Notes under the pieces: generated by a model | Told to the model about the DNA's origin: nothing | The model's input: the letters and a program-made list of their open reading frames with translations, nothing else | Databases searched by the model: none | Shown here: positions 1-48,864 of the stretch, piece after piece | How positions within the stretch are numbered: the first letter of the stretch is position 1 | How the letters are laid out: the number at the start of each line of letters is the position of its first letter | Position numbers and translations under genes: made by a program | IMG/VR virus record: IMGVR_UViG_3300042534_000214 | Span: 1 to 48,864 of that record | Source: a virus | Length of the DNA stretch: 48,864 bases | Strand: one strand, 5' to 3'

Positions 1-25
1 ATCATCAATCGCGCTGCATCGCTTC
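1..25. repeat. 25-bp terminal direct repeat (genome closure)
   Basis: Bases 1-25 are identical to 48840-48864. A short exact overlap at both ends usually means the assembler opened a circular map, as for a terminally redundant or circularly permuted phage. At 25 bp it is too short to be a typical biological terminal repeat. The early operon therefore runs on from 48864 into base 1. Confidence 0.85.
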
Positions 26-96
26 ACAGCGTGTTTAAATGTTGGACTTAGTAGTTCGTTCACACATTTAAAATACCGTTTAAAGAGAGAGACATC

Positions 97-297
97 ATGT
101 TAAAAGAAAAAGATATGGTGATGATTACCACTCACAATTTCTTTGGCAAATGCATATATGTTGGTGATGGCAAGATTGAGAAAATCAATCGTGACAAGCA
201 CGGCATTGAATACATTGTACGTTGTGACGATGGTATTCCACGCTCGGTTTCACAGGGCGACAAGCGCTTCCCTAAAGACACCATCATGGTGATGTAA
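97..297 (+). CDS. small SH3/KOW-like protein, first gene of left arm
   Basis: A 66-residue protein preceded by a purine-rich ribosome site (AGAGAGAGA) about 6 bases before the ATG. The N-terminus KEKDMVMITTHN resembles the K-x-GD-x-V opening of the other small beta-barrel-like proteins in this genome, with KD in place of GD, and the rest alternates in beta fashion. Its TAA stop overlaps the next ATG (TAATG), so the two are probably translationally coupled. No function is recognised. It is likely cytoplasmic. Confidence 0.75.
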   Translation: MLKEKDMVMITTHNFFGKCIYVGDGKIEKINRDKHGIEYIVRCDDGIPRSVSQGDKRFPKDTIMVM

Positions 298-479
298 TGG
301 GAAGCATAGCATACATGGGAGAGCGCGTAACACTTCCTTCCTGCAAGAAATGCGGGGAAGATTTACGCTTTGAGGGCATGGGCCCAGTAATAGGGTATGC
401 AGCAGGAGCCAAAGTAAAAGCTAGATGCCGTTCCTGCGACAAGAACTATTTTGTACAACGTCAAACAACTTCAAACTAA
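297..479 (+). CDS. small zinc-ribbon protein
   Basis: A 60-residue protein with two CxxC knuckles, CKKC at about residues 16-19 and CRSC at about 44-47, separated by about 25 residues. That is a classical zinc-ribbon arrangement. It starts inside the stop of the previous gene (TAATG). Zinc ribbons of this size often bind nucleic acid or RNA polymerase, but nothing here fixes the role. It lies directly upstream of a large unknown gene and may be cotranslated with it. Confidence 0.75.
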   Translation: MGSIAYMGERVTLPSCKKCGEDLRFEGMGPVIGYAAGAKVKARCRSCDKNYFVQRQTTSN

Positions 480-492
480 GAAGGTATTTAGT

Positions 493-1863
493 ATGTCCCA
501 ATATCGTAAACTGAAAGCTTCACGCTGTGATGTTGACCAAATCATCGTAGCTCACAAGCCAGCGTTTGGTGATAAGAATGGCCTGCTGTTCAAAATCACC
601 TCAATCAAAGGAGACGTCCTGACAGGCGTTCTGCTGGGTTCTGGTAAACAGGCAGCCATTGACCTGTCCAAGGAAGAAAACTGGGCCTACGACCCGTCTG
701 CTGCGTCTACGAACGTGGTTGTGCATATTGCAGACCCTAACGCATTCCCAGGGCTGTCCCCTCGTATGGTTAAAGAGGGTTGGGATGGCAAGGCTTTCGA
801 GTTTAAGCCAGAAGAAGTGGTGTTTGATGATAAAGCTGCTAGTCCTGGGCACGGTAAATTCTTCATCCGCCACACTGGCGAGACAAAGAAAGAAGATGGC
901 ACTTACTATCGCAACCTGTTCCTGATGTCTGACATCTATCTGGCGGCCCCTCCTGAATGGCGTGTGTCTCGTGCAGAAATGATGGGCGCAGATGTTGTGG
1001 AGCTGCCGTTGCCCCCAAAGCCTGTGCTGGCGGAAAATAATGCTATCATCGAAGCCATTACGCCGTGGCTTGAATCTCTGAATAAAGGACTCACCTCAGG
1101 GAATACCGGTCATGGCAAGTGTACGCTTGACTTCAAGCACAAGATTCTCCACCAGAATCAGGCGTGCCACAGTGAATTGCAGAGCGAATGGCAACACCCA
1201 GTGGGTTATGTATTCACTGTGGGCATCAACCGCACACCGCTGACAGGAAACTGGAACAAAGGATTGCCTTCTGATGAAGCGCTTGACCTGTGGATTACCT
1301 ACCTGACCAGCTATAGCCCATACGCTGATGCATTCATCACTAAAGACCCAGAGTATATCAAGCAGTATGGATATATCCTGCGTGGTGATGCGCCGTCTCG
1401 TCTGGTGGTTGGTGCTTGCTTTGCCACTCGTCAAGTGTGGGAGAAGAAAGAGCGTGCTGAAGGCTTCCTTGAGCTGTATAAAGCAGGGCTTAGCCTTGAT
1501 GAAGCGTTCCTGTTTGGCTGCCAATGTTCTGTATACAAGAACGGTAAGATGAAGTTGGGACAGGAAGGTTCTGGTCACTCTCACCTGTATAACGGACGCC
1601 TCACTGATGAGTGCATCCTGAATTTCTTTGACCACACAACGGTTAAAGATGTTCCATTCAACAAAAACTGCAAACCGTCTTTCAGTAAAGGTGGTATTGA
1701 TGGTATGTGGTCTAGCAGCTTCATGAACAAACCACGTTCTAAAGTTGTTGACAAGCTGTTCAACATCAAGAAATCTGGTGGTGGCATGGACAATAGCTTG
1801 CCTGTAGAAGACTGCGTAGAAATGGCAGTGGACGCTATCCGTGAATGGCGTGAGACAGTTTAA
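493..1863 (+). CDS. conserved-looking 456-residue protein of unknown function
   Basis: The start is placed at ATG 493 because an AAGAAGG ribosome site precedes it; an in-frame TTG at 451 would overlap the zinc-ribbon gene. The protein is mixed alpha/beta with no membrane segment. The C-terminal half is rich in Cys, His and Gly (FGCQCS, GQEGSGHSHLYNGR, GGGMDN near the end). I do not recognise the family. As the largest unknown gene in the block and the one just before the class I glutamine amidotransferase, it is the best candidate for a partner or substrate of the amide-bond enzymes, by position only. Confidence 0.8.
   Translation: MSQYRKLKASRCDVDQIIVAHKPAFGDKNGLLFKITSIKGDVLTGVLLGSGKQAAIDLSKEENWAYDPSAASTNVVVHIADPNAFPGLSPRMVKEGWDGKAFEFKPEEVVFDDKAASPGHGKFFIRHTGETKKEDGTYYRNLFLMSDIYLAAPPEWRVSRAEMMGADVVELPLPPKPVLAENNAIIEAITPWLESLNKGLTSGNTGHGKCTLDFKHKILHQNQACHSELQSEWQHPVGYVFTVGINRTPLTGNWNKGLPSDEALDLWITYLTSYSPYADAFITKDPEYIKQYGYILRGDAPSRLVVGACFATRQVWEKKERAEGFLELYKAGLSLDEAFLFGCQCSVYKNGKMKLGQEGSGHSHLYNGRLTDECILNFFDHTTVKDVPFNKNCKPSFSKGGIDGMWSSSFMNKPRSKVVDKLFNIKKSGGGMDNSLPVEDCVEMAVDAIREWRETV
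1039..1049 (+). repeat. AATGCTATCAT copy inside the 456-residue gene
   Basis: Exact 11-mer in frame, encoding Asn-Ala-Ile-Ile. Could be fortuitous coding sequence. Confidence 0.45.
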
Positions 1864-1887
1864 TCCAATTTAACAGAGAGAATTCAA

Positions 1888-2544
1888 ATGAAGAAAGTAT
1901 ACATTGTAGGACGCAGTTTCTTTGGTGATTTTGTACAGATGTTCACCAAGCGTGGATGGACTATCGTTGACAACATTGACGATGCTGATGTTGTACAATT
2001 CACAGGTGGTGCAGACATTGACCCTAAATTCTATGGTCAGCATGAGCACAAATACACAGGCACTTCTCCAGCCCGTGATAAAGAGGAGTATGCAGCCTTC
2101 ATTGAGGCCAAGCAGAAGGGAAAATTCCTGGCTGGTGTATGCCGTGGCGGGCAACTTCTTAATGCCCTGTCTGGTGGTAATATGTACCAGCATGTGGATA
2201 ATCATGGTCTTGGTCTTGGCGGGCATGGTATGGTCGATGTCCAGACAGGAAAGGTGATTCCTGTATCCTCTCTGCATCACCAGATGATGATTCTTGGGGA
2301 CAAGGGCATCCTCATGGGACGTAGTGAGAAGGTGCGAAGCCACACCAAGCTGTTAATGACCCCTTTGCATGAAGAACCGGGAGAAGTGGAGGATACAGAT
2401 GATACGCTGGAAGTGGAAGCATGCTTCTATCCGCATACTAAGGCGTTCTGTTATCAGCCACACCCTGAATTCATGAGCGATAACCATCCGTGCCGTGAAT
2501 GGTATTTTGAGAAGCTGAATGCTCTGTTGGAGGAATATGCGTAA
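1888..2544 (+). CDS. class I glutamine amidotransferase-like hydrolase (peptidase C26 type)
   Basis: 218 residues, a stand-alone GATase-1 domain. The nucleophile elbow GVCRGGQ places Cys at residue 85, and the His-x-Glu pair is in PHPEF (H192, E194), completing a Cys-His-Glu triad. The N-terminal segment (ADVVQFTGGADIDP) and LHHQ are typical of gamma-glutamyl hydrolases such as PuuD. Members release ammonia from glutamine or cleave gamma-glutamyl amides. The gene has a clear ribosome site (AACAGAGAG) and sits at the head of a block with a class II amidotransferase, two amidoligases and an ATP-grasp enzyme. This suggests it removes or supplies a gamma-glutamyl or amide group for them. Confidence 0.88.
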   Translation: MKKVYIVGRSFFGDFVQMFTKRGWTIVDNIDDADVVQFTGGADIDPKFYGQHEHKYTGTSPARDKEEYAAFIEAKQKGKFLAGVCRGGQLLNALSGGNMYQHVDNHGLGLGGHGMVDVQTGKVIPVSSLHHQMMILGDKGILMGRSEKVRSHTKLLMTPLHEEPGEVEDTDDTLEVEACFYPHTKAFCYQPHPEFMSDNHPCREWYFEKLNALLEEYA

Positions 2545-2764
2545 GTTCCAAGTTGGGGACACTGTGGTGATGTCGGAGGAGGGACGTATTAAATACAGGG
2601 ACAGACCAGACAATCCACATCACTTACAAGGAACAGTAAATAGTTCCAGAGATGCTCCCGATGCCTTTTCCTTTTGCTTAAATGTCATCTGGGACAACGG
2701 GGAATTCAATGGTTATCGCACTATTGATTTAGAATTTGTTAACTTAATTGTGGAGAATGAATGA
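2537..2764 (+). CDS. small SH3/KOW-like protein ending in ENE
   Basis: 75 residues from ATG 2537, behind GGAGG. An upstream ATG at 2519 is possible, but the family opening K-F-Q-V-G-D-T-V favours this start. It overlaps the end of the class I amidotransferase by 8 bases and ends LIVENE. The last codons (GGAGAATGA) double as the ribosome site of the class II amidotransferase. This is one of about twelve related small proteins in the genome. The predicted fold is a small beta barrel. No function is known. Confidence 0.75.
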   Translation: MRKFQVGDTVVMSEEGRIKYRDRPDNPHHLQGTVNSSRDAPDAFSFCLNVIWDNGEFNGYRTIDLEFVNLIVENE

Positions 2765-4125
2765 TGTGCGGACTCGTAGGTATTGCTGGTGAAGTGGGCT
2801 GCAAAGAAGAGAAGATGTTTGCAGACCTGCTGATGCTGGACACTGTACGTGGGGCACATTCCACTGGTGTAGCTGCAATCAGTTCGGCAGGGAATGGGTA
2901 TAATCTGCATGTGGAAAAGAAAGCTGTGTCTGGTCCTGAGTTTGTATCGACACCAGCATTCTCCTCCATCAAAGCTCGTGTCAATCGCATTCTGATGGGG
3001 CACAATCGATTTGCAACCAAGGGTGAAATCAATGACGATAACGCCCATCCATTTGAATTTGATAAGCTTGTAGGGGCACACAACGGCAGCCTCACCTATT
3101 TCTCCAACATGTTTGAACACGAGAAGTATACCGTGGACAGTCAGGCGTTGTATTCAGATATCAATGAGAATGGTATCGATACAACATGGGGCAAGATGAA
3201 TGGGGCTGCTGCTCTTACGTGGATTGAAACGGACACCCTCCATATCAATTTCCTGCGTAACAAAGAGCGCCCTCTGTTCTATTGCTACGGCAACAAAGGC
3301 CGCACCCTCATCTGGGCTTCAGAGCCTTGGATGATTATGGTGGCAGCTATGCGTCAAGGGGTTGACGTAGAAGAGAAATGCCACGACGTTACCATCAATA
3401 CACTGTACACTTTCGAAGTCCCTCTCACTGCGGACAAGAAGGAGAAAGTGGCACTGAAACGCCGAGAGGTAAAGCCTTACGTCCGTCCGGCCTATTCGGG
3501 TGGTTGGAATGGCTATTCTACGGAGACCTACGTTAACCGTGGCAAGCAATTTCTTGACAAAGAGAAAGCAACCTACGGCGATACGCTGTTCTTCACGGTT
3601 GATACCATCAAAGACTACGACTCCAACGGCTACGAGCAAGCGGATGTAGTTGGTAAAACCGTTGAGGGAACTCCCATCCGTGTCCTTCATCTGGATGCGA
3701 ATAAGAACGACGCCCTCTTGCTGGAGATGTGGGAACAGGATAATGCGGTATTCAGTGGACGCGTAAGCTATGCTGATGACCGTGGTATTGTGCTATCTGC
3801 TTTTGGTATTGCCTCATGTGGATACACGCTGGCTGACCTAGCCGATAGCGATACACTTGATGAAGGTGTTGAAGCTTTAGGCCAGGAGAACCACAAGCCA
3901 AAAAAGGAGGAAGGCGTAAAAGAAGAAACAGAAAAGCCCGTTATTAAACGCATCAGCTACAAGATTGGCTGTAGCTATTGCCGTCAGATGGTGAGTGCCT
4001 ATTACTGTGACAAGGAACTAGGTATCTCTGTGTGCTGTGAAGAATGCTGGGACACTAGCATGGCTCACTTAACTGTTCAACAACGTAATGCTGTAGGCAA
4101 TGGTGCCTTCCAGCGTACTCATTAA
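2764..4125 (+). CDS. class II (Ntn) glutamine amidotransferase with C-terminal zinc ribbon
   Basis: The N-terminus reads MCGLVGIAG. The enzyme needs Cys exposed after Met removal, so the start is ATG 2764, not the ATG three bases earlier. This start overlaps the previous stop (TGATG). Family signatures are RGAHSTG, NRFATKG and GAHNGSL, as in GlmS/PurF glutaminase domains, which hydrolyse glutamine to ammonia. No synthase domain is recognisable after about residue 220. The C-terminus carries CSYC...CCEEC, a probable zinc ribbon at about residues 400-430. At 453 residues it is longer than a bare glutaminase domain, so the C-terminal part may dock partners or substrate. The lysine- and glutamate-rich linker near residue 385 looks flexible. 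Confidence 0.88.
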   Translation: MCGLVGIAGEVGCKEEKMFADLLMLDTVRGAHSTGVAAISSAGNGYNLHVEKKAVSGPEFVSTPAFSSIKARVNRILMGHNRFATKGEINDDNAHPFEFDKLVGAHNGSLTYFSNMFEHEKYTVDSQALYSDINENGIDTTWGKMNGAAALTWIETDTLHINFLRNKERPLFYCYGNKGRTLIWASEPWMIMVAAMRQGVDVEEKCHDVTINTLYTFEVPLTADKKEKVALKRREVKPYVRPAYSGGWNGYSTETYVNRGKQFLDKEKATYGDTLFFTVDTIKDYDSNGYEQADVVGKTVEGTPIRVLHLDANKNDALLLEMWEQDNAVFSGRVSYADDRGIVLSAFGIASCGYTLADLADSDTLDEGVEALGQENHKPKKEEGVKEETEKPVIKRISYKIGCSYCRQMVSAYYCDKELGISVCCEECWDTSMAHLTVQQRNAVGNGAFQRTH

Positions 4126-4144
4126 TTAACCATAGGAATATATC

Positions 4145-4609
4145 ATGGCAACTAAATTCTTGGTTGGTTTGCCTTATGAGGTTCACGCCAACGGAGATAT
4201 AGAAAAACGCCGTGGTATCGGATTTTTAAAAGCATTTCCAGATAAAGATGGTTATCTTAAGGTGGTAATATGTAAATTTAAAAGGTCACATAATTTCTTC
4301 GTTCATAGGATTGTTTATGAGGCATTCCGTGGACCTATCCCAGAGGGTGTAACTGTTGACCACATAGACGGGAACAAGTTAAATAATCACATAGATAACT
4401 TGCAACTGCTCAGTGTGAGAGACAACGTAATAAAAGGTAACGCCAAGTTATACCAATTCATATCTCCAGATGGAGTTGTGTTTGTGGTGTATAACTTGAG
4501 AGAGTTTTGTAGAGAGCATGGCCTTCACCGCTCTCATATGTATGCAGTTCACAATGAAATTAAATCTCATTATCAACATAAAGGTTGGAGAAAGTATTAT
4601 GAAAACTAA
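4145..4609 (+). CDS. HNH homing endonuclease
   Basis: 154 residues with a ribosome site AGGA and ATG at 4145. The central segment VHRIVYEAF...VDHIDGNKLNNHIDNLQLLS is the HNH_3 homing-nuclease core, with the catalytic His of DHIDGNK and Asn residues following. The C-terminal part (REFCREHGLHRSHMYAV) looks like a NUMOD/HTH DNA-binding module. It is inserted between the class II amidotransferase and the first amidoligase and overlaps the latter's start, so it may be mobile relative to the operon. Confidence 0.88.
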   Translation: MATKFLVGLPYEVHANGDIEKRRGIGFLKAFPDKDGYLKVVICKFKRSHNFFVHRIVYEAFRGPIPEGVTVDHIDGNKLNNHIDNLQLLSVRDNVIKGNAKLYQFISPDGVVFVVYNLREFCREHGLHRSHMYAVHNEIKSHYQHKGWRKYYEN

Positions 4610-5417
4610 ATATTCTGTAGGCTGTGACCCTGAAATCTTCGTATCTAAAGATGGTAAACTCGTCTCTGCCTTTGGTCTGATTGAAGGCACAAAGAACGCC
4701 CCTCTGGTGGTAGACCGTGGTGCTGTGCAGGTAGATGGCATGGCACTGGAATTCAACATTGATGCGGCTGGCTCCGAAGAGCAGTGGTTGGGCAACATCA
4801 ATAGCGTAATGGCTACGCTGGAAAGCATGGTGCCTGGCTACAAGCTGGAGTGTCAAGCTGTCGCTGAATTCGGTGCTGAATACATCAAGGCCCAGCCTGA
4901 GAAGGCTAAAGAGCTGGGATGTGACCCAGACTATGATGCCTACATTGTAGGTATTAACCCACGTCCTAATGGCGACCTGCCATTCCGTTCTGCTGCTGGT
5001 CACATCCACGTTGGAATCCCTGAGACAGAAGGGGACGCTCCAGTGCAGGATGCTGATTACATTGCATGGGTGGCCTCTAAGGTGCGTGAGCTGGACTTCT
5101 ATCTGGCGCTACCTTCTCTGTTCTATGACAACGACACCAAGCGCCGTGAGCTGTATGGTAAGCCTGGTGCGTTCCGTCCTAAGAAGTATGGCTTTGAATA
5201 CCGTACACTGTCCAACCAATGGCTCAAGAGTGATGAGCTGAAACGCTGGGCATATCGTGCCACTCAGTATGGGATGGAACAGATGGACAAGGGCATCAGC
5301 CTGTTCGATAAGTATGGCAGCGCTGTGCAAGACATCGTGAACAAGTCTGACAAGGCAGAAGCGTCACGCATCATTAAGGCAGAGGGTCTGATTCTTCCCG
5401 CTGGTCTGGTGGTTTAA
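4599..5417 (+). CDS. phiEco32-type COOH-NH2 ligase (amidoligase)
   Basis: The start is ATG 4599 behind GGAGAAAG; longer in-frame starts lie inside the homing nuclease. The 272-residue protein carries the signatures I associate with the phage COOH-NH2 ligase family: GCDPEIF (residues 8-14), VDGMALEFN (E51), AGHIHVG (H135, H137) and FEYRTL (E200, R202). The acidic and His residues match metal-ATP ligands of the glutamine-synthetase-like fold. Such enzymes join a carboxylate to an amine through an acyl-phosphate. The substrate is unknown. Neighbouring amidotransferases and an ATP-grasp ligase suggest a multi-step amide or peptide pathway. Confidence 0.88.
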   Translation: MKTKYSVGCDPEIFVSKDGKLVSAFGLIEGTKNAPLVVDRGAVQVDGMALEFNIDAAGSEEQWLGNINSVMATLESMVPGYKLECQAVAEFGAEYIKAQPEKAKELGCDPDYDAYIVGINPRPNGDLPFRSAAGHIHVGIPETEGDAPVQDADYIAWVASKVRELDFYLALPSLFYDNDTKRRELYGKPGAFRPKKYGFEYRTLSNQWLKSDELKRWAYRATQYGMEQMDKGISLFDKYGSAVQDIVNKSDKAEASRIIKAEGLILPAGLVV

Positions 5418-5615
5418 ATGATTCAGGTTGGAGATATGGTCAGGCTGTTAGATTCCAGTTGCTCCTGTCATTTTTGTGAAGAAGCACAGGAAGACTACCA
5501 CGAAGTTGTGTCCAATATTGGCTCACATATACGGGTTAAACTTCACAGCGGTGGTGTGGACTTCCCGATAGATTGGGCCTTCGATGTACAAAACTCTGTG
5601 CAGGAAAATGAATAA
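5418..5615 (+). CDS. small SH3/KOW-like protein ending in QENE
   Basis: 65 residues, starting one base after the amidoligase stop (TAAATG). Opens I-Q-V-G-D-M-V-R-L. A CSCHFCEEA segment at about residues 14-22 holds three cysteines and a histidine that could bind metal. It ends SVQENE. It belongs to the small GD-family in this block; no function is known. Confidence 0.75.
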   Translation: MIQVGDMVRLLDSSCSCHFCEEAQEDYHEVVSNIGSHIRVKLHSGGVDFPIDWAFDVQNSVQENE

Positions 5616-5798
5616 ATGAAATTTCAACCTGGAGATACTGTTCGCCACCGTTCAGGTAAGGACGGCACAGTGGTGGACTATGCCCGTGGTGTAGACCGAT
5701 ATCTAGTTAGGCTACGTGGAAAAGAAAAGAGAGAGACAATCATGAAGCCAGAGAACATGATTCTAGTGAAATCCGCCCCCTTACAGGAGAACGAGTAG
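5616..5798 (+). CDS. small KOW-like protein ending in QENE
   Basis: 60 residues. Opens M-K-F-Q-P-G-D-T-V-R-H and continues SGKDGTVVDY, the G-x-V pattern of KOW/SH3 barrels. The gene abuts the previous stop exactly and ends PLQENE. Its TAG stop overlaps a GTG start of the next small gene. No function is known. Confidence 0.75.
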   Translation: MKFQPGDTVRHRSGKDGTVVDYARGVDRYLVRLRGKEKRETIMKPENMILVKSAPLQENE

Positions 5799-5962
5799 TG
5801 TGCTATAAGAAATGGTTTAATACTAAGGCATCTGTCAATAAATGGTGTATTGCTGAAAAGCAAATGGTCTTTATTGGTAAGATGTCTTGGGTTATTATCC
5901 ATGAATTCTCCTCACCACAAGAACGTAATAACAAGTTGGAGGAATTAAAGAATGCGTTATGA
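5798..5962 (+). CDS. small 54-residue protein (GTG start)
   Basis: A short open frame begins with GTG overlapping the preceding TAG (TAGTG), behind AGGAGAACG, and ends at TGA 5960-5962 inside the start of the next gene. It encodes MCYKKWFNTK..., basic and Trp-rich, with a short hydrophobic run (MSWVIIHEF) and a charged C-terminus. The tight packing, ribosome site and lack of other coding sense support it. No function is seen. Confidence 0.6.
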   Translation: MCYKKWFNTKASVNKWCIAEKQMVFIGKMSWVIIHEFSSPQERNNKLEELKNAL

Positions 5963-6560
5963 AAGTGACAAAGACATTGAGCTGCGTCTTAATGGCTCTG
6001 TGGTGATGTACAAGCAGCGTCCTGTGTTAGTGCAGGGTGTGATGGGTAATGGTGTTGTTCGTGTCACAGACATCATTACAGACACTAACGCTGATGTTAA
6101 AGTGGGGGAGCTGGACCTTGACCCATCATCAATGAAGCTGGGCTATGTTCTGGCAGAAGGAAAGCTGTTCTTTGCCCAGCGCCGTCCAGTGAGAAAGTTT
6201 AAACAGGGCCTGACACGGGACAATCTGTTCGTATTTGACGCGTTAGAGAAGCCTAATGATAAGGATATGATTGGTATTATGCGTGGGGGTGGCGGACGTC
6301 CTCATATTCATCCTGGCTCTGCTGCCTTTGCTCGCTCCATCCTTGGAGAATACCCTGATGTAGGGACAGCGTTCACGAAGGTGCGAGAAGGGAAAGCTAA
6401 GGCTCTGCCATTCTCCCGTGAATGGGCTGTGGCGGATAAGGATGATGAGCTGTGCCTTCTGTTCCGAGGGGATGTGGTTGGGTATGTTGGGGCTAATTCT
6501 GTTAAGCTCAACCGTGAACACTTCTATCTGAAAGAGAGCTTAGGGCTATGTTTAAAATAG
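5952..6560 (+). CDS. 202-residue protein of unknown function
   Basis: The start at ATG 5952 follows TTGGAGG and overlaps the previous gene by 11 bases. The protein is mostly beta-like in its first 90 residues, followed by a Gly-rich turn RGGGGRPHIHPG around residue 113 and an alpha/beta C-terminus. I do not recognise it. It lies between the two amidoligases, so it is a candidate accessory protein of that block, by context only. Confidence 0.78.
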   Translation: MRYESDKDIELRLNGSVVMYKQRPVLVQGVMGNGVVRVTDIITDTNADVKVGELDLDPSSMKLGYVLAEGKLFFAQRRPVRKFKQGLTRDNLFVFDALEKPNDKDMIGIMRGGGGRPHIHPGSAAFARSILGEYPDVGTAFTKVREGKAKALPFSREWAVADKDDELCLLFRGDVVGYVGANSVKLNREHFYLKESLGLCLK

Positions 6561-6796
6561 GCGATGAAGTTGAGCTTTATGATGCACGTATTGGGGCACC
6601 TAGCGGCCCCAAGAGCACGACAAAAGTTCCAGCATATATTGAAATAGAAGGAAAACCTGGGACAGTAATTAACCCAGAGGGAAAATCTGTCAGTGGGAAA
6701 CAATTAATATCAGTCAGAATTGGGGGGGGGGGGAAATCACCAGCGTATTTCCTTGGAGATTGCGACTTATCATGTTGGAGGCTAACGAATGAGTAA
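6548..6796 (+). CDS. small SH3/KOW-like protein with G12 tract, ending in TNE
   Basis: 82 residues, opening M-F-K-I-G-D-E-V-E-L, with GTVIN and VSVRIG strands typical of the GD-family. Near residue 59 a run of twelve Gs encodes four glycines. Slippage by one base would shift the frame and change or lose the C-terminus that overlaps the next start. It overlaps the 202-residue gene by 13 bases and ends LTNE. Confidence 0.75.
   Translation: MFKIGDEVELYDARIGAPSGPKSTTKVPAYIEIEGKPGTVINPEGKSVSGKQLISVRIGGGGKSPAYFLGDCDLSCWRLTNE
6722..6733 (+). repeat. 12-G homopolymer inside a coding region
   Basis: Twelve consecutive G residues lie in frame (Ile-Gly4-Lys). It is the longest homopolymer I noticed in the window. 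Tracts like this slip in replication and act as phase-variation switches in bacteria. It could also mark a sequencing-sensitive position. Confidence 0.9.
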
Positions 6797-7004
6797 ATTT
6801 CAAGTGGGGGACATTGTGGTAGGCAATAAACTCGCCACCGAATATTATTCCATAACCAAGGAAGGGGTGGTTTTGGAGGTGACAGAGGCTTATGATGAAC
6901 TTTTCAGAGGGAGGCCAGTCCTACGTAAATCTGGACGTGGGTATTTTGGGTTAGACTACAACGCTTTCTATTTAAAAGAATCAATTATACAGGAGAATGA
7001 ATGA
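6789..7004 (+). CDS. small SH3/KOW-like protein ending in QENE
   Basis: 71 residues, opening M-S-K-F-Q-V-G-D-I-V-V-G; the first residues are almost the same as those of the protein starting at 2537, suggesting duplication. It overlaps the previous gene by 8 bases and ends IIQENE, encoded by the GGAGAATGA that is also the ribosome site for the next gene. Confidence 0.75.
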   Translation: MSKFQVGDIVVGNKLATEYYSITKEGVVLEVTEAYDELFRGRPVLRKSGRGYFGLDYNAFYLKESIIQENE

Positions 7005-7810
7005 TGCGTTTCGAAGATAAGACCGTTGCAGAAGCTTTGAAAATTAAAAGCAAATACACCGACCACGTAGGGATTGAGATTGAAGCGGAAGGCCGCCGTC
7101 TCCCCAACATTGACACGGAGGTGTGGAAGAGTGAGCAAGACAATTCCCTCCGTGGGGAATCATTTGAATATGTTCTTCGTCACCCTGTTCCATTCAACCT
7201 CACCACGGAAGTGTTAGCGCAGATTCAACAGGAGTGGAAGAACAACGAAGCGAAGATTAAGAACAGCCCTAACGCTGGTGTGCATGTTCACATCAACTGT
7301 TCTGACCTGACGGTTAAGCAGCTTTACAATTACATCAGCCTGTTCTTGGTGGTAGAGAACATTCTGGTAGATGCAAGTGGTAAGGACCGTATTGGCAACC
7401 TGTTCTGCCTCCGTGCATCAGACGCTGAATTTCTCATTGATGCCCTGGGCTTGGCAATTCGTGAGCAAGACTTACGCATCCTCCACACTGATGAGCTGCG
7501 TTATGCTGCTATTAACGTGAAAGCGTTGGGGGATTATGGCAGCGTTGAATTCCGTAGCTGGCGTTCTGATGGAGACCTGCAAGGCATTGCATGGTGGTGC
7601 TCTCTTCTGCAACATCTGAAAGCGTTGGCACGTATTGTTGACAGTCCAGCACAGATTGTAGCAGATGTGTCTGAGAAGCGTGCTAAGGGATTCTTTGAGG
7701 CCATCCTTGGGGGATTTGTTAAAGACATTCCTTGGAAGGATGATTATGAGCAGGCTATTAACGACAGCGTGCGCCGTGTACAGCAGTTTGCATATCAGGG
7801 GAATTGGTAA
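7004..7810 (+). CDS. amidoligase (Amidoligase_2 type)
   Basis: 268 residues from ATG 7004 (TGATG overlap); ATG 7001 is also possible. Signatures of the second phage/bacterial amidoligase family are HVGIEIEAEG (E25, E27), AGVHVHIN (H94, H96) and GSVEFRSWR (E182, R184). These correspond to the metal-binding Glu/His and ATP-contacting Arg of the glutamine-synthetase-like fold. The predicted reaction is ATP-dependent formation of an amide bond between a carboxylate and an amine. Having two different amidoligases in one operon suggests two successive ligations or two substrates. Confidence 0.87.
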   Translation: MRFEDKTVAEALKIKSKYTDHVGIEIEAEGRRLPNIDTEVWKSEQDNSLRGESFEYVLRHPVPFNLTTEVLAQIQQEWKNNEAKIKNSPNAGVHVHINCSDLTVKQLYNYISLFLVVENILVDASGKDRIGNLFCLRASDAEFLIDALGLAIREQDLRILHTDELRYAAINVKALGDYGSVEFRSWRSDGDLQGIAWWCSLLQHLKALARIVDSPAQIVADVSEKRAKGFFEAILGGFVKDIPWKDDYEQAINDSVRRVQQFAYQGNW

Positions 7811-8034
7811 TGAGAGATTATTCAGATGCCCCTGAGTGGGCAACAGAAGCCTTCTTTACTAAGCCATATGAAGGAGCCTCCTCGTGGTACTACGGGAATG
7901 AGAAAATGTACATCCACATGGACCATATCAAGGAGGGTTTAAAGCCATCAATACACGACAAAGAAACTCTTAAAATCATCAGTGGGGATATCTGGTGGAG
8001 AGAGCCTCTAAATATTATTGTGGAGAATGAATGA
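7810..8034 (+). CDS. small protein ending in IVENE, function unknown
   Basis: 74 residues from ATG 7810, which overlaps the amidoligase stop (TAATG), with AGGGGA seven bases upstream; an in-frame TTG at 7804 is less likely. Unlike its neighbours it lacks the GD opening and begins RDYSDAPEWATEAFF, aromatic and acidic. It ends IIVENE through the shared GGAGAATGAATGA junction. No function is known. Confidence 0.7.
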   Translation: MRDYSDAPEWATEAFFTKPYEGASSWYYGNEKMYIHMDHIKEGLKPSIHDKETLKIISGDIWWREPLNIIVENE

Positions 8035-8224
8035 TGGCCCTAAAATGGGAACGGTGGAATATGTCTCCAGCTCTGGGCATCAGGTAGATGCCGCAGGTAA
8101 TTGCTTTCTGAGTAATGGGGGCTTTCTTACAAAATTGACAAAAATTTCTATGTCTCATGTTAAAGCCGGTAATTTTGCCGGCATGCGCTGGACTCCAGTA
8201 AACGTAATTGTAGCTAACGAATAA
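8027..8224 (+). CDS. small KOW-like protein ending in VANE (start uncertain)
   Basis: About 65 residues if the ATG within GAGAATGAATGA is used; the gene at 9451 appears to use the same position. ATG 8048 gives 58 residues beginning MGTVEYVSSSG, a G-T-V-E-Y KOW-like strand. A TTG at 8018 is unlikely. It ends VIVANE and is followed by GGAAACGAG, the ribosome site of the ATP-grasp gene. No function is known. Confidence 0.6.
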   Translation: MNDGPKMGTVEYVSSSGHQVDAAGNCFLSNGGFLTKLTKISMSHVKAGNFAGMRWTPVNVIVANE

Positions 8225-8234
8225 GGAAACGAGA

Positions 8235-8999
8235 ATGAAAACTTACATCTACTCACACAACCCACATTCAGAGGGCGCTAAGCTCCTCTCTCAAGCGCTG
8301 GACGTTAAGCGCATTAAGCATGGCAACAGCAAGTTCAAAGGGGGCATGGGGAAGGTTATTATCAACTGGGGAAGCGGACGTCTCCCTGACCAAGTAGAGG
8401 CCTGTCAACGCATCATCAACAAGCCCAATGCTATCATCAATGCATCAAACAAACTGACAGCGTTCCGCCTCTTCCGTGACGCTGATGTGTCCATTCCACA
8501 ATTCTTTACAACTAAGGCGCAAGCATGTGAATACCTTGAAAATAATCCGGGTGGCGCTATTGTCTGCCGCACTCAGCTTAATGGTCATAGTGGTGCTGGT
8601 ATTGTTATCGCCAATGCTGTTCCCGATATTGTGGAAGCATCTCTTTACACGGTTTATGTGAAGAAGCAGGAAGAATATCGCTACCACGTATTCATGGGAG
8701 CTGTTGTAGACATTCAGCGTAAAGCGCGCAAACGTGACGTCGCAGACGACGCTGTGAACTGGCAAGTGCGCAACCTCGATGGTGGGTTCATCTTTGCCCG
8801 TGAAGGCGTTGTAGAGGCTCCTGAGGGTTCTGAGGAGGCATTGAAAGCTGTGGCTGCATTGGGCCTCGATTTCGGTGCTGTAGACATCATGTATAACGCT
8901 CGTGAGAATAAATACTTTGTGCTGGAAGTTAACACAGCCCCAGGTCTGGCTGGCACTACGCTGGAAGGATATGCTAAACGTTTTCGTGAGGTGTTATGA
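8235..8999 (+). CDS. ATP-grasp ligase
   Basis: 254 residues. The ATP-grasp pattern is visible: a substrate/ATP-binding beta segment around ASNKLTAFRLFRDADVSIP (about residues 70-88), the flexible glycine-rich lid with GAIVCRT...GHSGAGIV (about 109-125), EEYRYHVF (about 146-153) and the metal-binding strand YFVLEVNTAPGLAG (about 224-237), where Glu and Asn coordinate magnesium. These enzymes make amide or thioester bonds via acyl-phosphates, as in RimK or D-Ala ligase. It is the fifth amide-bond enzyme in the block. The basic segment QRKARKRD may contact an acidic substrate. Confidence 0.9.
   Translation: MKTYIYSHNPHSEGAKLLSQALDVKRIKHGNSKFKGGMGKVIINWGSGRLPDQVEACQRIINKPNAIINASNKLTAFRLFRDADVSIPQFFTTKAQACEYLENNPGGAIVCRTQLNGHSGAGIVIANAVPDIVEASLYTVYVKKQEEYRYHVFMGAVVDIQRKARKRDVADDAVNWQVRNLDGGFIFAREGVVEAPEGSEEALKAVAALGLDFGAVDIMYNARENKYFVLEVNTAPGLAGTTLEGYAKRFREVL
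8427..8437 (+). repeat. AATGCTATCAT copy inside the ATP-grasp gene
   Basis: Exact 11-mer, again encoding Asn-Ala-Ile-Ile, continuing CAAT as at 48834. Possible internal promoter. Confidence 0.45.
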
Positions 9000-9208
9000 T
9001 GGAAGGATTTAAAAGAGGGGATTTGGTTGTTGTATCATCTAGCACTAAACATGGGAGATATGGAATTATAAGTGATGCTTTTTGGGCCAGTGCTTCACAT
9101 AAAGTGGAGGAAGTAAAAGGAAATGGAGCATTGATTATGGAAGAAGGGTATATAGTTTGGCCCGAAATGTGCTCACGATACTTTGATGGGGTGGAAGCTA
9201 ATGCGTGA
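8999..9208 (+). CDS. small SH3/KOW-like protein ending in VEANA
   Basis: 69 residues from ATG 8999 (TGATG overlap with the ATP-grasp stop) or 70 from 8996. Opens M-E-G-F-K-R-G-D-L-V-V-V. It ends VEANA, a variant of the (E/A)NE tail. Its last codons carry GTGGAAGC, which serves the overlapping next gene. No function is known. Confidence 0.73.
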   Translation: MEGFKRGDLVVVSSSTKHGRYGIISDAFWASASHKVEEVKGNGALIMEEGYIVWPEMCSRYFDGVEANA

Positions 9209-9458
9209 TTTAAAAGGTTGGCAAATTGGGGACAGGGTGATGGCTAAGGAACGTATTCCCACAAACCCATTTGAAGGGATTGCACCTGGAATGCATGGGA
9301 CAGTCATCAATATCAATTGGCAACTGTGCGTTAAGTGGGACAATTTCCACGGAGGACATAACAGTTCACAAACTGATGTTGCATACACTGGCAACAGCCT
9401 GTGGTGGGTGTTTGAAGGTACTGTAGAATTAGATGGGGGAATTGTAGAGAATGAATAA
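9201..9458 (+). CDS. small SH3/KOW-like protein ending in VENE
   Basis: 85 residues. Start ATG 9201 is chosen over the ATG at 9183 because GTGGAAG lies just upstream and the family opening L-K-G-W-Q-I-G-D-R-V follows at once. It contains GMHGTVINI and LCVKWDNF, typical KOW strands. It overlaps the previous gene by 8 bases and ends GIVENE. Confidence 0.73.
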   Translation: MRDLKGWQIGDRVMAKERIPTNPFEGIAPGMHGTVININWQLCVKWDNFHGGHNSSQTDVAYTGNSLWWVFEGTVELDGGIVENE

Positions 9459-9666
9459 ATTTAAACCTGGAGATATTGTTAGGTGTTTGAGGCACAGACC
9501 CTTAGCTGCTGGGATTAGGGAGGGGGAGCTAGCCATAATTAACGAGGTTAGGAAGTACGGTGGAATAGCATTCTACAATTACCCAGTACGCACTAGAAAT
9601 GCTCCTTGGTTGGGGGATGAAGCATGCTTTGAGTTATATGACGACGGTATAAAAGAAAACGAATAA
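9451..9666 (+). CDS. small SH3/KOW-like protein ending in KENE
   Basis: 71 residues, opening M-N-K-F-K-P-G-D-I-V-R-C. It overlaps the previous gene by 8 bases. It ends GIKENE, although the next gene starts only 37 bases later with its own ribosome site (AAGGGG). Here the ENE tail is therefore not needed for coupling. It is the last of the small proteins before the replication genes. Confidence 0.74.
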   Translation: MNKFKPGDIVRCLRHRPLAAGIREGELAIINEVRKYGGIAFYNYPVRTRNAPWLGDEACFELYDDGIKENE

Positions 9667-9703
9667 AACAATAAGCCTACAATAATAATTATAAGGGGTG
9701 AAT

Positions 9704-11365
9704 ATGAGTGGAATTGCTGTTGGACGTATGGGACATTCTTGTGGCTCCAGACAAGGCCTCAACCTGTACGAAGAATCCGATGGTCGTGTTACAGGGTTCT
9801 GTTTCTCTTGTAAGGGGTATGAGCCTGACCCATTGAATGGCAACACGATGGAAAAGGCTGGTATCAAACGCACTGAACGGACTCAAGAAGAAATTCAGCA
9901 AGAACTGGATGAAATTGCATCTTATAAGAGTCATGGTATTGACGACAGGAAGATTGGGCTGGGAACAGTGCGACACTTCGGCGTCAAAACTACGCTTGAT
10001 GAGGAGCGACAGGAGAAGGTTGCGGTGCATTACTATCCGTACATCTCCTTAGACACTGGCAAAGTGGATGGGTATAAGTTCCGTATCGTTGACGGTAAGA
10101 TTATCCGTTCTGTTGGTGCTATGAAGCGTGTCTATCCATTTGGTTGGGATAAGGCGATTCAGTCTGGCAGTCCTATTCTGTACATCACTGAGGGGGAGAT
10201 TGATGCTATGTCTCTCTTCTCTGTAATTATGCAGAACAACAAGAAGAGCGACAAATATGCTGAATATGTCCCTGCTGTGGTATCAGTACCTCATGGCGCG
10301 GCAGCGGCGAGCCGAGACTTATCACTCGTTGCAGCGGACATTAGAAAGCATTTTAAAGATGTGGTTCTGGTGTTTGATAACGATGACGCTGGGCGAGCTG
10401 CTGTGGAAGATACACTTAAGGTGTTGCCAGAAGCGAAGGTAGCTACAGTGCCCGGAAAGGATGTGAATGAATGCGTCCTGGAAGGGCATGTTAAGGCTCT
10501 GTTCAAGAGCGTTGTGTTTGACTCAAAGGTTCCTAAGAACACTCGTCTGGTGTACGCTGAGGACCTATTTGAGCAAGCTAAGAAGCCGCCTGAGTATGGC
10601 TTGTCATGGCCTTGGGAGCATACCACAGAGCAGACACGAGGCATCCGCTTTGGTGAAACCATCTACATTGGGGCAGCTCAGAAGATGGGTAAGAGTGAGG
10701 TGGTTAACGCCATTGCAGCTCACCTAATCAAAGAGCACGGACTTAAAGTGTTGCTGGCTAAACCGGAGGAAGCCAACGTTAAAAGCGTTAAGCTCATTGC
10801 AGGTAAGATTGCAGGAGCCATCTTCCATGACCCTAAAATACCTTTCGACGAGCAAGCGTATGACAGGGCATGTGAGGTGATGCGTGAGAAGGTTGTTCTG
10901 CTCAACCTGTACCAACATGTAGGGTGGGAGACACTACGAAGTGACATTCGTTTAGCAGCCTCCCAGGGGGTTAAGGCAGTATTCATTGACCCTATTACAA
11001 ACCTTGTGAATGGTATGGACAGTGGAGCACAGAATACAAAACTCCAAGAGATTGCTCAGGAGCTTGCAGCATTGGCATTAGACTTGAATATAGTCATCTT
11101 CATCTTCTGTCACTTGCGTAACCCTGAGAGCGGTACTCCTCATGAACGTGGTGGTAAAGTGCTGTCGTCTCAGTTTGCAGGAAGCCGTGCTATGGCACGT
11201 TCTTGTAACTATATGTTTGGCTTGGAAGGGAATAAAGACCCTGACCTTCCAGAGGACGACCGTAACTGCCGTCAACTAGTATTGCTGGAGGACCGTGAGT
11301 TTGGTGAAGTTGGGCCAACTCCTCTCTACTGGAATAAACACAACGGATTATTTACGGAACTTTAA
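9704..11365 (+). CDS. T7 gp4-like DNA primase-helicase
   Basis: 553 residues from ATG 9704 behind AAGGGG; the GTG at 9698 is part of that site. The N-terminus has a zinc-binding module (HSCG...FCFSCKGY). A TOPRIM domain follows, with YITEGEIDAM and VLVFDNDDAGRAA (about residues 160-230). The RecA-like helicase carries a Walker A-type GAAQKMGKSE (about 324-333), KAVFIDP as Walker B and FIFCHLRNP as the H motif. It makes primers and unwinds DNA at the phage fork. It heads the replication block after an AT-rich leader (CAATAATAATTATAAG). Confidence 0.93.
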   Translation: MSGIAVGRMGHSCGSRQGLNLYEESDGRVTGFCFSCKGYEPDPLNGNTMEKAGIKRTERTQEEIQQELDEIASYKSHGIDDRKIGLGTVRHFGVKTTLDEERQEKVAVHYYPYISLDTGKVDGYKFRIVDGKIIRSVGAMKRVYPFGWDKAIQSGSPILYITEGEIDAMSLFSVIMQNNKKSDKYAEYVPAVVSVPHGAAAASRDLSLVAADIRKHFKDVVLVFDNDDAGRAAVEDTLKVLPEAKVATVPGKDVNECVLEGHVKALFKSVVFDSKVPKNTRLVYAEDLFEQAKKPPEYGLSWPWEHTTEQTRGIRFGETIYIGAAQKMGKSEVVNAIAAHLIKEHGLKVLLAKPEEANVKSVKLIAGKIAGAIFHDPKIPFDEQAYDRACEVMREKVVLLNLYQHVGWETLRSDIRLAASQGVKAVFIDPITNLVNGMDSGAQNTKLQEIAQELAALALDLNIVIFIFCHLRNPESGTPHERGGKVLSSQFAGSRAMARSCNYMFGLEGNKDPDLPEDDRNCRQLVLLEDREFGEVGPTPLYWNKHNGLFTEL

Positions 11366-11366
11366 T

Positions 11367-11858
11367 ATGAATCAGCACACAAAAGATATTTACGCAATCA
11401 TTGAAGAAAACTTTAAGACCGACTACAAAAACCTTCTCCGTATCTCGGAGAATAAGCTAGGCAACCTTTGGGGGGAGGACGCCGTGATGGACACATACGC
11501 TGCTGTCCTGAAAGCTGCTCCTCGTTTACACGCTGAATATGATGTGAAATATCTGATGCGTGCTGCTCTTCATAATCGCATTAAGGACTACCTCTCTGAC
11601 CGTATTGATACAGAGGAGGTGGAAGAGGAACATCTGTACGGCGGTAATGTGGAGGACAAGTGGAAACACATTGATACAGCTAAGACAGCATTGGTGCTGA
11701 TTGATAAGTATAAAGAGCCAATGCGTACAGCGCTCTATCTGTCCTGCATTGAGGGGGTGGCTCTACGAGAAGTGAGTAGTATTGTAGAGATTCCACAGAC
11801 AACCATTCATCGACATGTTAAATCATTACGGGAGCGTTTAGATGGAATTTCCGAATAA
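11367..11858 (+). CDS. ECF-like RNA polymerase sigma factor
   Basis: 163 residues from ATG 11367, just after the helicase stop; a GTG at 11295 lies inside that gene. The region 2-like part reads GEDAVMDTYAAVLKAA...YLMRAALHNRIKDYL (about residues 33-80). The C-terminal helix-turn-helix GVALREVSSIVEIPQTTIHRHV (about 132-153) resembles sigma region 4.2. No phage RNA polymerase is encoded, so this protein probably redirects host RNA polymerase to middle or late promoters, as phiEco32 gp36 does. It could instead be a simple HTH regulator. Confidence 0.75.
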   Translation: MNQHTKDIYAIIEENFKTDYKNLLRISENKLGNLWGEDAVMDTYAAVLKAAPRLHAEYDVKYLMRAALHNRIKDYLSDRIDTEEVEEEHLYGGNVEDKWKHIDTAKTALVLIDKYKEPMRTALYLSCIEGVALREVSSIVEIPQTTIHRHVKSLRERLDGISE

Positions 11859-12123
11859 GCCTTGGTCAAGGGTGTTGGACATTCCTGTGCCAGCATGGGC
11901 AACACATCAGGTTGATTTCATTAATAGTCAGCCTGACAGCTATTCCACATGGATTGGGCCAGGAAAATTTCAACACTTTAGGGGAACTCACGAGGGCGGT
12001 GTTAGCGAGGAGGTTTTTGAGGATGACCCGTCCTTTGGTGTGAAGGAGTGGGAGAACCATCTGCTAGAAACCTGCTCCTATGTCAAGGTAATAGACCTGC
12101 AGCCAATTGAGGAGAATGAATAA
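11842..12123 (+). CDS. 93-residue protein ending in EENE, function unknown
   Basis: Starts inside the sigma-like gene (17-base overlap) behind GGGAGCG. Rich in Trp and acidic residues (KEWENHLLE). No GD opening, but it ends PIEENE through the GGAGAATGAATAATG junction. No function is recognised. Confidence 0.72.
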   Translation: MEFPNKPWSRVLDIPVPAWATHQVDFINSQPDSYSTWIGPGKFQHFRGTHEGGVSEEVFEDDPSFGVKEWENHLLETCSYVKVIDLQPIEENE

Positions 12124-12329
12124 TGGAACGTCTGGAGTTTAATTTCGATGGTTCTGACGACCTAGCTTTCTTCATTCAAGAAGATTGGGAGAATACTGAT
12201 GTGGAAGTAGAGATTGGTGTTGCCAGGGTGGATGGGGTGATGGAAAAGCTGGTACTCACTGGCTCGGAACCCCATCTCATCTACAAGTGGTTAGGTGAGA
12301 AGCTTTACCCAGTAAGGGAGAATGAATGA
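12123..12329 (+). CDS. 68-residue acidic protein ending in RENE
   Basis: Starts at ATG 12123 overlapping the previous TAA, and ends PVRENE where GGAGAATGA provides the ribosome site for the DNA polymerase. The sequence is acidic with alternating strands (VEVEIGVARVDG). No function is recognised. It may simply occupy a coupling position before the polymerase. Confidence 0.72.
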   Translation: MERLEFNFDGSDDLAFFIQEDWENTDVEVEIGVARVDGVMEKLVLTGSEPHLIYKWLGEKLYPVRENE

Positions 12330-14242
12330 AAAAAGTAAGGGTGTTTGACATAGAAGCAGACAACCTATACGACGACGTAACTACCATCCACTGCGCCGTC
12401 TTCTCCTCTCTTGATGGGAAGGAAGTGGATGAATTTGTGGAAGGTCAATGGGATGACATGAAGAAATTTATGGACTCCTGCGATGTTCTAATTGCGCACA
12501 ACTGTATTCAATATGACTTCCCTGTAATGGAGAAGCTTCTTGGGTATGTATATCCTGGGAAGAAAGTTGATACAGTGTTGATGTCTCGTTTGCAATCTCC
12601 GAACAGACCATTACCACCCACAGCATATAAAGACCCTGACGCTGTTCGTGCCCCTCATGGCTTAGCTGCTTGGGGACATCGTGTGGGGATTGCCAAGCCA
12701 CACATTGATGAATGGATGGAAATGAATGAGCAGATATTGGTGCGTTGTCGTACTGACGTCCAAATCAACGTTGCTACATATCATGCATTGATGGCAGAAG
12801 GGAAGGGGCAGAACTGGCGTGATGCTCATATGCTTACGTTTACGCTATGGGAAAACCTGTGGAAACAAGAGCAAGCTGGATGGTTAGCAGATGAACCGTA
12901 CATTAAGAAATCTATTAGTATGCTGGATAGTCATATCCGTCGTATTGACGCGGTGCTGCAACGCTATCTACCAATGACATATGAAATATTAGAAGCCAAG
13001 AAGGATGGGCAATATGGATACGTAAAGAAAGTATTTATGAAGAATGGGGACTACTCAGCGTCAGTTGAGAGACATTTCCCTGGTGTCAACTTTATGAATG
13101 ACCCGCCTGTAGCGGCTCCATTCTCCCGTATCAACTATCGTCCAGTGAATCTGGATAGTAACGATGAAACTAAAACATGGTTGCTAGAATCTGGATGGAT
13201 TCCGAAAGAGTGGAACTTAGATGATGAGGGCAATCAGCGCTCTCCCAAGATGTCTAAGGACGAGGAGTTTGAAGGTGTTGATGGTAAGATGGGGAGACTC
13301 ATCGTTAAACGCGTTCAATCGCGCCACAGACGCTCTCAGCTAGAGGGTTGGTTGAAACGTATTAGGCCAGACGGGCGCATCCCCTCCCGTGTTACAGGGC
13401 TTGCTGATACACGTCGTGCTAAACACGCTGACATTGTTAACGTACCAAACGCAGAAGCATTCTTCGGGAAGCAGATGCGTAGATGTTTCATTGCTCGTGA
13501 AGGGTGGTCATTAGTCTCAGCAGATGCTGCATCATGTCAGGATAGGATGATGTCGGAGAGGGCCGGAGACGATGCATTCACCAAGATGTTGCTGGAAGGT
13601 GATAAGGACTTAGGCACTGACAGCCATACATTAGCACGAGATGCAGTTAACAAAGTGTTAGACGCTGAACACCTGCACAGCATTAGCCGAGGGAAAGCAA
13701 AGAACTTCAACTTTGGTTGGACTTTCGGAGCCTCCGATAACAAGCTCGGTAAGATGTGTGGTGGAGGTAAAGCTGTTGGTGGAATGGTACGAGAGGCGTT
13801 ACGTGAAGTGTTCCCAGCTAAAGCTGCCTTGATTGACAAGGTGACTGCTGAGTGGGAAAGTAACGCTAAGGTGAGAATCAATAAATGGGGGAATAAGGAG
13901 TATTACAATGGCTGGATTAAAGGACTAGACGGTGCACCAATCTTCATTGCGTCAGGGCATGCTGTGTTAGTGTATGCTGTACAGTCTGATGAAGCTGTGT
14001 ATATGAGTGCTGTGTACAATCTTGTGCATAAGTATTTAGCTCGTAAATACAAATGGGGAGAGGACTACGTAGTTGTGTGTTGGTATCACGACGAGATAAC
14101 TGTGGAGTGTAGAGATGAAATCAAAGAGGACGTCGCTACTATTCTGGAGAGCGCATTCGACGCAGCATCACGTTACTTAAAACTTGGTGTGCCCCAGAAA
14201 GGGGAAGCATCAATTGGCAAAAACTGGTTAGAGGTGCATTAA
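12326..14242 (+). CDS. T7-like family A DNA polymerase
   Basis: 638 residues. Exonuclease motif I FDIEAD (D8, E10) and motif II AHNCIQYDF (N59, D64) are present, but motif III reads RCRTD (R140, D144) where the tyrosine of YxxxD is expected, so proofreading may be weak. Polymerase motif A is SADAASCQDRMM, motif B RGKAKNFNFGWTFGAS, and motif C WYHDEITVE (about 586-594). It is shorter than T7 gp5 (704). It replicates the phage genome with the primase-helicase and ssDNA-binding protein. The start overlaps the upstream stop by 4 bases (ATGA). Confidence 0.93.
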   Translation: MKKVRVFDIEADNLYDDVTTIHCAVFSSLDGKEVDEFVEGQWDDMKKFMDSCDVLIAHNCIQYDFPVMEKLLGYVYPGKKVDTVLMSRLQSPNRPLPPTAYKDPDAVRAPHGLAAWGHRVGIAKPHIDEWMEMNEQILVRCRTDVQINVATYHALMAEGKGQNWRDAHMLTFTLWENLWKQEQAGWLADEPYIKKSISMLDSHIRRIDAVLQRYLPMTYEILEAKKDGQYGYVKKVFMKNGDYSASVERHFPGVNFMNDPPVAAPFSRINYRPVNLDSNDETKTWLLESGWIPKEWNLDDEGNQRSPKMSKDEEFEGVDGKMGRLIVKRVQSRHRRSQLEGWLKRIRPDGRIPSRVTGLADTRRAKHADIVNVPNAEAFFGKQMRRCFIAREGWSLVSADAASCQDRMMSERAGDDAFTKMLLEGDKDLGTDSHTLARDAVNKVLDAEHLHSISRGKAKNFNFGWTFGASDNKLGKMCGGGKAVGGMVREALREVFPAKAALIDKVTAEWESNAKVRINKWGNKEYYNGWIKGLDGAPIFIASGHAVLVYAVQSDEAVYMSAVYNLVHKYLARKYKWGEDYVVVCWYHDEITVECRDEIKEDVATILESAFDAASRYLKLGVPQKGEASIGKNWLEVH

Positions 14243-14433
14243 TGGTTAAAATTACATACGATAAATACACAAATAAATACTTCCTAGCGTTCACAGACAG
14301 CAATGTTGTGGCCTTGGATTTTACAGAGGTGGAGGCTCTCTCAGAACAGCTTAAGGACATTTGTCGTGAACAACTGGAGCTGTCCTTACAATTCGATGTT
14401 GACAACGATTGTGGTGACGCATGCAAGATTTAA
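14242..14433 (+). CDS. 63-residue acidic protein, function unknown
   Basis: Begins on the last base of the polymerase stop (TAATG). Strand-helix pattern with an acidic C-terminus (QFDVDNDCGDACKI). Preceded by AGAGGTGC. No family is recognised. Confidence 0.7.
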   Translation: MVKITYDKYTNKYFLAFTDSNVVALDFTEVEALSEQLKDICREQLELSLQFDVDNDCGDACKI

Positions 14434-14636
14434 AAGTAGGGGATTACATCCACGTTGTTCAGAGGTCTCTCAGACCTCAGGAAGCGTTTTACGCAACTGT
14501 AAAGGAGATTATTAATGATGAGAATACTGGTCAATTTCTAATAGCTGTTGTCATTCCAGATGGTGGAAAGACTCAACGATTAGTATTCGCTCACAATAAA
14601 ATAACCTTAGTAAATTTAATTGAGGCTAATGAATGA
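14421..14636 (+). CDS. small SH3/KOW-like protein ending in EANE
   Basis: 71 residues, opening M-Q-D-L-K-V-G-D-Y-I-H-V-V. It overlaps the previous gene by 13 bases and ends LIEANE, encoded by GAGGCTAATGA, which also serves the next start. Member of the small GD-family. Confidence 0.73.
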   Translation: MQDLKVGDYIHVVQRSLRPQEAFYATVKEIINDENTGQFLIAVVIPDGGKTQRLVFAHNKITLVNLIEANE

Positions 14637-14812
14637 AAATTGGTGATGAGGTAGAAATTGTAAAAGAAGTGACATTTGATGGGGGCCGATTAGAAGTTGG
14701 TACTAAAGGTCTCGTTGGTAACATTGTTGAGGAGGGGGATGATAAGTATGTAGTGTTTGTTATTCAAGAGCCTCTACAAGTGTACGTATTAAAATCTACT
14801 AGCGTAAAATAA
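14633..14812 (+). CDS. 59-residue SH3/KOW-like protein
   Basis: Start ATG 14633 overlaps the previous stop (ATGA), seven bases after GAGG; stop TAA at 14810-14812. Opens M-K-I-G-D-E-V-E-I-V, then GTKGLVGNIV and KYVVFVIQEP, a textbook KOW-type strand order. It lacks the ENE tail and ends STSVK. No coupled gene follows, since the next start has its own AT-rich leader. Confidence 0.7.
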   Translation: MKIGDEVEIVKEVTFDGGRLEVGTKGLVGNIVEEGDDKYVVFVIQEPLQVYVLKSTSVK

Positions 14813-14844
14813 TTTTCTATAATAATAAAAAGAAGGGTTAAAAT

Positions 14845-15573
14845 ATGGGACTTAAAGCATCTGTTACTTCTCCTAAGAAACCACAGGGTAAACGCGTTGA
14901 GCAAGTTGAGCTGGCTGAGGATAACTTCCCATGCCGTGTAGCACAAGTGATTGACCTCGGTCGTCATAAGCGTGAGACGTATGACACAGTAAATCGTAAG
15001 TATGTAGTGGATGATTCAAAGGCACCAGCCAACATGGTGATGCTGACGTATGAATTCACCACAGAGTTCATGAAGGACGAGGATGGCAATGACCTTGAGG
15101 ACAAGCCACGTTGGTTGTCTGAGACGCTTCCTATCTTCGCTCTTGACATTGAACTGGCAACATCCACCAAGCGCATGAAAGCGTTTGACCCAGACTTCAC
15201 TAAGTTTGAGGGGGATTGGGAGGCTGTAGCTGGTGAGCCATGTGCTGTAACTATTGTGCATAAGCAGAATGGTAAGGCTAAGATTGGTAGCGTTAATAAG
15301 CCAATGAAGGGAATGGTGGTTCCTGAGCTGAAAAATCCCGTGAAGGTGTTTAGCTTGGACGCTCCAGATATGGAAATCTTCAACAGCCTTCCAGAATGGC
15401 TGCAAGATAAGATTAAGAGCAACCTAGATTTTAAGGGCTCTGCACTGGCTGTGGCGCTGTCTGGCGGTGAGGTGGTACAGAAGCCTAAGAAAGAAGAGAA
15501 ACCTGCTCAGGAGGCCGTACAGGAAACCCCAGAGCCTGATGTAACAGAGGAGGACGAGGATGCGCCTTGGTAA
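14845..15573 (+). CDS. ssDNA-binding protein (T7 gp2.5-like)
   Basis: 242 residues with AGAAGGG before the ATG. The body is rich in lysines and aromatic residues. The last 25 residues are strongly acidic and end in an aromatic residue (TEEDEDAPW), the hallmark C-terminal tail of phage and bacterial SSBs that binds polymerase and helicase. Size and position between the polymerase and the 5' nuclease match T7 gp2.5. Sequence identity to it is not obvious by eye, so the call rests on tail and context. The upstream leader TATAATAATAAAAAG may give high expression. Confidence 0.78.
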   Translation: MGLKASVTSPKKPQGKRVEQVELAEDNFPCRVAQVIDLGRHKRETYDTVNRKYVVDDSKAPANMVMLTYEFTTEFMKDEDGNDLEDKPRWLSETLPIFALDIELATSTKRMKAFDPDFTKFEGDWEAVAGEPCAVTIVHKQNGKAKIGSVNKPMKGMVVPELKNPVKVFSLDAPDMEIFNSLPEWLQDKIKSNLDFKGSALAVALSGGEVVQKPKKEEKPAQEAVQETPEPDVTEEDEDAPW

Positions 15574-15751
15574 GTTTAAAGTTGCAATATACAGGGAGGG
15601 TCAGACTGGCGACAGTTGTTTTCTATTCTTCCTGGGAGATACCTTCATGACAAAAGAGGAGGCACAAGCAGCGGCTAATAAGTATGAAAGAGGTTCACTT
15701 AAATCCCACTATGCCTATGTTGTGAGGGCAGATGAATTTGACGGTTTTTAA
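15560..15751 (+). CDS. 63-residue protein, function unknown
   Basis: Starts inside the SSB gene's acidic tail (14-base overlap, GAGGATG). The EAQAAANKYERGS helix after a strand pair suggests a small alpha/beta fold. Ends DEFDGF. It resembles the KxxAE(A/E)Y-type small proteins encoded at 45711 and 45899. No function is recognised. Confidence 0.68.
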   Translation: MRLGKFKVAIYREGQTGDSCFLFFLGDTFMTKEEAQAAANKYERGSLKSHYAYVVRADEFDGF

Positions 15752-15762
15752 ATAACAATAAA

Positions 15763-15778
15763 GCCTCAAGGAAGAGGC
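15763..15778 (+). terminator. small hairpin between replication genes
   Basis: GCCTC (15763-15767) pairs with GAGGC (15774-15778) around a 6-base loop, followed by ATATAATAAAA rather than a T-run. It may be a weak terminator, an RNA-processing site or mRNA stabiliser before the 5' nuclease gene. Confidence 0.4.
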
Positions 15779-15798
15779 ATATAATAAAATGGTGATGT

Positions 15799-16590
15799 AT
15801 GCAGCCTTTGATTGATAGTGACATTCTGCTTTATGAGATTGGCTTTGCCGCTCAGCAGAAGACAGAAACGGGGATTATTCTTAAGCCCGTAGAAGAAGTG
15901 AATGATATGATGGATATGCGTATTGAGGAAATCTGTGCTGCTGTCTACGCTACAGAGCCTCCTAAGCTATTCATCACTGGGAAAGGAAACTTTCGTTATG
16001 AGGTGGCTAAGTCTCGTGAATATAAGGGCAACCGTAAGCAGCTCAAGCCGCATTACTACAACTACCTAAAGAAATATCTGGTGGCAAAGTGGAATGCTAT
16101 AATTGTTGATGGTATGGAGGCAGATGATGCCCTCACCATTGAGCAGACTAAACGGTTGAAGCAACGAGACACAATCATCTGTAGCCGAGACAAGGACTTG
16201 AAACAATGTCCTGGTTATCACTACACATGGGAATGCGGTAAGCAAGGGAGTTGGGGTCCAGCATGGGTGGACGAAATTGGGAGCCTAACGCTCAAGGGGC
16301 CAAAGAAACTCATTGGGACAGGTAGCCTGTTCTTCTACTCTCAATTGCTTACAGGGGACAGCACAGATACATATGACGGACTTCAAGGCTGCGGCCCAAT
16401 TCGCGCGTATGAAATTCTTAGTGGAGCTGAAAGTGAGTTGGATATGTATAACCGAGTTCTTGAAGCTTATAAAAACAAATATGGTGAAGATGCTGAGGCT
16501 CGTCTTTATGAGCAAGCACAGCTAGCCTACATGATTAGGGAGGTGGATAGTGAGACAGGAGAGATTGTTCGATTTGAAAGACCAAGCTGA
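15799..16590 (+). CDS. 5'-3' exonuclease (FEN-like, T7 gp6-type)
   Basis: 263 residues. Acidic metal-binding motifs of the flap-nuclease family are present: LIDSD at the N-terminus, DGMEADDA (about residues 106-113), CSRDKDLKQ (about 126-134) and TGDSTDTYDGLQGCGP (about 187-202), the last including the helix-hairpin-helix. It would remove RNA primers and degrade host DNA. It sits directly after the SSB module. Confidence 0.9.
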   Translation: MQPLIDSDILLYEIGFAAQQKTETGIILKPVEEVNDMMDMRIEEICAAVYATEPPKLFITGKGNFRYEVAKSREYKGNRKQLKPHYYNYLKKYLVAKWNAIIVDGMEADDALTIEQTKRLKQRDTIICSRDKDLKQCPGYHYTWECGKQGSWGPAWVDEIGSLTLKGPKKLIGTGSLFFYSQLLTGDSTDTYDGLQGCGPIRAYEILSGAESELDMYNRVLEAYKNKYGEDAEARLYEQAQLAYMIREVDSETGEIVRFERPS

Positions 16591-16711
16591 GGCATTTGCT
16601 TTCTATCAAGCACACCCCTCAGAAGATGTTCACATTGCCAACTGGATAGCCGCGTGGACGCATTACATTGTTTATTGGTTTGAAGAGGATGTGATACAGG
16701 AGAATGAATGA
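16565..16711 (+). CDS. 48-residue protein ending in QENE (TTG start)
   Basis: An open frame from TTG 16565 (or TTG 16574, better spaced from AGGAGAG) runs to TGA 16709-16711. It encodes a Trp- and Tyr-rich segment (NWIAAWTHYIVYWFEED) and ends VIQENE via the same GGAGAATGAATGA cassette that starts the HNH gene. No ATG exists in frame, so the start is uncertain. The shared tail supports that it is translated. Confidence 0.5.
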   Translation: MFDLKDQAEAFAFYQAHPSEDVHIANWIAAWTHYIVYWFEEDVIQENE

Positions 16712-17088
16712 ATTGGACACAATCTAGAATACAATCCTTTATTAAATCAGCATTGCGTAGTGGTAGCCAGAGATGGCCTCCACGATATGAGGCACTAAAT
16801 GAAGCTAAGCGTGGTAAGTTTGTCAATGAGGCAACAGGTCGTCTCGCAGAGCATTACGAGTGCGCTAACTGCAACGGGCTGTTTCCTGCTAAGCTTGTTG
16901 TTGTGGACCACATCGAACCCGTTGTACCTGTTTCTGGCTTTAATACTTGGGATGAAGTTATTAGCCGAATGTTTTGTCCTGTATCTGGACTACAAGTGTT
17001 ATGTAAACCGTGTCATAAAATAAAGACAAAAGAAGAAAACGACTTACGTCGAGCCAATACTAAAAATAATAAAAAAGGCGGAAATTGA
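16708..17088 (+). CDS. HNH endonuclease
   Basis: 126 residues. CANC and CKPCHKIKTKEEN flank VVDHIEPV, giving a Cys4-zinc HNH nuclease (His of VDHIEPV, C-terminal His-Lys). Unlike the homing enzymes it sits in the replication operon, overlaps both neighbours (ATGA and TGATG) and lacks a DNA-recognition tail. It may therefore be a recombination or packaging nuclease, taking the place of T7 gp3. That role is inferred from position. Confidence 0.82.
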   Translation: MNWTQSRIQSFIKSALRSGSQRWPPRYEALNEAKRGKFVNEATGRLAEHYECANCNGLFPAKLVVVDHIEPVVPVSGFNTWDEVISRMFCPVSGLQVLCKPCHKIKTKEENDLRRANTKNNKKGGN

Positions 17089-17324
17089 TGAAGAATCCAA
17101 ACAACTTTAATGATGTAGAGAACCTGCAAGTACAAGCGTACAATCGAGCTATTACAGCTCTCACCATCAACTCAGAAGAGGGGGCAGATGCTACACGAGC
17201 CTACTTCGAACAGTTTGATGAAGACAGTCGAAAGCGAGTTGGCATTCTGTTAATGGCTATTAAGGCGGACCCAGAGGGCACGTTGAAATCCATTCAGGGG
17301 CTGACGCGTGAAGAATATAATTAA
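17088..17324 (+). CDS. 78-residue helical protein, function unknown
   Basis: ATG 17088 overlaps the HNH stop (TGATG). Mostly helical and acidic (NLQVQAYNRAITAL, EGADATRAYFEQF). I do not recognise it. The next gene is 57 bases downstream. Confidence 0.7.
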   Translation: MKNPNNFNDVENLQVQAYNRAITALTINSEEGADATRAYFEQFDEDSRKRVGILLMAIKADPEGTLKSIQGLTREEYN

Positions 17325-17331
17325 TTATTCC

Positions 17332-17385
17332 ATGTTTATTGGAATCTGGGTATTATTAATAATTGCCATGGGAGCAATCAAATGA
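17332..17385 (+). CDS. possible 17-residue hydrophobic peptide
   Basis: ATG 17332 to TGA 17383-17385 encodes MFIGIWVLLIIAMGAIK, a potential single membrane span, with its stop overlapping the next ATG (ATGA). No clear ribosome site is seen (AATTATTCC upstream), so it may be spacer sequence. Confidence 0.3.
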   Translation: MFIGIWVLLIIAMGAIK

Positions 17386-17558
17386 GTACATATATTATTT
17401 CTTTCAAGTTTGACGCTGGCAGTGACGAGACAGCAACTAAGCTAGCTGAGGCATCCGCCATGCTGATGAACAAAATGCGTATTGAATCCTTCCCTGACAC
17501 CGTGTCTGAAATTGGCATTGCCTTCACTAAGCTGGAGGAAGAAGTTGCTGGCGAGTGA
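17382..17558 (+). CDS. 58-residue protein, function unknown
   Basis: ATG 17382 follows GGGAGC; TGA at 17556-17558. Alternating strand then helix (YIISFKFDAG, ETATKLAEASAMLMNKM), ending LEEEVAGE. Looks like a small alpha/beta protein. Its 3' end carries GGAGGAAG, which serves the next start. Confidence 0.62.
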   Translation: MSTYIISFKFDAGSDETATKLAEASAMLMNKMRIESFPDTVSEIGIAFTKLEEEVAGE

Positions 17559-17703
17559 TGAAGAATGGCAAGACGGGCGGATGGACCCGCTCGAATGGTG
17601 CAGGAGAATGCAAGACCTGGCAGAGGACGAAGCAACTGTCCTCGTCTATTATAAATTAGCTGAACTGTGGATGCGCAGGAGAGACGAACGTGGGAAAGTA
17701 TAA
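17545..17703 (+). CDS. 52-residue acidic/basic helical protein (TTG start)
   Basis: The frame has no good ATG upstream. TTG 17545 sits behind a strong GGAGGAAG (17534-17541) and gives a 52-residue Trp-rich helical protein (DPLEWCRRMQDLAEDE, LWMRRRDERGKV). It overlaps both neighbours by about 14 bases, as is normal in this operon. No function is known. Confidence 0.55.
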   Translation: MLASDEEWQDGRMDPLEWCRRMQDLAEDEATVLVYYKLAELWMRRRDERGKV

Positions 17704-17905
17704 CAGAGAATGCAAAGGTGTCACAATCGACGTGTATGACGTTCTGGTGGCCTTTAATGTAACCAACCCTGCCCTCCAGCACCTGGTTAAGAAAGCCCTG
17801 TGTGCTGGGCTGAGGGGCCATAAGAATAAGGACCAAGACATGGCTGAGATTATGGAGAGCGCTCAACGTGCCGTAGAGCTTGAAGCAGAAAATCAAAAAA
17901 TATGA
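17690..17905 (+). CDS. 71-residue conserved-looking phage protein (GTG start)
   Basis: GTG 17690 lies eight bases after AGGAGA. The segment YDVLVAFNVTNPALQHLVKKALCAGLRGHKNKDQDMAEIMESAQRAVELE resembles a small helical module I have seen in many phage hypothetical proteins, but I cannot name it. It precedes the HslV-like gene by 36 bases. Confidence 0.65.
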   Translation: MGKYNRECKGVTIDVYDVLVAFNVTNPALQHLVKKALCAGLRGHKNKDQDMAEIMESAQRAVELEAENQKI

Positions 17906-17941
17906 TGTAGAGACAATCTTCAAACCTAAGTGGAGCGTATA

Positions 17942-18418
17942 ATGACTACAATCGCATATAAGAATGGTGTTCTGGCAGCAGATGGTCGTATGACCGCTGG
18001 TGGTAATATTGTAACTGACAAGCTGGAGAAAATCTTTGATGTCGGTGACCGAGACTACACAGTCTTGGGTGAGAAAGTGTTGGCTTATGGCTTGGCTGGT
18101 TATCTGCGAGCAAAGCTGGTGTTAGAGTATTGCATGGAAGAGGGTTTGAAGGTGACATCTTCTATCGACACTGACGACCAGTTTAGTGCCATCATTGTAT
18201 GTGAGAAACGTACATTTGTGGTGAGCAAAGATGAAGAGAGCGCTCAGCTAGACTTCATTGAAATCCCTGATGGCATTCCTACTGCTGTAGGCTCAGGACG
18301 TGTCATTGCTACACACATCCTGCGAGATGATAAAGCTGACCCTCTGGACGCTGTAGTGGCTGCCATGAAGAGCGATGTAGGTTCTGGTGGGGAGACAATG
18401 CGGTGGGTGAAGAGTTAA
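17942..18418 (+). CDS. HslV/20S-like N-terminal-Thr Ntn hydrolase
   Basis: 158 residues from ATG 17942 (GGAG upstream); an earlier ATG at 17930 would bury the nucleophile. After Met removal the protein begins TTIAYKNGVLAADGR, close to the HslV N-terminus, with catalytic Thr (residue 2), Asp14 in AADGR and Lys27/Lys30. ATAG-type glycines follow (YGLAGYLRAK), and VGSGR matches the later beta-core motif of proteasome-type proteases. No AAA unfoldase (HslU) partner is encoded. It could act on host or phage peptides, use host HslU, or process amide-linked products of the amidoligase block. Confidence 0.83.
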   Translation: MTTIAYKNGVLAADGRMTAGGNIVTDKLEKIFDVGDRDYTVLGEKVLAYGLAGYLRAKLVLEYCMEEGLKVTSSIDTDDQFSAIIVCEKRTFVVSKDEESAQLDFIEIPDGIPTAVGSGRVIATHILRDDKADPLDAVVAAMKSDVGSGGETMRWVKS

Positions 18419-18496
18419 AGTTTCCGAAAGATTGGCACAGAGCTGGTATAGACCCACGCTGGGTCATTGATAAAACTAATAGGAAAAATAATAATA

Positions 18497-19444
18497 ATGA
18501 ACTATCCATTAGAGCTAGTCGAGCATGTAATCGCGTTAAAGAAGGCAGGGGTATCTCACCGTCAAATCTCTCAGGAGGTATTCGGTAAAACCACTGCTGC
18601 TTCTAGCGTTTGGTACATCTTGAATGAATATTTCTACAAGAAAGGGGCTGGAGACGGTCCCAAGATTCTATTGATTGATATTGAAACAACGCCTGAACTT
18701 GGATATATCTGGGGACGCTTCAAGCAATTCATTGCTCCTGTGCAGGTTAAGCAACGAAGCTTCATGCTCACTTGGTCAGCTAAATGGCTGGGAGAGGAAG
18801 ACGTGATGGCTGACGCTATTCCGTTGCATCGCCCTATGGCTGGAGATAATTTTGTCCGTGGGGATTACAAGGAAGAAGATGACTTTGAAGTGGTTAGTAG
18901 TGCTTGGCATTTGCTGGACAGGGCTGATGTGGTTGTTGCACATAATGGGATTCGCTTCGACTTCCCTTATCTCAATAGCCGGTTTGCTTATCACGGTCTT
19001 GGGATGCCGTCGCCGTTTAAGGTTGTGGATACTTGCAAGATTGCAAAGAAATACTTCCGCTTCCCAGCGAACTCGCTCAAGGAGCTAGGCTTATACTTGG
19101 GCATAGCTGTTCCTAAGCTTGACACTGACTTCCAATTGTGGGTTGATTGCATGGAGGGTAAGAAAGAGGCGTGGGAATATATGGTGGAGTATAACGTATT
19201 TGATGTGAAGTTGCTGGAGGAGATTTACTTGCGCTTACGTCCGTATGACAAGAGCCATCCAAACTTGGGCTTGTACTACGAGGATGATGAGCTGCGTGAC
19301 CCAGCTACAGGTTCTACAGATGTTAAAGCTATTGGCTATGCTTATACTGCCCAGAGCAAGTTCCCTGCTTATCGTTCAGCAGAAGGACATGTCTTTAAAG
19401 CAGGTAAGCGCGTGAAGGGGGTTAAAGCTTCTAACTCCCAGTAA
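18497..19444 (+). CDS. HTH-DEDD 3'-5' exonuclease
   Basis: 315 residues from ATG 18497 (AGGA upstream). The N-terminus (about 5-45) holds a helix-turn-helix-like stretch LKKAGVSHRQISQEVFG. An RNase H-fold exonuclease follows: LLIDIETTPELG (motif I), VVAHNGIRFDFPYLN (motif II) and YNVFDVKLLEE (motif III with Tyr and Asp). It keeps the motif III tyrosine that the polymerase lacks, so it may supply proofreading or DNA degradation. It is the last large gene of the rightward operon, followed by a terminator. Confidence 0.85.
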   Translation: MNYPLELVEHVIALKKAGVSHRQISQEVFGKTTAASSVWYILNEYFYKKGAGDGPKILLIDIETTPELGYIWGRFKQFIAPVQVKQRSFMLTWSAKWLGEEDVMADAIPLHRPMAGDNFVRGDYKEEDDFEVVSSAWHLLDRADVVVAHNGIRFDFPYLNSRFAYHGLGMPSPFKVVDTCKIAKKYFRFPANSLKELGLYLGIAVPKLDTDFQLWVDCMEGKKEAWEYMVEYNVFDVKLLEEIYLRLRPYDKSHPNLGLYYEDDELRDPATGSTDVKAIGYAYTAQSKFPAYRSAEGHVFKAGKRVKGVKASNSQ

Positions 19445-19486
19445 GGAGGTGGTCACTATCTTGGCTCTTAGGAAATAGACTAAGCG

Positions 19487-19518
19487 GAGGGGCTCCTGAG
19501 AGGGAGCGCCCTCTTTTT
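19487..19518 (+). terminator. rho-independent terminator of the replication operon
   Basis: GAGGGGCTCC (19487-19496) pairs with GGAGC(G)CCCTC (19503-19513, one bulged G) around a 6-base loop, followed by TTTTT (19514-19518). It lies 43 bases after the exonuclease stop. Confidence 0.85.
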
Positions 19519-19534
19519 AAACATAGGGGGAATT

Positions 19535-19714
19535 ATGTTAACAGTTATGCATTCTCTACATGGTGAGATTTTTGCGGAAGCTCGTTGGGGACTAATGAGA
19601 TTTAGAGATGGAGAGTGGATATTATTAGAAGATAGGGGCACCAATGAATGGCTTCGTTTACTAAGATTTGTTAGGTTTCATCCAGACACAGAAACTTGGT
19701 ATGTAGACTTATAA
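19535..19714 (+). CDS. 59-residue protein downstream of terminator
   Basis: ATG 19535 after AGGGGGAATT, stop TAA 19712-19714. Encodes MLTVMHSLHGEIF...WYVDL, with a strand pattern and many Arg/Trp. It sits between the operon terminator and the bidirectional hairpin, so it is read through or from a local start. Function unknown. Confidence 0.6.
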   Translation: MLTVMHSLHGEIFAEARWGLMRFRDGEWILLEDRGTNEWLRLLRFVRFHPDTETWYVDL

Positions 19715-19747
19715 ACAAATAAAGGAGCCCTAAGGCTCCCTTGTTTA
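19713..19747. terminator. bidirectional terminator between convergent operons
   Basis: Perfect stem GGAGCC (19724-19729) / GGCTCC (19734-19739) with a CTAA loop, flanked by A-rich sequence on the left and TTGTTTATTT on the right. It can stop transcription in both directions where rightward early and leftward late genes meet. Confidence 0.85.
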
Positions 19748-19882
19748 TTTCTTACCTTTACTGTGCTTACTAATCTCAATAGCTTGCATCTGAGCTTTAC
19801 TCACAACCTTTCCCTTCATCTTCCCTCCAGTCACTCTATACTTCCCTTTATCCTTCCCTGTCTTAATTAAACTATATGGCAT
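19745..19882 (-). CDS. 45-residue highly basic protein, last late gene
   Basis: Minus-strand ATG at 19882 overlaps the preceding stop (TAATG); stop at 19745-19747. It encodes a Lys-rich protein (MPYSLIKTGKDKGKYRV...HSKGKK) with about 13 lysines in 45 residues. A short basic protein at the end of the virion operon could bind DNA or be packaged. Many phages carry similar GKxKGKxxVTxGKxKGK proteins of unknown role. Confidence 0.72.
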   Translation of the reverse strand: MPYSLIKTGKDKGKYRVTGGKMKGKVVSKAQMQAIEISKHSKGKK

Positions 19883-20400
19883 TAGAAGTTCCCCTCGTAC
19901 CAAGATATAAACGAAGTGAAATCTTGGCTTGCAGCATCCAAGCTGGTTATACGCAGAAGGTAGGTTGTATTGGGCAGCATGTACAAAGGGTTCCCCAGTA
20001 CAGCTATACCCCCCTTCCCTCCTCCAGTGGAGTTACCTATAGCGTAAGAGGTGGCTACTGTCTGCTCCCCTGTCGCTGTAACCGTAACACCAGCTAGTAG
20101 CTGTACTGTACTATCCACGTGGGCAACATCATTAGTGTTGTACACAGCCCCAGGAGTACCACCTGTATAGGTTGGTCCCCTAAAGATAGTAGCACTAATT
20201 CCAGCTCCACTCCTTCCAACATCCCTCTCAAAGAATATTACAGGCAACGCTCCCGTTATGAATACGCTATCTGCGTTAGCTCCTGTAGCCAGTCCTGTTA
20301 CGCGTCTGGAAGCGTTAAACACCTTACTCTTCCTAATCCCCTCTGTAACATAACTAGAGTCCCGTATTCGCCTTAATACTTCCTCGTTCCAAGCTGCCAT
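19882..20400 (-). CDS. virion-associated protein, possibly decoration or tail accessory
   Basis: 172 residues. Begins MAAWNEEVLRRIRDSSYVTEGIRKSKVF, then a long Gly/Thr/Val-rich beta region (YMLPNTTYLLRITSLD near the end) resembling a small structural beta-sandwich. It lies with three other small beta-rich late genes downstream of the lysis cassette. The role is inferred from composition and position. Confidence 0.65.
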   Translation of the reverse strand: MAAWNEEVLRRIRDSSYVTEGIRKSKVFNASRRVTGLATGANADSVFITGALPVIFFERDVGRSGAGISATIFRGPTYTGGTPGAVYNTNDVAHVDSTVQLLAGVTVTATGEQTVATSYAIGNSTGGGKGGIAVLGNPLYMLPNTTYLLRITSLDAASQDFTSFISWYEGNF

Positions 20401-20594
20401 TAGGCCTCACTTGCATTGTAGTCTACAGAAAGAGTGATATTCTTTCCATATACAATATAATCACGAGCGCCGTCAGTAAGCAGATACCAGCTGTCGAAGC
20501 TGTCACTTCCCAATACCTCCTTCACAAGCAACACCTTTCCTACACTAATCTCCGCAGTAGCCATAGTAACCACTACAATATCTTTAGCCTTCAT
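20400..20594 (-). CDS. 64-residue SH3-like late protein
   Basis: ATG at 20594 overlaps the preceding stop; a TTG four codons upstream is less likely. Opens KAKDIVVVTMATAEISVGKVLLVKEV, a beta pattern reminiscent of the small GD-family, though in the late operon. Its stop abuts the next gene. No function is known. Confidence 0.65.
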   Translation of the reverse strand: MKAKDIVVVTMATAEISVGKVLLVKEVLGSDSFDSWYLLTDGARDYIVYGKNITLSVDYNASEA

Positions 20595-20595
20595 A

Positions 20596-21021
20596 TTAAA
20601 CCCCAATTACCGTTACATAAGTAGTCTGTGTACCTGTTGGCGTCACAGAGTTGGTTAGCACGTTCTTACCTGTGATGGAAGATGTGCTGACAGTAGCAAC
20701 TGTGGCAACTGTCGGGTTGGTCCCATCAATAGCTGTGGCATGTACAGACCAGATGGTGGTAAATCCAGACGGGGTAACAGACCACAGCCCTGCTGCCGCT
20801 GTGGTGGTATACACCTTGATTATGGCCTGGCCTGTGGACGCTACGTTGTTAAGCTGTAGCTTAGGGATGGGGGTAGCACCTAGCTGTGTATACTGGAGAG
20901 ACCCGAATGGGGCTTGTCCTGCGCCATTAGCAATAGGAACCTGACCGGAGGCAGCCGAAGCCGCCCCTTTGCACTCATGCAGGTCACTTCCTGTTAGCGC
21001 TGAGTGTTGTACGTTAGCCAT
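20596..21021 (-). CDS. small structural protein
   Basis: 141 residues. The N-terminus VQHSALTGSDLHECKGAASA...VPIANGAGQAPFG is a motif I associate with phage tail-fibre or minor virion proteins. The rest is Thr/Val/Ala-rich beta sequence. It is probably a virion surface component; the exact location is unknown. Confidence 0.65.
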   Translation of the reverse strand: MANVQHSALTGSDLHECKGAASAASGQVPIANGAGQAPFGSLQYTQLGATPIPKLQLNNVASTGQAIIKVYTTTAAAGLWSVTPSGFTTIWSVHATAIDGTNPTVATVATVSTSSITGKNVLTNSVTPTGTQTTYVTVIGV

Positions 21022-21030
21022 TATAATTCC

Positions 21031-21474
21031 TTATCTGAGAGCTACAGCGGTGATTACCCCGTTAGCTACGGTAAACGTGATGGTGTTGGTGTAAGTACCA
21101 GTAGGCGTTACGCCAGTGAGGGTTTGTGCGGAAGTGATGATTGCGGCGTTAGCTGGGAGGCTCACACGCTGCACAGCACCACCAGAGATTACATAGCTGG
21201 CAGACACTGTCTTGGTGTTAGCGGAGTTGGCAGCAGTAACTGTCCCACCGTTACTTACCACAGCCTGCGTTGCTGTAGGACTAACTGGTGCAGAAATTGT
21301 GCCAGCATTAATCTTAGCGTAGTATGCAGCCATAGCATCTACAAAGTTGGTCTTGTTGGTAGCACCTACTTGGCGGAAATACGCAGCAGCAGCTTTAGCC
21401 CAAGAGCGATGGTCGTATCCTACCCGTGCGTTGAAGAACTTCTGAGATTCATTACGATAGTTATTATTTGCCAT
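21031..21474 (-). CDS. small Ala/Thr-rich structural protein
   Basis: 147 residues. A helical N-terminus (KFFNARVGYDHRSWAKAAAAYF) is followed by an Ala/Thr/Val beta domain ending in a repeat-like TPTGTYTNTITFTVANG. It resembles decoration or fibre-tip domains. Function inferred only. Confidence 0.62.
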   Translation of the reverse strand: MANNNYRNESQKFFNARVGYDHRSWAKAAAAYFRQVGATNKTNFVDAMAAYYAKINAGTISAPVSPTATQAVVSNGGTVTAANSANTKTVSASYVISGGAVQRVSLPANAAIITSAQTLTGVTPTGTYTNTITFTVANGVITAVALR

Positions 21475-21485
21475 TACAGATTTTC

Positions 21486-21764
21486 CTATTTAGATTTCTT
21501 ACGCCCGCCCGTACCACGGTTGTCGGCGCGATTGGCTTTTACTGAACGAACTCGTAGGTTCTTACCTGACTTATCCGCTGTATTTTTGTTTTTGTGGTCT
21601 ACGTCCTTGCCATCCCCCTTCTTAACCTTCCCTGCCTTCTCCATCTTACGTCTTGAAGCATTACGTTCTGCACGACGCTTCTTCTGTTCCTCAGACCCGT
21701 TATACTTACGCTGTCTTACGGAATCGGGTTTAGCGCCCTTCTTATATTGTCCCTTAGCTGCCAT
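21486..21764 (-). CDS. small basic HNH-like phage protein
   Basis: 92 residues, strongly basic. It has the pattern YNGSEEQKKRRAERNASRRKME...KKGDGKDVDHKN...NLRVRSVKANRADNRG found in small phage proteins with an HNH-like DHK..N core. It is often encoded with virion genes and may be packaged or act in DNA processing. Activity is not certain because the spacing is compressed. Confidence 0.7.
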   Translation of the reverse strand: MAAKGQYKKGAKPDSVRQRKYNGSEEQKKRRAERNASRRKMEKAGKVKKGDGKDVDHKNKNTADKSGKNLRVRSVKANRADNRGTGGRKKSK

Positions 21765-22215
21765 TTTTCATGAACTCCACTAGTTTAATAAATTCTTCCA
21801 AAGTACCATCGGCCTTTAGGTTATTAGCTCGCCAAGATATAACCTGAATATTCCCCTTGACGTATCCTTTGTTGGAATCAATCCTATCCAAGCTGGGGCT
21901 TGAATCCTTGTCCCCATAGTTCCTAAGTGTGAGAGGGATACCTAACACAGGACATACATCTGGAATTACTATATCAGATTCTTCCAGATTGAAATCCCAG
22001 CCTTTCTTCTTAGCACGACTCTTGGCGGATTGAAGGAGATACTTAGCGGGATATTTATTACGCCAGGCGTAGTTGTATACATCCTGCTTGGAGACTCCTT
22101 TCTCCAAAGCTTCAACCCTGCGTTGAGCAGCAATGGCCTTAGCACATGGATTACACTTATTTGCTTTGGTGTATATCTCACCACCACAAGAACATAACTT
22201 AGTAACTTCTGCCAT
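21754..22215 (-). CDS. HNH-type endonuclease (sister of the one at 38539-38982)
   Basis: 153 residues. N-terminal Cys pairs (CSCGG, CNPC) suggest a zinc finger. The nuclease core reads PSLDRIDSNKGYVKGNIQVISWRANNLK, sharing SxDRI....GYVKGN..V....N with the protein encoded between portal and terminase. It is probably a free-standing homing endonuclease inserted between the spanins and the basic protein, overlapping the latter by 11 bases. Confidence 0.82.
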   Translation of the reverse strand: MAEVTKLCSCGGEIYTKANKCNPCAKAIAAQRRVEALEKGVSKQDVYNYAWRNKYPAKYLLQSAKSRAKKKGWDFNLEESDIVIPDVCPVLGIPLTLRNYGDKDSSPSLDRIDSNKGYVKGNIQVISWRANNLKADGTLEEFIKLVEFMKNGS

Positions 22216-22232
22216 TATTTGCTCCAGCCAAT

Positions 22233-22478
22233 TTACTTGGCGACCTCTTCTTGATATTTCCTAGCAGCCGCCTTATCTGCGTTAGCTGCGTCTAATGCCG
22301 CTTTCCAATCTGGGATAGCCACTGTTACGCATTCACCAAATGTCTCAGGAACCTGAGTGGGGTATGGAGTGTCTGCTAGATATCTATCGGGAACTTTGAC
22401 TACCGTATAGTTCTTTGAGCACCCGCTTAGCATCATCAGGGAGAGCAGTGTCAGCACAAATATTACCTTCGAGTGCAT
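22233..22478 (-). CDS. Rz1: o-spanin (Rz1-like lipoprotein)
   Basis: 81 residues. A signal sequence with lipobox MMLSGC predicts an outer-membrane lipoprotein with acylated Cys at about residue 20. The short mature part has prolines (TPYPTQVPETFG). It overlaps the 3' end of the i-spanin gene by 95 bases in another frame, the usual Rz/Rz1 arrangement. It acts with Rz to fuse inner and outer membranes at lysis. Confidence 0.9.
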   Translation of the reverse strand: MHSKVIFVLTLLSLMMLSGCSKNYTVVKVPDRYLADTPYPTQVPETFGECVTVAIPDWKAALDAANADKAAARKYQEEVAK

Positions 22479-22740
22479 CTTCTAATTCCTGTTTAAATTT
22501 CTTACGGTCTGCTTCCAGAGCCGCCTTGTCTTTAGCAAGCTGTTTATCAGCTTTCCCCTGAGCATCCTTATCCTTCGCATAATTGTCCAGAGCTTCCTTC
22601 TGCGTAGCTATTTCCTTCCCTTGACTCTCAATCACTGTTCCTCTATACCACCATAGTCCACCAAACGCCACAGAAAGCACCAGGAGCGCTGCAACAGCTA
22701 TAGCCAATACCTTGTTAACGGTAGAGCTTATTAAGGGCAT
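22384..22740 (-). CDS. Rz: i-spanin (Rz-like)
   Basis: 118 residues. One N-terminal membrane anchor (VLAIAVAALLVLSVAFGGLWW, about 11-31) is followed by a long Lys/Glu/Ala coiled-coil in the periplasm. This is the inner-membrane spanin half. It overlaps the end of the endolysin gene by 26 bases. Confidence 0.9.
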   Translation of the reverse strand: MPLISSTVNKVLAIAVAALLVLSVAFGGLWWYRGTVIESQGKEIATQKEALDNYAKDKDAQGKADKQLAKDKAALEADRKKFKQELEDALEGNICADTALPDDAKRVLKELYGSQSSR

Positions 22741-23281
22741 CTACGGCCTCCTGTACGCTTTTAAATTGATTGCCTATGGCCTTGCTCTGCCACTTCCTAC
22801 GCTCCCACAATCCTGAACAGATTTTATTCCCTGGAGTTGAACAGTCGTATTTCTTACCATTGATGGTTACATACTTCCATTTCAATACCGCTTGCCCAGC
22901 AGCTTTGTAATCACCCTTGAGTGCATACGCTTTAACCTGGCTGGAATTGAAACCATACACGCCAATGTTATAGCCCATATCAAGCACCCCCAGAGCAACA
23001 ACATCAGGGGTAGAATTAGGAAACTTGTCCAATACTCTGGCATGGTCAGCAAGGCTCTCCTTCAATTGGGCATCACACTGGGCCTTGGTTTTAACCATTC
23101 CCATCTTAACACCCTTGGTTTCTCCGTAGCAGATAGTAGCCACTCTAGCACTGTCGTAATACGCGTAATGGAGACCATCCTTCCCTTTGTTCTCCCCCTC
23201 ATTAATCTTCACCGTGGTGACGGCGGCTGTCCCTAGCACCGTCCCAATGGCAAGACGCTTTAACCAATCACTCGTCGTCAT
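22715..23281 (-). CDS. endolysin, GH24 lysozyme with SAR-like N-terminus
   Basis: 188 residues. Catalytic residues appear as E28 or E30 in INEGE, D43 in YYDSARV and T49 in VATICYGET, with D-to-T spacing of six as in T4 lysozyme; the Glu-to-Asp gap is longer than usual. The N-terminus (WLKRLAIGTVLGTAAVTTV, about 6-24) is weakly hydrophobic and Gly/Ala/Thr-rich, as in signal-anchor-release endolysins such as P21 R. It degrades peptidoglycan. It overlaps the holin gene by 14 bases. Confidence 0.9.
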   Translation of the reverse strand: MTTSDWLKRLAIGTVLGTAAVTTVKINEGENKGKDGLHYAYYDSARVATICYGETKGVKMGMVKTKAQCDAQLKESLADHARVLDKFPNSTPDVVALGVLDMGYNIGVYGFNSSQVKAYALKGDYKAAGQAVLKWKYVTINGKKYDCSTPGNKICSGLWERRKWQSKAIGNQFKSVQEAVDALNKLYR

Positions 23282-23501
23282 GCAGACTTACCCCTTTAGT
23301 TTTTAAAGCCTCCAGGGTAGCTTCCATAATACGCTGGTCACGCTTGTCCTTACGCCACTGCCAATAGAACCCTAACCCCAAACCAGCCAGGGCTACGAAG
23401 ATACCAACCCCGTAGCTGATGCTTGGAAGGTCTAGGGAGCTTAACCAAGCTAGGAAGCCCCCACCTGCTGCCAGTGTTCCTGTCACATGCTTATTCTCCA
23501 T
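23268..23501 (-). CDS. holin (or pinholin)
   Basis: 77 residues with two hydrophobic stretches (GTLAAGGGFLAWLSSLDLP and GVGIFVALAGLGLGFYW) and a charged C-terminus (RKDKRDQRIME). It sits directly upstream of the endolysin in the lysis cassette. The SAR-type endolysin would suit a small-hole pinholin. Confidence 0.85.
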   Translation of the reverse strand: MENKHVTGTLAAGGGFLAWLSSLDLPSISYGVGIFVALAGLGLGFYWQWRKDKRDQRIMEATLEALKTKGVSLHDDE

Positions 23502-25320
23502 TAGTCACATCCTTAGTAGTCTCTGGTGCCCCAAAGAATGCCTCTTCATTCTGCTGGAAATACTTAGTATAGTTGTCGCTCCCAGACAGGTGGGCAGACA
23601 TACGTACACTCTTGTTAATTAGCGGAGCAAGTTTCTTCTGAAGCTCACGAGCTTTAGCCAATACAGATGGGTTAGTCTCATACCCAGGAGCAGGTTTAAA
23701 CTGGATGCTTGTTCCTGTCCAGATATACTGGAGAGCGTCTGTAGTTGGCTTCTGATTCTCAACAGGAATGGTTACACGTCCAATCTGCTTGACGCTCTGA
23801 GGAGCACCTACAGTAGTCTGAGCCTGACGCCATTCATCACGTACAGCAGGAATCAGCTTATCGTTGTAGTTGGTGGTAACTGCGTTAGTAGCCCCTTCCA
23901 CGGCCTCTGCATCAAACTTAGCACCCATCTTCTGAAGGGCTAAGAACTCCGGAGAGGAGAGGAAATCTACTGCGTTATTAAGCTGAGATGGCTGCTTCTG
24001 AGAGGAAGAGAAGTCTGCAATACCATGTAACACCTGGTTAGCGTGGTCACGTACTTCCTTGAATGTCTCAGTTGGGTCAGTGATTAATGGGTTCTGAGCA
24101 CCAAGATTCTTCGTAGCATCCTTTACCAACCCCATAAAGGTCTTGGTCTGTGCAGCATCCTCTGGGTCAGAAGACGTTGGGTTAGCTGCTGGAAGCCCTT
24201 TCAGTGTACGGTTGATAAAGTTGATAACAGTAGGGCCAGTCTCTGCCAGAAGCTGTGTGTTAAACCCAGCCCCCATCAGCTTGGACACAGACATAATCTG
24301 AGCCATCTTAGGGTCTGACATAATAGGAAGCTGTGCTTGGATGTTAAGCTTCTCTAAATGCGTCTGAGCGAGTTCCTGACTCATCTTACCAGACAATACC
24401 TGGGCTTGCGTATCAATTGAATCATTGATTGGCTTAGCCAGAGAATCAATGTAATCCCCACCAGCAGCTCCACGAACCTTCATGGTGATAGCATTAAAGT
24501 CAGTCTTGAGCTTCATCAACTCTTGCATACCAGCTTCCTGAGTCATCTTACCGGATGCAACATCAGCCTGAATCTGAGACATCTGGTTCTGAGTCTTATC
24601 AAAGTATGACGCAGCTACATCACCAACGGCTTGCTGTGTACGAAGCTTATTCTTCTTAATTGCCAAGTCTGCTGCCGAGTTAGCACGGCTAACACGAGAA
24701 GCTGCGATGGATTCCTGTGATGCCTGAATACTGAGCTTCTGGCTAATTACTCCTAGCTGCTTGCTCTGGAACTCCATCTGGTTGATAGCGTGATTTCGCT
24801 GCAACCAGGCATTAAGACCGGCCTGTTTTTGCTCTGGGGTCATATCAGGAGTAATAAAATTAGCGGCAGTCGCTTGCTTCTCTTGTTCGTTAAGTGCCTG
24901 GTCCACTGCCGTACCATTAGCCAGAGTATCTCCCAAGCCTTTAGCTCCTGAAAGAGAGCTGGAGAACGTGGTGAGCTTATCCGTAACTGCTGGATTGTTA
25001 GCCACCAAGCTGTTATACAGAGCACGCTGCTGCCGCTGCGCTTCTGGCTGCTTCATACTACCCTGCTCGACTGCTGCATTAAGCGAGGTAACCTTACGAG
25101 CATATATTGACAGGGCTGCGTCTTCTGCTGTCTGAGCTGCCTGTTTCTTTCCAGCTTTTAAACCTGACACCAAACCTTCAGCAAGGTTCCCCAATCCCTG
25201 GAGAACCCCGCTAGAGGCCACAGTTGTAGCTGTGGATGGTGCAGGGGCTGTTGCTTGTTGCGGCTGGGTGTTGTATTGTGCAATACCGTCACCGCTTGTA
25301 TCAAATAGCCCTTGTGCCAT
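23491..25320 (-). CDS. internal virion / ejection protein (609 residues)
   Basis: Gln/Ala/Lys-rich, largely helical protein with long coiled-coil-like segments (about 190-260) and a Pro/Thr-rich N-terminal tail. Position between the 1616-residue protein and the lysis genes suits a T7 gp15-like ejection-channel component. No enzymatic motif is seen. Confidence 0.78.
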   Translation of the reverse strand: MAQGLFDTSGDGIAQYNTQPQQATAPAPSTATTVASSGVLQGLGNLAEGLVSGLKAGKKQAAQTAEDAALSIYARKVTSLNAAVEQGSMKQPEAQRQQRALYNSLVANNPAVTDKLTTFSSSLSGAKGLGDTLANGTAVDQALNEQEKQATAANFITPDMTPEQKQAGLNAWLQRNHAINQMEFQSKQLGVISQKLSIQASQESIAASRVSRANSAADLAIKKNKLRTQQAVGDVAASYFDKTQNQMSQIQADVASGKMTQEAGMQELMKLKTDFNAITMKVRGAAGGDYIDSLAKPINDSIDTQAQVLSGKMSQELAQTHLEKLNIQAQLPIMSDPKMAQIMSVSKLMGAGFNTQLLAETGPTVINFINRTLKGLPAANPTSSDPEDAAQTKTFMGLVKDATKNLGAQNPLITDPTETFKEVRDHANQVLHGIADFSSSQKQPSQLNNAVDFLSSPEFLALQKMGAKFDAEAVEGATNAVTTNYNDKLIPAVRDEWRQAQTTVGAPQSVKQIGRVTIPVENQKPTTDALQYIWTGTSIQFKPAPGYETNPSVLAKARELQKKLAPLINKSVRMSAHLSGSDNYTKYFQQNEEAFFGAPETTKDVTNGE

Positions 25321-25332
25321 TTTCTTTATTCC

Positions 25333-28300
25333 TTATCTCTTATCCAAAGGGGTGGAGGCGTTACATACCTGAATCAGATTGCTACGCTGTTCCTCGGTGA
25401 TACCTGGAACCTTGTTAAGCAGCTTAAGCATATCTGCTCGCGACATGAAGCCACACTGCTGGAGAATGGTATTCATCATACCGTAGTTCTTATCAGCAGC
25501 CTGCTTGTTCATCAGGGAGCGGAACTCGTCAATAGCCACTTGGTTCCCTTTGAAAGAACTCATCATAGCACGAGACATCTCTAAGACATATTCAAACCGG
25601 TCTGGTGTCATACCATCCTGCGTCATGTGTCGAGCAACCTGATTGAACACAAGCTTCACATCTTCCTTCATCTTCTGACTGTTGGACCAAGTGGTGTCCA
25701 TGATTTCACGGGCCTTCTTTTCATCCATAGTCTGAATCCCCAGAGCCTGAGCAATAGCCTCGAAGCTGTTCACTCGGCTATCTGTAGTACCCCCCAACGC
25801 ACCAATCTTACGACCGTACTCAAGAGCATAAGCCGCTTTCATGGCGTTAGAAGCACCAGACAGGAGTCCAGCCGCATCCTTAGCTACGTTAGACCAGCCA
25901 ACTGGGTCGCCATCATACTTGCCTGGGGCAACGCCCAACATAGTAGCCAGGGATGTAGCCAGGTTAGCAATACGAGGGTTCTGACCAAACAACAGGCTTC
26001 CAGAAGGAGTGGAGCCAATAATATCCATAATCCCCTTGTCTGTCAGGTTCTTCATGAACTCAAACAATCCGTAGGAGTCAAGAGGAGAAATGGAGCTGTA
26101 GTCCAAATCAACAGGCTGCCCATACCACTTAGAGAACAGGGTATTCAGAGTTACAGATTCTGCACCACGCAGAATAGCATCACGCCACAATGGGTCATCT
26201 GGAAGCAATTCATTCAGGTAGCTTTCAAAGATGCTCTCAAACTTAGGAGCAATCCCCATTACTGAATGAGTACCAAACATCAATCCCATGAATGTAACCA
26301 TACGCACTTTCTCGTAGCTGGAGAGCTGGCGGTTCGTAGTGAACTGAAGCAGGGCTTTGTAAGGCTGCTCCATGAACTGCGTAATGATTGACATTGTGTT
26401 GTGGCTCCACGGCATAGAACCAGCTCGGTCCATGTTATAAACATAGTTACGAGACTTAGTAGTAATGTCGTCGATACTGCTCTGAGTAATCTTGGTGCCA
26501 GCACGAACTGCTTCATCGTAGTGAGCAAGGAAAGAGGCTGAACTACTCACCCATTCACCTGCGTCAAAACCAACCTTACGCATAACACGTAATGCACCAC
26601 CAGGAACCTGCGCAATAAACTTAGCTGGGTTCTTAATAGCTGCCATACGGGCTGCTTGAGCACCGTCTGCCACTTGGTTCAAGCTTTGACGAATCATTTC
26701 ATGCTTGGAGATACCAGCACTAATACCGCTCTTATTCAGAGCGTCCCACATAGCCTCTGCCTCTTTCTCAGTGCGCCCAGAGAGCTTGAGAAGAGATTTA
26801 GAAGGCTTCCCACCAAGAGCATATACTGACATCAAAGTAATGTCATCAGCCATATGACGGAAGGTGTATGCAGGGAAGTTAGCTGCCAGCATCATCACCT
26901 GATGGCTCTGGATTAGGAACTGACGGATTGGGTTGGAAGCAATGAGCAGGTTAAAGGCTACGCCCTTAGCCACTCCTACAGGACCTGTAGAACCTACAGC
27001 ACGAGCTGCTTGTTCAGAACGACCAAATCCACGGTGCCCCATAATGTCAGCTACACCGTTGAAGATTGCCTTCCAACCATCATCAATAGCGTTTATATAG
27101 CCATTCTCCAGTTGACGCAGATACTCCCAAGTTGTGCGAGCATCAGCAGCCATCTTACTGTTCTGATTACCACTGACACCAATCTCAGCACGAGAGCGTG
27201 GGTACACTGTCTGACCTTTAGCTTTAGGAAGCACATCATCAAACTGAACAACGAAACGCTTCTTAGCTGTCTCAATATAGTCACGCATTGAAACACGGCT
27301 TGAGATTGAGGAGATGGAACGAATCAAGCTCTCCATAGGAGATTCGATGTTGGCTTGCTCAGACACGTTGAAGTTACCAAGGGCCTCTTCCAGACGTTCA
27401 CCACGAACACGCTGAGAAGACATCCCACCAGATACCATGCTCTGTGCTTCTGCTCGGTTGAAATCCTCACCCTTCAGGTTATTACGGAAGCGATATTCTC
27501 CACCTGCGGAAGCTGTGAGACGTTCTACAGCATTCTTAGCATCCGGTACGTTACCGGCAGTGGCTACCGCCCTCCACACTTCCTGACCAGAAGCATCACG
27601 CAGTGGCTTCCCATCTTCATCAAGAATCTTCTTCTCAATGAAGTGAGGGTCTTTGTATCGTACAGCGTAATAGCCTTTACGGTAGCTAAGGATGGTGTCT
27701 TGGTTATTCAGCTTACGCACAAAGGTAGAACCGGCTTGGTTGGCATTAAGTACATGCTCAATACTAACACCGTCCACATTGAGTGGGGTGGAAGGACGAG
27801 CAATGTTGCCACCAGTTCTGTAATGCTCCGTAACCTCTTCCTTAGACATCTTACGCACTGAGTTGGTGATTGGGTCAAACACAGCAACATCCCCATCCAC
27901 TTGGTTACTAGGAAGCTCTTTGACAATCAGGCGAGTTCCCGTGTCATTATGCTCCATAATCCCGTATCCACGAGTACGATAGCTCTTAACTAAGTCTCGG
28001 TTAGAGATATGATACAGAGTGTCCTGTGCAGCCTTCCAATGACCTAACGTGTCAATCTGCTTCTGACTAAACCCTTCTGCTTTCAGGTTAGCAACACTGA
28101 ATGCTTCTCCTTTGGCGTTAGCCTCCCTTATCTTACCAAACATCTGGCCCTGTTCAGCGGCACTCATGCCCTTTACAGATTCAATGTATGGCTGGACAGA
28201 CTGAAGGAGTTTCTGCTCAAGCTGAGCACCACGCAAACCACCAATTGTAGCCCCTTTAGTGAGCTTGGGATTGAGCATGCTCTGAGCATCTAGCAGGTTA

Positions 28301-30183
28301 CTCTGAGGGGTTCCTTGCCCAGTCTTGCCACCACCAGGGAACCATTTATCGAAGAAGTTGTTCTTAACGTCTAATGCTTCCCAACCATCACGTTCCAAGT
28401 TAGCACTGTCAAACTTATAGTCATGGTCAATCTTGAGGAGGAAGTCACCTCCGATATTAGCACCATCTGGGATGTCGGTGAGAGGGACTTCTTTATAATC
28501 ATCCCCATTACGGACCATCACCTTGATTGAATCAGGAGTAATGCCATAATCCCGTAGGGCATACTGGGCCTGGTCTGTCGCCGCCTTCAGGCTTCCCCAC
28601 CCAGAGTCTGTAGGGCCGTAGATTGCGGAGAATCGTACACCATCATCCAATGCAGAAACACTGCCCATTTCCTTACGGTTAACCATCCCTACAGCATTAC
28701 GAAAATCATTAACTGCGGAGGAACGTAGGGCACGTTTCTCGGATGGTGTTAACCAAGCTGCACCTGAATTATCTACGAAGTCCAATACATCAGCATCAGG
28801 CATCATTTCAAACTCAGACAGCTTCTCGGGCTGGGACACCTTAGCCGTTGCTGAGCCGTCAATCGTCCCTACCTGGGGCCCAATATCGTGTGCAATAGCA
28901 TCTTGACGAGTAGTACCGTGAGAAGCAGGGGCCATAGACCCGTTAGCGTCTTTTTCAAGTGCGTAAAAAAGGCGACGAGCCATATCCGGGTTAGCATCTT
29001 TAATCACCTGAGATGGGGAAGTTGGCTGAACATCACTAATGGTGAACTGACGGTGCCAGTTACGAGCATCAACCTCGGTGCTGGTAGGAGCAACAGCATA
29101 ACTAGGAGCACCTTCCTGATTATAAACACCAGGCTCTGGCTGACGTCCTTCTCGCCAATCCTGCTCCTGCGTAGGACGTCTTGCATTAGTTGGACCAGCT
29201 GGTGGGATTTCACCCCCCATCTTTGCTGCATCTGCTGCTTCACCAGCCACCTTTCCAGCTTTAGATAGAGAACGCACAATCCCTAAAATACCAACAGTGT
29301 CCAACACACCAAGTACGTTATCCACTACACGGTCTGTTACTGTGTAATCACCGGATTCAACCATATCTCGGAAGATTGACAGGTTAGCTTGGTCCATCTC
29401 TTCTGGAAGAACAATCGTAGAGCCGTGCTTCGCAATAATGTCCATTGCCTTATTCATCACTGCTGCACGCTGCTCGAATGGAATGGAGTTGAACTTATCA
29501 ACCATATCACTCTTGGCTTCGCCAGGAAGAATTGTCTGCCAAGCCTTAGAAATACCGGAACCACCAGACAGCTCATTGGCTAGCATTGAATCCTTAAACC
29601 CGGAGGCCATTGGGACCAAGCTTTCAGCCATACCCACATAGGTGGCAGACTGGTTAGCTTCTTGACGAGCTTGCATCTCATTATAGAACTTCTGCTTTTC
29701 ACGCTGGAAGTCCAATACCTTGTTAATACCGGTGGCCCACACTTCTCGCAGGTCAGAGGATTCATTGGACTCATTAGGAACAGTTTTAGAAGCCTCCTGC
29801 GTACCTACCATCGCACGCACTCGATACAGGTCGGAATCTGGATTGTTAATGCGGTCAAGTGCGGCTTTCTTCCATTCGTCGGACACTGCTGGATTCAGCA
29901 GGAAATCCATAGAAGCTGCTTGGTAGGCTTTAGTGTTCTGCCCTTTGGCATTGGCAACAACAGTCTCTGCTGTATCACTACGACCTGTAGTGTTGTATTC
30001 ATCCAGGGATTGGGTGTACACATCAGCTACCTGGTCTGGACGAGGAGACAGCATAGCTGCGTGAGAAGCCATATTTTGATTTGAACTAACGTTGGTTACT
30101 GGGGGAGCTAAGTCATCAACAGACTTAAAATCGTCCAGACTTACGCTAGTTGTATCTACATTAAATTGGTCTAACCCAGCCAT
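25333..30183 (-). CDS. giant internal virion protein (1616 residues)
   Basis: The longest gene. Mixed alpha/beta with many helical segments. I see no lytic transglycosylase signature of the T7 gp16 type in the N-terminus. The size and its place directly after the gp14-like gene suggest the main ejection-channel protein that travels into the cell with the DNA. The C-terminal third (NPIRQFLIQSHQVMMLAANFPAYTFRHMADD, a hydrophobic stretch near residue 1100) may insert into the inner membrane. Confidence 0.8.
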   Translation of the reverse strand: MAGLDQFNVDTTSVSLDDFKSVDDLAPPVTNVSSNQNMASHAAMLSPRPDQVADVYTQSLDEYNTTGRSDTAETVVANAKGQNTKAYQAASMDFLLNPAVSDEWKKAALDRINNPDSDLYRVRAMVGTQEASKTVPNESNESSDLREVWATGINKVLDFQREKQKFYNEMQARQEANQSATYVGMAESLVPMASGFKDSMLANELSGGSGISKAWQTILPGEAKSDMVDKFNSIPFEQRAAVMNKAMDIIAKHGSTIVLPEEMDQANLSIFRDMVESGDYTVTDRVVDNVLGVLDTVGILGIVRSLSKAGKVAGEAADAAKMGGEIPPAGPTNARRPTQEQDWREGRQPEPGVYNQEGAPSYAVAPTSTEVDARNWHRQFTISDVQPTSPSQVIKDANPDMARRLFYALEKDANGSMAPASHGTTRQDAIAHDIGPQVGTIDGSATAKVSQPEKLSEFEMMPDADVLDFVDNSGAAWLTPSEKRALRSSAVNDFRNAVGMVNRKEMGSVSALDDGVRFSAIYGPTDSGWGSLKAATDQAQYALRDYGITPDSIKVMVRNGDDYKEVPLTDIPDGANIGGDFLLKIDHDYKFDSANLERDGWEALDVKNNFFDKWFPGGGKTGQGTPQSNLLDAQSMLNPKLTKGATIGGLRGAQLEQKLLQSVQPYIESVKGMSAAEQGQMFGKIREANAKGEAFSVANLKAEGFSQKQIDTLGHWKAAQDTLYHISNRDLVKSYRTRGYGIMEHNDTGTRLIVKELPSNQVDGDVAVFDPITNSVRKMSKEEVTEHYRTGGNIARPSTPLNVDGVSIEHVLNANQAGSTFVRKLNNQDTILSYRKGYYAVRYKDPHFIEKKILDEDGKPLRDASGQEVWRAVATAGNVPDAKNAVERLTASAGGEYRFRNNLKGEDFNRAEAQSMVSGGMSSQRVRGERLEEALGNFNVSEQANIESPMESLIRSISSISSRVSMRDYIETAKKRFVVQFDDVLPKAKGQTVYPRSRAEIGVSGNQNSKMAADARTTWEYLRQLENGYINAIDDGWKAIFNGVADIMGHRGFGRSEQAARAVGSTGPVGVAKGVAFNLLIASNPIRQFLIQSHQVMMLAANFPAYTFRHMADDITLMSVYALGGKPSKSLLKLSGRTEKEAEAMWDALNKSGISAGISKHEMIRQSLNQVADGAQAARMAAIKNPAKFIAQVPGGALRVMRKVGFDAGEWVSSSASFLAHYDEAVRAGTKITQSSIDDITTKSRNYVYNMDRAGSMPWSHNTMSIITQFMEQPYKALLQFTTNRQLSSYEKVRMVTFMGLMFGTHSVMGIAPKFESIFESYLNELLPDDPLWRDAILRGAESVTLNTLFSKWYGQPVDLDYSSISPLDSYGLFEFMKNLTDKGIMDIIGSTPSGSLLFGQNPRIANLATSLATMLGVAPGKYDGDPVGWSNVAKDAAGLLSGASNAMKAAYALEYGRKIGALGGTTDSRVNSFEAIAQALGIQTMDEKKAREIMDTTWSNSQKMKEDVKLVFNQVARHMTQDGMTPDRFEYVLEMSRAMMSSFKGNQVAIDEFRSLMNKQAADKNYGMMNTILQQCGFMSRADMLKLLNKVPGITEEQRSNLIQVCNASTPLDKR

Positions 30184-30192
30184 GCTTATTCC

Positions 30193-30720
30193 TTAAAATA
30201 GTGTTTGATTGCTTTTAGCAGCAGCAGGAGTAGCAGCACCTCCCTGCCCAAATAACTTAGATAGTCCCTCACCAGCAGTTGGGGCAGCTAGTCCTGTAAT
30301 AGAACTCCCTATACTTCCCACAGCATTCCAAGTCTGTGCGCTACTTTGAGCATTAGCGGCTTGTTGTCCGGCATTTGTAATTCCTTGTGCAGCCAGACTA
30401 CTTCCAGACATATTTGCCAAGCTTGCTGCTGTGTTGGTGGAAAGCGCCGACAATGAGCCAATCTCACCAGAACTACCAGAAACACCTTGGTTAGCTGCCC
30501 CCTGTTCAATTTGGGCCTGCCTGACTCGCTGCTTCCTAATTTCCTGCCTACGGGCATCTGCTTCTGCCTGCTTTTGCTGGGCCGAGGCAACATCTTTTGC
30601 TTCCTCTTGAGCTTTTGCTGACCTTCGTTGTGCCTTATTTTGCTCTGTTGTGGCATATACCGTTGTGGCTGCCCCAACAGCAGCCGTGATAAGGGCAACT
30701 GTTCCTACTTCTAGTCCCAT
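30193..30720 (-). CDS. gp14-like internal virion protein
   Basis: 175 residues. An Ala/Val hydrophobic N-terminus (VALITAAVGAATTVYATTEQNKAQRRSAKAQEEAK) and long Gln/Ala helices match T7 gp14-type internal core proteins that form the outer-membrane part of the ejection channel. It lies directly before the giant gp16-like gene. Confidence 0.82.
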   Translation of the reverse strand: MGLEVGTVALITAAVGAATTVYATTEQNKAQRRSAKAQEEAKDVASAQQKQAEADARRQEIRKQRVRQAQIEQGAANQGVSGSSGEIGSLSALSTNTAASLANMSGSSLAAQGITNAGQQAANAQSSAQTWNAVGSIGSSITGLAAPTAGEGLSKLFGQGGAATPAAAKSNQTLF

Positions 30721-31010
30721 ATATATACCTCAAATGTTTTTCCACCTTCTTCAAAAGAGTTGCACAATGTCCCCCCCATCATTCTGCTTAATTTACATCT
30801 AGGACCTTTCTCCACATAGGAAAATATAGGTTTATCATACCCCATCTCCCTGGCCTGTTCAATTGTTTCTTGGAGGGCTTTCTTAATCTTTTTAATTGTA
30901 GACTTATCGTGCTTATAAACCTCACAATGGAAGAATAGAAAACCATCCGCATATTCCCCTCTTGCGTAGAAATCTTCTCCTACATATAGGTCTTCTATTC
31001 TTCGTTCCAT
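30711..31010 (-). CDS. 99-residue late protein, possibly GNAT-like (T7 gp13 position)
   Basis: A strand-helix-strand pattern (GFLFFHCEVYKHDKSTIKKIKKALQETIEQAREMGYDKPIFSYVEKG...FEVYIW) looks like half an acetyltransferase fold. The gene lies between the nozzle protein and the gp14-like protein, where T7 carries gp13, itself GNAT-like. It may be an assembly factor. No acetyl-CoA motif is clear. Confidence 0.6.
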   Translation of the reverse strand: MERRIEDLYVGEDFYARGEYADGFLFFHCEVYKHDKSTIKKIKKALQETIEQAREMGYDKPIFSYVEKGPRCKLSRMMGGTLCNSFEEGGKTFEVYIWD

Positions 31011-33319
31011 TATAACCCCTGATTAACAGTTATTACGTATGACCAACCAAATAAATGGAAATCCTTTTTGGGCTCAGTTTCAAACAGTAAAGACAGAACC
31101 CTTCCTCTTCCACGCAGCTTGTTTCTGGTAGTTACTACACTCTCTCCATCATCAAACCCAGAAGAGGCGTCTGGTGGAGCCCAGAAACGTACATGCCTGT
31201 AGGCTTGGAACTTATTAGTCCATTTATTAGAGGCCGCTAAGTTAGTCCAACCCCACTGCCCTTGCACAATAATAGAGGATGGGTTAATAGGAACATAATC
31301 ATCAGTGAACCCAATTTCAGTCTTTTTAGAGTACACTGTGATGTATGGAACCTGTTTTTGACGCTGGAAATCTCCGCCGCTTGCATATCCAGTTAATAGG
31401 TATGCCTTAGCATCAATGCCAATTCCATCCTTACTCACCCAATCTGTAAACTCATCGTCTCTGTAATATGCCAAGGTGAGCCTTACGGTTCCACCTGAGA
31501 TACTATCTGCCACTATGTAATACAGCTCTGATGTTTGTGACACAACAGATTTCTGGGATATAATAACATTATTTATTGAAGCGTTAACAACAGTGTTACC
31601 CACGCCATTTAGTACCGTAGCATCTTTCGATGTTGTGGTAAACGGAGGAACTTTTACAATAGCCAGTGGTCTTGGTAGCTGACCTGGTGATATTGCTTTT
31701 AACTCCGTCTGATAAAAGGCTGTCAGATTGACATCTAACACCAATTCCTTAGGAGGGTCTGCGTCAAAATAATTATTATACATCCATCTAATCTGACGCT
31801 GGTAACTGTCATATGCTCCCTGACATCTAACTTTCGCTAAATATGGGATGTTGTCAAACAATGTTTGAATTGTAGCTGTTGTGATGTTAGTACCGACCCA
31901 GTCTCCGTATTGGTTTTGGTTGATGTGATAAATCCCATCGTCAGACCAATACATGAAAGTGTTGTCAACAATAGTAATAGACCCAGGAGAAATACATCCA
32001 TGCTCTGTTATTTTTGATGTGAGATAATCGGTGGCCTTAAACCCGTAACCACTACCACCAGTAATTTTCCATACACCATTCTCAGCAACAACCATTAAGG
32101 CTTCTCCAACGTTTACTAAACCTTGGATGTTGTATGCCCCATCGATACGCAAGAATCCACCATCCGTATCTACCAGGTCTGGTATCTCAGCGGATGTTGG
32201 GTCACCTTCTTGGTAGCATTTATAAATATCAGAGATATTCTGGACTAATCTGGAGAATAGTATATATGAAGTCATCCTAGGAGATTCACTATCTCCACCA
32301 ACAAGTTGGGCTGAGAAACCACCATACCAAATCCTTCCAGCATAGGAGGTCAACACAGATGCCCCACCAGGTGTCAGGTCTTGTGGTAATGAATTGACAC
32401 CATATGCCAGTAGCGGGTTAGCTGCTAGTAGTTTAGCGTATTCTGATAAGCGGGAAGCCCCACGGTTCATGGCATCAATAATGAAATAACCAAGGGGCGC
32501 CCTATTAGTTCCGAGTTGATTTACGAAATTATCGGATGCAAAATATCGCTTAATGTTTCGGTCTGATGCGTTATTGGCGTCCGAGTACAGATATGAAACA
32601 AGATTATCAGAGTTCGCTGGATATACCGTGCTGCCACTCTTAACAAAGAATGACCTGATAGGGTCTTCTGTTGCATCAGCAAGACCTGTTTCTAATTTTC
32701 TAGGTACTGAGAACGTCTGATTTCTTAAATTATAAGTATGCGCTTGTGTGAGAGTGGACGGTCTGGTGGAGATTCCGCTACCATCTAAGTAGTCAAAACT
32801 CCCAATAGTGTCTGCTACACCAAACAAATCCCTAATTTTCAAACGCCCGGTTGTAGTGGTAATCCCGGAGCCGTTATAATCAAATCCATAAATATTACCA
32901 TCACCTGTGGTTACAACCATAATACCATCTACAGACGCCATAGACATCTTCTTAGAAACAGAAGAGCCTATATTGTATTGACCAATAATGGAAGAGCTTA
33001 TTGGTTTTATTGTAGAATCCAGTATTGTGATTCTGGTTCCAGACTGTATAACAAGGAACTCTTTATCGGTATATCCGCCAGGCTGTTTCCAAACAAACGG
33101 TGTAAATGTAAGGGATGGGTCTGACGCTTGTCCAGAATCTATTAACGCGTATCCAGACTCATAGTCCATCCCAAGGCGTCTACGACGTGAGCCATCCTTA
33201 TTTAACACCATGTTCATCTCATCAAGAGATGCATTGTCTGGGAATGTCAGTGGGGACGCCTCTGTTACTAAACCTTTAACAAAGGCATTAACCTCAACTC
33301 CCGCTGTTTGTCTTGGCAT
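31010..33319 (-). CDS. tail nozzle / tubular protein B (T7 gp12-like)
   Basis: 769 residues. Begins AGVEVNAFVKGLVTEASPLTFPDNASLDEMNMVLNKDGSRRRRLG, the signature of podovirus tail-nozzle or stabilisation proteins, followed by a long beta-propeller-like body (VYSKKTEIGFTDDYVPI near the end). It closes the short tail. It overlaps its upstream neighbour by 26 bases. Confidence 0.88.
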   Translation of the reverse strand: MPRQTAGVEVNAFVKGLVTEASPLTFPDNASLDEMNMVLNKDGSRRRRLGMDYESGYALIDSGQASDPSLTFTPFVWKQPGGYTDKEFLVIQSGTRITILDSTIKPISSSIIGQYNIGSSVSKKMSMASVDGIMVVTTGDGNIYGFDYNGSGITTTTGRLKIRDLFGVADTIGSFDYLDGSGISTRPSTLTQAHTYNLRNQTFSVPRKLETGLADATEDPIRSFFVKSGSTVYPANSDNLVSYLYSDANNASDRNIKRYFASDNFVNQLGTNRAPLGYFIIDAMNRGASRLSEYAKLLAANPLLAYGVNSLPQDLTPGGASVLTSYAGRIWYGGFSAQLVGGDSESPRMTSYILFSRLVQNISDIYKCYQEGDPTSAEIPDLVDTDGGFLRIDGAYNIQGLVNVGEALMVVAENGVWKITGGSGYGFKATDYLTSKITEHGCISPGSITIVDNTFMYWSDDGIYHINQNQYGDWVGTNITTATIQTLFDNIPYLAKVRCQGAYDSYQRQIRWMYNNYFDADPPKELVLDVNLTAFYQTELKAISPGQLPRPLAIVKVPPFTTTSKDATVLNGVGNTVVNASINNVIISQKSVVSQTSELYYIVADSISGGTVRLTLAYYRDDEFTDWVSKDGIGIDAKAYLLTGYASGGDFQRQKQVPYITVYSKKTEIGFTDDYVPINPSSIIVQGQWGWTNLAASNKWTNKFQAYRHVRFWAPPDASSGFDDGESVVTTRNKLRGRGRVLSLLFETEPKKDFHLFGWSYVITVNQGL

Positions 33320-33479
33320 CTTTAGCCTCTACATATTCATCAATGCGCTTCATTGCGAAAGTTTGGGAGGTGTATAACCCCCTCAAGTATGTAGGGAGAA
33401 CACCTTTACCAACGTTAGAGATGGTGTACATTCCACGTCCATCTCCTTTAACATAATAGTTCTTATATTCTAAACTCAT
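33294..33479 (-). CDS. 61-residue late protein, function unknown
   Basis: Short basic protein (MSLEYKNYYVKGDGRGMYTISNVGKG...VEAKDAKTNSGS) between the two tail-tube genes and overlapping both (4 and 26 bases). The KGDGRGMYTISN segment is beta-hairpin-like. Possibly a minor tail factor. Confidence 0.65.
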   Translation of the reverse strand: MSLEYKNYYVKGDGRGMYTISNVGKGVLPTYLRGLYTSQTFAMKRIDEYVEAKDAKTNSGS

Positions 33480-34234
33480 TTGCGTCCCCTGCGACCGTAA
33501 TTAGGTGTTCTGGCTCCTTTATGAGCCCGCCACTGCTGCCCAGCCAGCCATCTGTTCTGACGTCCAGCTTCCTGTTCTGCTTTGGCATCCTGCTGCTGAT
33601 TTAGCTTAAGAGATGCCCTACTCTTAGCCTCTTCTAGCAAAAGTGTAAAAGCTTCTTCTGGAAGAATAGGAATAAACTCATCAGTCATTTGCCAATCAGG
33701 AGTGACAAAGCCCATTGCCTGAATCTTATTACTTTGAATAGTGTCTTCGATGGCTTTGTTGTAGGAGTCAAATACCACAACCTTATCATCAAAAGATGTC
33801 CAATAGGTTGGTGGCATATCATTACGAATTAACAGCTCTACTCCAGATGGGTCTTGAATGACATCAATGTAATCAACTGTGTCATCATACTGATTCTGTC
33901 TACGCAGGAATTCATCTGGATAGACATACCTTACGTTCCTATACACCTTGCGTGTATCGGTTGCCAGTCTACAATCATAATTGATGAAGGAGAGTTCACT
34001 TAGATTTTCTGGGAGGGTTACATGAGTTGGGAGTGCGTCGTCACCGGATGCAATTAAATTTAATAATTGCTGATTGCTTTTCCAATTGCGGACATGCATG
34101 AGGGCAAAGTAGGTGCTCTTAACAATCTGAGCTACTTGCTGACTCTCAATAGTGTCATCAATACTGCTTACATTGTCAGCATTCAGGTCATTTAGAATAT
34201 CAGAAACTATTTCTAACAGAGACATCTTAGCCAT
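33476..34234 (-). CDS. head-tail adaptor / tubular protein A (T7 gp11-like)
   Basis: 252 residues. N-terminal helices (LLEIVSDILNDLNADNVSSIDDTIESQQVAQIVKSTYF), a beta middle part, and a basic C-terminus (GARTPNYGRRGRK) match podovirus gatekeeper proteins that bind the portal ring. It lies between the coat genes and the nozzle gene. Confidence 0.85.
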   Translation of the reverse strand: MAKMSLLEIVSDILNDLNADNVSSIDDTIESQQVAQIVKSTYFALMHVRNWKSNQQLLNLIASGDDALPTHVTLPENLSELSFINYDCRLATDTRKVYRNVRYVYPDEFLRRQNQYDDTVDYIDVIQDPSGVELLIRNDMPPTYWTSFDDKVVVFDSYNKAIEDTIQSNKIQAMGFVTPDWQMTDEFIPILPEEAFTLLLEEAKSRASLKLNQQQDAKAEQEAGRQNRWLAGQQWRAHKGARTPNYGRRGRK

Positions 34235-34251
34235 TTGGGCTCCTTAGAAAC

Positions 34252-34288
34252 AAAAAAAAGGGAGGGAGCAAAAAGCCCGCCTCCCTTA
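34252..34288 (-). terminator. rho-independent terminator after the coat genes
   Basis: On the minus strand, GGGAGG(C)GGGC pairs with GCTCCCTCCC around a T-rich loop and is followed by eight Ts (A8 at 34252-34259). It is placed so that coat transcripts can stop before the tail genes, like T7 T-phi after gene 10. This would lower tail relative to coat expression. Confidence 0.88.
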
Positions 34289-34292
34289 ATTA

Positions 34293-34646
34293 TTATGCCC
34301 CTGGCAGGGTGCCTACAATTTTCTGGTAAGTGATGATGACTTTATCACCAGTCACAGCACCAGTCAGCGCAACAGCACCGCCAGCAATTACTGGAGCAGC
34401 CCAAGTAGCTGCTGTAACCGCCGTACCACCGACAGTGACTGCCGTAACACCTGCTGGCTTCATGACATCAACGATGGCAGAGCCTGCTGGAATTACGAAA
34501 CGGTCATTAATCAGTGCGGTGGAGTCGTACTGCCAAACGAAGCTGTTGAGAACACCAGAGCTTTCGTCTGGACCTTGAGCACCAGTGGCGGTGCGTGGGC
34601 CATAGAAGTTGTTAACCCCTAAGCCGCTAGTCTTTTCATATGGCAT
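34293..34646 (-). CDS. head decoration-like small protein
   Basis: 117 residues, Ala/Val/Thr/Gly-rich beta protein (PAGSAIVDVMKPAGVTAVTVGG, AGGAVALTGAVTGDKVIITYQKIVG) directly after the coat gene and before the terminator, so expressed with coat. Typical of decoration proteins. Assigned by context. Confidence 0.7.
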   Translation of the reverse strand: MPYEKTSGLGVNNFYGPRTATGAQGPDESSGVLNSFVWQYDSTALINDRFVIPAGSAIVDVMKPAGVTAVTVGGTAVTAATWAAPVIAGGAVALTGAVTGDKVIITYQKIVGTLPGA

Positions 34647-34657
34647 TAAAATGCTCC

Positions 34658-35599
34658 TTAGAAGTTAACTGCGGAAGTGATGATAACACCCAGGGTGTCA
34701 ACACGCTGTGGACCCATACCGTAACGGCAAGTGGTAACATACTCGTCACGACGACGGTCTTTGTTACGCTCACCCTCGGTCTTAGGCATACGACGCCATG
34801 CAACCATGATTGGCTTGGTCTGGTCGTCGGTAACACACATAGCAATGTTAGCTACTGCGTTAGAGACGGAAGTGGTACCATCTGAGAAAGTACCACGAGG
34901 CAGACGGTTAGACAGGATGATGTCAAAACCAAAGAGCTGCTGGACAAAACGCATTCCAGAGGACAGACCAGCACGGAGAATGCCTTCACCAAACGGAGTA
35001 ACATCGTGAGTGATGGTTACGAGACCGTTCAGGGTTGCTTCAACAACAGGGTCACAGATAAACACACGACCTTCTGCTGGGACGTTAGCTTTATCGAAAG
35101 CCAGACGCATAGCAATGAGCTGGCTCAGAGTAAATACGTTGTTAGTCTCAGTAGAGGAGATACGGTGTGGGAATCCGTTGATGGTGTTTGGGTTGGCGTT
35201 AGTCTGAGCGGAGTTCGCAGTAGCCAGGAAAGTGGTTTCGAACACTTCCTGAATAGCACGAGTACCTTCAGCAGCACGCTGAGCCATCAGTGCATCAATC
35301 TGAGCACCATCTTCACGCAGGTCGTCGGTAACATACCAAGCGTCGCCTTTGTATTGAGTGATGGTCAGAGTCACTTCACCAGACTCAATTGGGTTGTACA
35401 CCAGTGGGACGTCTTCAGCGGCATCCTGTACGGTTACAGAACCAATGGTCTTGATGTGGAGAGTAGTACCAGAACCGAAGTCAGATACGTTACGATAGAA
35501 TTGCTCACCGAGCAGACCATCATCAAGGTTGAGCAGAATAAATTTGGAATACTGCTCTGCCTCGATAAAGGCTGTGGTGTTAGTAGTTAATTGAGCCAT
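34658..35599 (-). CDS. major capsid protein
   Basis: 313 residues, following the scaffold gene. HK97-type coat composition: N-terminal helix (FIEAEQYSKFILLNLDD), an E-loop-like segment with GSGTTLHIKTIGSVTVQD, a long spine helix (GAQIDALMAQRAAEGTRAIQEVFETTFLA) and a C-terminal beta domain. Position, scaffold partner and terminator support it. Confidence 0.92.
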   Translation of the reverse strand: MAQLTTNTTAFIEAEQYSKFILLNLDDGLLGEQFYRNVSDFGSGTTLHIKTIGSVTVQDAAEDVPLVYNPIESGEVTLTITQYKGDAWYVTDDLREDGAQIDALMAQRAAEGTRAIQEVFETTFLATANSAQTNANPNTINGFPHRISSTETNNVFTLSQLIAMRLAFDKANVPAEGRVFICDPVVEATLNGLVTITHDVTPFGEGILRAGLSSGMRFVQQLFGFDIILSNRLPRGTFSDGTTSVSNAVANIAMCVTDDQTKPIMVAWRRMPKTEGERNKDRRRDEYVTTCRYGMGPQRVDTLGVIITSAVNF

Positions 35600-35608
35600 T
35601 TGTTATCC

Positions 35609-36352
35609 TTAAGAGTCAATACCGTGTTCACGGAAGACTTCTTCTCGGATGCGACGCATAAACTCAGCTTGGTCTTTAGAGGAGGCTCCACGTAGAATTG
35701 ATTTCTCTGGACGTGAAACTTTTGCTGGCTCACCACCTGTTGGAAGTGTCACCGTAGACCGTACTGGCGCAGATGAAGACGCAGGAGAAGAAGCATTAAA
35801 CCAAGCTAACACAGCAGATGGGCTAGTTGCCGCAATACGGTCAACTTCCGACATTGGCAAGCCCAATGAGGCAGCTTTGGTTTTAACTTCGTCAGCAGCT
35901 TTCTCACCGAATTTGGCAACGAGAGCAGAGCGCACAGCAGACAGGTTTTGTTCTGCTAGTTTCTTGCTTTCTTGCTCAGTGAGGGCACGCTGTAGCATTT
36001 GCTGCACAGCAGCTTCATCCAACGCAACAGGAGCAGCCTGGGTATTAGGAGCTTCCGTATGTGGTTGGGGGGAGAGCCGAGCGATTACTTCTTCGACACC
36101 CTGGCGTTTTGCCAAGTCTTCACGCAAACGAGCTACTTCCTGTTCCAGCGTTTCTTTTTCATGTTTTAACTGGGGGATGTAGGTCTGAGAATGGTTAAGA
36201 GCGTCTAGGGCTTTTTCGATTGAATCATACTTCGGCTCCCCACGTTCGTTGCGGATGGACATCAGCTTGGTAGCAAAAAGTTCCGCAGACGCAGAGATTG
36301 AATCGGACGCAGGAGTTGGTGTACCTTCGTCTTTAAAAAGAGAATCAGACAT
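35609..36352 (-). CDS. scaffolding protein
   Basis: 247 residues, very acidic, with a coiled-coil (LKHEKETLEQEVARLREDLAKRQGVEEVIARL, about 60-92), Pro/Ala-rich linkers and a basic C-terminal end (FMRRIREEVFREHG). Located just before the coat gene, as scaffolds are. It guides procapsid assembly and is probably absent from the mature particle. Confidence 0.9.
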   Translation of the reverse strand: MSDSLFKDEGTPTPASDSISASAELFATKLMSIRNERGEPKYDSIEKALDALNHSQTYIPQLKHEKETLEQEVARLREDLAKRQGVEEVIARLSPQPHTEAPNTQAAPVALDEAAVQQMLQRALTEQESKKLAEQNLSAVRSALVAKFGEKAADEVKTKAASLGLPMSEVDRIAATSPSAVLAWFNASSPASSSAPVRSTVTLPTGGEPAKVSRPEKSILRGASSKDQAEFMRRIREEVFREHGIDS

Positions 36353-36398
36353 GTCAAATTTCCTTGGTAGGATTTAGTTAAGTATGTTGGTACATACT

Positions 36399-36526
36399 AT
36401 AGTAGTTATATATTAATTATAATATTATATATATATATATATATTTTATTATATACTAATTATATACCCTATATGTATATACACTCCAAAAATCGCGTTT
36501 TGTTCCATTTATTTTTAAAAATATTT
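36399..36526. promoter_or_regulatory. AT-rich spacer with duplicated element, upstream of scaffold and coat genes
   Basis: This spacer between the 83-residue gene and the scaffold gene has an AT dinucleotide run (about 36425-36444), then a segment from 36476 that matches 47826-47880 almost base for base (ACACTCCAAAAA...TTTTGTTCCATTTATTTTT). Read on the minus strand it contains TATAAT-like hexamers ahead of the scaffold gene. It may be a late promoter for phage-modified RNA polymerase. It could also be an origin-like or recombination site. Confidence 0.5.
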
Positions 36527-36778
36527 TTATTTTTCTGTAAGCAAACCTTTCACGCGTTCAACGGCTCTTACGTAACCTACTGAATCCGCTTGTCTATATG
36601 CCCAACTCGGGCTTTCATACCCTGCGTCAGTCAGTTTCTTGTCCAGCTCCTCTTTTAGAATCTGTTCAAGCACCTCAAGCATCTTCCTGCGTAAAAAGGC
36701 GGAGGCCTTGAAAGCCTCCTCCACGTCTTTGTACTCGCTAGTACCTTTCTTCAAACCTTTGGTCCAAGCTGTGTTCAT
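36527..36778 (-). CDS. 83-residue late protein, function unknown
   Basis: Helical, Lys/Glu-rich (FLRRKMLEVLEQILKEELDKKLTDAG), directly after the portal gene by one base. Possibly a minor capsid or assembly factor. No family recognised. Confidence 0.7.
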   Translation of the reverse strand: MNTAWTKGLKKGTSEYKDVEEAFKASAFLRRKMLEVLEQILKEELDKKLTDAGYESPSWAYRQADSVGYVRAVERVKGLLTEK

Positions 36779-36779
36779 A

Positions 36780-38528
36780 TTACATTCCTGTTCCTACAGA
36801 TTGTTCCATAGCCAGGTCTTCTTGAGCCTGACCAGCCTGACGAGCAGTTTCTTGTTTCTCAGAGACAGCAATGTTCTCCCCGAAGATTTTATAAGCCTGT
36901 AGGCCAGTTACGTCTTCAATGAACTTGGTTAGCTGTACGCCTGAGGTATGAGGAGCAATCATCTGCCCAACCATTGCGTTGCTGAATACCCCCATCAGGT
37001 TCTGCAAGTCTTGGGACTGCTTGGCGAAGTGACGAGCACCTACAGGACGAATGCGTCCAGCTGCTGTAATATCTTCCTTGGTGATATCTTGAAACAGCAC
37101 AGCACCTGTCTCGTTGTCCAAAGAACGGATGATGTCACTGCCATTCATATTACGACGGGAAGTTTCCAGCATAGCATTCAGAACAGGCTCTACCAGCTCA
37201 ATCTCAAAGTTGGTGATTTTTTCTTGGAAGATACGACCACCAGCATTCTGGAGCTGTTGCACCTCAAACGCTGTCTTCTCACCTGGGGAACGAATACCCA
37301 TAGCCTCACGAGGAGCACCAGCATACGCCTCCATACGGTTCTCCAGGCTAACGATTTCGTTGTTAGCTGTGATGATGCCGTTCAGGTTCATACCAAGCTC
37401 TTGAACTGCCCCACCTTCACCGTTGTAGATGCGTCCACCAGGTTCCCAGTCAAAGTCTTCTACGTCACCACTAATCACCAGCATTGGGTGAACAGCCAGG
37501 TCCATAGCATCCGCTTTCAGGTTCTCCAGGTGGTCGATGCGGTATTGCATCCCCACAAGGTTGTCCAGAGGTCCCATAGCCCACAGATTGTCCTGACGGA
37601 AGCGCCAGCCCACATGGAAGAATGGAGAGGTGCCAAACCAGTTTGGAATTGGCTCTTCGTGTACAAACTTACGACGGTCTACGATGGTGATGTGGGTGTT
37701 CTCATGAAGCTCCCCCTTCTCAACATCGTAATAGTCTCCGTAGAATTCTAGAATCTCAACGTAGTCTGACATGTAGTATTCATACATGTTTCCGAAGCCG
37801 TCTATCTGGAATCCTTCATACTTATCCCAATCCTCTACAGAATAGCCCCCACAGACGCTACGGGCGCGTTTACGCTCCTCAATGGCTTCTGCCCAATATG
37901 CTTGTTCAGGATTGCTCTTAGCGAGTTTGGCGAGGTCTCCTAGGGTACGAACAGAACGCACAATCTTGAAGCTCTCGTCGAAGGAAGAGGCCAGTGGGTT
38001 GAACACAATATCCAAAGGGGAGACGCGATATACTCGCGGACCAATATACTCAGGGATACGTTCATTGTTAAGGTCGTGATAATTGGCCTCATACGTCACC
38101 GTAGCGATGGCATTACCGTAGTCAATGTAATCGTACAGGAGCTTACTCATCTCGGTCTGGAAGTGCCCCATACGCGTCTTATTGTCCATATACGCCTTAA
38201 TGGTCTTACACTTCTCGTAGTCAGCACTCTCACGATTAGCTGCTTCCCATAGAATCCAGTCGTCATTCGGGAACAGGGCGCTGATGTAGTTGGAATGCAA
38301 GTTGTCACGAATCTGACACAGCTTAGGAATCGTGGTAGAGTTCTTCCAGGGAAGAGAGCTATTGGTTGTTGATGTAGTATCGGTTGCGAAGATATAATTA
38401 CGCAACTCTTTCCATTCATCCACCTTACCACGACGTTGGTTGTGGAAATCGTCCCAGATGCGTACAATCCAATCGGAAGGTGCATCTGGATGGAATGATG
38501 CAGCAAGACTTGCTACCTTATTACTCAT
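36780..38528 (-). CDS. portal (head-tail connector) protein
   Basis: 582 residues, between terminase and scaffold. Features are typical of podovirus portals: N-terminal WVxxxxDxxNQRR-like helix, KNSTTIPKLCQIRDNLHSNYISALFPNDDW, a long beta/alpha core and helical C-terminus rich in Gln/Ala (QAGQAQEDLAMEQ). It forms the dodecameric DNA gate. Confidence 0.9.
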   Translation of the reverse strand: MSNKVASLAASFHPDAPSDWIVRIWDDFHNQRRGKVDEWKELRNYIFATDTTSTTNSSLPWKNSTTIPKLCQIRDNLHSNYISALFPNDDWILWEAANRESADYEKCKTIKAYMDNKTRMGHFQTEMSKLLYDYIDYGNAIATVTYEANYHDLNNERIPEYIGPRVYRVSPLDIVFNPLASSFDESFKIVRSVRTLGDLAKLAKSNPEQAYWAEAIEERKRARSVCGGYSVEDWDKYEGFQIDGFGNMYEYYMSDYVEILEFYGDYYDVEKGELHENTHITIVDRRKFVHEEPIPNWFGTSPFFHVGWRFRQDNLWAMGPLDNLVGMQYRIDHLENLKADAMDLAVHPMLVISGDVEDFDWEPGGRIYNGEGGAVQELGMNLNGIITANNEIVSLENRMEAYAGAPREAMGIRSPGEKTAFEVQQLQNAGGRIFQEKITNFEIELVEPVLNAMLETSRRNMNGSDIIRSLDNETGAVLFQDITKEDITAAGRIRPVGARHFAKQSQDLQNLMGVFSNAMVGQMIAPHTSGVQLTKFIEDVTGLQAYKIFGENIAVSEKQETARQAGQAQEDLAMEQSVGTGM

Positions 38529-38538
38529 TTAAAACTCC

Positions 38539-38982
38539 TCAGCGGGCCCTCACGTAGAGATTAACCAGCTCATCAAATTGAGCCAGCCCAAACTCAGACA
38601 GGGCAATATTCAGTTGATAACAGACGATACGTACATTACCTTTCACGTACCCTAGTTCTGGAATGATTCTGTCAAAGGACGGGGCGTAAGGATTAACCTT
38701 TCCCTTATCACTTTTATCTAAATCCAAAGGAATCTTGGTAATTGCACATTTTCCGTCGTTATCATTCCAGAGAGTCATCATATACTCTGAATCAATATCG
38801 AAGGGGACACCCGATTGCTTTGCCCTGTGCTTAGCCATGCTGGTCAGCTTCCTAATACGGAATTCTGGGTCCAGCATAAACTTTGCATAGTTAGCCTCTT
38901 TGGAGCAACTCTTCTCACAATAGAACTGATGGCGCGTCCCTTCGAACGCTTTTCCACAGTTCTTACAGGTCTTACTAAACAT
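38539..38982 (-). CDS. HNH-type endonuclease between terminase and portal
   Basis: 147 residues from ATG 38982 (GGTAGGG upstream); a GTG at 39030 would overlap terminase by 17 bases. N-terminal CKNCGKAF...FYCEKSC is a zinc finger, then PSFDRIIPELGYVKGNVRIVCYQLNIALS is the nuclease core shared with the gene at 21754-22215. It is probably a homing endonuclease inserted in the packaging module. Confidence 0.82.
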   Translation of the reverse strand: MFSKTCKNCGKAFEGTRHQFYCEKSCSKEANYAKFMLDPEFRIRKLTSMAKHRAKQSGVPFDIDSEYMMTLWNDNDGKCAITKIPLDLDKSDKGKVNPYAPSFDRIIPELGYVKGNVRIVCYQLNIALSEFGLAQFDELVNLYVRAR

Positions 38983-39013
38983 CGTAAAGAACCCTACCGT
39001 GTTTCTAGTGGCC

Positions 39014-40612
39014 TTATCTCGCACGTACACCTCCGAAGCGTGAATGGGTAGGCAATCTATTGTTCTTCTGTGAAAACGCGTTAGAACGCGATTGAGAAGG
39101 TTTTACGGCTATCTCTACAGCAGAGGCCAAACTATCCTTGACGTCATCGTGTGCTGGGCGGGAATGTTTTAATTCATCTTCCAGCACTGGGGTGTATCCT
39201 CCCATGAAGTGCCACATCTGCATGTTCTCATAGCGAGATTCTAATGCAGCAGCGATACGCTCTTCCTTGGTTCCCTCAGCACGGCTGGGACGAAACTCAT
39301 CAATAGAGATTGTCATACCGTCTTTACGAATGAAGTCTTTGATGTCATTGACGATGATTTGCTGGGCTGCCGTAACCTCTGCACGAAGCTTCTTGAATCC
39401 CCAACGGGAATGTAGAGCAGCAATGTGCTTGTAGTATTCCAGAGTGCGGTCTGTTTTAAATCTGTCAATGTCTAGTACGTAGATGTTGGCGTCTGTGTCT
39501 ATCCCAATGACAACGATAGCAGTGTAATCAGCGCGACGAGAAAGGGCATACGCAAAGTCAACAGCAGCATAAACGTTGAGGCGTTTATCTCTGTAGTACC
39601 AGTGCCCATCATAGGTGAGAAATTTTGGTTCATAATATTGGAATTTATCCTCTGTTATACGAGCACTACCTGGGTCATTTGGGTTATTATAATACTGAGC
39701 GTAATACTGTACCTTGTCTTCATACTCTGCACGAATGCGTGCAAGGACAGCCATATCAAAGCCAAAAGCTTTACCATCTGTACGAATAACACGAGGCCAG
39801 ATGAATCTCCCATCGGTCTCTACAGCAAATTCTTTGATATCCCATACAGGGCGCATTTCTTGAACAAGTCCATCTGTGTCGTAAATTTCGTATGTTTGCT
39901 TACGCCATGTGTCATAGATATCAGATGGGTGGTAACGCGTACCACATGCTAAGGTGAATCCGCCAGCATTTCGAATTGATGTGAACTGGGAAGCCTTCTT
40001 AGAAACATCCTCACGACCTTTTTCTGTATAGGCGTTTTCAGGAACTACCAAGTCATCCGCTACGATTACGTCAGCGTGCCAACCAGTGGTATTGGTTGTA
40101 AGGCCCGCTGTTGCCACTGTAGCATCTCGAATACCCTCTTTCTTACGCAAAGGATGGTCAATCTTAATTGAATCCTCTGACCACTTCGCACGCTTCCCTT
40201 CCTGTGGGTTGATGTACTCGGGGAAGTAGCGCTGATAAACAGCGCTTTCAAGAATTGTCTTGATGGCACCAAGCTGTGTAACTGCGAGACCTGCGGTCGC
40301 AGATACGTAGAAAATTGTTATTTCTGGATGACGAGTAATCATCCAGGCACACCAAGTAGCAACCATGTGGCTCTTCAAGTGTGCTCGTGGCAGCATTATT
40401 AGTTTGTTGCTAGACAATTCTTCATGCATGCCGTAAAGATTATAATCAGAAATCCACGCATAAAACTCCTTGTGAATCTCCCCATACATATAGCCAGGGT
40501 TCATGAGGCGGGCAAACGTGAACAGGTCTTCCTTAGCCAGTTCACGCATTGCTTTACTCTCTTCTGGCATCTTGTCAATCGCTTTATATGCGTTAACCAG
40601 CCATTGTTCCAT
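39014..40612 (-). CDS. terL: terminase large subunit
   Basis: 532 residues. The ATPase P-loop is deviant (MLPRAHLKSHM, about residues 73-83); Walker B is DVIVADDLV (about 184-192). The C-terminal nuclease has VYAAVDFAYALS...DYTAIVVIG and the late acidic motif HDDVKDSLASA. This is the motor that cuts and packages the genome. Its ATG overlaps the small-subunit stop. Confidence 0.94.
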   Translation of the reverse strand: MEQWLVNAYKAIDKMPEESKAMRELAKEDLFTFARLMNPGYMYGEIHKEFYAWISDYNLYGMHEELSSNKLIMLPRAHLKSHMVATWCAWMITRHPEITIFYVSATAGLAVTQLGAIKTILESAVYQRYFPEYINPQEGKRAKWSEDSIKIDHPLRKKEGIRDATVATAGLTTNTTGWHADVIVADDLVVPENAYTEKGREDVSKKASQFTSIRNAGGFTLACGTRYHPSDIYDTWRKQTYEIYDTDGLVQEMRPVWDIKEFAVETDGRFIWPRVIRTDGKAFGFDMAVLARIRAEYEDKVQYYAQYYNNPNDPGSARITEDKFQYYEPKFLTYDGHWYYRDKRLNVYAAVDFAYALSRRADYTAIVVIGIDTDANIYVLDIDRFKTDRTLEYYKHIAALHSRWGFKKLRAEVTAAQQIIVNDIKDFIRKDGMTISIDEFRPSRAEGTKEERIAAALESRYENMQMWHFMGGYTPVLEDELKHSRPAHDDVKDSLASAVEIAVKPSQSRSNAFSQKNNRLPTHSRFGGVRAR

Positions 40613-41118
40613 TAATGAGCCACTCCGTTAATGCGTTCAATATCTTCTCTGAACTGACGTTCGATATCAGTTTCAATTTGAATATTACGCTCTACCTCTT
40701 CCTTGCTAGGACGCCCAGCACGAGAACGCTTATCCCAGCCCTTCTCAGCGAGCCATTTAGCGGCATTAATGCCTTTCTCTGTGGATGCCTTAGTTAGGAT
40801 GTTCTGGAAAGCCTTAGCACGAAGTTTAAGTTCAAGCTCATAACGCCACTCGTTAATATACTTAGCAACCACCTTGTTCTCACAGAGACGCATCCAGTGG
40901 TTCCAGCCTAACAGGTGGGTGGTGGCAAATGCATATTCAGTGACGTCTTCCATCTCCAGATAGAGCCTTTTAAGGGAAGGGTATACCTTCCCATTGTACT
41001 CATAATCTTCATCCTTGGTGGTGTATACTGCATGGTCTTTATAACCAATCTCCAGGAACAACCCCTGTGTTAGGGGTATCCCATTGGCAGTTTTCAAGTC
41101 AGCCTTATTAATAGTCAT
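40612..41118 (-). CDS. terS: terminase small subunit
   Basis: 168 residues, directly before terL with overlapping stop and start. Helical with a conserved-looking AAKWLAEKGWDKR.AGRPSKEE stretch common to podovirus small terminases, and a coiled-coil C-terminus (ERNIQIETDIERQFREDI). Recognises the packaging site. Confidence 0.87.
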   Translation of the reverse strand: MTINKADLKTANGIPLTQGLFLEIGYKDHAVYTTKDEDYEYNGKVYPSLKRLYLEMEDVTEYAFATTHLLGWNHWMRLCENKVVAKYINEWRYELELKLRAKAFQNILTKASTEKGINAAKWLAEKGWDKRSRAGRPSKEEVERNIQIETDIERQFREDIERINGVAH

Positions 41119-41119
41119 G

Positions 41120-43009
41120 TTATACGGCCTTGTGTAAATTCATGAGTGTCCCTGTCGCATTAGTGGCATAGGACGCATCAAGGATAGTACAGTCTCTCAG
41201 AGTGAATTTAGTTCCAGTGCTGGTGGCTGGGAAATCAAACTCAAGAATAGTAGCCGCGCTTGAAATATCACAAGGGACAATATATGTGATATACCCTGAA
41301 GGATACGCAGGAAGTGTCCCAAGGTCTGTCACAGGAGCGCCCAGGTTGGTTGATGTAAACCTAGCTGAGAATGCCACATCCGACTGATACGTGATTACCA
41401 GGTAGCTGTATCTACCAGAAGCTCCAAGTCCTACACTGAGCTTACTAGCGTCTATTGCAGAGTATATGCTCATAGTGGAGGCGGTTCCAAATACAGTAAT
41501 CTTCTGGTCTGTACCTGCAAAATCTCTTTGCCCAGTGCCGCCGTTAGCGTTAAAGTTCCAGCCGCGTCCATAGAAAGGAACAATCTGAGGAGCATTTCCA
41601 CTACCAACTCCACCACCAGCTATAGCGTTATTCCCAAGAGTTGGGAAATTAAACTTACAGCGACGATACGAAATTCTAGTACCAAACGCATTCCCCAGCC
41701 TTGCCATGTCGGCATAAGTGCCACCATTGATATCTACACTAGTGAATACAATCTCCCCATTACCAGCTACGCGCGTCATTGTACTGTTGGTGAGGTTGTA
41801 TTCCCCAAACACCATTAATCCGCCACGCATATTAAGAGAGCCGCTCCCCTCTAAATACAGAATGGTTCCACGGATACCTTCCCCAATATAGCAATCATTA
41901 AACGATACGCTGCCAGCTACTCGGGCATACACACCAGTTACTTCTAATGTACCATTCTGATATTCAATGTCACAGTTGCTAAATTGTACCGCACTGTTAC
42001 CATCAACGCCATCCAGGAGTTGAATAAATGTATTAGTAGCTCCAACAAATGTACAAGAGCGGAAGCTGTTACGATGGTTACTTCCAAGGAGTGCTAGCGG
42101 AACTGGTGAGTTACCAAATGAGCACATGTCCCAAGAGTTACTAATATTACTCTCTGCCTGCACGCCATATGAGGTGGTATTGAAGAATGCGCATGAGGTG
42201 AACTTACAATAGTTTCTATTCTTAATTCGGAAGTTAACCTGAGCCAGGTTGTTACCATCCCATTGGATGTTAGACATGGTAAATTCATTAAAACCATAAT
42301 CTACAGTTGCCTGGAACGCGTCAAGCTGTGTAGCCATCACTGCACTGGCTCTAATAATGGATTGGTTAAAACCATCTCCAAGCCAATGCATTTTCTTCAG
42401 CTTAACATCTAGCGTAGAGGCCACCATGTATACACCAGCAGGGACATAGATAGTTCCTCCATTAGGTACAGCAGCAATAGCCGCATTAAACGCAGCTGTA
42501 TCATTTGCTACACCATTCCCTACAGCCCCTAAATCCCTAACATTAACAAATAGGTGGGAAGTTTTATTATTGAGGTTGTTAATAGAAGCCTGTACCGTGA
42601 TGCCCTGTGTTGTCCCTACTAATCCAGCCCCTGTTGGGAGAGCTAGCTGATTGAGAACATCTACAGCACTCCCACTAGCAGGAGCAACAACTGATGGGAG
42701 CCCTGTCGTGATGTCAAATGTTAACACCTTCCCTTTACGCAATGCAGCAGCAGGAAGTGGGTCTAAGGCTGGCTCATAAGGAGGAACCCTAATTGCCTTG
42801 TCATTAGTTAAGGAGCTTCCATCAATATCCGCATTAAGGATACGATAGCCATCCATATCCAAATCCCGTTCCATCTTGCCTTCCCCAGCAACTCCTGTAG
42901 AGGCTCTAGCTAAGAGGACAGCATTGATGTATTCCTGGATATTCTGGAAATTGGAATTGATGACACTTAGATTATACCCAGATGTCACATTGTTCAGCGT
43001 AATAGCCAT
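41120..43009 (-). CDS. tailspike with pectate-lyase-type beta-helix
   Basis: 629 residues. The N-terminal about 120 residues form a head-binding anchor (NNVTSGYNLSVINSNFQNIQEYI). Then NVRDLGAVGNGVANDTAAFNAAIAAVPNGGTIYVPAGVYMV starts a Pectate_lyase_3 beta-helix, as in polysaccharide-depolymerising spikes. The C-terminal part (from about 520) is a beta domain. It is expected to bind and cleave host capsule or O-antigen and so fix host range. It is the first gene of the leftward late operon. Confidence 0.9.
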   Translation of the reverse strand: MAITLNNVTSGYNLSVINSNFQNIQEYINAVLLARASTGVAGEGKMERDLDMDGYRILNADIDGSSLTNDKAIRVPPYEPALDPLPAAALRKGKVLTFDITTGLPSVVAPASGSAVDVLNQLALPTGAGLVGTTQGITVQASINNLNNKTSHLFVNVRDLGAVGNGVANDTAAFNAAIAAVPNGGTIYVPAGVYMVASTLDVKLKKMHWLGDGFNQSIIRASAVMATQLDAFQATVDYGFNEFTMSNIQWDGNNLAQVNFRIKNRNYCKFTSCAFFNTTSYGVQAESNISNSWDMCSFGNSPVPLALLGSNHRNSFRSCTFVGATNTFIQLLDGVDGNSAVQFSNCDIEYQNGTLEVTGVYARVAGSVSFNDCYIGEGIRGTILYLEGSGSLNMRGGLMVFGEYNLTNSTMTRVAGNGEIVFTSVDINGGTYADMARLGNAFGTRISYRRCKFNFPTLGNNAIAGGGVGSGNAPQIVPFYGRGWNFNANGGTGQRDFAGTDQKITVFGTASTMSIYSAIDASKLSVGLGASGRYSYLVITYQSDVAFSARFTSTNLGAPVTDLGTLPAYPSGYITYIVPCDISSAATILEFDFPATSTGTKFTLRDCTILDASYATNATGTLMNLHKAV

Positions 43010-43208
43010 TATTAATTCCTATATGTCATGTCAATGGAAAGGCTCGAATGGAAAATGTTTCCCTCGGGACCTCTATAATATTCCAATAGCCACCCTGGCT
43101 ATGCCAGAATTTCTTGTAGATTTCTAGAAAGGGCAATGCACCAATACGAACCCCCGGGTACACCCCCCTTGGTCGTCCTCATGGGAGACACTTTTCGTGA
43201 GAAAGAGG

Positions 43209-43237
43209 TTGACAGTCTTGCCCTACCGTGCTATGTG
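43209..43237 (+). promoter_or_regulatory. candidate early promoter (TTGACA, extended -10)
   Basis: TTGACA at 43209-43214, a 17-bp spacer ending in TGC, then TATGTG at 43232-43237. The -35 is perfect and the -10 is poor but has the TGn extension. Confidence 0.5.
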
Positions 43238-43290
43238 ATTCGAGAACCAACATGCTTGTCATGCCCTTTTCCCTTTCCTTTCAATGCGTT

Positions 43291-43303
43291 GCACCTTTGG
43301 TGC
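43291..43303. other. GCACC-TTT-GGTGC hairpin
   Basis: Perfect 5-bp stem with a 3-base loop and no T-run. Possible RNA structural element or protein site in the control region. Confidence 0.45.
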
Positions 43304-43468
43304 GTGCCCTTCCTTCTCTCACCAATTGATGTGCTATATAGTGTGCCGTTCGTTCGTATAGATGCAGCGTTGCTGCGAGATACATATGGAGTGTCGGGTG
43401 TGGGGTGTCGTGCTATGACATCGTCGTAGCTACTGCTGACGCATTACATGCGAGTGCCTTTACAGTTC

Positions 43469-43497
43469 TTTACAAATATCCCTATTGCATCTAGGAT
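43469..43497 (+). promoter_or_regulatory. candidate early promoter (TTTACA-N17-TAGGAT)
   Basis: -35 TTTACA (43469-43474), 17-bp spacer, -10 TAGGAT (43492-43497). It is followed within 10 bp by a second possible -10. Confidence 0.45.
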
Positions 43498-43512
43498 TCA
43501 TTGGTGTATAGT
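43485..43512 (+). promoter_or_regulatory. candidate overlapping early promoter (TTGCAT-N16-TATAGT)
   Basis: -35 TTGCAT (43485-43490), 16-bp spacer, -10 TATAGT (43507-43512), matching the sigma70 -10 at four of six bases. It overlaps the previous candidate. Confidence 0.45.
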
Positions 43513-43584
43513 TAGTGACAAGCAAGCAGGACAAACGCTAACAGTGAAAGATAAACACGTTAAAACTCTTGAGCGTTGGTCTTA

Positions 43585-43613
43585 TAGATAGCGTACCGAA
43601 TAGGAGCTATCTA
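43585..43613. other. 8-bp inverted repeat upstream of the strongest promoter
   Basis: TAGATAGC (43585-43592) and GCTATCTA (43606-43613) separated by 13 bp, ending 4 bp before the TTGACA at 43618. It could be an operator or an RNA hairpin. Confidence 0.5.
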
Positions 43614-43617
43614 GGGC

Positions 43618-43646
43618 TTGACAAGTAGTAAGATGTAATGTAGTAT
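43618..43646 (+). promoter_or_regulatory. strong early promoter candidate (TTGACA-N17-TAGTAT)
   Basis: Perfect -35 TTGACA (43618-43623), ideal 17-bp spacer, -10 TAGTAT (43641-43646). It points at the early genes across about 800 bp of untranslated sequence and is the best sigma70 match I found. Confidence 0.6.
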
Positions 43647-43773
43647 TAGCAGCAAGTTCCCAAACGGACGGAGCGCGGGAAAGGTGGCACGAAGTATAGA
43701 GTGCAGCGCGTAGGTCGGGGTGGCATCCCGTTAATCACTAAATAGCCTAACAATGAAGGTAGTAATAGTTACA

Positions 43774-43786
43774 CGCTCTTTAAAAA
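43774..43786 (+). promoter_or_regulatory. boxA-like antitermination element
   Basis: CGCTCTTTAAAAA closely resembles rrn boxA (TGCTCTTTAACA), the NusB/NusE binding site. It is about 120 bases downstream of the expected start of the 43618 promoter, in untranslated leader. It could recruit host Nus factors for antitermination. One motif alone is weak evidence. Confidence 0.4.
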
Positions 43787-43890
43787 TTAGGTAGTCACTG
43801 AGTCAGCCAACTAGGTTGCAAGTAGTCAAGCGGGGAAAATGGTGACGCATTTGAATATGACAACATGCTAGTTAGCAGGTCATGTAAGAA

Positions 43891-43901
43891 AATGCTATCA
43901 T
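43891..43901 (+). repeat. AATGCTATCAT element, copy in control region
   Basis: Exact copy of the repeated 11-mer; TGCTATCAT fits an extended -10. No good -35 is seen upstream. Confidence 0.5.
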
Positions 43902-44073
43902 CAGCGCGGCGAACACAGCAAGCTAACACAGACGTTGTAACTGACAGACACGAGACGCTTTCCTAGAAATAGATGTGTGTCTTATATAATTGCAGGTGAC
44001 TATCTAATAGCTCTTTGTGCGTCAAGTGTAGGAGTATTTACACAGCACAATACAATGTGGATTAGGCTTAGAA

Positions 44074-44096
44074 TATAGATTAGTTGACAATCTATA
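44074..44096. other. TATAGATT...AATCTATA inverted repeat
   Basis: Perfect 8-bp arms (44074-44081 and 44089-44096) with a 7-base spacer that includes TTGAC. Dyad symmetry over a -35-like TTGACA (44084-44089) suggests an operator or transcription-factor site. Confidence 0.5.
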
Positions 44097-44380
44097 GTTG
44101 CCAGAAGAAACAGTGATGCAATATGTACAGACATTAACTCTCAACTGGAATAACAACCCTATGCGTAATGAGAGTAGCGCCTCATTAATGGATAGTGCAA
44201 CAGCCTAACGTTTAGCGACCTGTACGAAAACAGGAACGGCACAATCATGTGACCTCAGCCGCAATTACTAGCGTTGCCAGCAGTAGAGGGAAAGTGAAAG
44301 TGTGAAGGTTAAAACAAACAAAGGCGTGAATAACTCAGGCACATTAGCAATCAGAGTGTGCCTTATGATGTTCACACAAC

Positions 44381-44451
44381 AACCGCTCATCTATAGGCTA
44401 AGACCTCTCCATTAGAGGAAACTACGCGTTCGAATCCGTAGGCGGATACCA
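44381..44451 (+). tRNA. degenerate tRNA-like element
   Basis: The 3' part has TTCGAAT flanked by CTACG/CGTAG, then GGCGGATA plus an encoded CCA. The 5' end AACCGCT pairs with GGCGGAT with one mismatch and one wobble; a short D-arm contains AGG, and CCTCT/AGAGG forms an anticodon-like stem. But the anticodon-type loop has 5 bases (or 7 without the U before the anticodon), and the T-loop is 10 rather than 7 bases. It is therefore likely a decayed tRNA or tRNA mimic. A functional tRNA is not assured. Confidence 0.35.
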
Positions 44452-44469
44452 AATTCTAAGGAAATGACA

Positions 44470-44640
44470 ATGCATATTATCAATCCGAAATCTGATTTAA
44501 CTCCTAAAGCATCCATTGAATGCGGTGCTAAGAGTAGTGTTAATCACTCACGCATCCCTGTAAAAACAAGGGGACGTAGTGAAGACTATCGCCGCAGTCA
44601 ATCTGGCATTGCTGAGTGTAAATGCCACATTAACGTATAG
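44470..44640 (+). CDS. 56-residue early protein, function unknown
   Basis: ATG 44470 six bases after AAGGA; stop TAG 44638-44640. Basic, Ser-rich, with CGAK and ECKC near the ends that could bind metal. First early gene after the control region. No family recognised. Confidence 0.58.
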   Translation: MHIINPKSDLTPKASIECGAKSSVNHSRIPVKTRGRSEDYRRSQSGIAECKCHINV

Positions 44641-44642
44641 GA

Positions 44643-44653
44643 AATGCTATCAT
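44643..44653 (+). repeat. AATGCTATCAT element before membrane-peptide gene
   Basis: Exact copy of the 11-mer overlapping the ATG of the next small gene. In this place it could serve as promoter only for genes further downstream. Confidence 0.5.
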
Positions 44654-44765
44654 GCGCATTTTCGCTTTAATACTTTTTATAGTGTTTGCACTGGCCGGTA
44701 TTGGTTGGTGTGTAACAATCAGCCTATATGTATGGGCTATCGCTAAATCAATCTTATCATTCTGA
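44652..44765 (+). CDS. 37-residue membrane peptide
   Basis: MRIFALILFIVFALAGIGWC... gives one clear membrane helix with a short Cys- and Trp-containing middle. AGGA lies 9 bases before the ATG. Early membrane peptides may block superinfection or host functions; the role is unknown. Confidence 0.6.
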   Translation: MRIFALILFIVFALAGIGWCVTISLYVWAIAKSILSF

Positions 44766-44773
44766 GGTGTATC

Positions 44774-45310
44774 ATGATTAACTTAACTGACCTGATGAAA
44801 CGTATCACCCGCATTCACAAAGCTGAGAAAGTAAGCAAGGTTGAGCTGTCTGCGTTCTCTCGGGAAGCGTTGCAGTTTGTAGTTGAAAGCCGTGATGTTC
44901 GTCCTATCAATTCGCTGTTAGGTCTGGATAAAGAAGACAAGGCCGTATTGTCACCAGCTAACCGCCGTATTGCTAACCGTTTCTTCTCTGATTTTGTACC
45001 ATTCAAAACAGCGGGTGACGTTGACGGCATGCTTGTCTTCACTGAAATCAAAGCGAAAGCTTTTGATAAAGCCGCTGAAAAGATTGCTGCATTCCTTGCT
45101 GATGAAGAGAATGACATCTGGACGTGGCAGCGTGACAACATCAACATGGAAGAAAAGCCTGTTGATTATGTAGGCCGCATTACCAAAGCAACTAAAGCCG
45201 CCATTGAGAAAGGGCATATCAGCCCAGTCGATGCGCTTAAAGCTGTGATTGCTGGCGGTGTATCAGTTGACGCGTTAATGGCGTTGGTTGATGAGGTGAC
45301 TGCGAAATGA
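44774..45310 (+). CDS. 178-residue early protein, function unknown
   Basis: GAGGTG precedes ATG 44774. Helical, Lys/Ala/Asp-rich, with two similar motifs in the C-terminal half (KAAEKIAAFLADEEN, ISPVDALKAVIAGGVSVDALM). It is the largest protein encoded in the early region after the control sequence. No family recognised; may be a host-takeover factor. Confidence 0.75.
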   Translation: MINLTDLMKRITRIHKAEKVSKVELSAFSREALQFVVESRDVRPINSLLGLDKEDKAVLSPANRRIANRFFSDFVPFKTAGDVDGMLVFTEIKAKAFDKAAEKIAAFLADEENDIWTWQRDNINMEEKPVDYVGRITKATKAAIEKGHISPVDALKAVIAGGVSVDALMALVDEVTAK

Positions 45311-45531
45311 TTCACATAACTAAAAACGAAAGCCGTCGTGTTAAGCTGAAAGATGTGCCAGTTGGGTGCATCTTCTCTCTTGACTCTGGCACTACAGGGA
45401 TGAAGGTTACAAGCTATAAAGACCTTGAGCCTGTGGAAAGAATTGTACTATTTAAAGAGTACATTGTTCAGGGATTCTACCCAGAGGAGGAAGTAACTCT
45501 GTGGTATGGAGCAGAGCTTCAGCTAAGGTAA
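45307..45531 (+). CDS. 74-residue early protein, possibly KOW-like
   Basis: Overlaps the previous gene by 4 bases (ATGA). Reads RRVKLKDVPVGCIFSLDSGTTGMKV, a strand pair of the same general type as the GD-family, and ends GAELQLR. Function unknown. Confidence 0.68.
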   Translation: MIHITKNESRRVKLKDVPVGCIFSLDSGTTGMKVTSYKDLEPVERIVLFKEYIVQGFYPEEEVTLWYGAELQLR

Positions 45532-45540
45532 TGCTATCAT
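45530..45540 (+). repeat. AATGCTATCAT element at gene start
   Basis: Exact copy of the 11-mer overlapping the ATG of the 56-residue gene that follows. Confidence 0.5.
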
Positions 45541-45709
45541 GATTCGCGATACCATCGTTCGTCTTAGAGGAGGCCGCCCTGATGACACGGGGCGTGTCGC
45601 CATAACGTCATGCATACGCCGTGAACGTGTATGTCTGGTTATCTGGTCATCTAGAATTGGTGACGTCAATTTCACATGGGAACGTGAATGTGATTTAGTG
45701 AAGGTGTAA
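45539..45709 (+). CDS. 56-residue KOW-like early protein
   Basis: ATG 45539, stop TAA 45707-45709; AAGG precedes by about 10 bases. Reads RDTIVRLRGGRPDDTGRVAITS then VCLVIWSS, strands separated by GR-D-D-TGRV as in SH3/KOW folds. Related in pattern to the GD-family. No function known. Confidence 0.6.
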   Translation: MIRDTIVRLRGGRPDDTGRVAITSCIRRERVCLVIWSSRIGDVNFTWERECDLVKV

Positions 45710-45710
45710 C

Positions 45711-45902
45711 ATGAAAGCTATTGAATTAGTACCTGTTGACGCTGTAACAAATCAAGTGCGTGAGGTGGAAATCCTGGGTCACACTCGTTATGAGCCAGGA
45801 AGGGATTATCCGTGGTATGCTCACAATGTGGAAACAGGCGTCTCACAGTATTTCTTAACACAATCTGAGGCTGTGCGTTTCGCTAGCACTGGCGTAGCAT
45901 GA
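45711..45902 (+). CDS. 63-residue early protein, function unknown
   Basis: Starts one base after the previous stop. Strand-rich (AIELVPVDAVTNQVREVEILGH) with a short C-terminal helix (LTQSEAVRFAS). Overlaps the next gene by 4 bases. Confidence 0.68.
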   Translation: MKAIELVPVDAVTNQVREVEILGHTRYEPGRDYPWYAHNVETGVSQYFLTQSEAVRFASTGVA

Positions 45903-46054
45903 TTGTCTGGATATTGAAACTGAAAGGGCGTGACTTGTATGACTATCGGCAAACCTTCGATTCAAAGGAAGATGCTGAGATGTATATCAAGCGCACAGAC
46001 CGTCACTATTATATCCCTGTTCGTGCTGAGATTAAATTAAAACTGGTGGACTAA
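45899..46054 (+). CDS. 51-residue early protein, function unknown
   Basis: ATG 45899 overlaps the previous TGA; the stop overlaps the next ATG (TAATG). Strand-helix-strand (VWILKLKGRDLYDYRQTF, SKEDAEMYIKR), similar in pattern to the protein at 15560. Confidence 0.62.
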   Translation: MIVWILKLKGRDLYDYRQTFDSKEDAEMYIKRTDRHYYIPVRAEIKLKLVD

Positions 46055-46500
46055 TGACCAGAGTTAACACCGTATCCCCTGCTGTCTTAACCAATGAGCA
46101 TTTGATTGTGGAATTGCGTGAGCTATCCCGCATCCCTAATGCCATTGCTGAGGGCAGGGCTATTGTTCGTGACATTCCCTTGCGCTATAGCATGGGGGAG
46201 GGTCATGTTAAATTCTTCTACGATAAGCTTTTGTTTATAAAATACCGTCACGATTTGTTACGTGCTGAATATCTCAAGCGTACTGGAAAAGAATATTCAT
46301 TCAAGCTCACGTTAAAAGATTGTCCGTTACATCTGTGTAATAACTGGACACCAGATAAGGCAGACAAACTTGTCAACTATGAGCGTTTGAAAGAAAAACT
46401 ATTCACTCGCAAACGTGCTTATCATTACAATGGGCTAACCATAGACAATGATAAGAGCGCTCAGCAAATGTGTGACATCATCCTTAAGTCAATCAAATGA
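46054..46500 (+). CDS. denV: pyrimidine-dimer DNA glycosylase/AP lyase (T4 DenV-like)
   Basis: 148 residues. Aligns by eye with T4 endonuclease V over the whole length: MTRVNTVSPAVL...NEHLIVELRELSRIP at the N-terminus (catalytic Thr2 after Met removal, and the Glu equivalent of E23 in ELRELSR), then GHVKFFYDKLLFIKYRHDLLRAEYLKRTGKE. It excises UV pyrimidine dimers via Schiff-base chemistry at the N-terminal amine. Found among early host-takeover genes. Confidence 0.92.
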   Translation: MTRVNTVSPAVLTNEHLIVELRELSRIPNAIAEGRAIVRDIPLRYSMGEGHVKFFYDKLLFIKYRHDLLRAEYLKRTGKEYSFKLTLKDCPLHLCNNWTPDKADKLVNYERLKEKLFTRKRAYHYNGLTIDNDKSAQQMCDIILKSIK

Positions 46501-46514
46501 ATGCTACTGCATTC
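46499..46514. other. perfect GAATGC-TACT-GCATTC hairpin
   Basis: 6-bp perfect stem with TACT loop, starting on the last bases of the denV-like gene and 13 bp before an AATGCTATCAT copy. It resembles a partial mirror of that element. Confidence 0.5.
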
Positions 46515-46526
46515 TGAGGTACGAAG

Positions 46527-46537
46527 AATGCTATCAT
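46527..46537 (+). repeat. AATGCTATCAT element after denV-like gene
   Basis: Exact copy of the 11-mer, at the start of a possible 26-residue frame. Confidence 0.5.
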
Positions 46538-46608
46538 CAACCATCCGTGACATCGTGCTGTGTGGAGCGTTCTACGTGGCCTTGTGTCACTTTGTATTAG
46601 GAGGGTAG
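46528..46608 (+). CDS. possible 26-residue membrane peptide
   Basis: ATG 46528 to TAG 46606-46608: hydrophobic (DIVLCGAFYVALCHFVLGG). The ATG is part of the AATGCTATCAT element and there is no strong ribosome site, so it may not be translated. Its end carries AGGAGGG, which serves the next gene. Confidence 0.35.
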   Translation: MLSSTIRDIVLCGAFYVALCHFVLGG

Positions 46609-46609
46609 T

Positions 46610-46774
46610 ATGTCCCATCCTGATTGGTATCTTGAAACAACGCCAGCCGATGACACTGTAATACGTCAATATGCTGGTGATGACAATGCGTATGGCACAA
46701 CTCACGACATGTATGTGGCGTATGTTGTAGCTGTTAACGCTATAGACAAGGCACGTAAGCATAAAGGCGGATAG
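46610..46774 (+). CDS. 54-residue early protein, function unknown
   Basis: ATG 46610 after AGGAGGG; stop TAG 46772-46774. Asp/Tyr-rich (TTPADDTVIRQYAGDDNAYG) with a basic C-terminus (DKARKHKGG). No family recognised. Confidence 0.6.
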   Translation: MSHPDWYLETTPADDTVIRQYAGDDNAYGTTHDMYVAYVVAVNAIDKARKHKGG

Positions 46775-46775
46775 T

Positions 46776-46946
46776 ATGAAACTGCTAGGTAAACTGTATG
46801 TATCAGGCCAAGGTCATATATACATCCACGCTAAAGAGGATGGTAAGATTTATTACGTGATGACGGATGGTCACTGGCGTTTAACCTCTTACGCACTTCC
46901 TCCCACATCATGGCGTCTAATTGGTGATTCATATGCCAAGGATTAA
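46776..46946 (+). CDS. 56-residue early protein, function unknown
   Basis: ATG 46776, stop TAA 46944-46946. Beta-rich (GKLYVSGQGHIYIHAKEDGKIYYVMTDG), compact. Overlaps the next gene by 14 bases. No function known. Confidence 0.6.
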   Translation: MKLLGKLYVSGQGHIYIHAKEDGKIYYVMTDGHWRLTSYALPPTSWRLIGDSYAKD

Positions 46947-47166
46947 ACCCCAATACATCTGGCCTATTACAGAAGGGGAACCTCTCCCTGCTGAGAAGAA
47001 GGCTAAGCAACGCGTTACGTATAAATCAGGTGGAAAGAAATTTAAAACCTCTAAGCCTCCTGTGTCATTGCCACGTAACGCATCAGGTCATGGTGATGTT
47101 AGCTATGGTAATCATGCTGACGTTGCCCGTCAAATCAAAGAGGAAATGTTAAGGCTTGGCTTATGA
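46933..47166 (+). CDS. 77-residue basic early protein
   Basis: ATG 46933 is chosen over an in-frame start at 46921. Highly basic (EKKAKQRVTYKSGGKKFKTSKPP) with a C-terminal helix (ADVARQIKEEMLRLG). Possibly nucleic-acid binding. Overlaps the next gene by 4 bases. Confidence 0.65.
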   Translation: MPRIKPQYIWPITEGEPLPAEKKAKQRVTYKSGGKKFKTSKPPVSLPRNASGHGDVSYGNHADVARQIKEEMLRLGL

Positions 47167-47405
47167 CTCCATTTCAAAAACTAGGTTATAATGTCGGGGA
47201 TAGATTCAAACATACCGGTAAAGGGGGTACTAGTAGAAAAGAGTTGATTGGTAAAGTGTTTGAACTAATCAAAGATGATGGCTCTGTATGCCCATATTTC
47301 CACTGCCTATCGAACCTAAGCATGACAAAATATCCACAACATTACACATTCTGTTTTGACGCTGGGGAAATCACACTTATACCTGCTGTGGAGGCTAATG
47401 AATAA
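47163..47405 (+). CDS. small SH3/KOW-like protein ending in VEANE
   Basis: 80 residues, opening L-G-Y-N-V-G-D-R-F-K-H, with a Cys/His stretch (CPYFHC). It ends AVEANE, although the next gene is on the other strand and no start follows. It is the early-region member of the GD/ENE set. Confidence 0.72.
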   Translation: MTPFQKLGYNVGDRFKHTGKGGTSRKELIGKVFELIKDDGSVCPYFHCLSNLSMTKYPQHYTFCFDAGEITLIPAVEANE

Positions 47406-47418
47406 CACTGGCCTAGCG

Positions 47419-47712
47419 TCATACTTCATCCAATGCTTTTGGGGGTGACTCAAGGACTGCTCTTGTCCAACCAGCGCCCCTAACATTCTGCCAACCATAC
47501 TTCTTCATCATCTTAAGTGTGGCGTATCTCTCGTAATCTTTGGTAACATTATCTTTGGTGTAGATTACAGATACAAAAGGATGGAGTTCTAACCAACCAT
47601 GCTCACTCTTCTTGTGCTTAGCACTATGTCGCTTGAGTCTGTGTTGTAAATCTTCTGTGTAACCCACATAGTAACAGTCATGTTCTAATTGGAGTATGTA
47701 AACACTTCCCAT
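47419..47712 (-). CDS. GIY-YIG endonuclease
   Basis: 97 residues on the minus strand. The family core VYILQLEHDCYYVGYTEDLQHRLKRH holds the GIY-YIG-type strand with Tyr residues and catalytic Arg (LQHRLKRH). A single-domain enzyme without a clear DNA-binding tail. It runs opposite to all neighbours and is preceded, on its own strand, by the duplicated AT-rich element, so it may have moved in with its promoter. Confidence 0.85.
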   Translation of the reverse strand: MGSVYILQLEHDCYYVGYTEDLQHRLKRHSAKHKKSEHGWLELHPFVSVIYTKDNVTKDYERYATLKMMKKYGWQNVRGAGWTRAVLESPPKALDEV

Positions 47713-47932
47713 AGTAATCCTTATGTATAGTTATATTCTATATTGTCGTATCGTTCCTTCGTAACTCACTCCAATATTATATACTAATATCTATTATATA
47801 TAGTAGTTATTATTATATTGTATAATATATACACTCCAAAAAATCGATTTTGTTCCATTTATTTTTCAATTATTTTGTAAATAAAAATGGAACACATGTC
47901 TTATCAATCACTTGCGTAAGAGGGGGTTTCTT
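47713..47932. promoter_or_regulatory. AT-rich spacer with second copy of the duplicated element
   Basis: Long runs of TATTATAT-type sequence and ACACTCCAAAAAATCGATTTTGTTCCATTTATTTTT (from about 47831) that matches the spacer at 36476-36540. Read leftward it precedes the GIY-YIG gene. The ATCGAT core makes an imperfect palindrome. Candidate promoter or origin. Confidence 0.5.
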
Positions 47933-48139
47933 ATGTACATCCTGCTGTATTTTGGTATTGGTGTGTTGTTGTGTATGGTGCAAGCGTACATTGATGGTTT
48001 TAGCAAGGACAGTGGGGAAGATGTTTTCTTCACACTGCTACTACTGTTAATGTGGCCCGTGATGATTGCACTGTTAATTGTATACTATGTGTTATACGGT
48101 CTAGGTGTTGTACTGGAGCGTATATCTAAACTGAAATAG
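47933..48139 (+). CDS. 68-residue membrane protein
   Basis: ATG 47933 behind AGGGGG; a TTG at 47912 is less likely. Two hydrophobic helices (ILLYFGIGVLLCMVQAYI and FFTLLLLLMWPVMIALLIVYYVLYGLGVVL) with Lys/Arg at the end. Holin- or exclusion-protein-like in shape, but in the early region, so probably an early membrane factor. Confidence 0.7.
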   Translation: MYILLYFGIGVLLCMVQAYIDGFSKDSGEDVFFTLLLLLMWPVMIALLIVYYVLYGLGVVLERISKLK

Positions 48140-48147
48140 GGGGCGTT

Positions 48148-48387
48148 ATGTCATCGTCTATTCTAGTAATCACTCTTGCGTTACACTCAGTGTTTAGTGT
48201 ACACGTAACAAAGGACTACACCGAGGTAAAGGAATCCTGTATCGTTGAACGCACTGGACTTTCTCCGCTGACCTTGGATGGTAATTGTAGTGACTGGATT
48301 CAGGCGGTGATTGACGACCACGTTAACAACTATCCTGATTTGCCATATAACATTGTGGTGAATGGGAATAACTTAAGCGAGATTTAA
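48148..48387 (+). CDS. 79-residue secreted or membrane-anchored protein
   Basis: The N-terminus SSSILVITLALHSVFSVHV looks like a signal peptide or anchor, followed by a polar region with two Cys (ESCIVERTG, LDGNCSD) that could form a disulfide. AGGGGGCG precedes ATG 48148. Unknown role at the cell envelope. Confidence 0.68.
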   Translation: MSSSILVITLALHSVFSVHVTKDYTEVKESCIVERTGLSPLTLDGNCSDWIQAVIDDHVNNYPDLPYNIVVNGNNLSEI

Positions 48388-48388
48388 T

Positions 48389-48644
48389 ATGACTGTAACC
48401 ATAAAGCAAGATTGCAATTGTAAAGAAGTTCCCTTACTCTCTCTTGAACAGGGGGGATACATTTCTGTTCAATGGTATTCTATATCAGGCCATAGGGCTG
48501 CGGCGCACGGCCTCGGTTAACACGCCACATCGGCCAGCCAGTTTCTTTGTGGCTACCGACCTGAAAAGTGGGAAAGGTGAGCGTTTTAGTATATACACCA
48601 AAGTTGAGCCTGTCGGTATTGAAATCACGGTGGTGCGTAAATGA
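48389..48644 (+). pseudogene. GD-family gene split by a G6 tract (frameshift or slippage)
   Basis: The frame from ATG 48389 reads MTVTIKQDCNCKEVPLLSLEQG, then ends at 48520. The second frame, open from 48444 (TTG), reads GDTFLFNGILYQAIGLRRTAS and ends at 48644. Joining them at the run of six Gs (48451-48456) with one G fewer gives SLEQGDTFLFNG, a perfect GD-family opening. So this is either a frameshifted gene, a programmed slippage site or a sequencing error in the homopolymer. Confidence 0.6.
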
Positions 48645-48835
48645 AGCGTCTCATCATGCTGGCATTGCTAGCGTCAATGCTGTCTGGATGTTATGACAGG
48701 GATGCCGGAAAGAAAGCTTTCGATTGGTCCGCTGATTTCTGTGGTGGAAAAGAGAATGTTGCAACATTTAGTGACTGGGGAAATTATTCCTACAGTGTTA
48801 AATGTCTCGATGGTCGATGGGCAAGCGTGCCCTAA
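48641..48835 (+). CDS. early lipoprotein
   Basis: 64 residues. Signal sequence with lipobox LASMLSGC (Cys about residue 17) and a short mature part with two cysteines. Probably an envelope lipoprotein that could block superinfection, as in T5 Llp. It overlaps the previous gene by 4 bases, and its stop lies inside the junction AATGCTATCAT element. Confidence 0.75.
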   Translation: MKRLIMLALLASMLSGCYDRDAGKKAFDWSADFCGGKENVATFSDWGNYSYSVKCLDGRWASVP

Positions 48836-48844
48836 TGCTATCAT
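48834..48844 (+). promoter_or_regulatory. AATGCTATCAT element at the map junction (candidate extended -10 promoter)
   Basis: TGCTATCAT matches an extended -10 (TGnTATAAT) with one mismatch. It lies about 117 bp upstream of the first gene of the left arm (ATG at 97, read across the junction). No good -35 is seen 17 bp upstream. It is one of seven exact copies of this 11-mer in the window. Confidence 0.4.
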
Positions 48845-48864
48845 CAATCGCGCTGCATCGCTTC

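Follow-up and report, generated by a model that had tools for sequence, protein, structure and literature searches.

A genome-specific C-terminal tag on small proteins of a phage amide-bond module

Introduction

The peptide-bond module of phiEco32-, LUZ24-, PA11-, CW02- and phiM6-like phages goes back to Iyer et al. 2009, as cited in PMC6256558 and PMC10580990, and in phiM6 a peptide-bond segment of seven ORFs, of this earlier published kind, has already been reported by its authors (PMC6256558). The amide-bond module is an already described phage gene set, the function of which is unproven: a biochemical report on its product was not found in the literature, and the published proposals are wall or protein modification. 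The module is widespread, its COOH-NH2 ligase being present in more than 300 phage records.

RimK, the ligase that attaches glutamate to ribosomal protein S6, works at the C-terminal end of a protein (PMC11957791). In the LysX-LysW system an ATP-grasp ligase reads the short acidic C-terminus EDWGE of a small protein, and LysW needs its C-terminal Glu (PMC10433800). Pupylation (PafA/Dop/Pup) employs a GS-fold ligase that uses the C-terminus of a small protein, together with a hydrolase partner (PMC7947786).

Here we analyse a stretch of 48,864 nt, one strand of the IMG/VR virus record IMGVR_UViG_3300042534_000214 (positions 1-48,864; hereafter “the window”), which carries such a module, compare it with the described systems and discuss a C-terminal peptide that is shared by small proteins encoded between the enzymes.

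The amide-bond module

All five amide-bond enzymes named in an earlier, sequence-only reading of this DNA are plus-strand ORFs of the window at the positions given there, as judged from the ORF list and from Pfam or PHROG profile searches. The first, at 1888-2544, is a gamma-glutamyl hydrolase-like class-I glutamine amidotransferase (GATase-I, Peptidase_C26 1e-16, phrog_7218 6e-50) with an intact C85, H192, E194 triad, of which Cys85 and His192-Glu194 are invariant in phage alignments. The closest solved enzymes are PuuD-type gamma-glutamyl hydrolases, and a “probable glutamine amidotransferase” is matched as well. The Ntn-type GATase-II at 2764-4125 (GATase_6 3e-12, phrog_18128 1.5e-73) is taken to start at 2764 rather than 2761, which makes the catalytic Cys its second residue. 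Invariant in the phage alignments are Cys2, Asn107-Gly108 and, near the C-terminus, a CxxC...CxxC pair that is probably a zinc ribbon.

Two ligases adopt the glutamine synthetase (GS) fold by family assignment, namely the COOH-NH2 ligase at 4599-5417 (PF14395 7e-11, phrog_3815 1e-78), in which D10-P11-E12, E51, H135, H137, R182 and E200 are invariant in ten phages, and an Amidoligase_2 at 7001-7810, starting at 7001 or 7004 (PF12224 4e-10, phrog_7469 2e-84). In both ligases, acidic, His and Arg motifs are invariant in phage alignments. The fifth enzyme, at 8235-8999, is a RimK-like ATP-grasp ligase (phrog_2599 1.3e-86). All Pfam models stayed under their cut-off for this ORF, and the family profile, when compared with structures, found RimK closest (5zct 1.6e-7, 4iwx 1.9e-7). 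The active-site residues of the enzymes are conserved in relatives; neither did two or more enzymes go unassigned, nor were catalytic residues lost in all relatives.

The proposed block of five enzymes holds in that all five are present, but profile searches across relatives extend it to seven genes that are conserved and a cyclotransferase that is optional, and an HNH endonuclease, probably a mobile gene, interrupts it at 4145-4609 (+; PF13392 2.9e-18). The two unnamed conserved members are plus-strand genes as well. P470 (455 aa), in which Cys and His residues are invariant, is encoded by the first conserved gene (496-1863; phrog_34254). Its AlphaFold model (pLDDT 85) predicts Tudor/SH3-like domains in tandem at the N-terminus and, at the C-terminus, a domain without a match, in which Cys224, Ser274, Arg312 and His361 are invariant in the alignment; a Foldseek search found no PDB match for this Cys-His domain at E<=0.001. 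P202, a 202-aa protein at 5952-6560 (phrog_11055), is predicted to adopt a Tudor/PWWP-like fold (model pLDDT 93; Foldseek), and a single-sequence search of IMG/VR found nothing for it. Naming P470 and P202 by fold was given up, as the matches were weak and confined to the Tudor/PWWP/SH3-like parts.

The gene order is kept in at least six phages, adjoining primase and sigma factor, and therefore the enzyme block is not a chance assembly. The same order is found across Zobellviridae, and related sets occur in LUZ24-like and phiEco32-like phages. The link to phiEco32 made in the sequence-only reading is borne out by the phage itself, which carries the set, and by the Pfam family name “Phage phiEco32-like COOH.NH2 ligase”. 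Several phages have a gamma-glutamylcyclotransferase (GGCT) beside the module, among them PaP3 and phiEco32, in whose annotation GATase-I is absent. All module genes lie on the plus strand with overlapping stops and starts, which makes the suggested single rightward transcription unit plausible from sequence, but promoter and terminator matches are near chance level. An Rfam search found nothing in the window.

Compared with the published phage module, the enzymes, their near-identical order and their neighbours (primase, sigma factor, DNA polymerase) are without essential difference. The window holds a PF14395 ligase, an Amidoligase_2 and an ATP-grasp ligase in the same block and in conserved order, along with a class-II GATase with Cys2 and a gamma-glutamyl-cleaving partner (C26 GATase-I or GGCT), the features by which the published module is recognized. 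Between the enzymes lie tagged small proteins, which are treated below.

The C-terminal tags

The small ORFs between the enzymes commonly end in ENE, and in the window there are ten such C-termini, compared to 0.03 expected. All are on the plus strand: SH3-like ORFs at 2537-2764 (VENE), 6789-7004 (QENE) and 9451-9666 (KENE); an “APEWAT”-type ORF at 7810-8034 (VENE); and further small ORFs at 5418-5615 (QENE), 5616-5798 (QENE; the next conserved gene lies about 150 nt downstream), 9201-9458 (VENE), 11842-12123 (EENE), 12123-12329 (RENE) and 16550-16711 (QENE). The Asterion orthologs of the ORFs at 5418-5615 and 9451-9666 and the Klyazma ortholog of that at 11842-12123 end in LENK instead. Variant tags, likewise on the plus strand, terminate the SH3-like ORFs at 6548-6796 (LTNE) and 14421-14636 (EANE) and the small ORF at 8027-8224 (VANE), and a VEANE C-terminus with its stop is found at 47388-47405, where the ORF body matches a LENE-tagged CVT22 ORF ending at L003:14175. 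The SH3-like ORF at 8996-9208 (+), which ends in EANA, is the sole small ORF within the module without NE.

Relatives carry genome-specific tags of their own, including LENK, LEND, LENE, MENE, LEENV, LEDWM, YEELYT and FKGNK; DEDLYY and LEDWL are further forms, and phiM6 uses DQEPxEEEETL, a 13-residue tag being present on 14 ORFs adjoining its module. The last residue differs by phage (E, D, K, V, T, Y, M, L or N). Orthologous bodies bear the tag of their own genome, as seen for ENE to LENK (three pairs), LENE to LEND to LEENV, and LEND to FKGNK.

The codons of the tags vary mainly at third positions: over the last four codons, differences at positions 1/2/3 amount to 0.155/0.089/0.383, compared to 0.67/0.60/0.70 slightly upstream, and the phiM6 tag yields 0.27/0.17/0.61 against 0.74/0.73/0.72 in the comparison. 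The core tag DNA is found almost solely in the tag frame. A coupled downstream gene is missing for 36 tags, and there the GAG of a Shine-Dalgarno (SD) site is often replaced by GAA with the residue kept; an example is the ORF at 9451-9666 with the tag codons GAA AAC GAA.

Tagged small ORFs are far more frequent inside the module (51/56) than outside (19/107; six annotated relatives, odds ratio 47, nominal p = 1.5e-20), and those outside include small ORFs near the polymerase and elsewhere. Among 120 random viral loci no tag set exceeded three. Of 132 loci chosen by tag DNA alone, four carried the module and three had at least five tags, all three module-bearing. Tag types cluster on the ligase tree with six changes, where the minimum is five and the shuffled mean 17.8, and offset, random-locus and shuffled controls rule out a chance origin. 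A single tag common to all module phages, on the other hand, is wrong: 99 of the 117 contigs in the ligase tree (~85%) have none, and tags were not found in the module-bearing phages PA11, GP100, PaP3 and phiEco32. A connection with GGCT, or with the absence of the ATP-grasp ligase, was suspected at first and proved wrong once profiles were used. At the sequence level, these data show the tag to be a protein-level, genome-specific signal concentrated inside the module.

The tagged small proteins between the enzymes seem to be undescribed. They are absent from the module literature (PMC6256558, PMC10580990), and an earlier mention in the 2009 amidoligase paper or the phiRIO-1 paper is possible. 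They did not figure in the sequence-only reading either, and they are the first concrete candidates for the target of the module.

What may read the tag

We tentatively favour, with somewhat less than even confidence, that the tag marks small, mostly SH3-like phage proteins as clients of the module ligases. The two GS-fold carboxylate-amine ligases and the RimK-like ATP-grasp ligase would form amide bonds, the class-II glutaminase would be a likely ammonia source or peptidase partner, and the C26 gamma-glutamyl hydrolase (GGCT in other phages) would remove or edit such bonds. The making or editing of gamma-glutamyl or peptide amide bonds, as proposed earlier, fits the chemistry of RimK, the PuuD-type relatives and the adjacent GGCT. 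The shared phage-specific C-terminal peptide, ENE in the window, might serve as an address read by a single phage factor. If this reader is the module, as appears most likely, the tagged proteins would therefore be its clients. On the model of RimK and S6, LysX and LysW, and PafA and Pup, their C-terminal tails may dock first, to be lengthened, capped or linked to a further amine afterwards. Reading of the tag by the module, the bond made and the benefit to the phage are all three inferred.

The comparison with these systems reveals likeness and difference. The phage ATP-grasp ligase is nearest to RimK structures in sequence, yet it occurs together with two ligases of the GS fold and two GATases. 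Some phage tags (LEDWM, LEDWL) resemble EDWGE, but the tags end in many residues rather than in an obligatory Glu and occur on many proteins per phage; the varying last residue fits no fixed C-terminal Glu chemistry. With pupylation, the module has a GS-fold ligase and a hydrolase partner in common, whereas the phage C-termini are ENE and variants, not GGE or GGQ, and the client bodies look SH3-like, while Pup is one disordered protein. At the sequence level, the COOH-NH2 ligase profile matched no PafA, Dop or GS structure at E<=1.

In its most elaborate form, which is possible but which we hold with reserve, the module would be a phage conjugation system with 10-16 private small clients that bear a rapidly reprogrammed C-terminal peptide, and its ligases and hydrolases would attach and remove an amide-linked group. 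Such a system would follow, in a virus, the logic known from Pup, LysW and RimK, with clients that are many and a code that differs from phage to phage. Named candidate targets are provided by the cultured phages CVT22, CW02, Klyazma and phiM6. If the tagged proteins are clients, this would constitute a new type of protein-tagging chemistry in viruses, the recognition code of which is self-contained and can be reprogrammed. Even with another reader, it is surprising that a dozen small phage proteins, unrelated to each other, share a genome-wide C-terminal address, which gives a handle on uncharacterised phage proteins.

The tag might instead direct localisation or interaction, with a factor of phage or host that is not part of the module as its partner, such as a hub protein, RNA polymerase, the ribosome or a protease, with the module acting elsewhere, e.g., on peptidoglycan; we regard this as a serious contender, if a doubtful one. 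The module works without tags in the many untagged contigs, 19 of the 107 non-module small ORFs are tagged, including some near the polymerase, and published proposals favour cell-wall modification (PMC6256558, PMC10580990). Moreover, the association with the module could stem from where the small-protein family happens to sit. Against such a reader, tag-only searches gave coherent sets solely alongside the module, and the tags differ completely between phages; therefore, a conserved host reader is unlikely. An HslV-like peptidase encoded at 17930-18418 would be a candidate protease, but no HslV was found in CVT22, CW02 or phiM6 among the matches listed, and its distribution gives no support to HslV as an obligate partner.

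According to another explanation, which we consider unlikely, the tag is a by-product of translation coupling, the module is an ordinary known one and the small ORFs have nothing to do with it; a favoured SD site with its spacer, at a constant distance from an overlapping start, would then encode identical residues by coincidence. Where genes overlap, most tags indeed double as part of the ribosome-binding site of the next gene, and in the majority of coupled tags GGAG, GAGG or AAGG is suitably spaced from the next start. Yet, variation is concentrated at third codon positions, the core DNA keeps to the tag frame, tags with GAA are retained in the absence of a following gene, coherent tags are much more frequent within the module than outside, and an SD site does not explain YEELYT, DEDLYY or the 13-residue phiM6 tag. 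A pure ribosome-binding-site origin was dropped for most tags on the grounds of codon positions, uncoupled genes and long tags. It is kept for contig L366, where a COOH-NH2 ligase was not found, because there the DNA itself is conserved: its LENN C-termini are encoded by TTGGAGAATAACTAATG, identical in several genes and present also out of frame.

Quite improbable, in our estimate, is a role of the module in metabolism, with a small gamma-glutamyl compound as its product or a host metabolite being edited, and neither protein nor wall as its target. Cyclotransferases act on gamma-glutamyl amines, and the GATase-I matches to PuuD and to the “probable glutamine amidotransferase” point in the same direction. 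The ATP-grasp profile, however, is nearest to RimK, a protein C-terminal ligase, genes of an amine or DNA-modification pathway were not seen among the window ORFs searched, and the tags would be left unexplained.

Recent duplication, by which the small ORFs would be young paralogues sharing their ends by descent, fits some similar within-genome pairs (at 47-51% in CW02, several in L025) and the SH3-like motif in 57% of tagged compared to 15% of untagged ORFs, but it is very unlikely and is rejected by the ortholog test, since most tagged ORFs of the window lack a detectable within-genome paralogue yet match differently tagged orthologues elsewhere. In addition, one tag is found on no fewer than two kinds of body, SH3-like and APEWAT, and the codons have diverged.

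A C-terminal tag on small phage proteins

Small proteins encoded between the peptide-amide enzymes of the window carry a C-terminal address, which several independent tests show to be real and which is undescribed as far as the literature found shows. Ten ORFs of the window end in ENE, against 0.03 expected from composition, and others end in the variants ANE or TNE. The tags of corresponding ORFs are LENE in CVT22, LEND in Pecta, LENK in Klebsiella phages, MENE in T2S1 and LEENV in CW02, while 160 module-bearing IMG/VR loci yielded further phage-own sets (LEDWM/LEDWL, LEEYM/LEDYL, YEELYT, DEDLYY, FKGNK, F[KR]GN and VERLV). In phiM6, 14 small ORFs adjoining the module have an ending that is, or closely resembles, [RK][VIA]DQEPx[ED][ED]E[ED]xL. 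An SH3-like N-terminal motif is present in 97 of 169 tagged proteins vs 81 of 535 untagged proteins of the same phages. A second tagged family, distinct from the SH3-like one, conserves “(A)P[EAS]WAT” close to its N-terminus (window 7810-8034 and 11842-12123; relatives' contigs L001:9822-10079 and 16085-16318, and L002:3673-3924).

Judged from these sequences, the tag is specific to the genome rather than to the gene. When the tag is left out of the comparison, small proteins align with orthologues that bear the tag of the other genome: Asterion 10016 (LENK; ORFs are named by end coordinate) pairs with window 5615 (QENE), Asterion 13236 (LENK) with window 9666 (KENE), Klyazma 16318 (LENK) with window 12123 (EENE), CVT22 16722 (LENE) with both Pecta 4523 (LEND) and CW02 3442 (LEENV), and L089 12205 (FKGNK) with Pecta 11292 (LEND). 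Within one genome of the Citrovirus set, similarity among the small proteins is seldom detectable. Since tags are genome-specific across orthologues, we infer a single reader per phage that changes together with the tag.

Many tags overlap the Shine-Dalgarno site of the next gene, and a nucleotide-only explanation was therefore put to the test. Codon differences within genomes fall mostly on the third position of tag codons (0.155/0.089/0.383 for positions 1/2/3), vs about equal values further upstream (0.67/0.60/0.70); in phiM6 the figures are 0.27/0.17/0.61 for the tag vs 0.74/0.73/0.72 for comparison codons. A coupled downstream gene is absent for 36 tags, where GAA tends to replace GAG with the residue kept, and the tag core DNA is found almost exclusively in the tag frame. 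Third-position variation, uncoupled tags and frame restriction argue against a purely nucleotide origin for most tags and identify the tag as a protein-level signal. A Shine-Dalgarno-driven contrast case is apparently provided by L366, a 161 kb contig in which several small ORFs (106-2235, reverse strand) end in LENN/VENN with identical DNA, TTGGAGAATAACTAATG; this also occurs out of frame, the pattern looks like a conserved ribosome-binding site, and no COOH-NH2 ligase was found in this phage.

Association of the tag with the module

Across six annotated relatives, the tag is present on 51 of the 56 small ORFs lying between P470 and the primase gene and on 19 of the 107 located elsewhere. The odds ratio is 47; the p-value of 1.5e-20 is nominal, because ORFs within one operon are not independent. 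No module enzyme of the window or the annotated relatives carries the tag. Sets of at least four tags occur in 28 of 165 module loci, and 120 random viral loci (1.06 Mb) contained none above three. Among 132 loci selected solely by tag-encoding DNA, the module is present in just four, which include all three loci with at least five tags; the same three contigs had come up in module searches too. Counting against the link, 99 of 117 module-bearing contigs of the ligase tree have no detectable tag. Of the explanations considered, the one favoured is that tagged proteins are clients of the module; it remains a hypothesis.

The peptide-amide module

The window covers a complete virus record of 48,864 bases, most closely related to Citrovirus phages (Zobellviridae; hosts Klebsiella, Erwinia and Citrobacter). 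The sequence-only reading had proposed five amide-bond enzymes in one operon (1888-2544, 2764-4125, 4599-5417, 7004-7810 and 8235-8999); profile searches assigned all five, their catalytic residues are invariant among the relatives aligned, and the enzymes are confirmed as ordinary for this phage group. The profile of GATase-I leads to PuuD and hydrolases related to it, and that of GATase-II to the glutaminase domains of GlmS and PurF; the C-terminal CxxC...CxxC of GATase-II is invariant in the aligned relatives. ATP-grasp is the weakest assignment, every Pfam match being below cut-off; phrog_2599 (PHROG) matches it at 1.3e-86, and a nine-sequence profile matches RimK structures at 1.6e-7.

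Seven module genes are conserved, namely P470 (496..1863, +), GATase-I, GATase-II, COOH-NH2 ligase, P202 (5952..6560, +), amidoligase and ATP-grasp. Klyazma, Asterion, CVT22, Pecta, PA11, CW02, GP100 and T2S1 keep the gene order of the window, PaP3 and phiEco32 have related sets, and COOH-NH2 ligase and ATP-grasp each match 313 phage records. The module is already known and not new in the window: the phiM6 report describes seven ORFs for peptide-bond synthesis, with Iyer et al. 2009 as its source, and proposes host peptidoglycan modification (PMC6256558). Some phages add a cyclotransferase to the seven genes. A gamma-glutamylcyclotransferase (GGCT) lies near the module in PaP3, phiEco32, CW02, phiM6 and contigs of the L020-L058 class; annotated GATase-I is absent in PaP3 and phiEco32, yet GGCT only sometimes replaces it, because CW02 and phiM6 carry both.

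P470 has four invariant residues (Cys224, Ser274, Arg312 and His361); its predicted model (pLDDT 85) has a tandem Tudor-like N-terminus, the rest being unmatched, and that of P202 (pLDDT 93) is Tudor/PWWP-like. These fold matches are weak, none with E below 0.001, and limited to the SH3-like parts.

A possible mechanism and neighbouring genes

For the families of these enzymes the chemistry is established: RimK lengthens a protein at its C-terminus (PMC11957791), LysX recognises the LysW C-terminus EDWGE (PMC10433800), and Pup is used by PafA through its C-terminus (PMC7947786). If the phage ligases work in a similar way, they would recognise the tag and make an amide there, and GATase-I or GGCT may remove a gamma-glutamyl product; the SH3-like parts of P202 and P470 and the SH3-like motif of tagged proteins would suit docking. 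The likeness is one of function, with no membership claimed: the phage tag does not have the C-terminal residues that define LysW and Pup, and PafA has no sequence match to the phage COOH-NH2 ligase.

An HslV/proteasome-beta-like peptidase is encoded at 17930-18418 (+) of the window; three Klebsiella relatives, Pecta and many jumbo phages carry one as well, but CVT22 and CW02 have none among the matches listed. That a proteasome-like subunit lies beside Pup-like ligases is suggestive, though the linkage is inconsistent. HNH endonuclease genes (window 4145-4609; L001:7218-7652 and 11925-12392; L002:14349-14783) are inserted at various module points and within the primase gene, as expected for mobile homing genes. 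A sigma-factor-like ORF downstream of primase (window 11295-11858) keeps its position in relatives.
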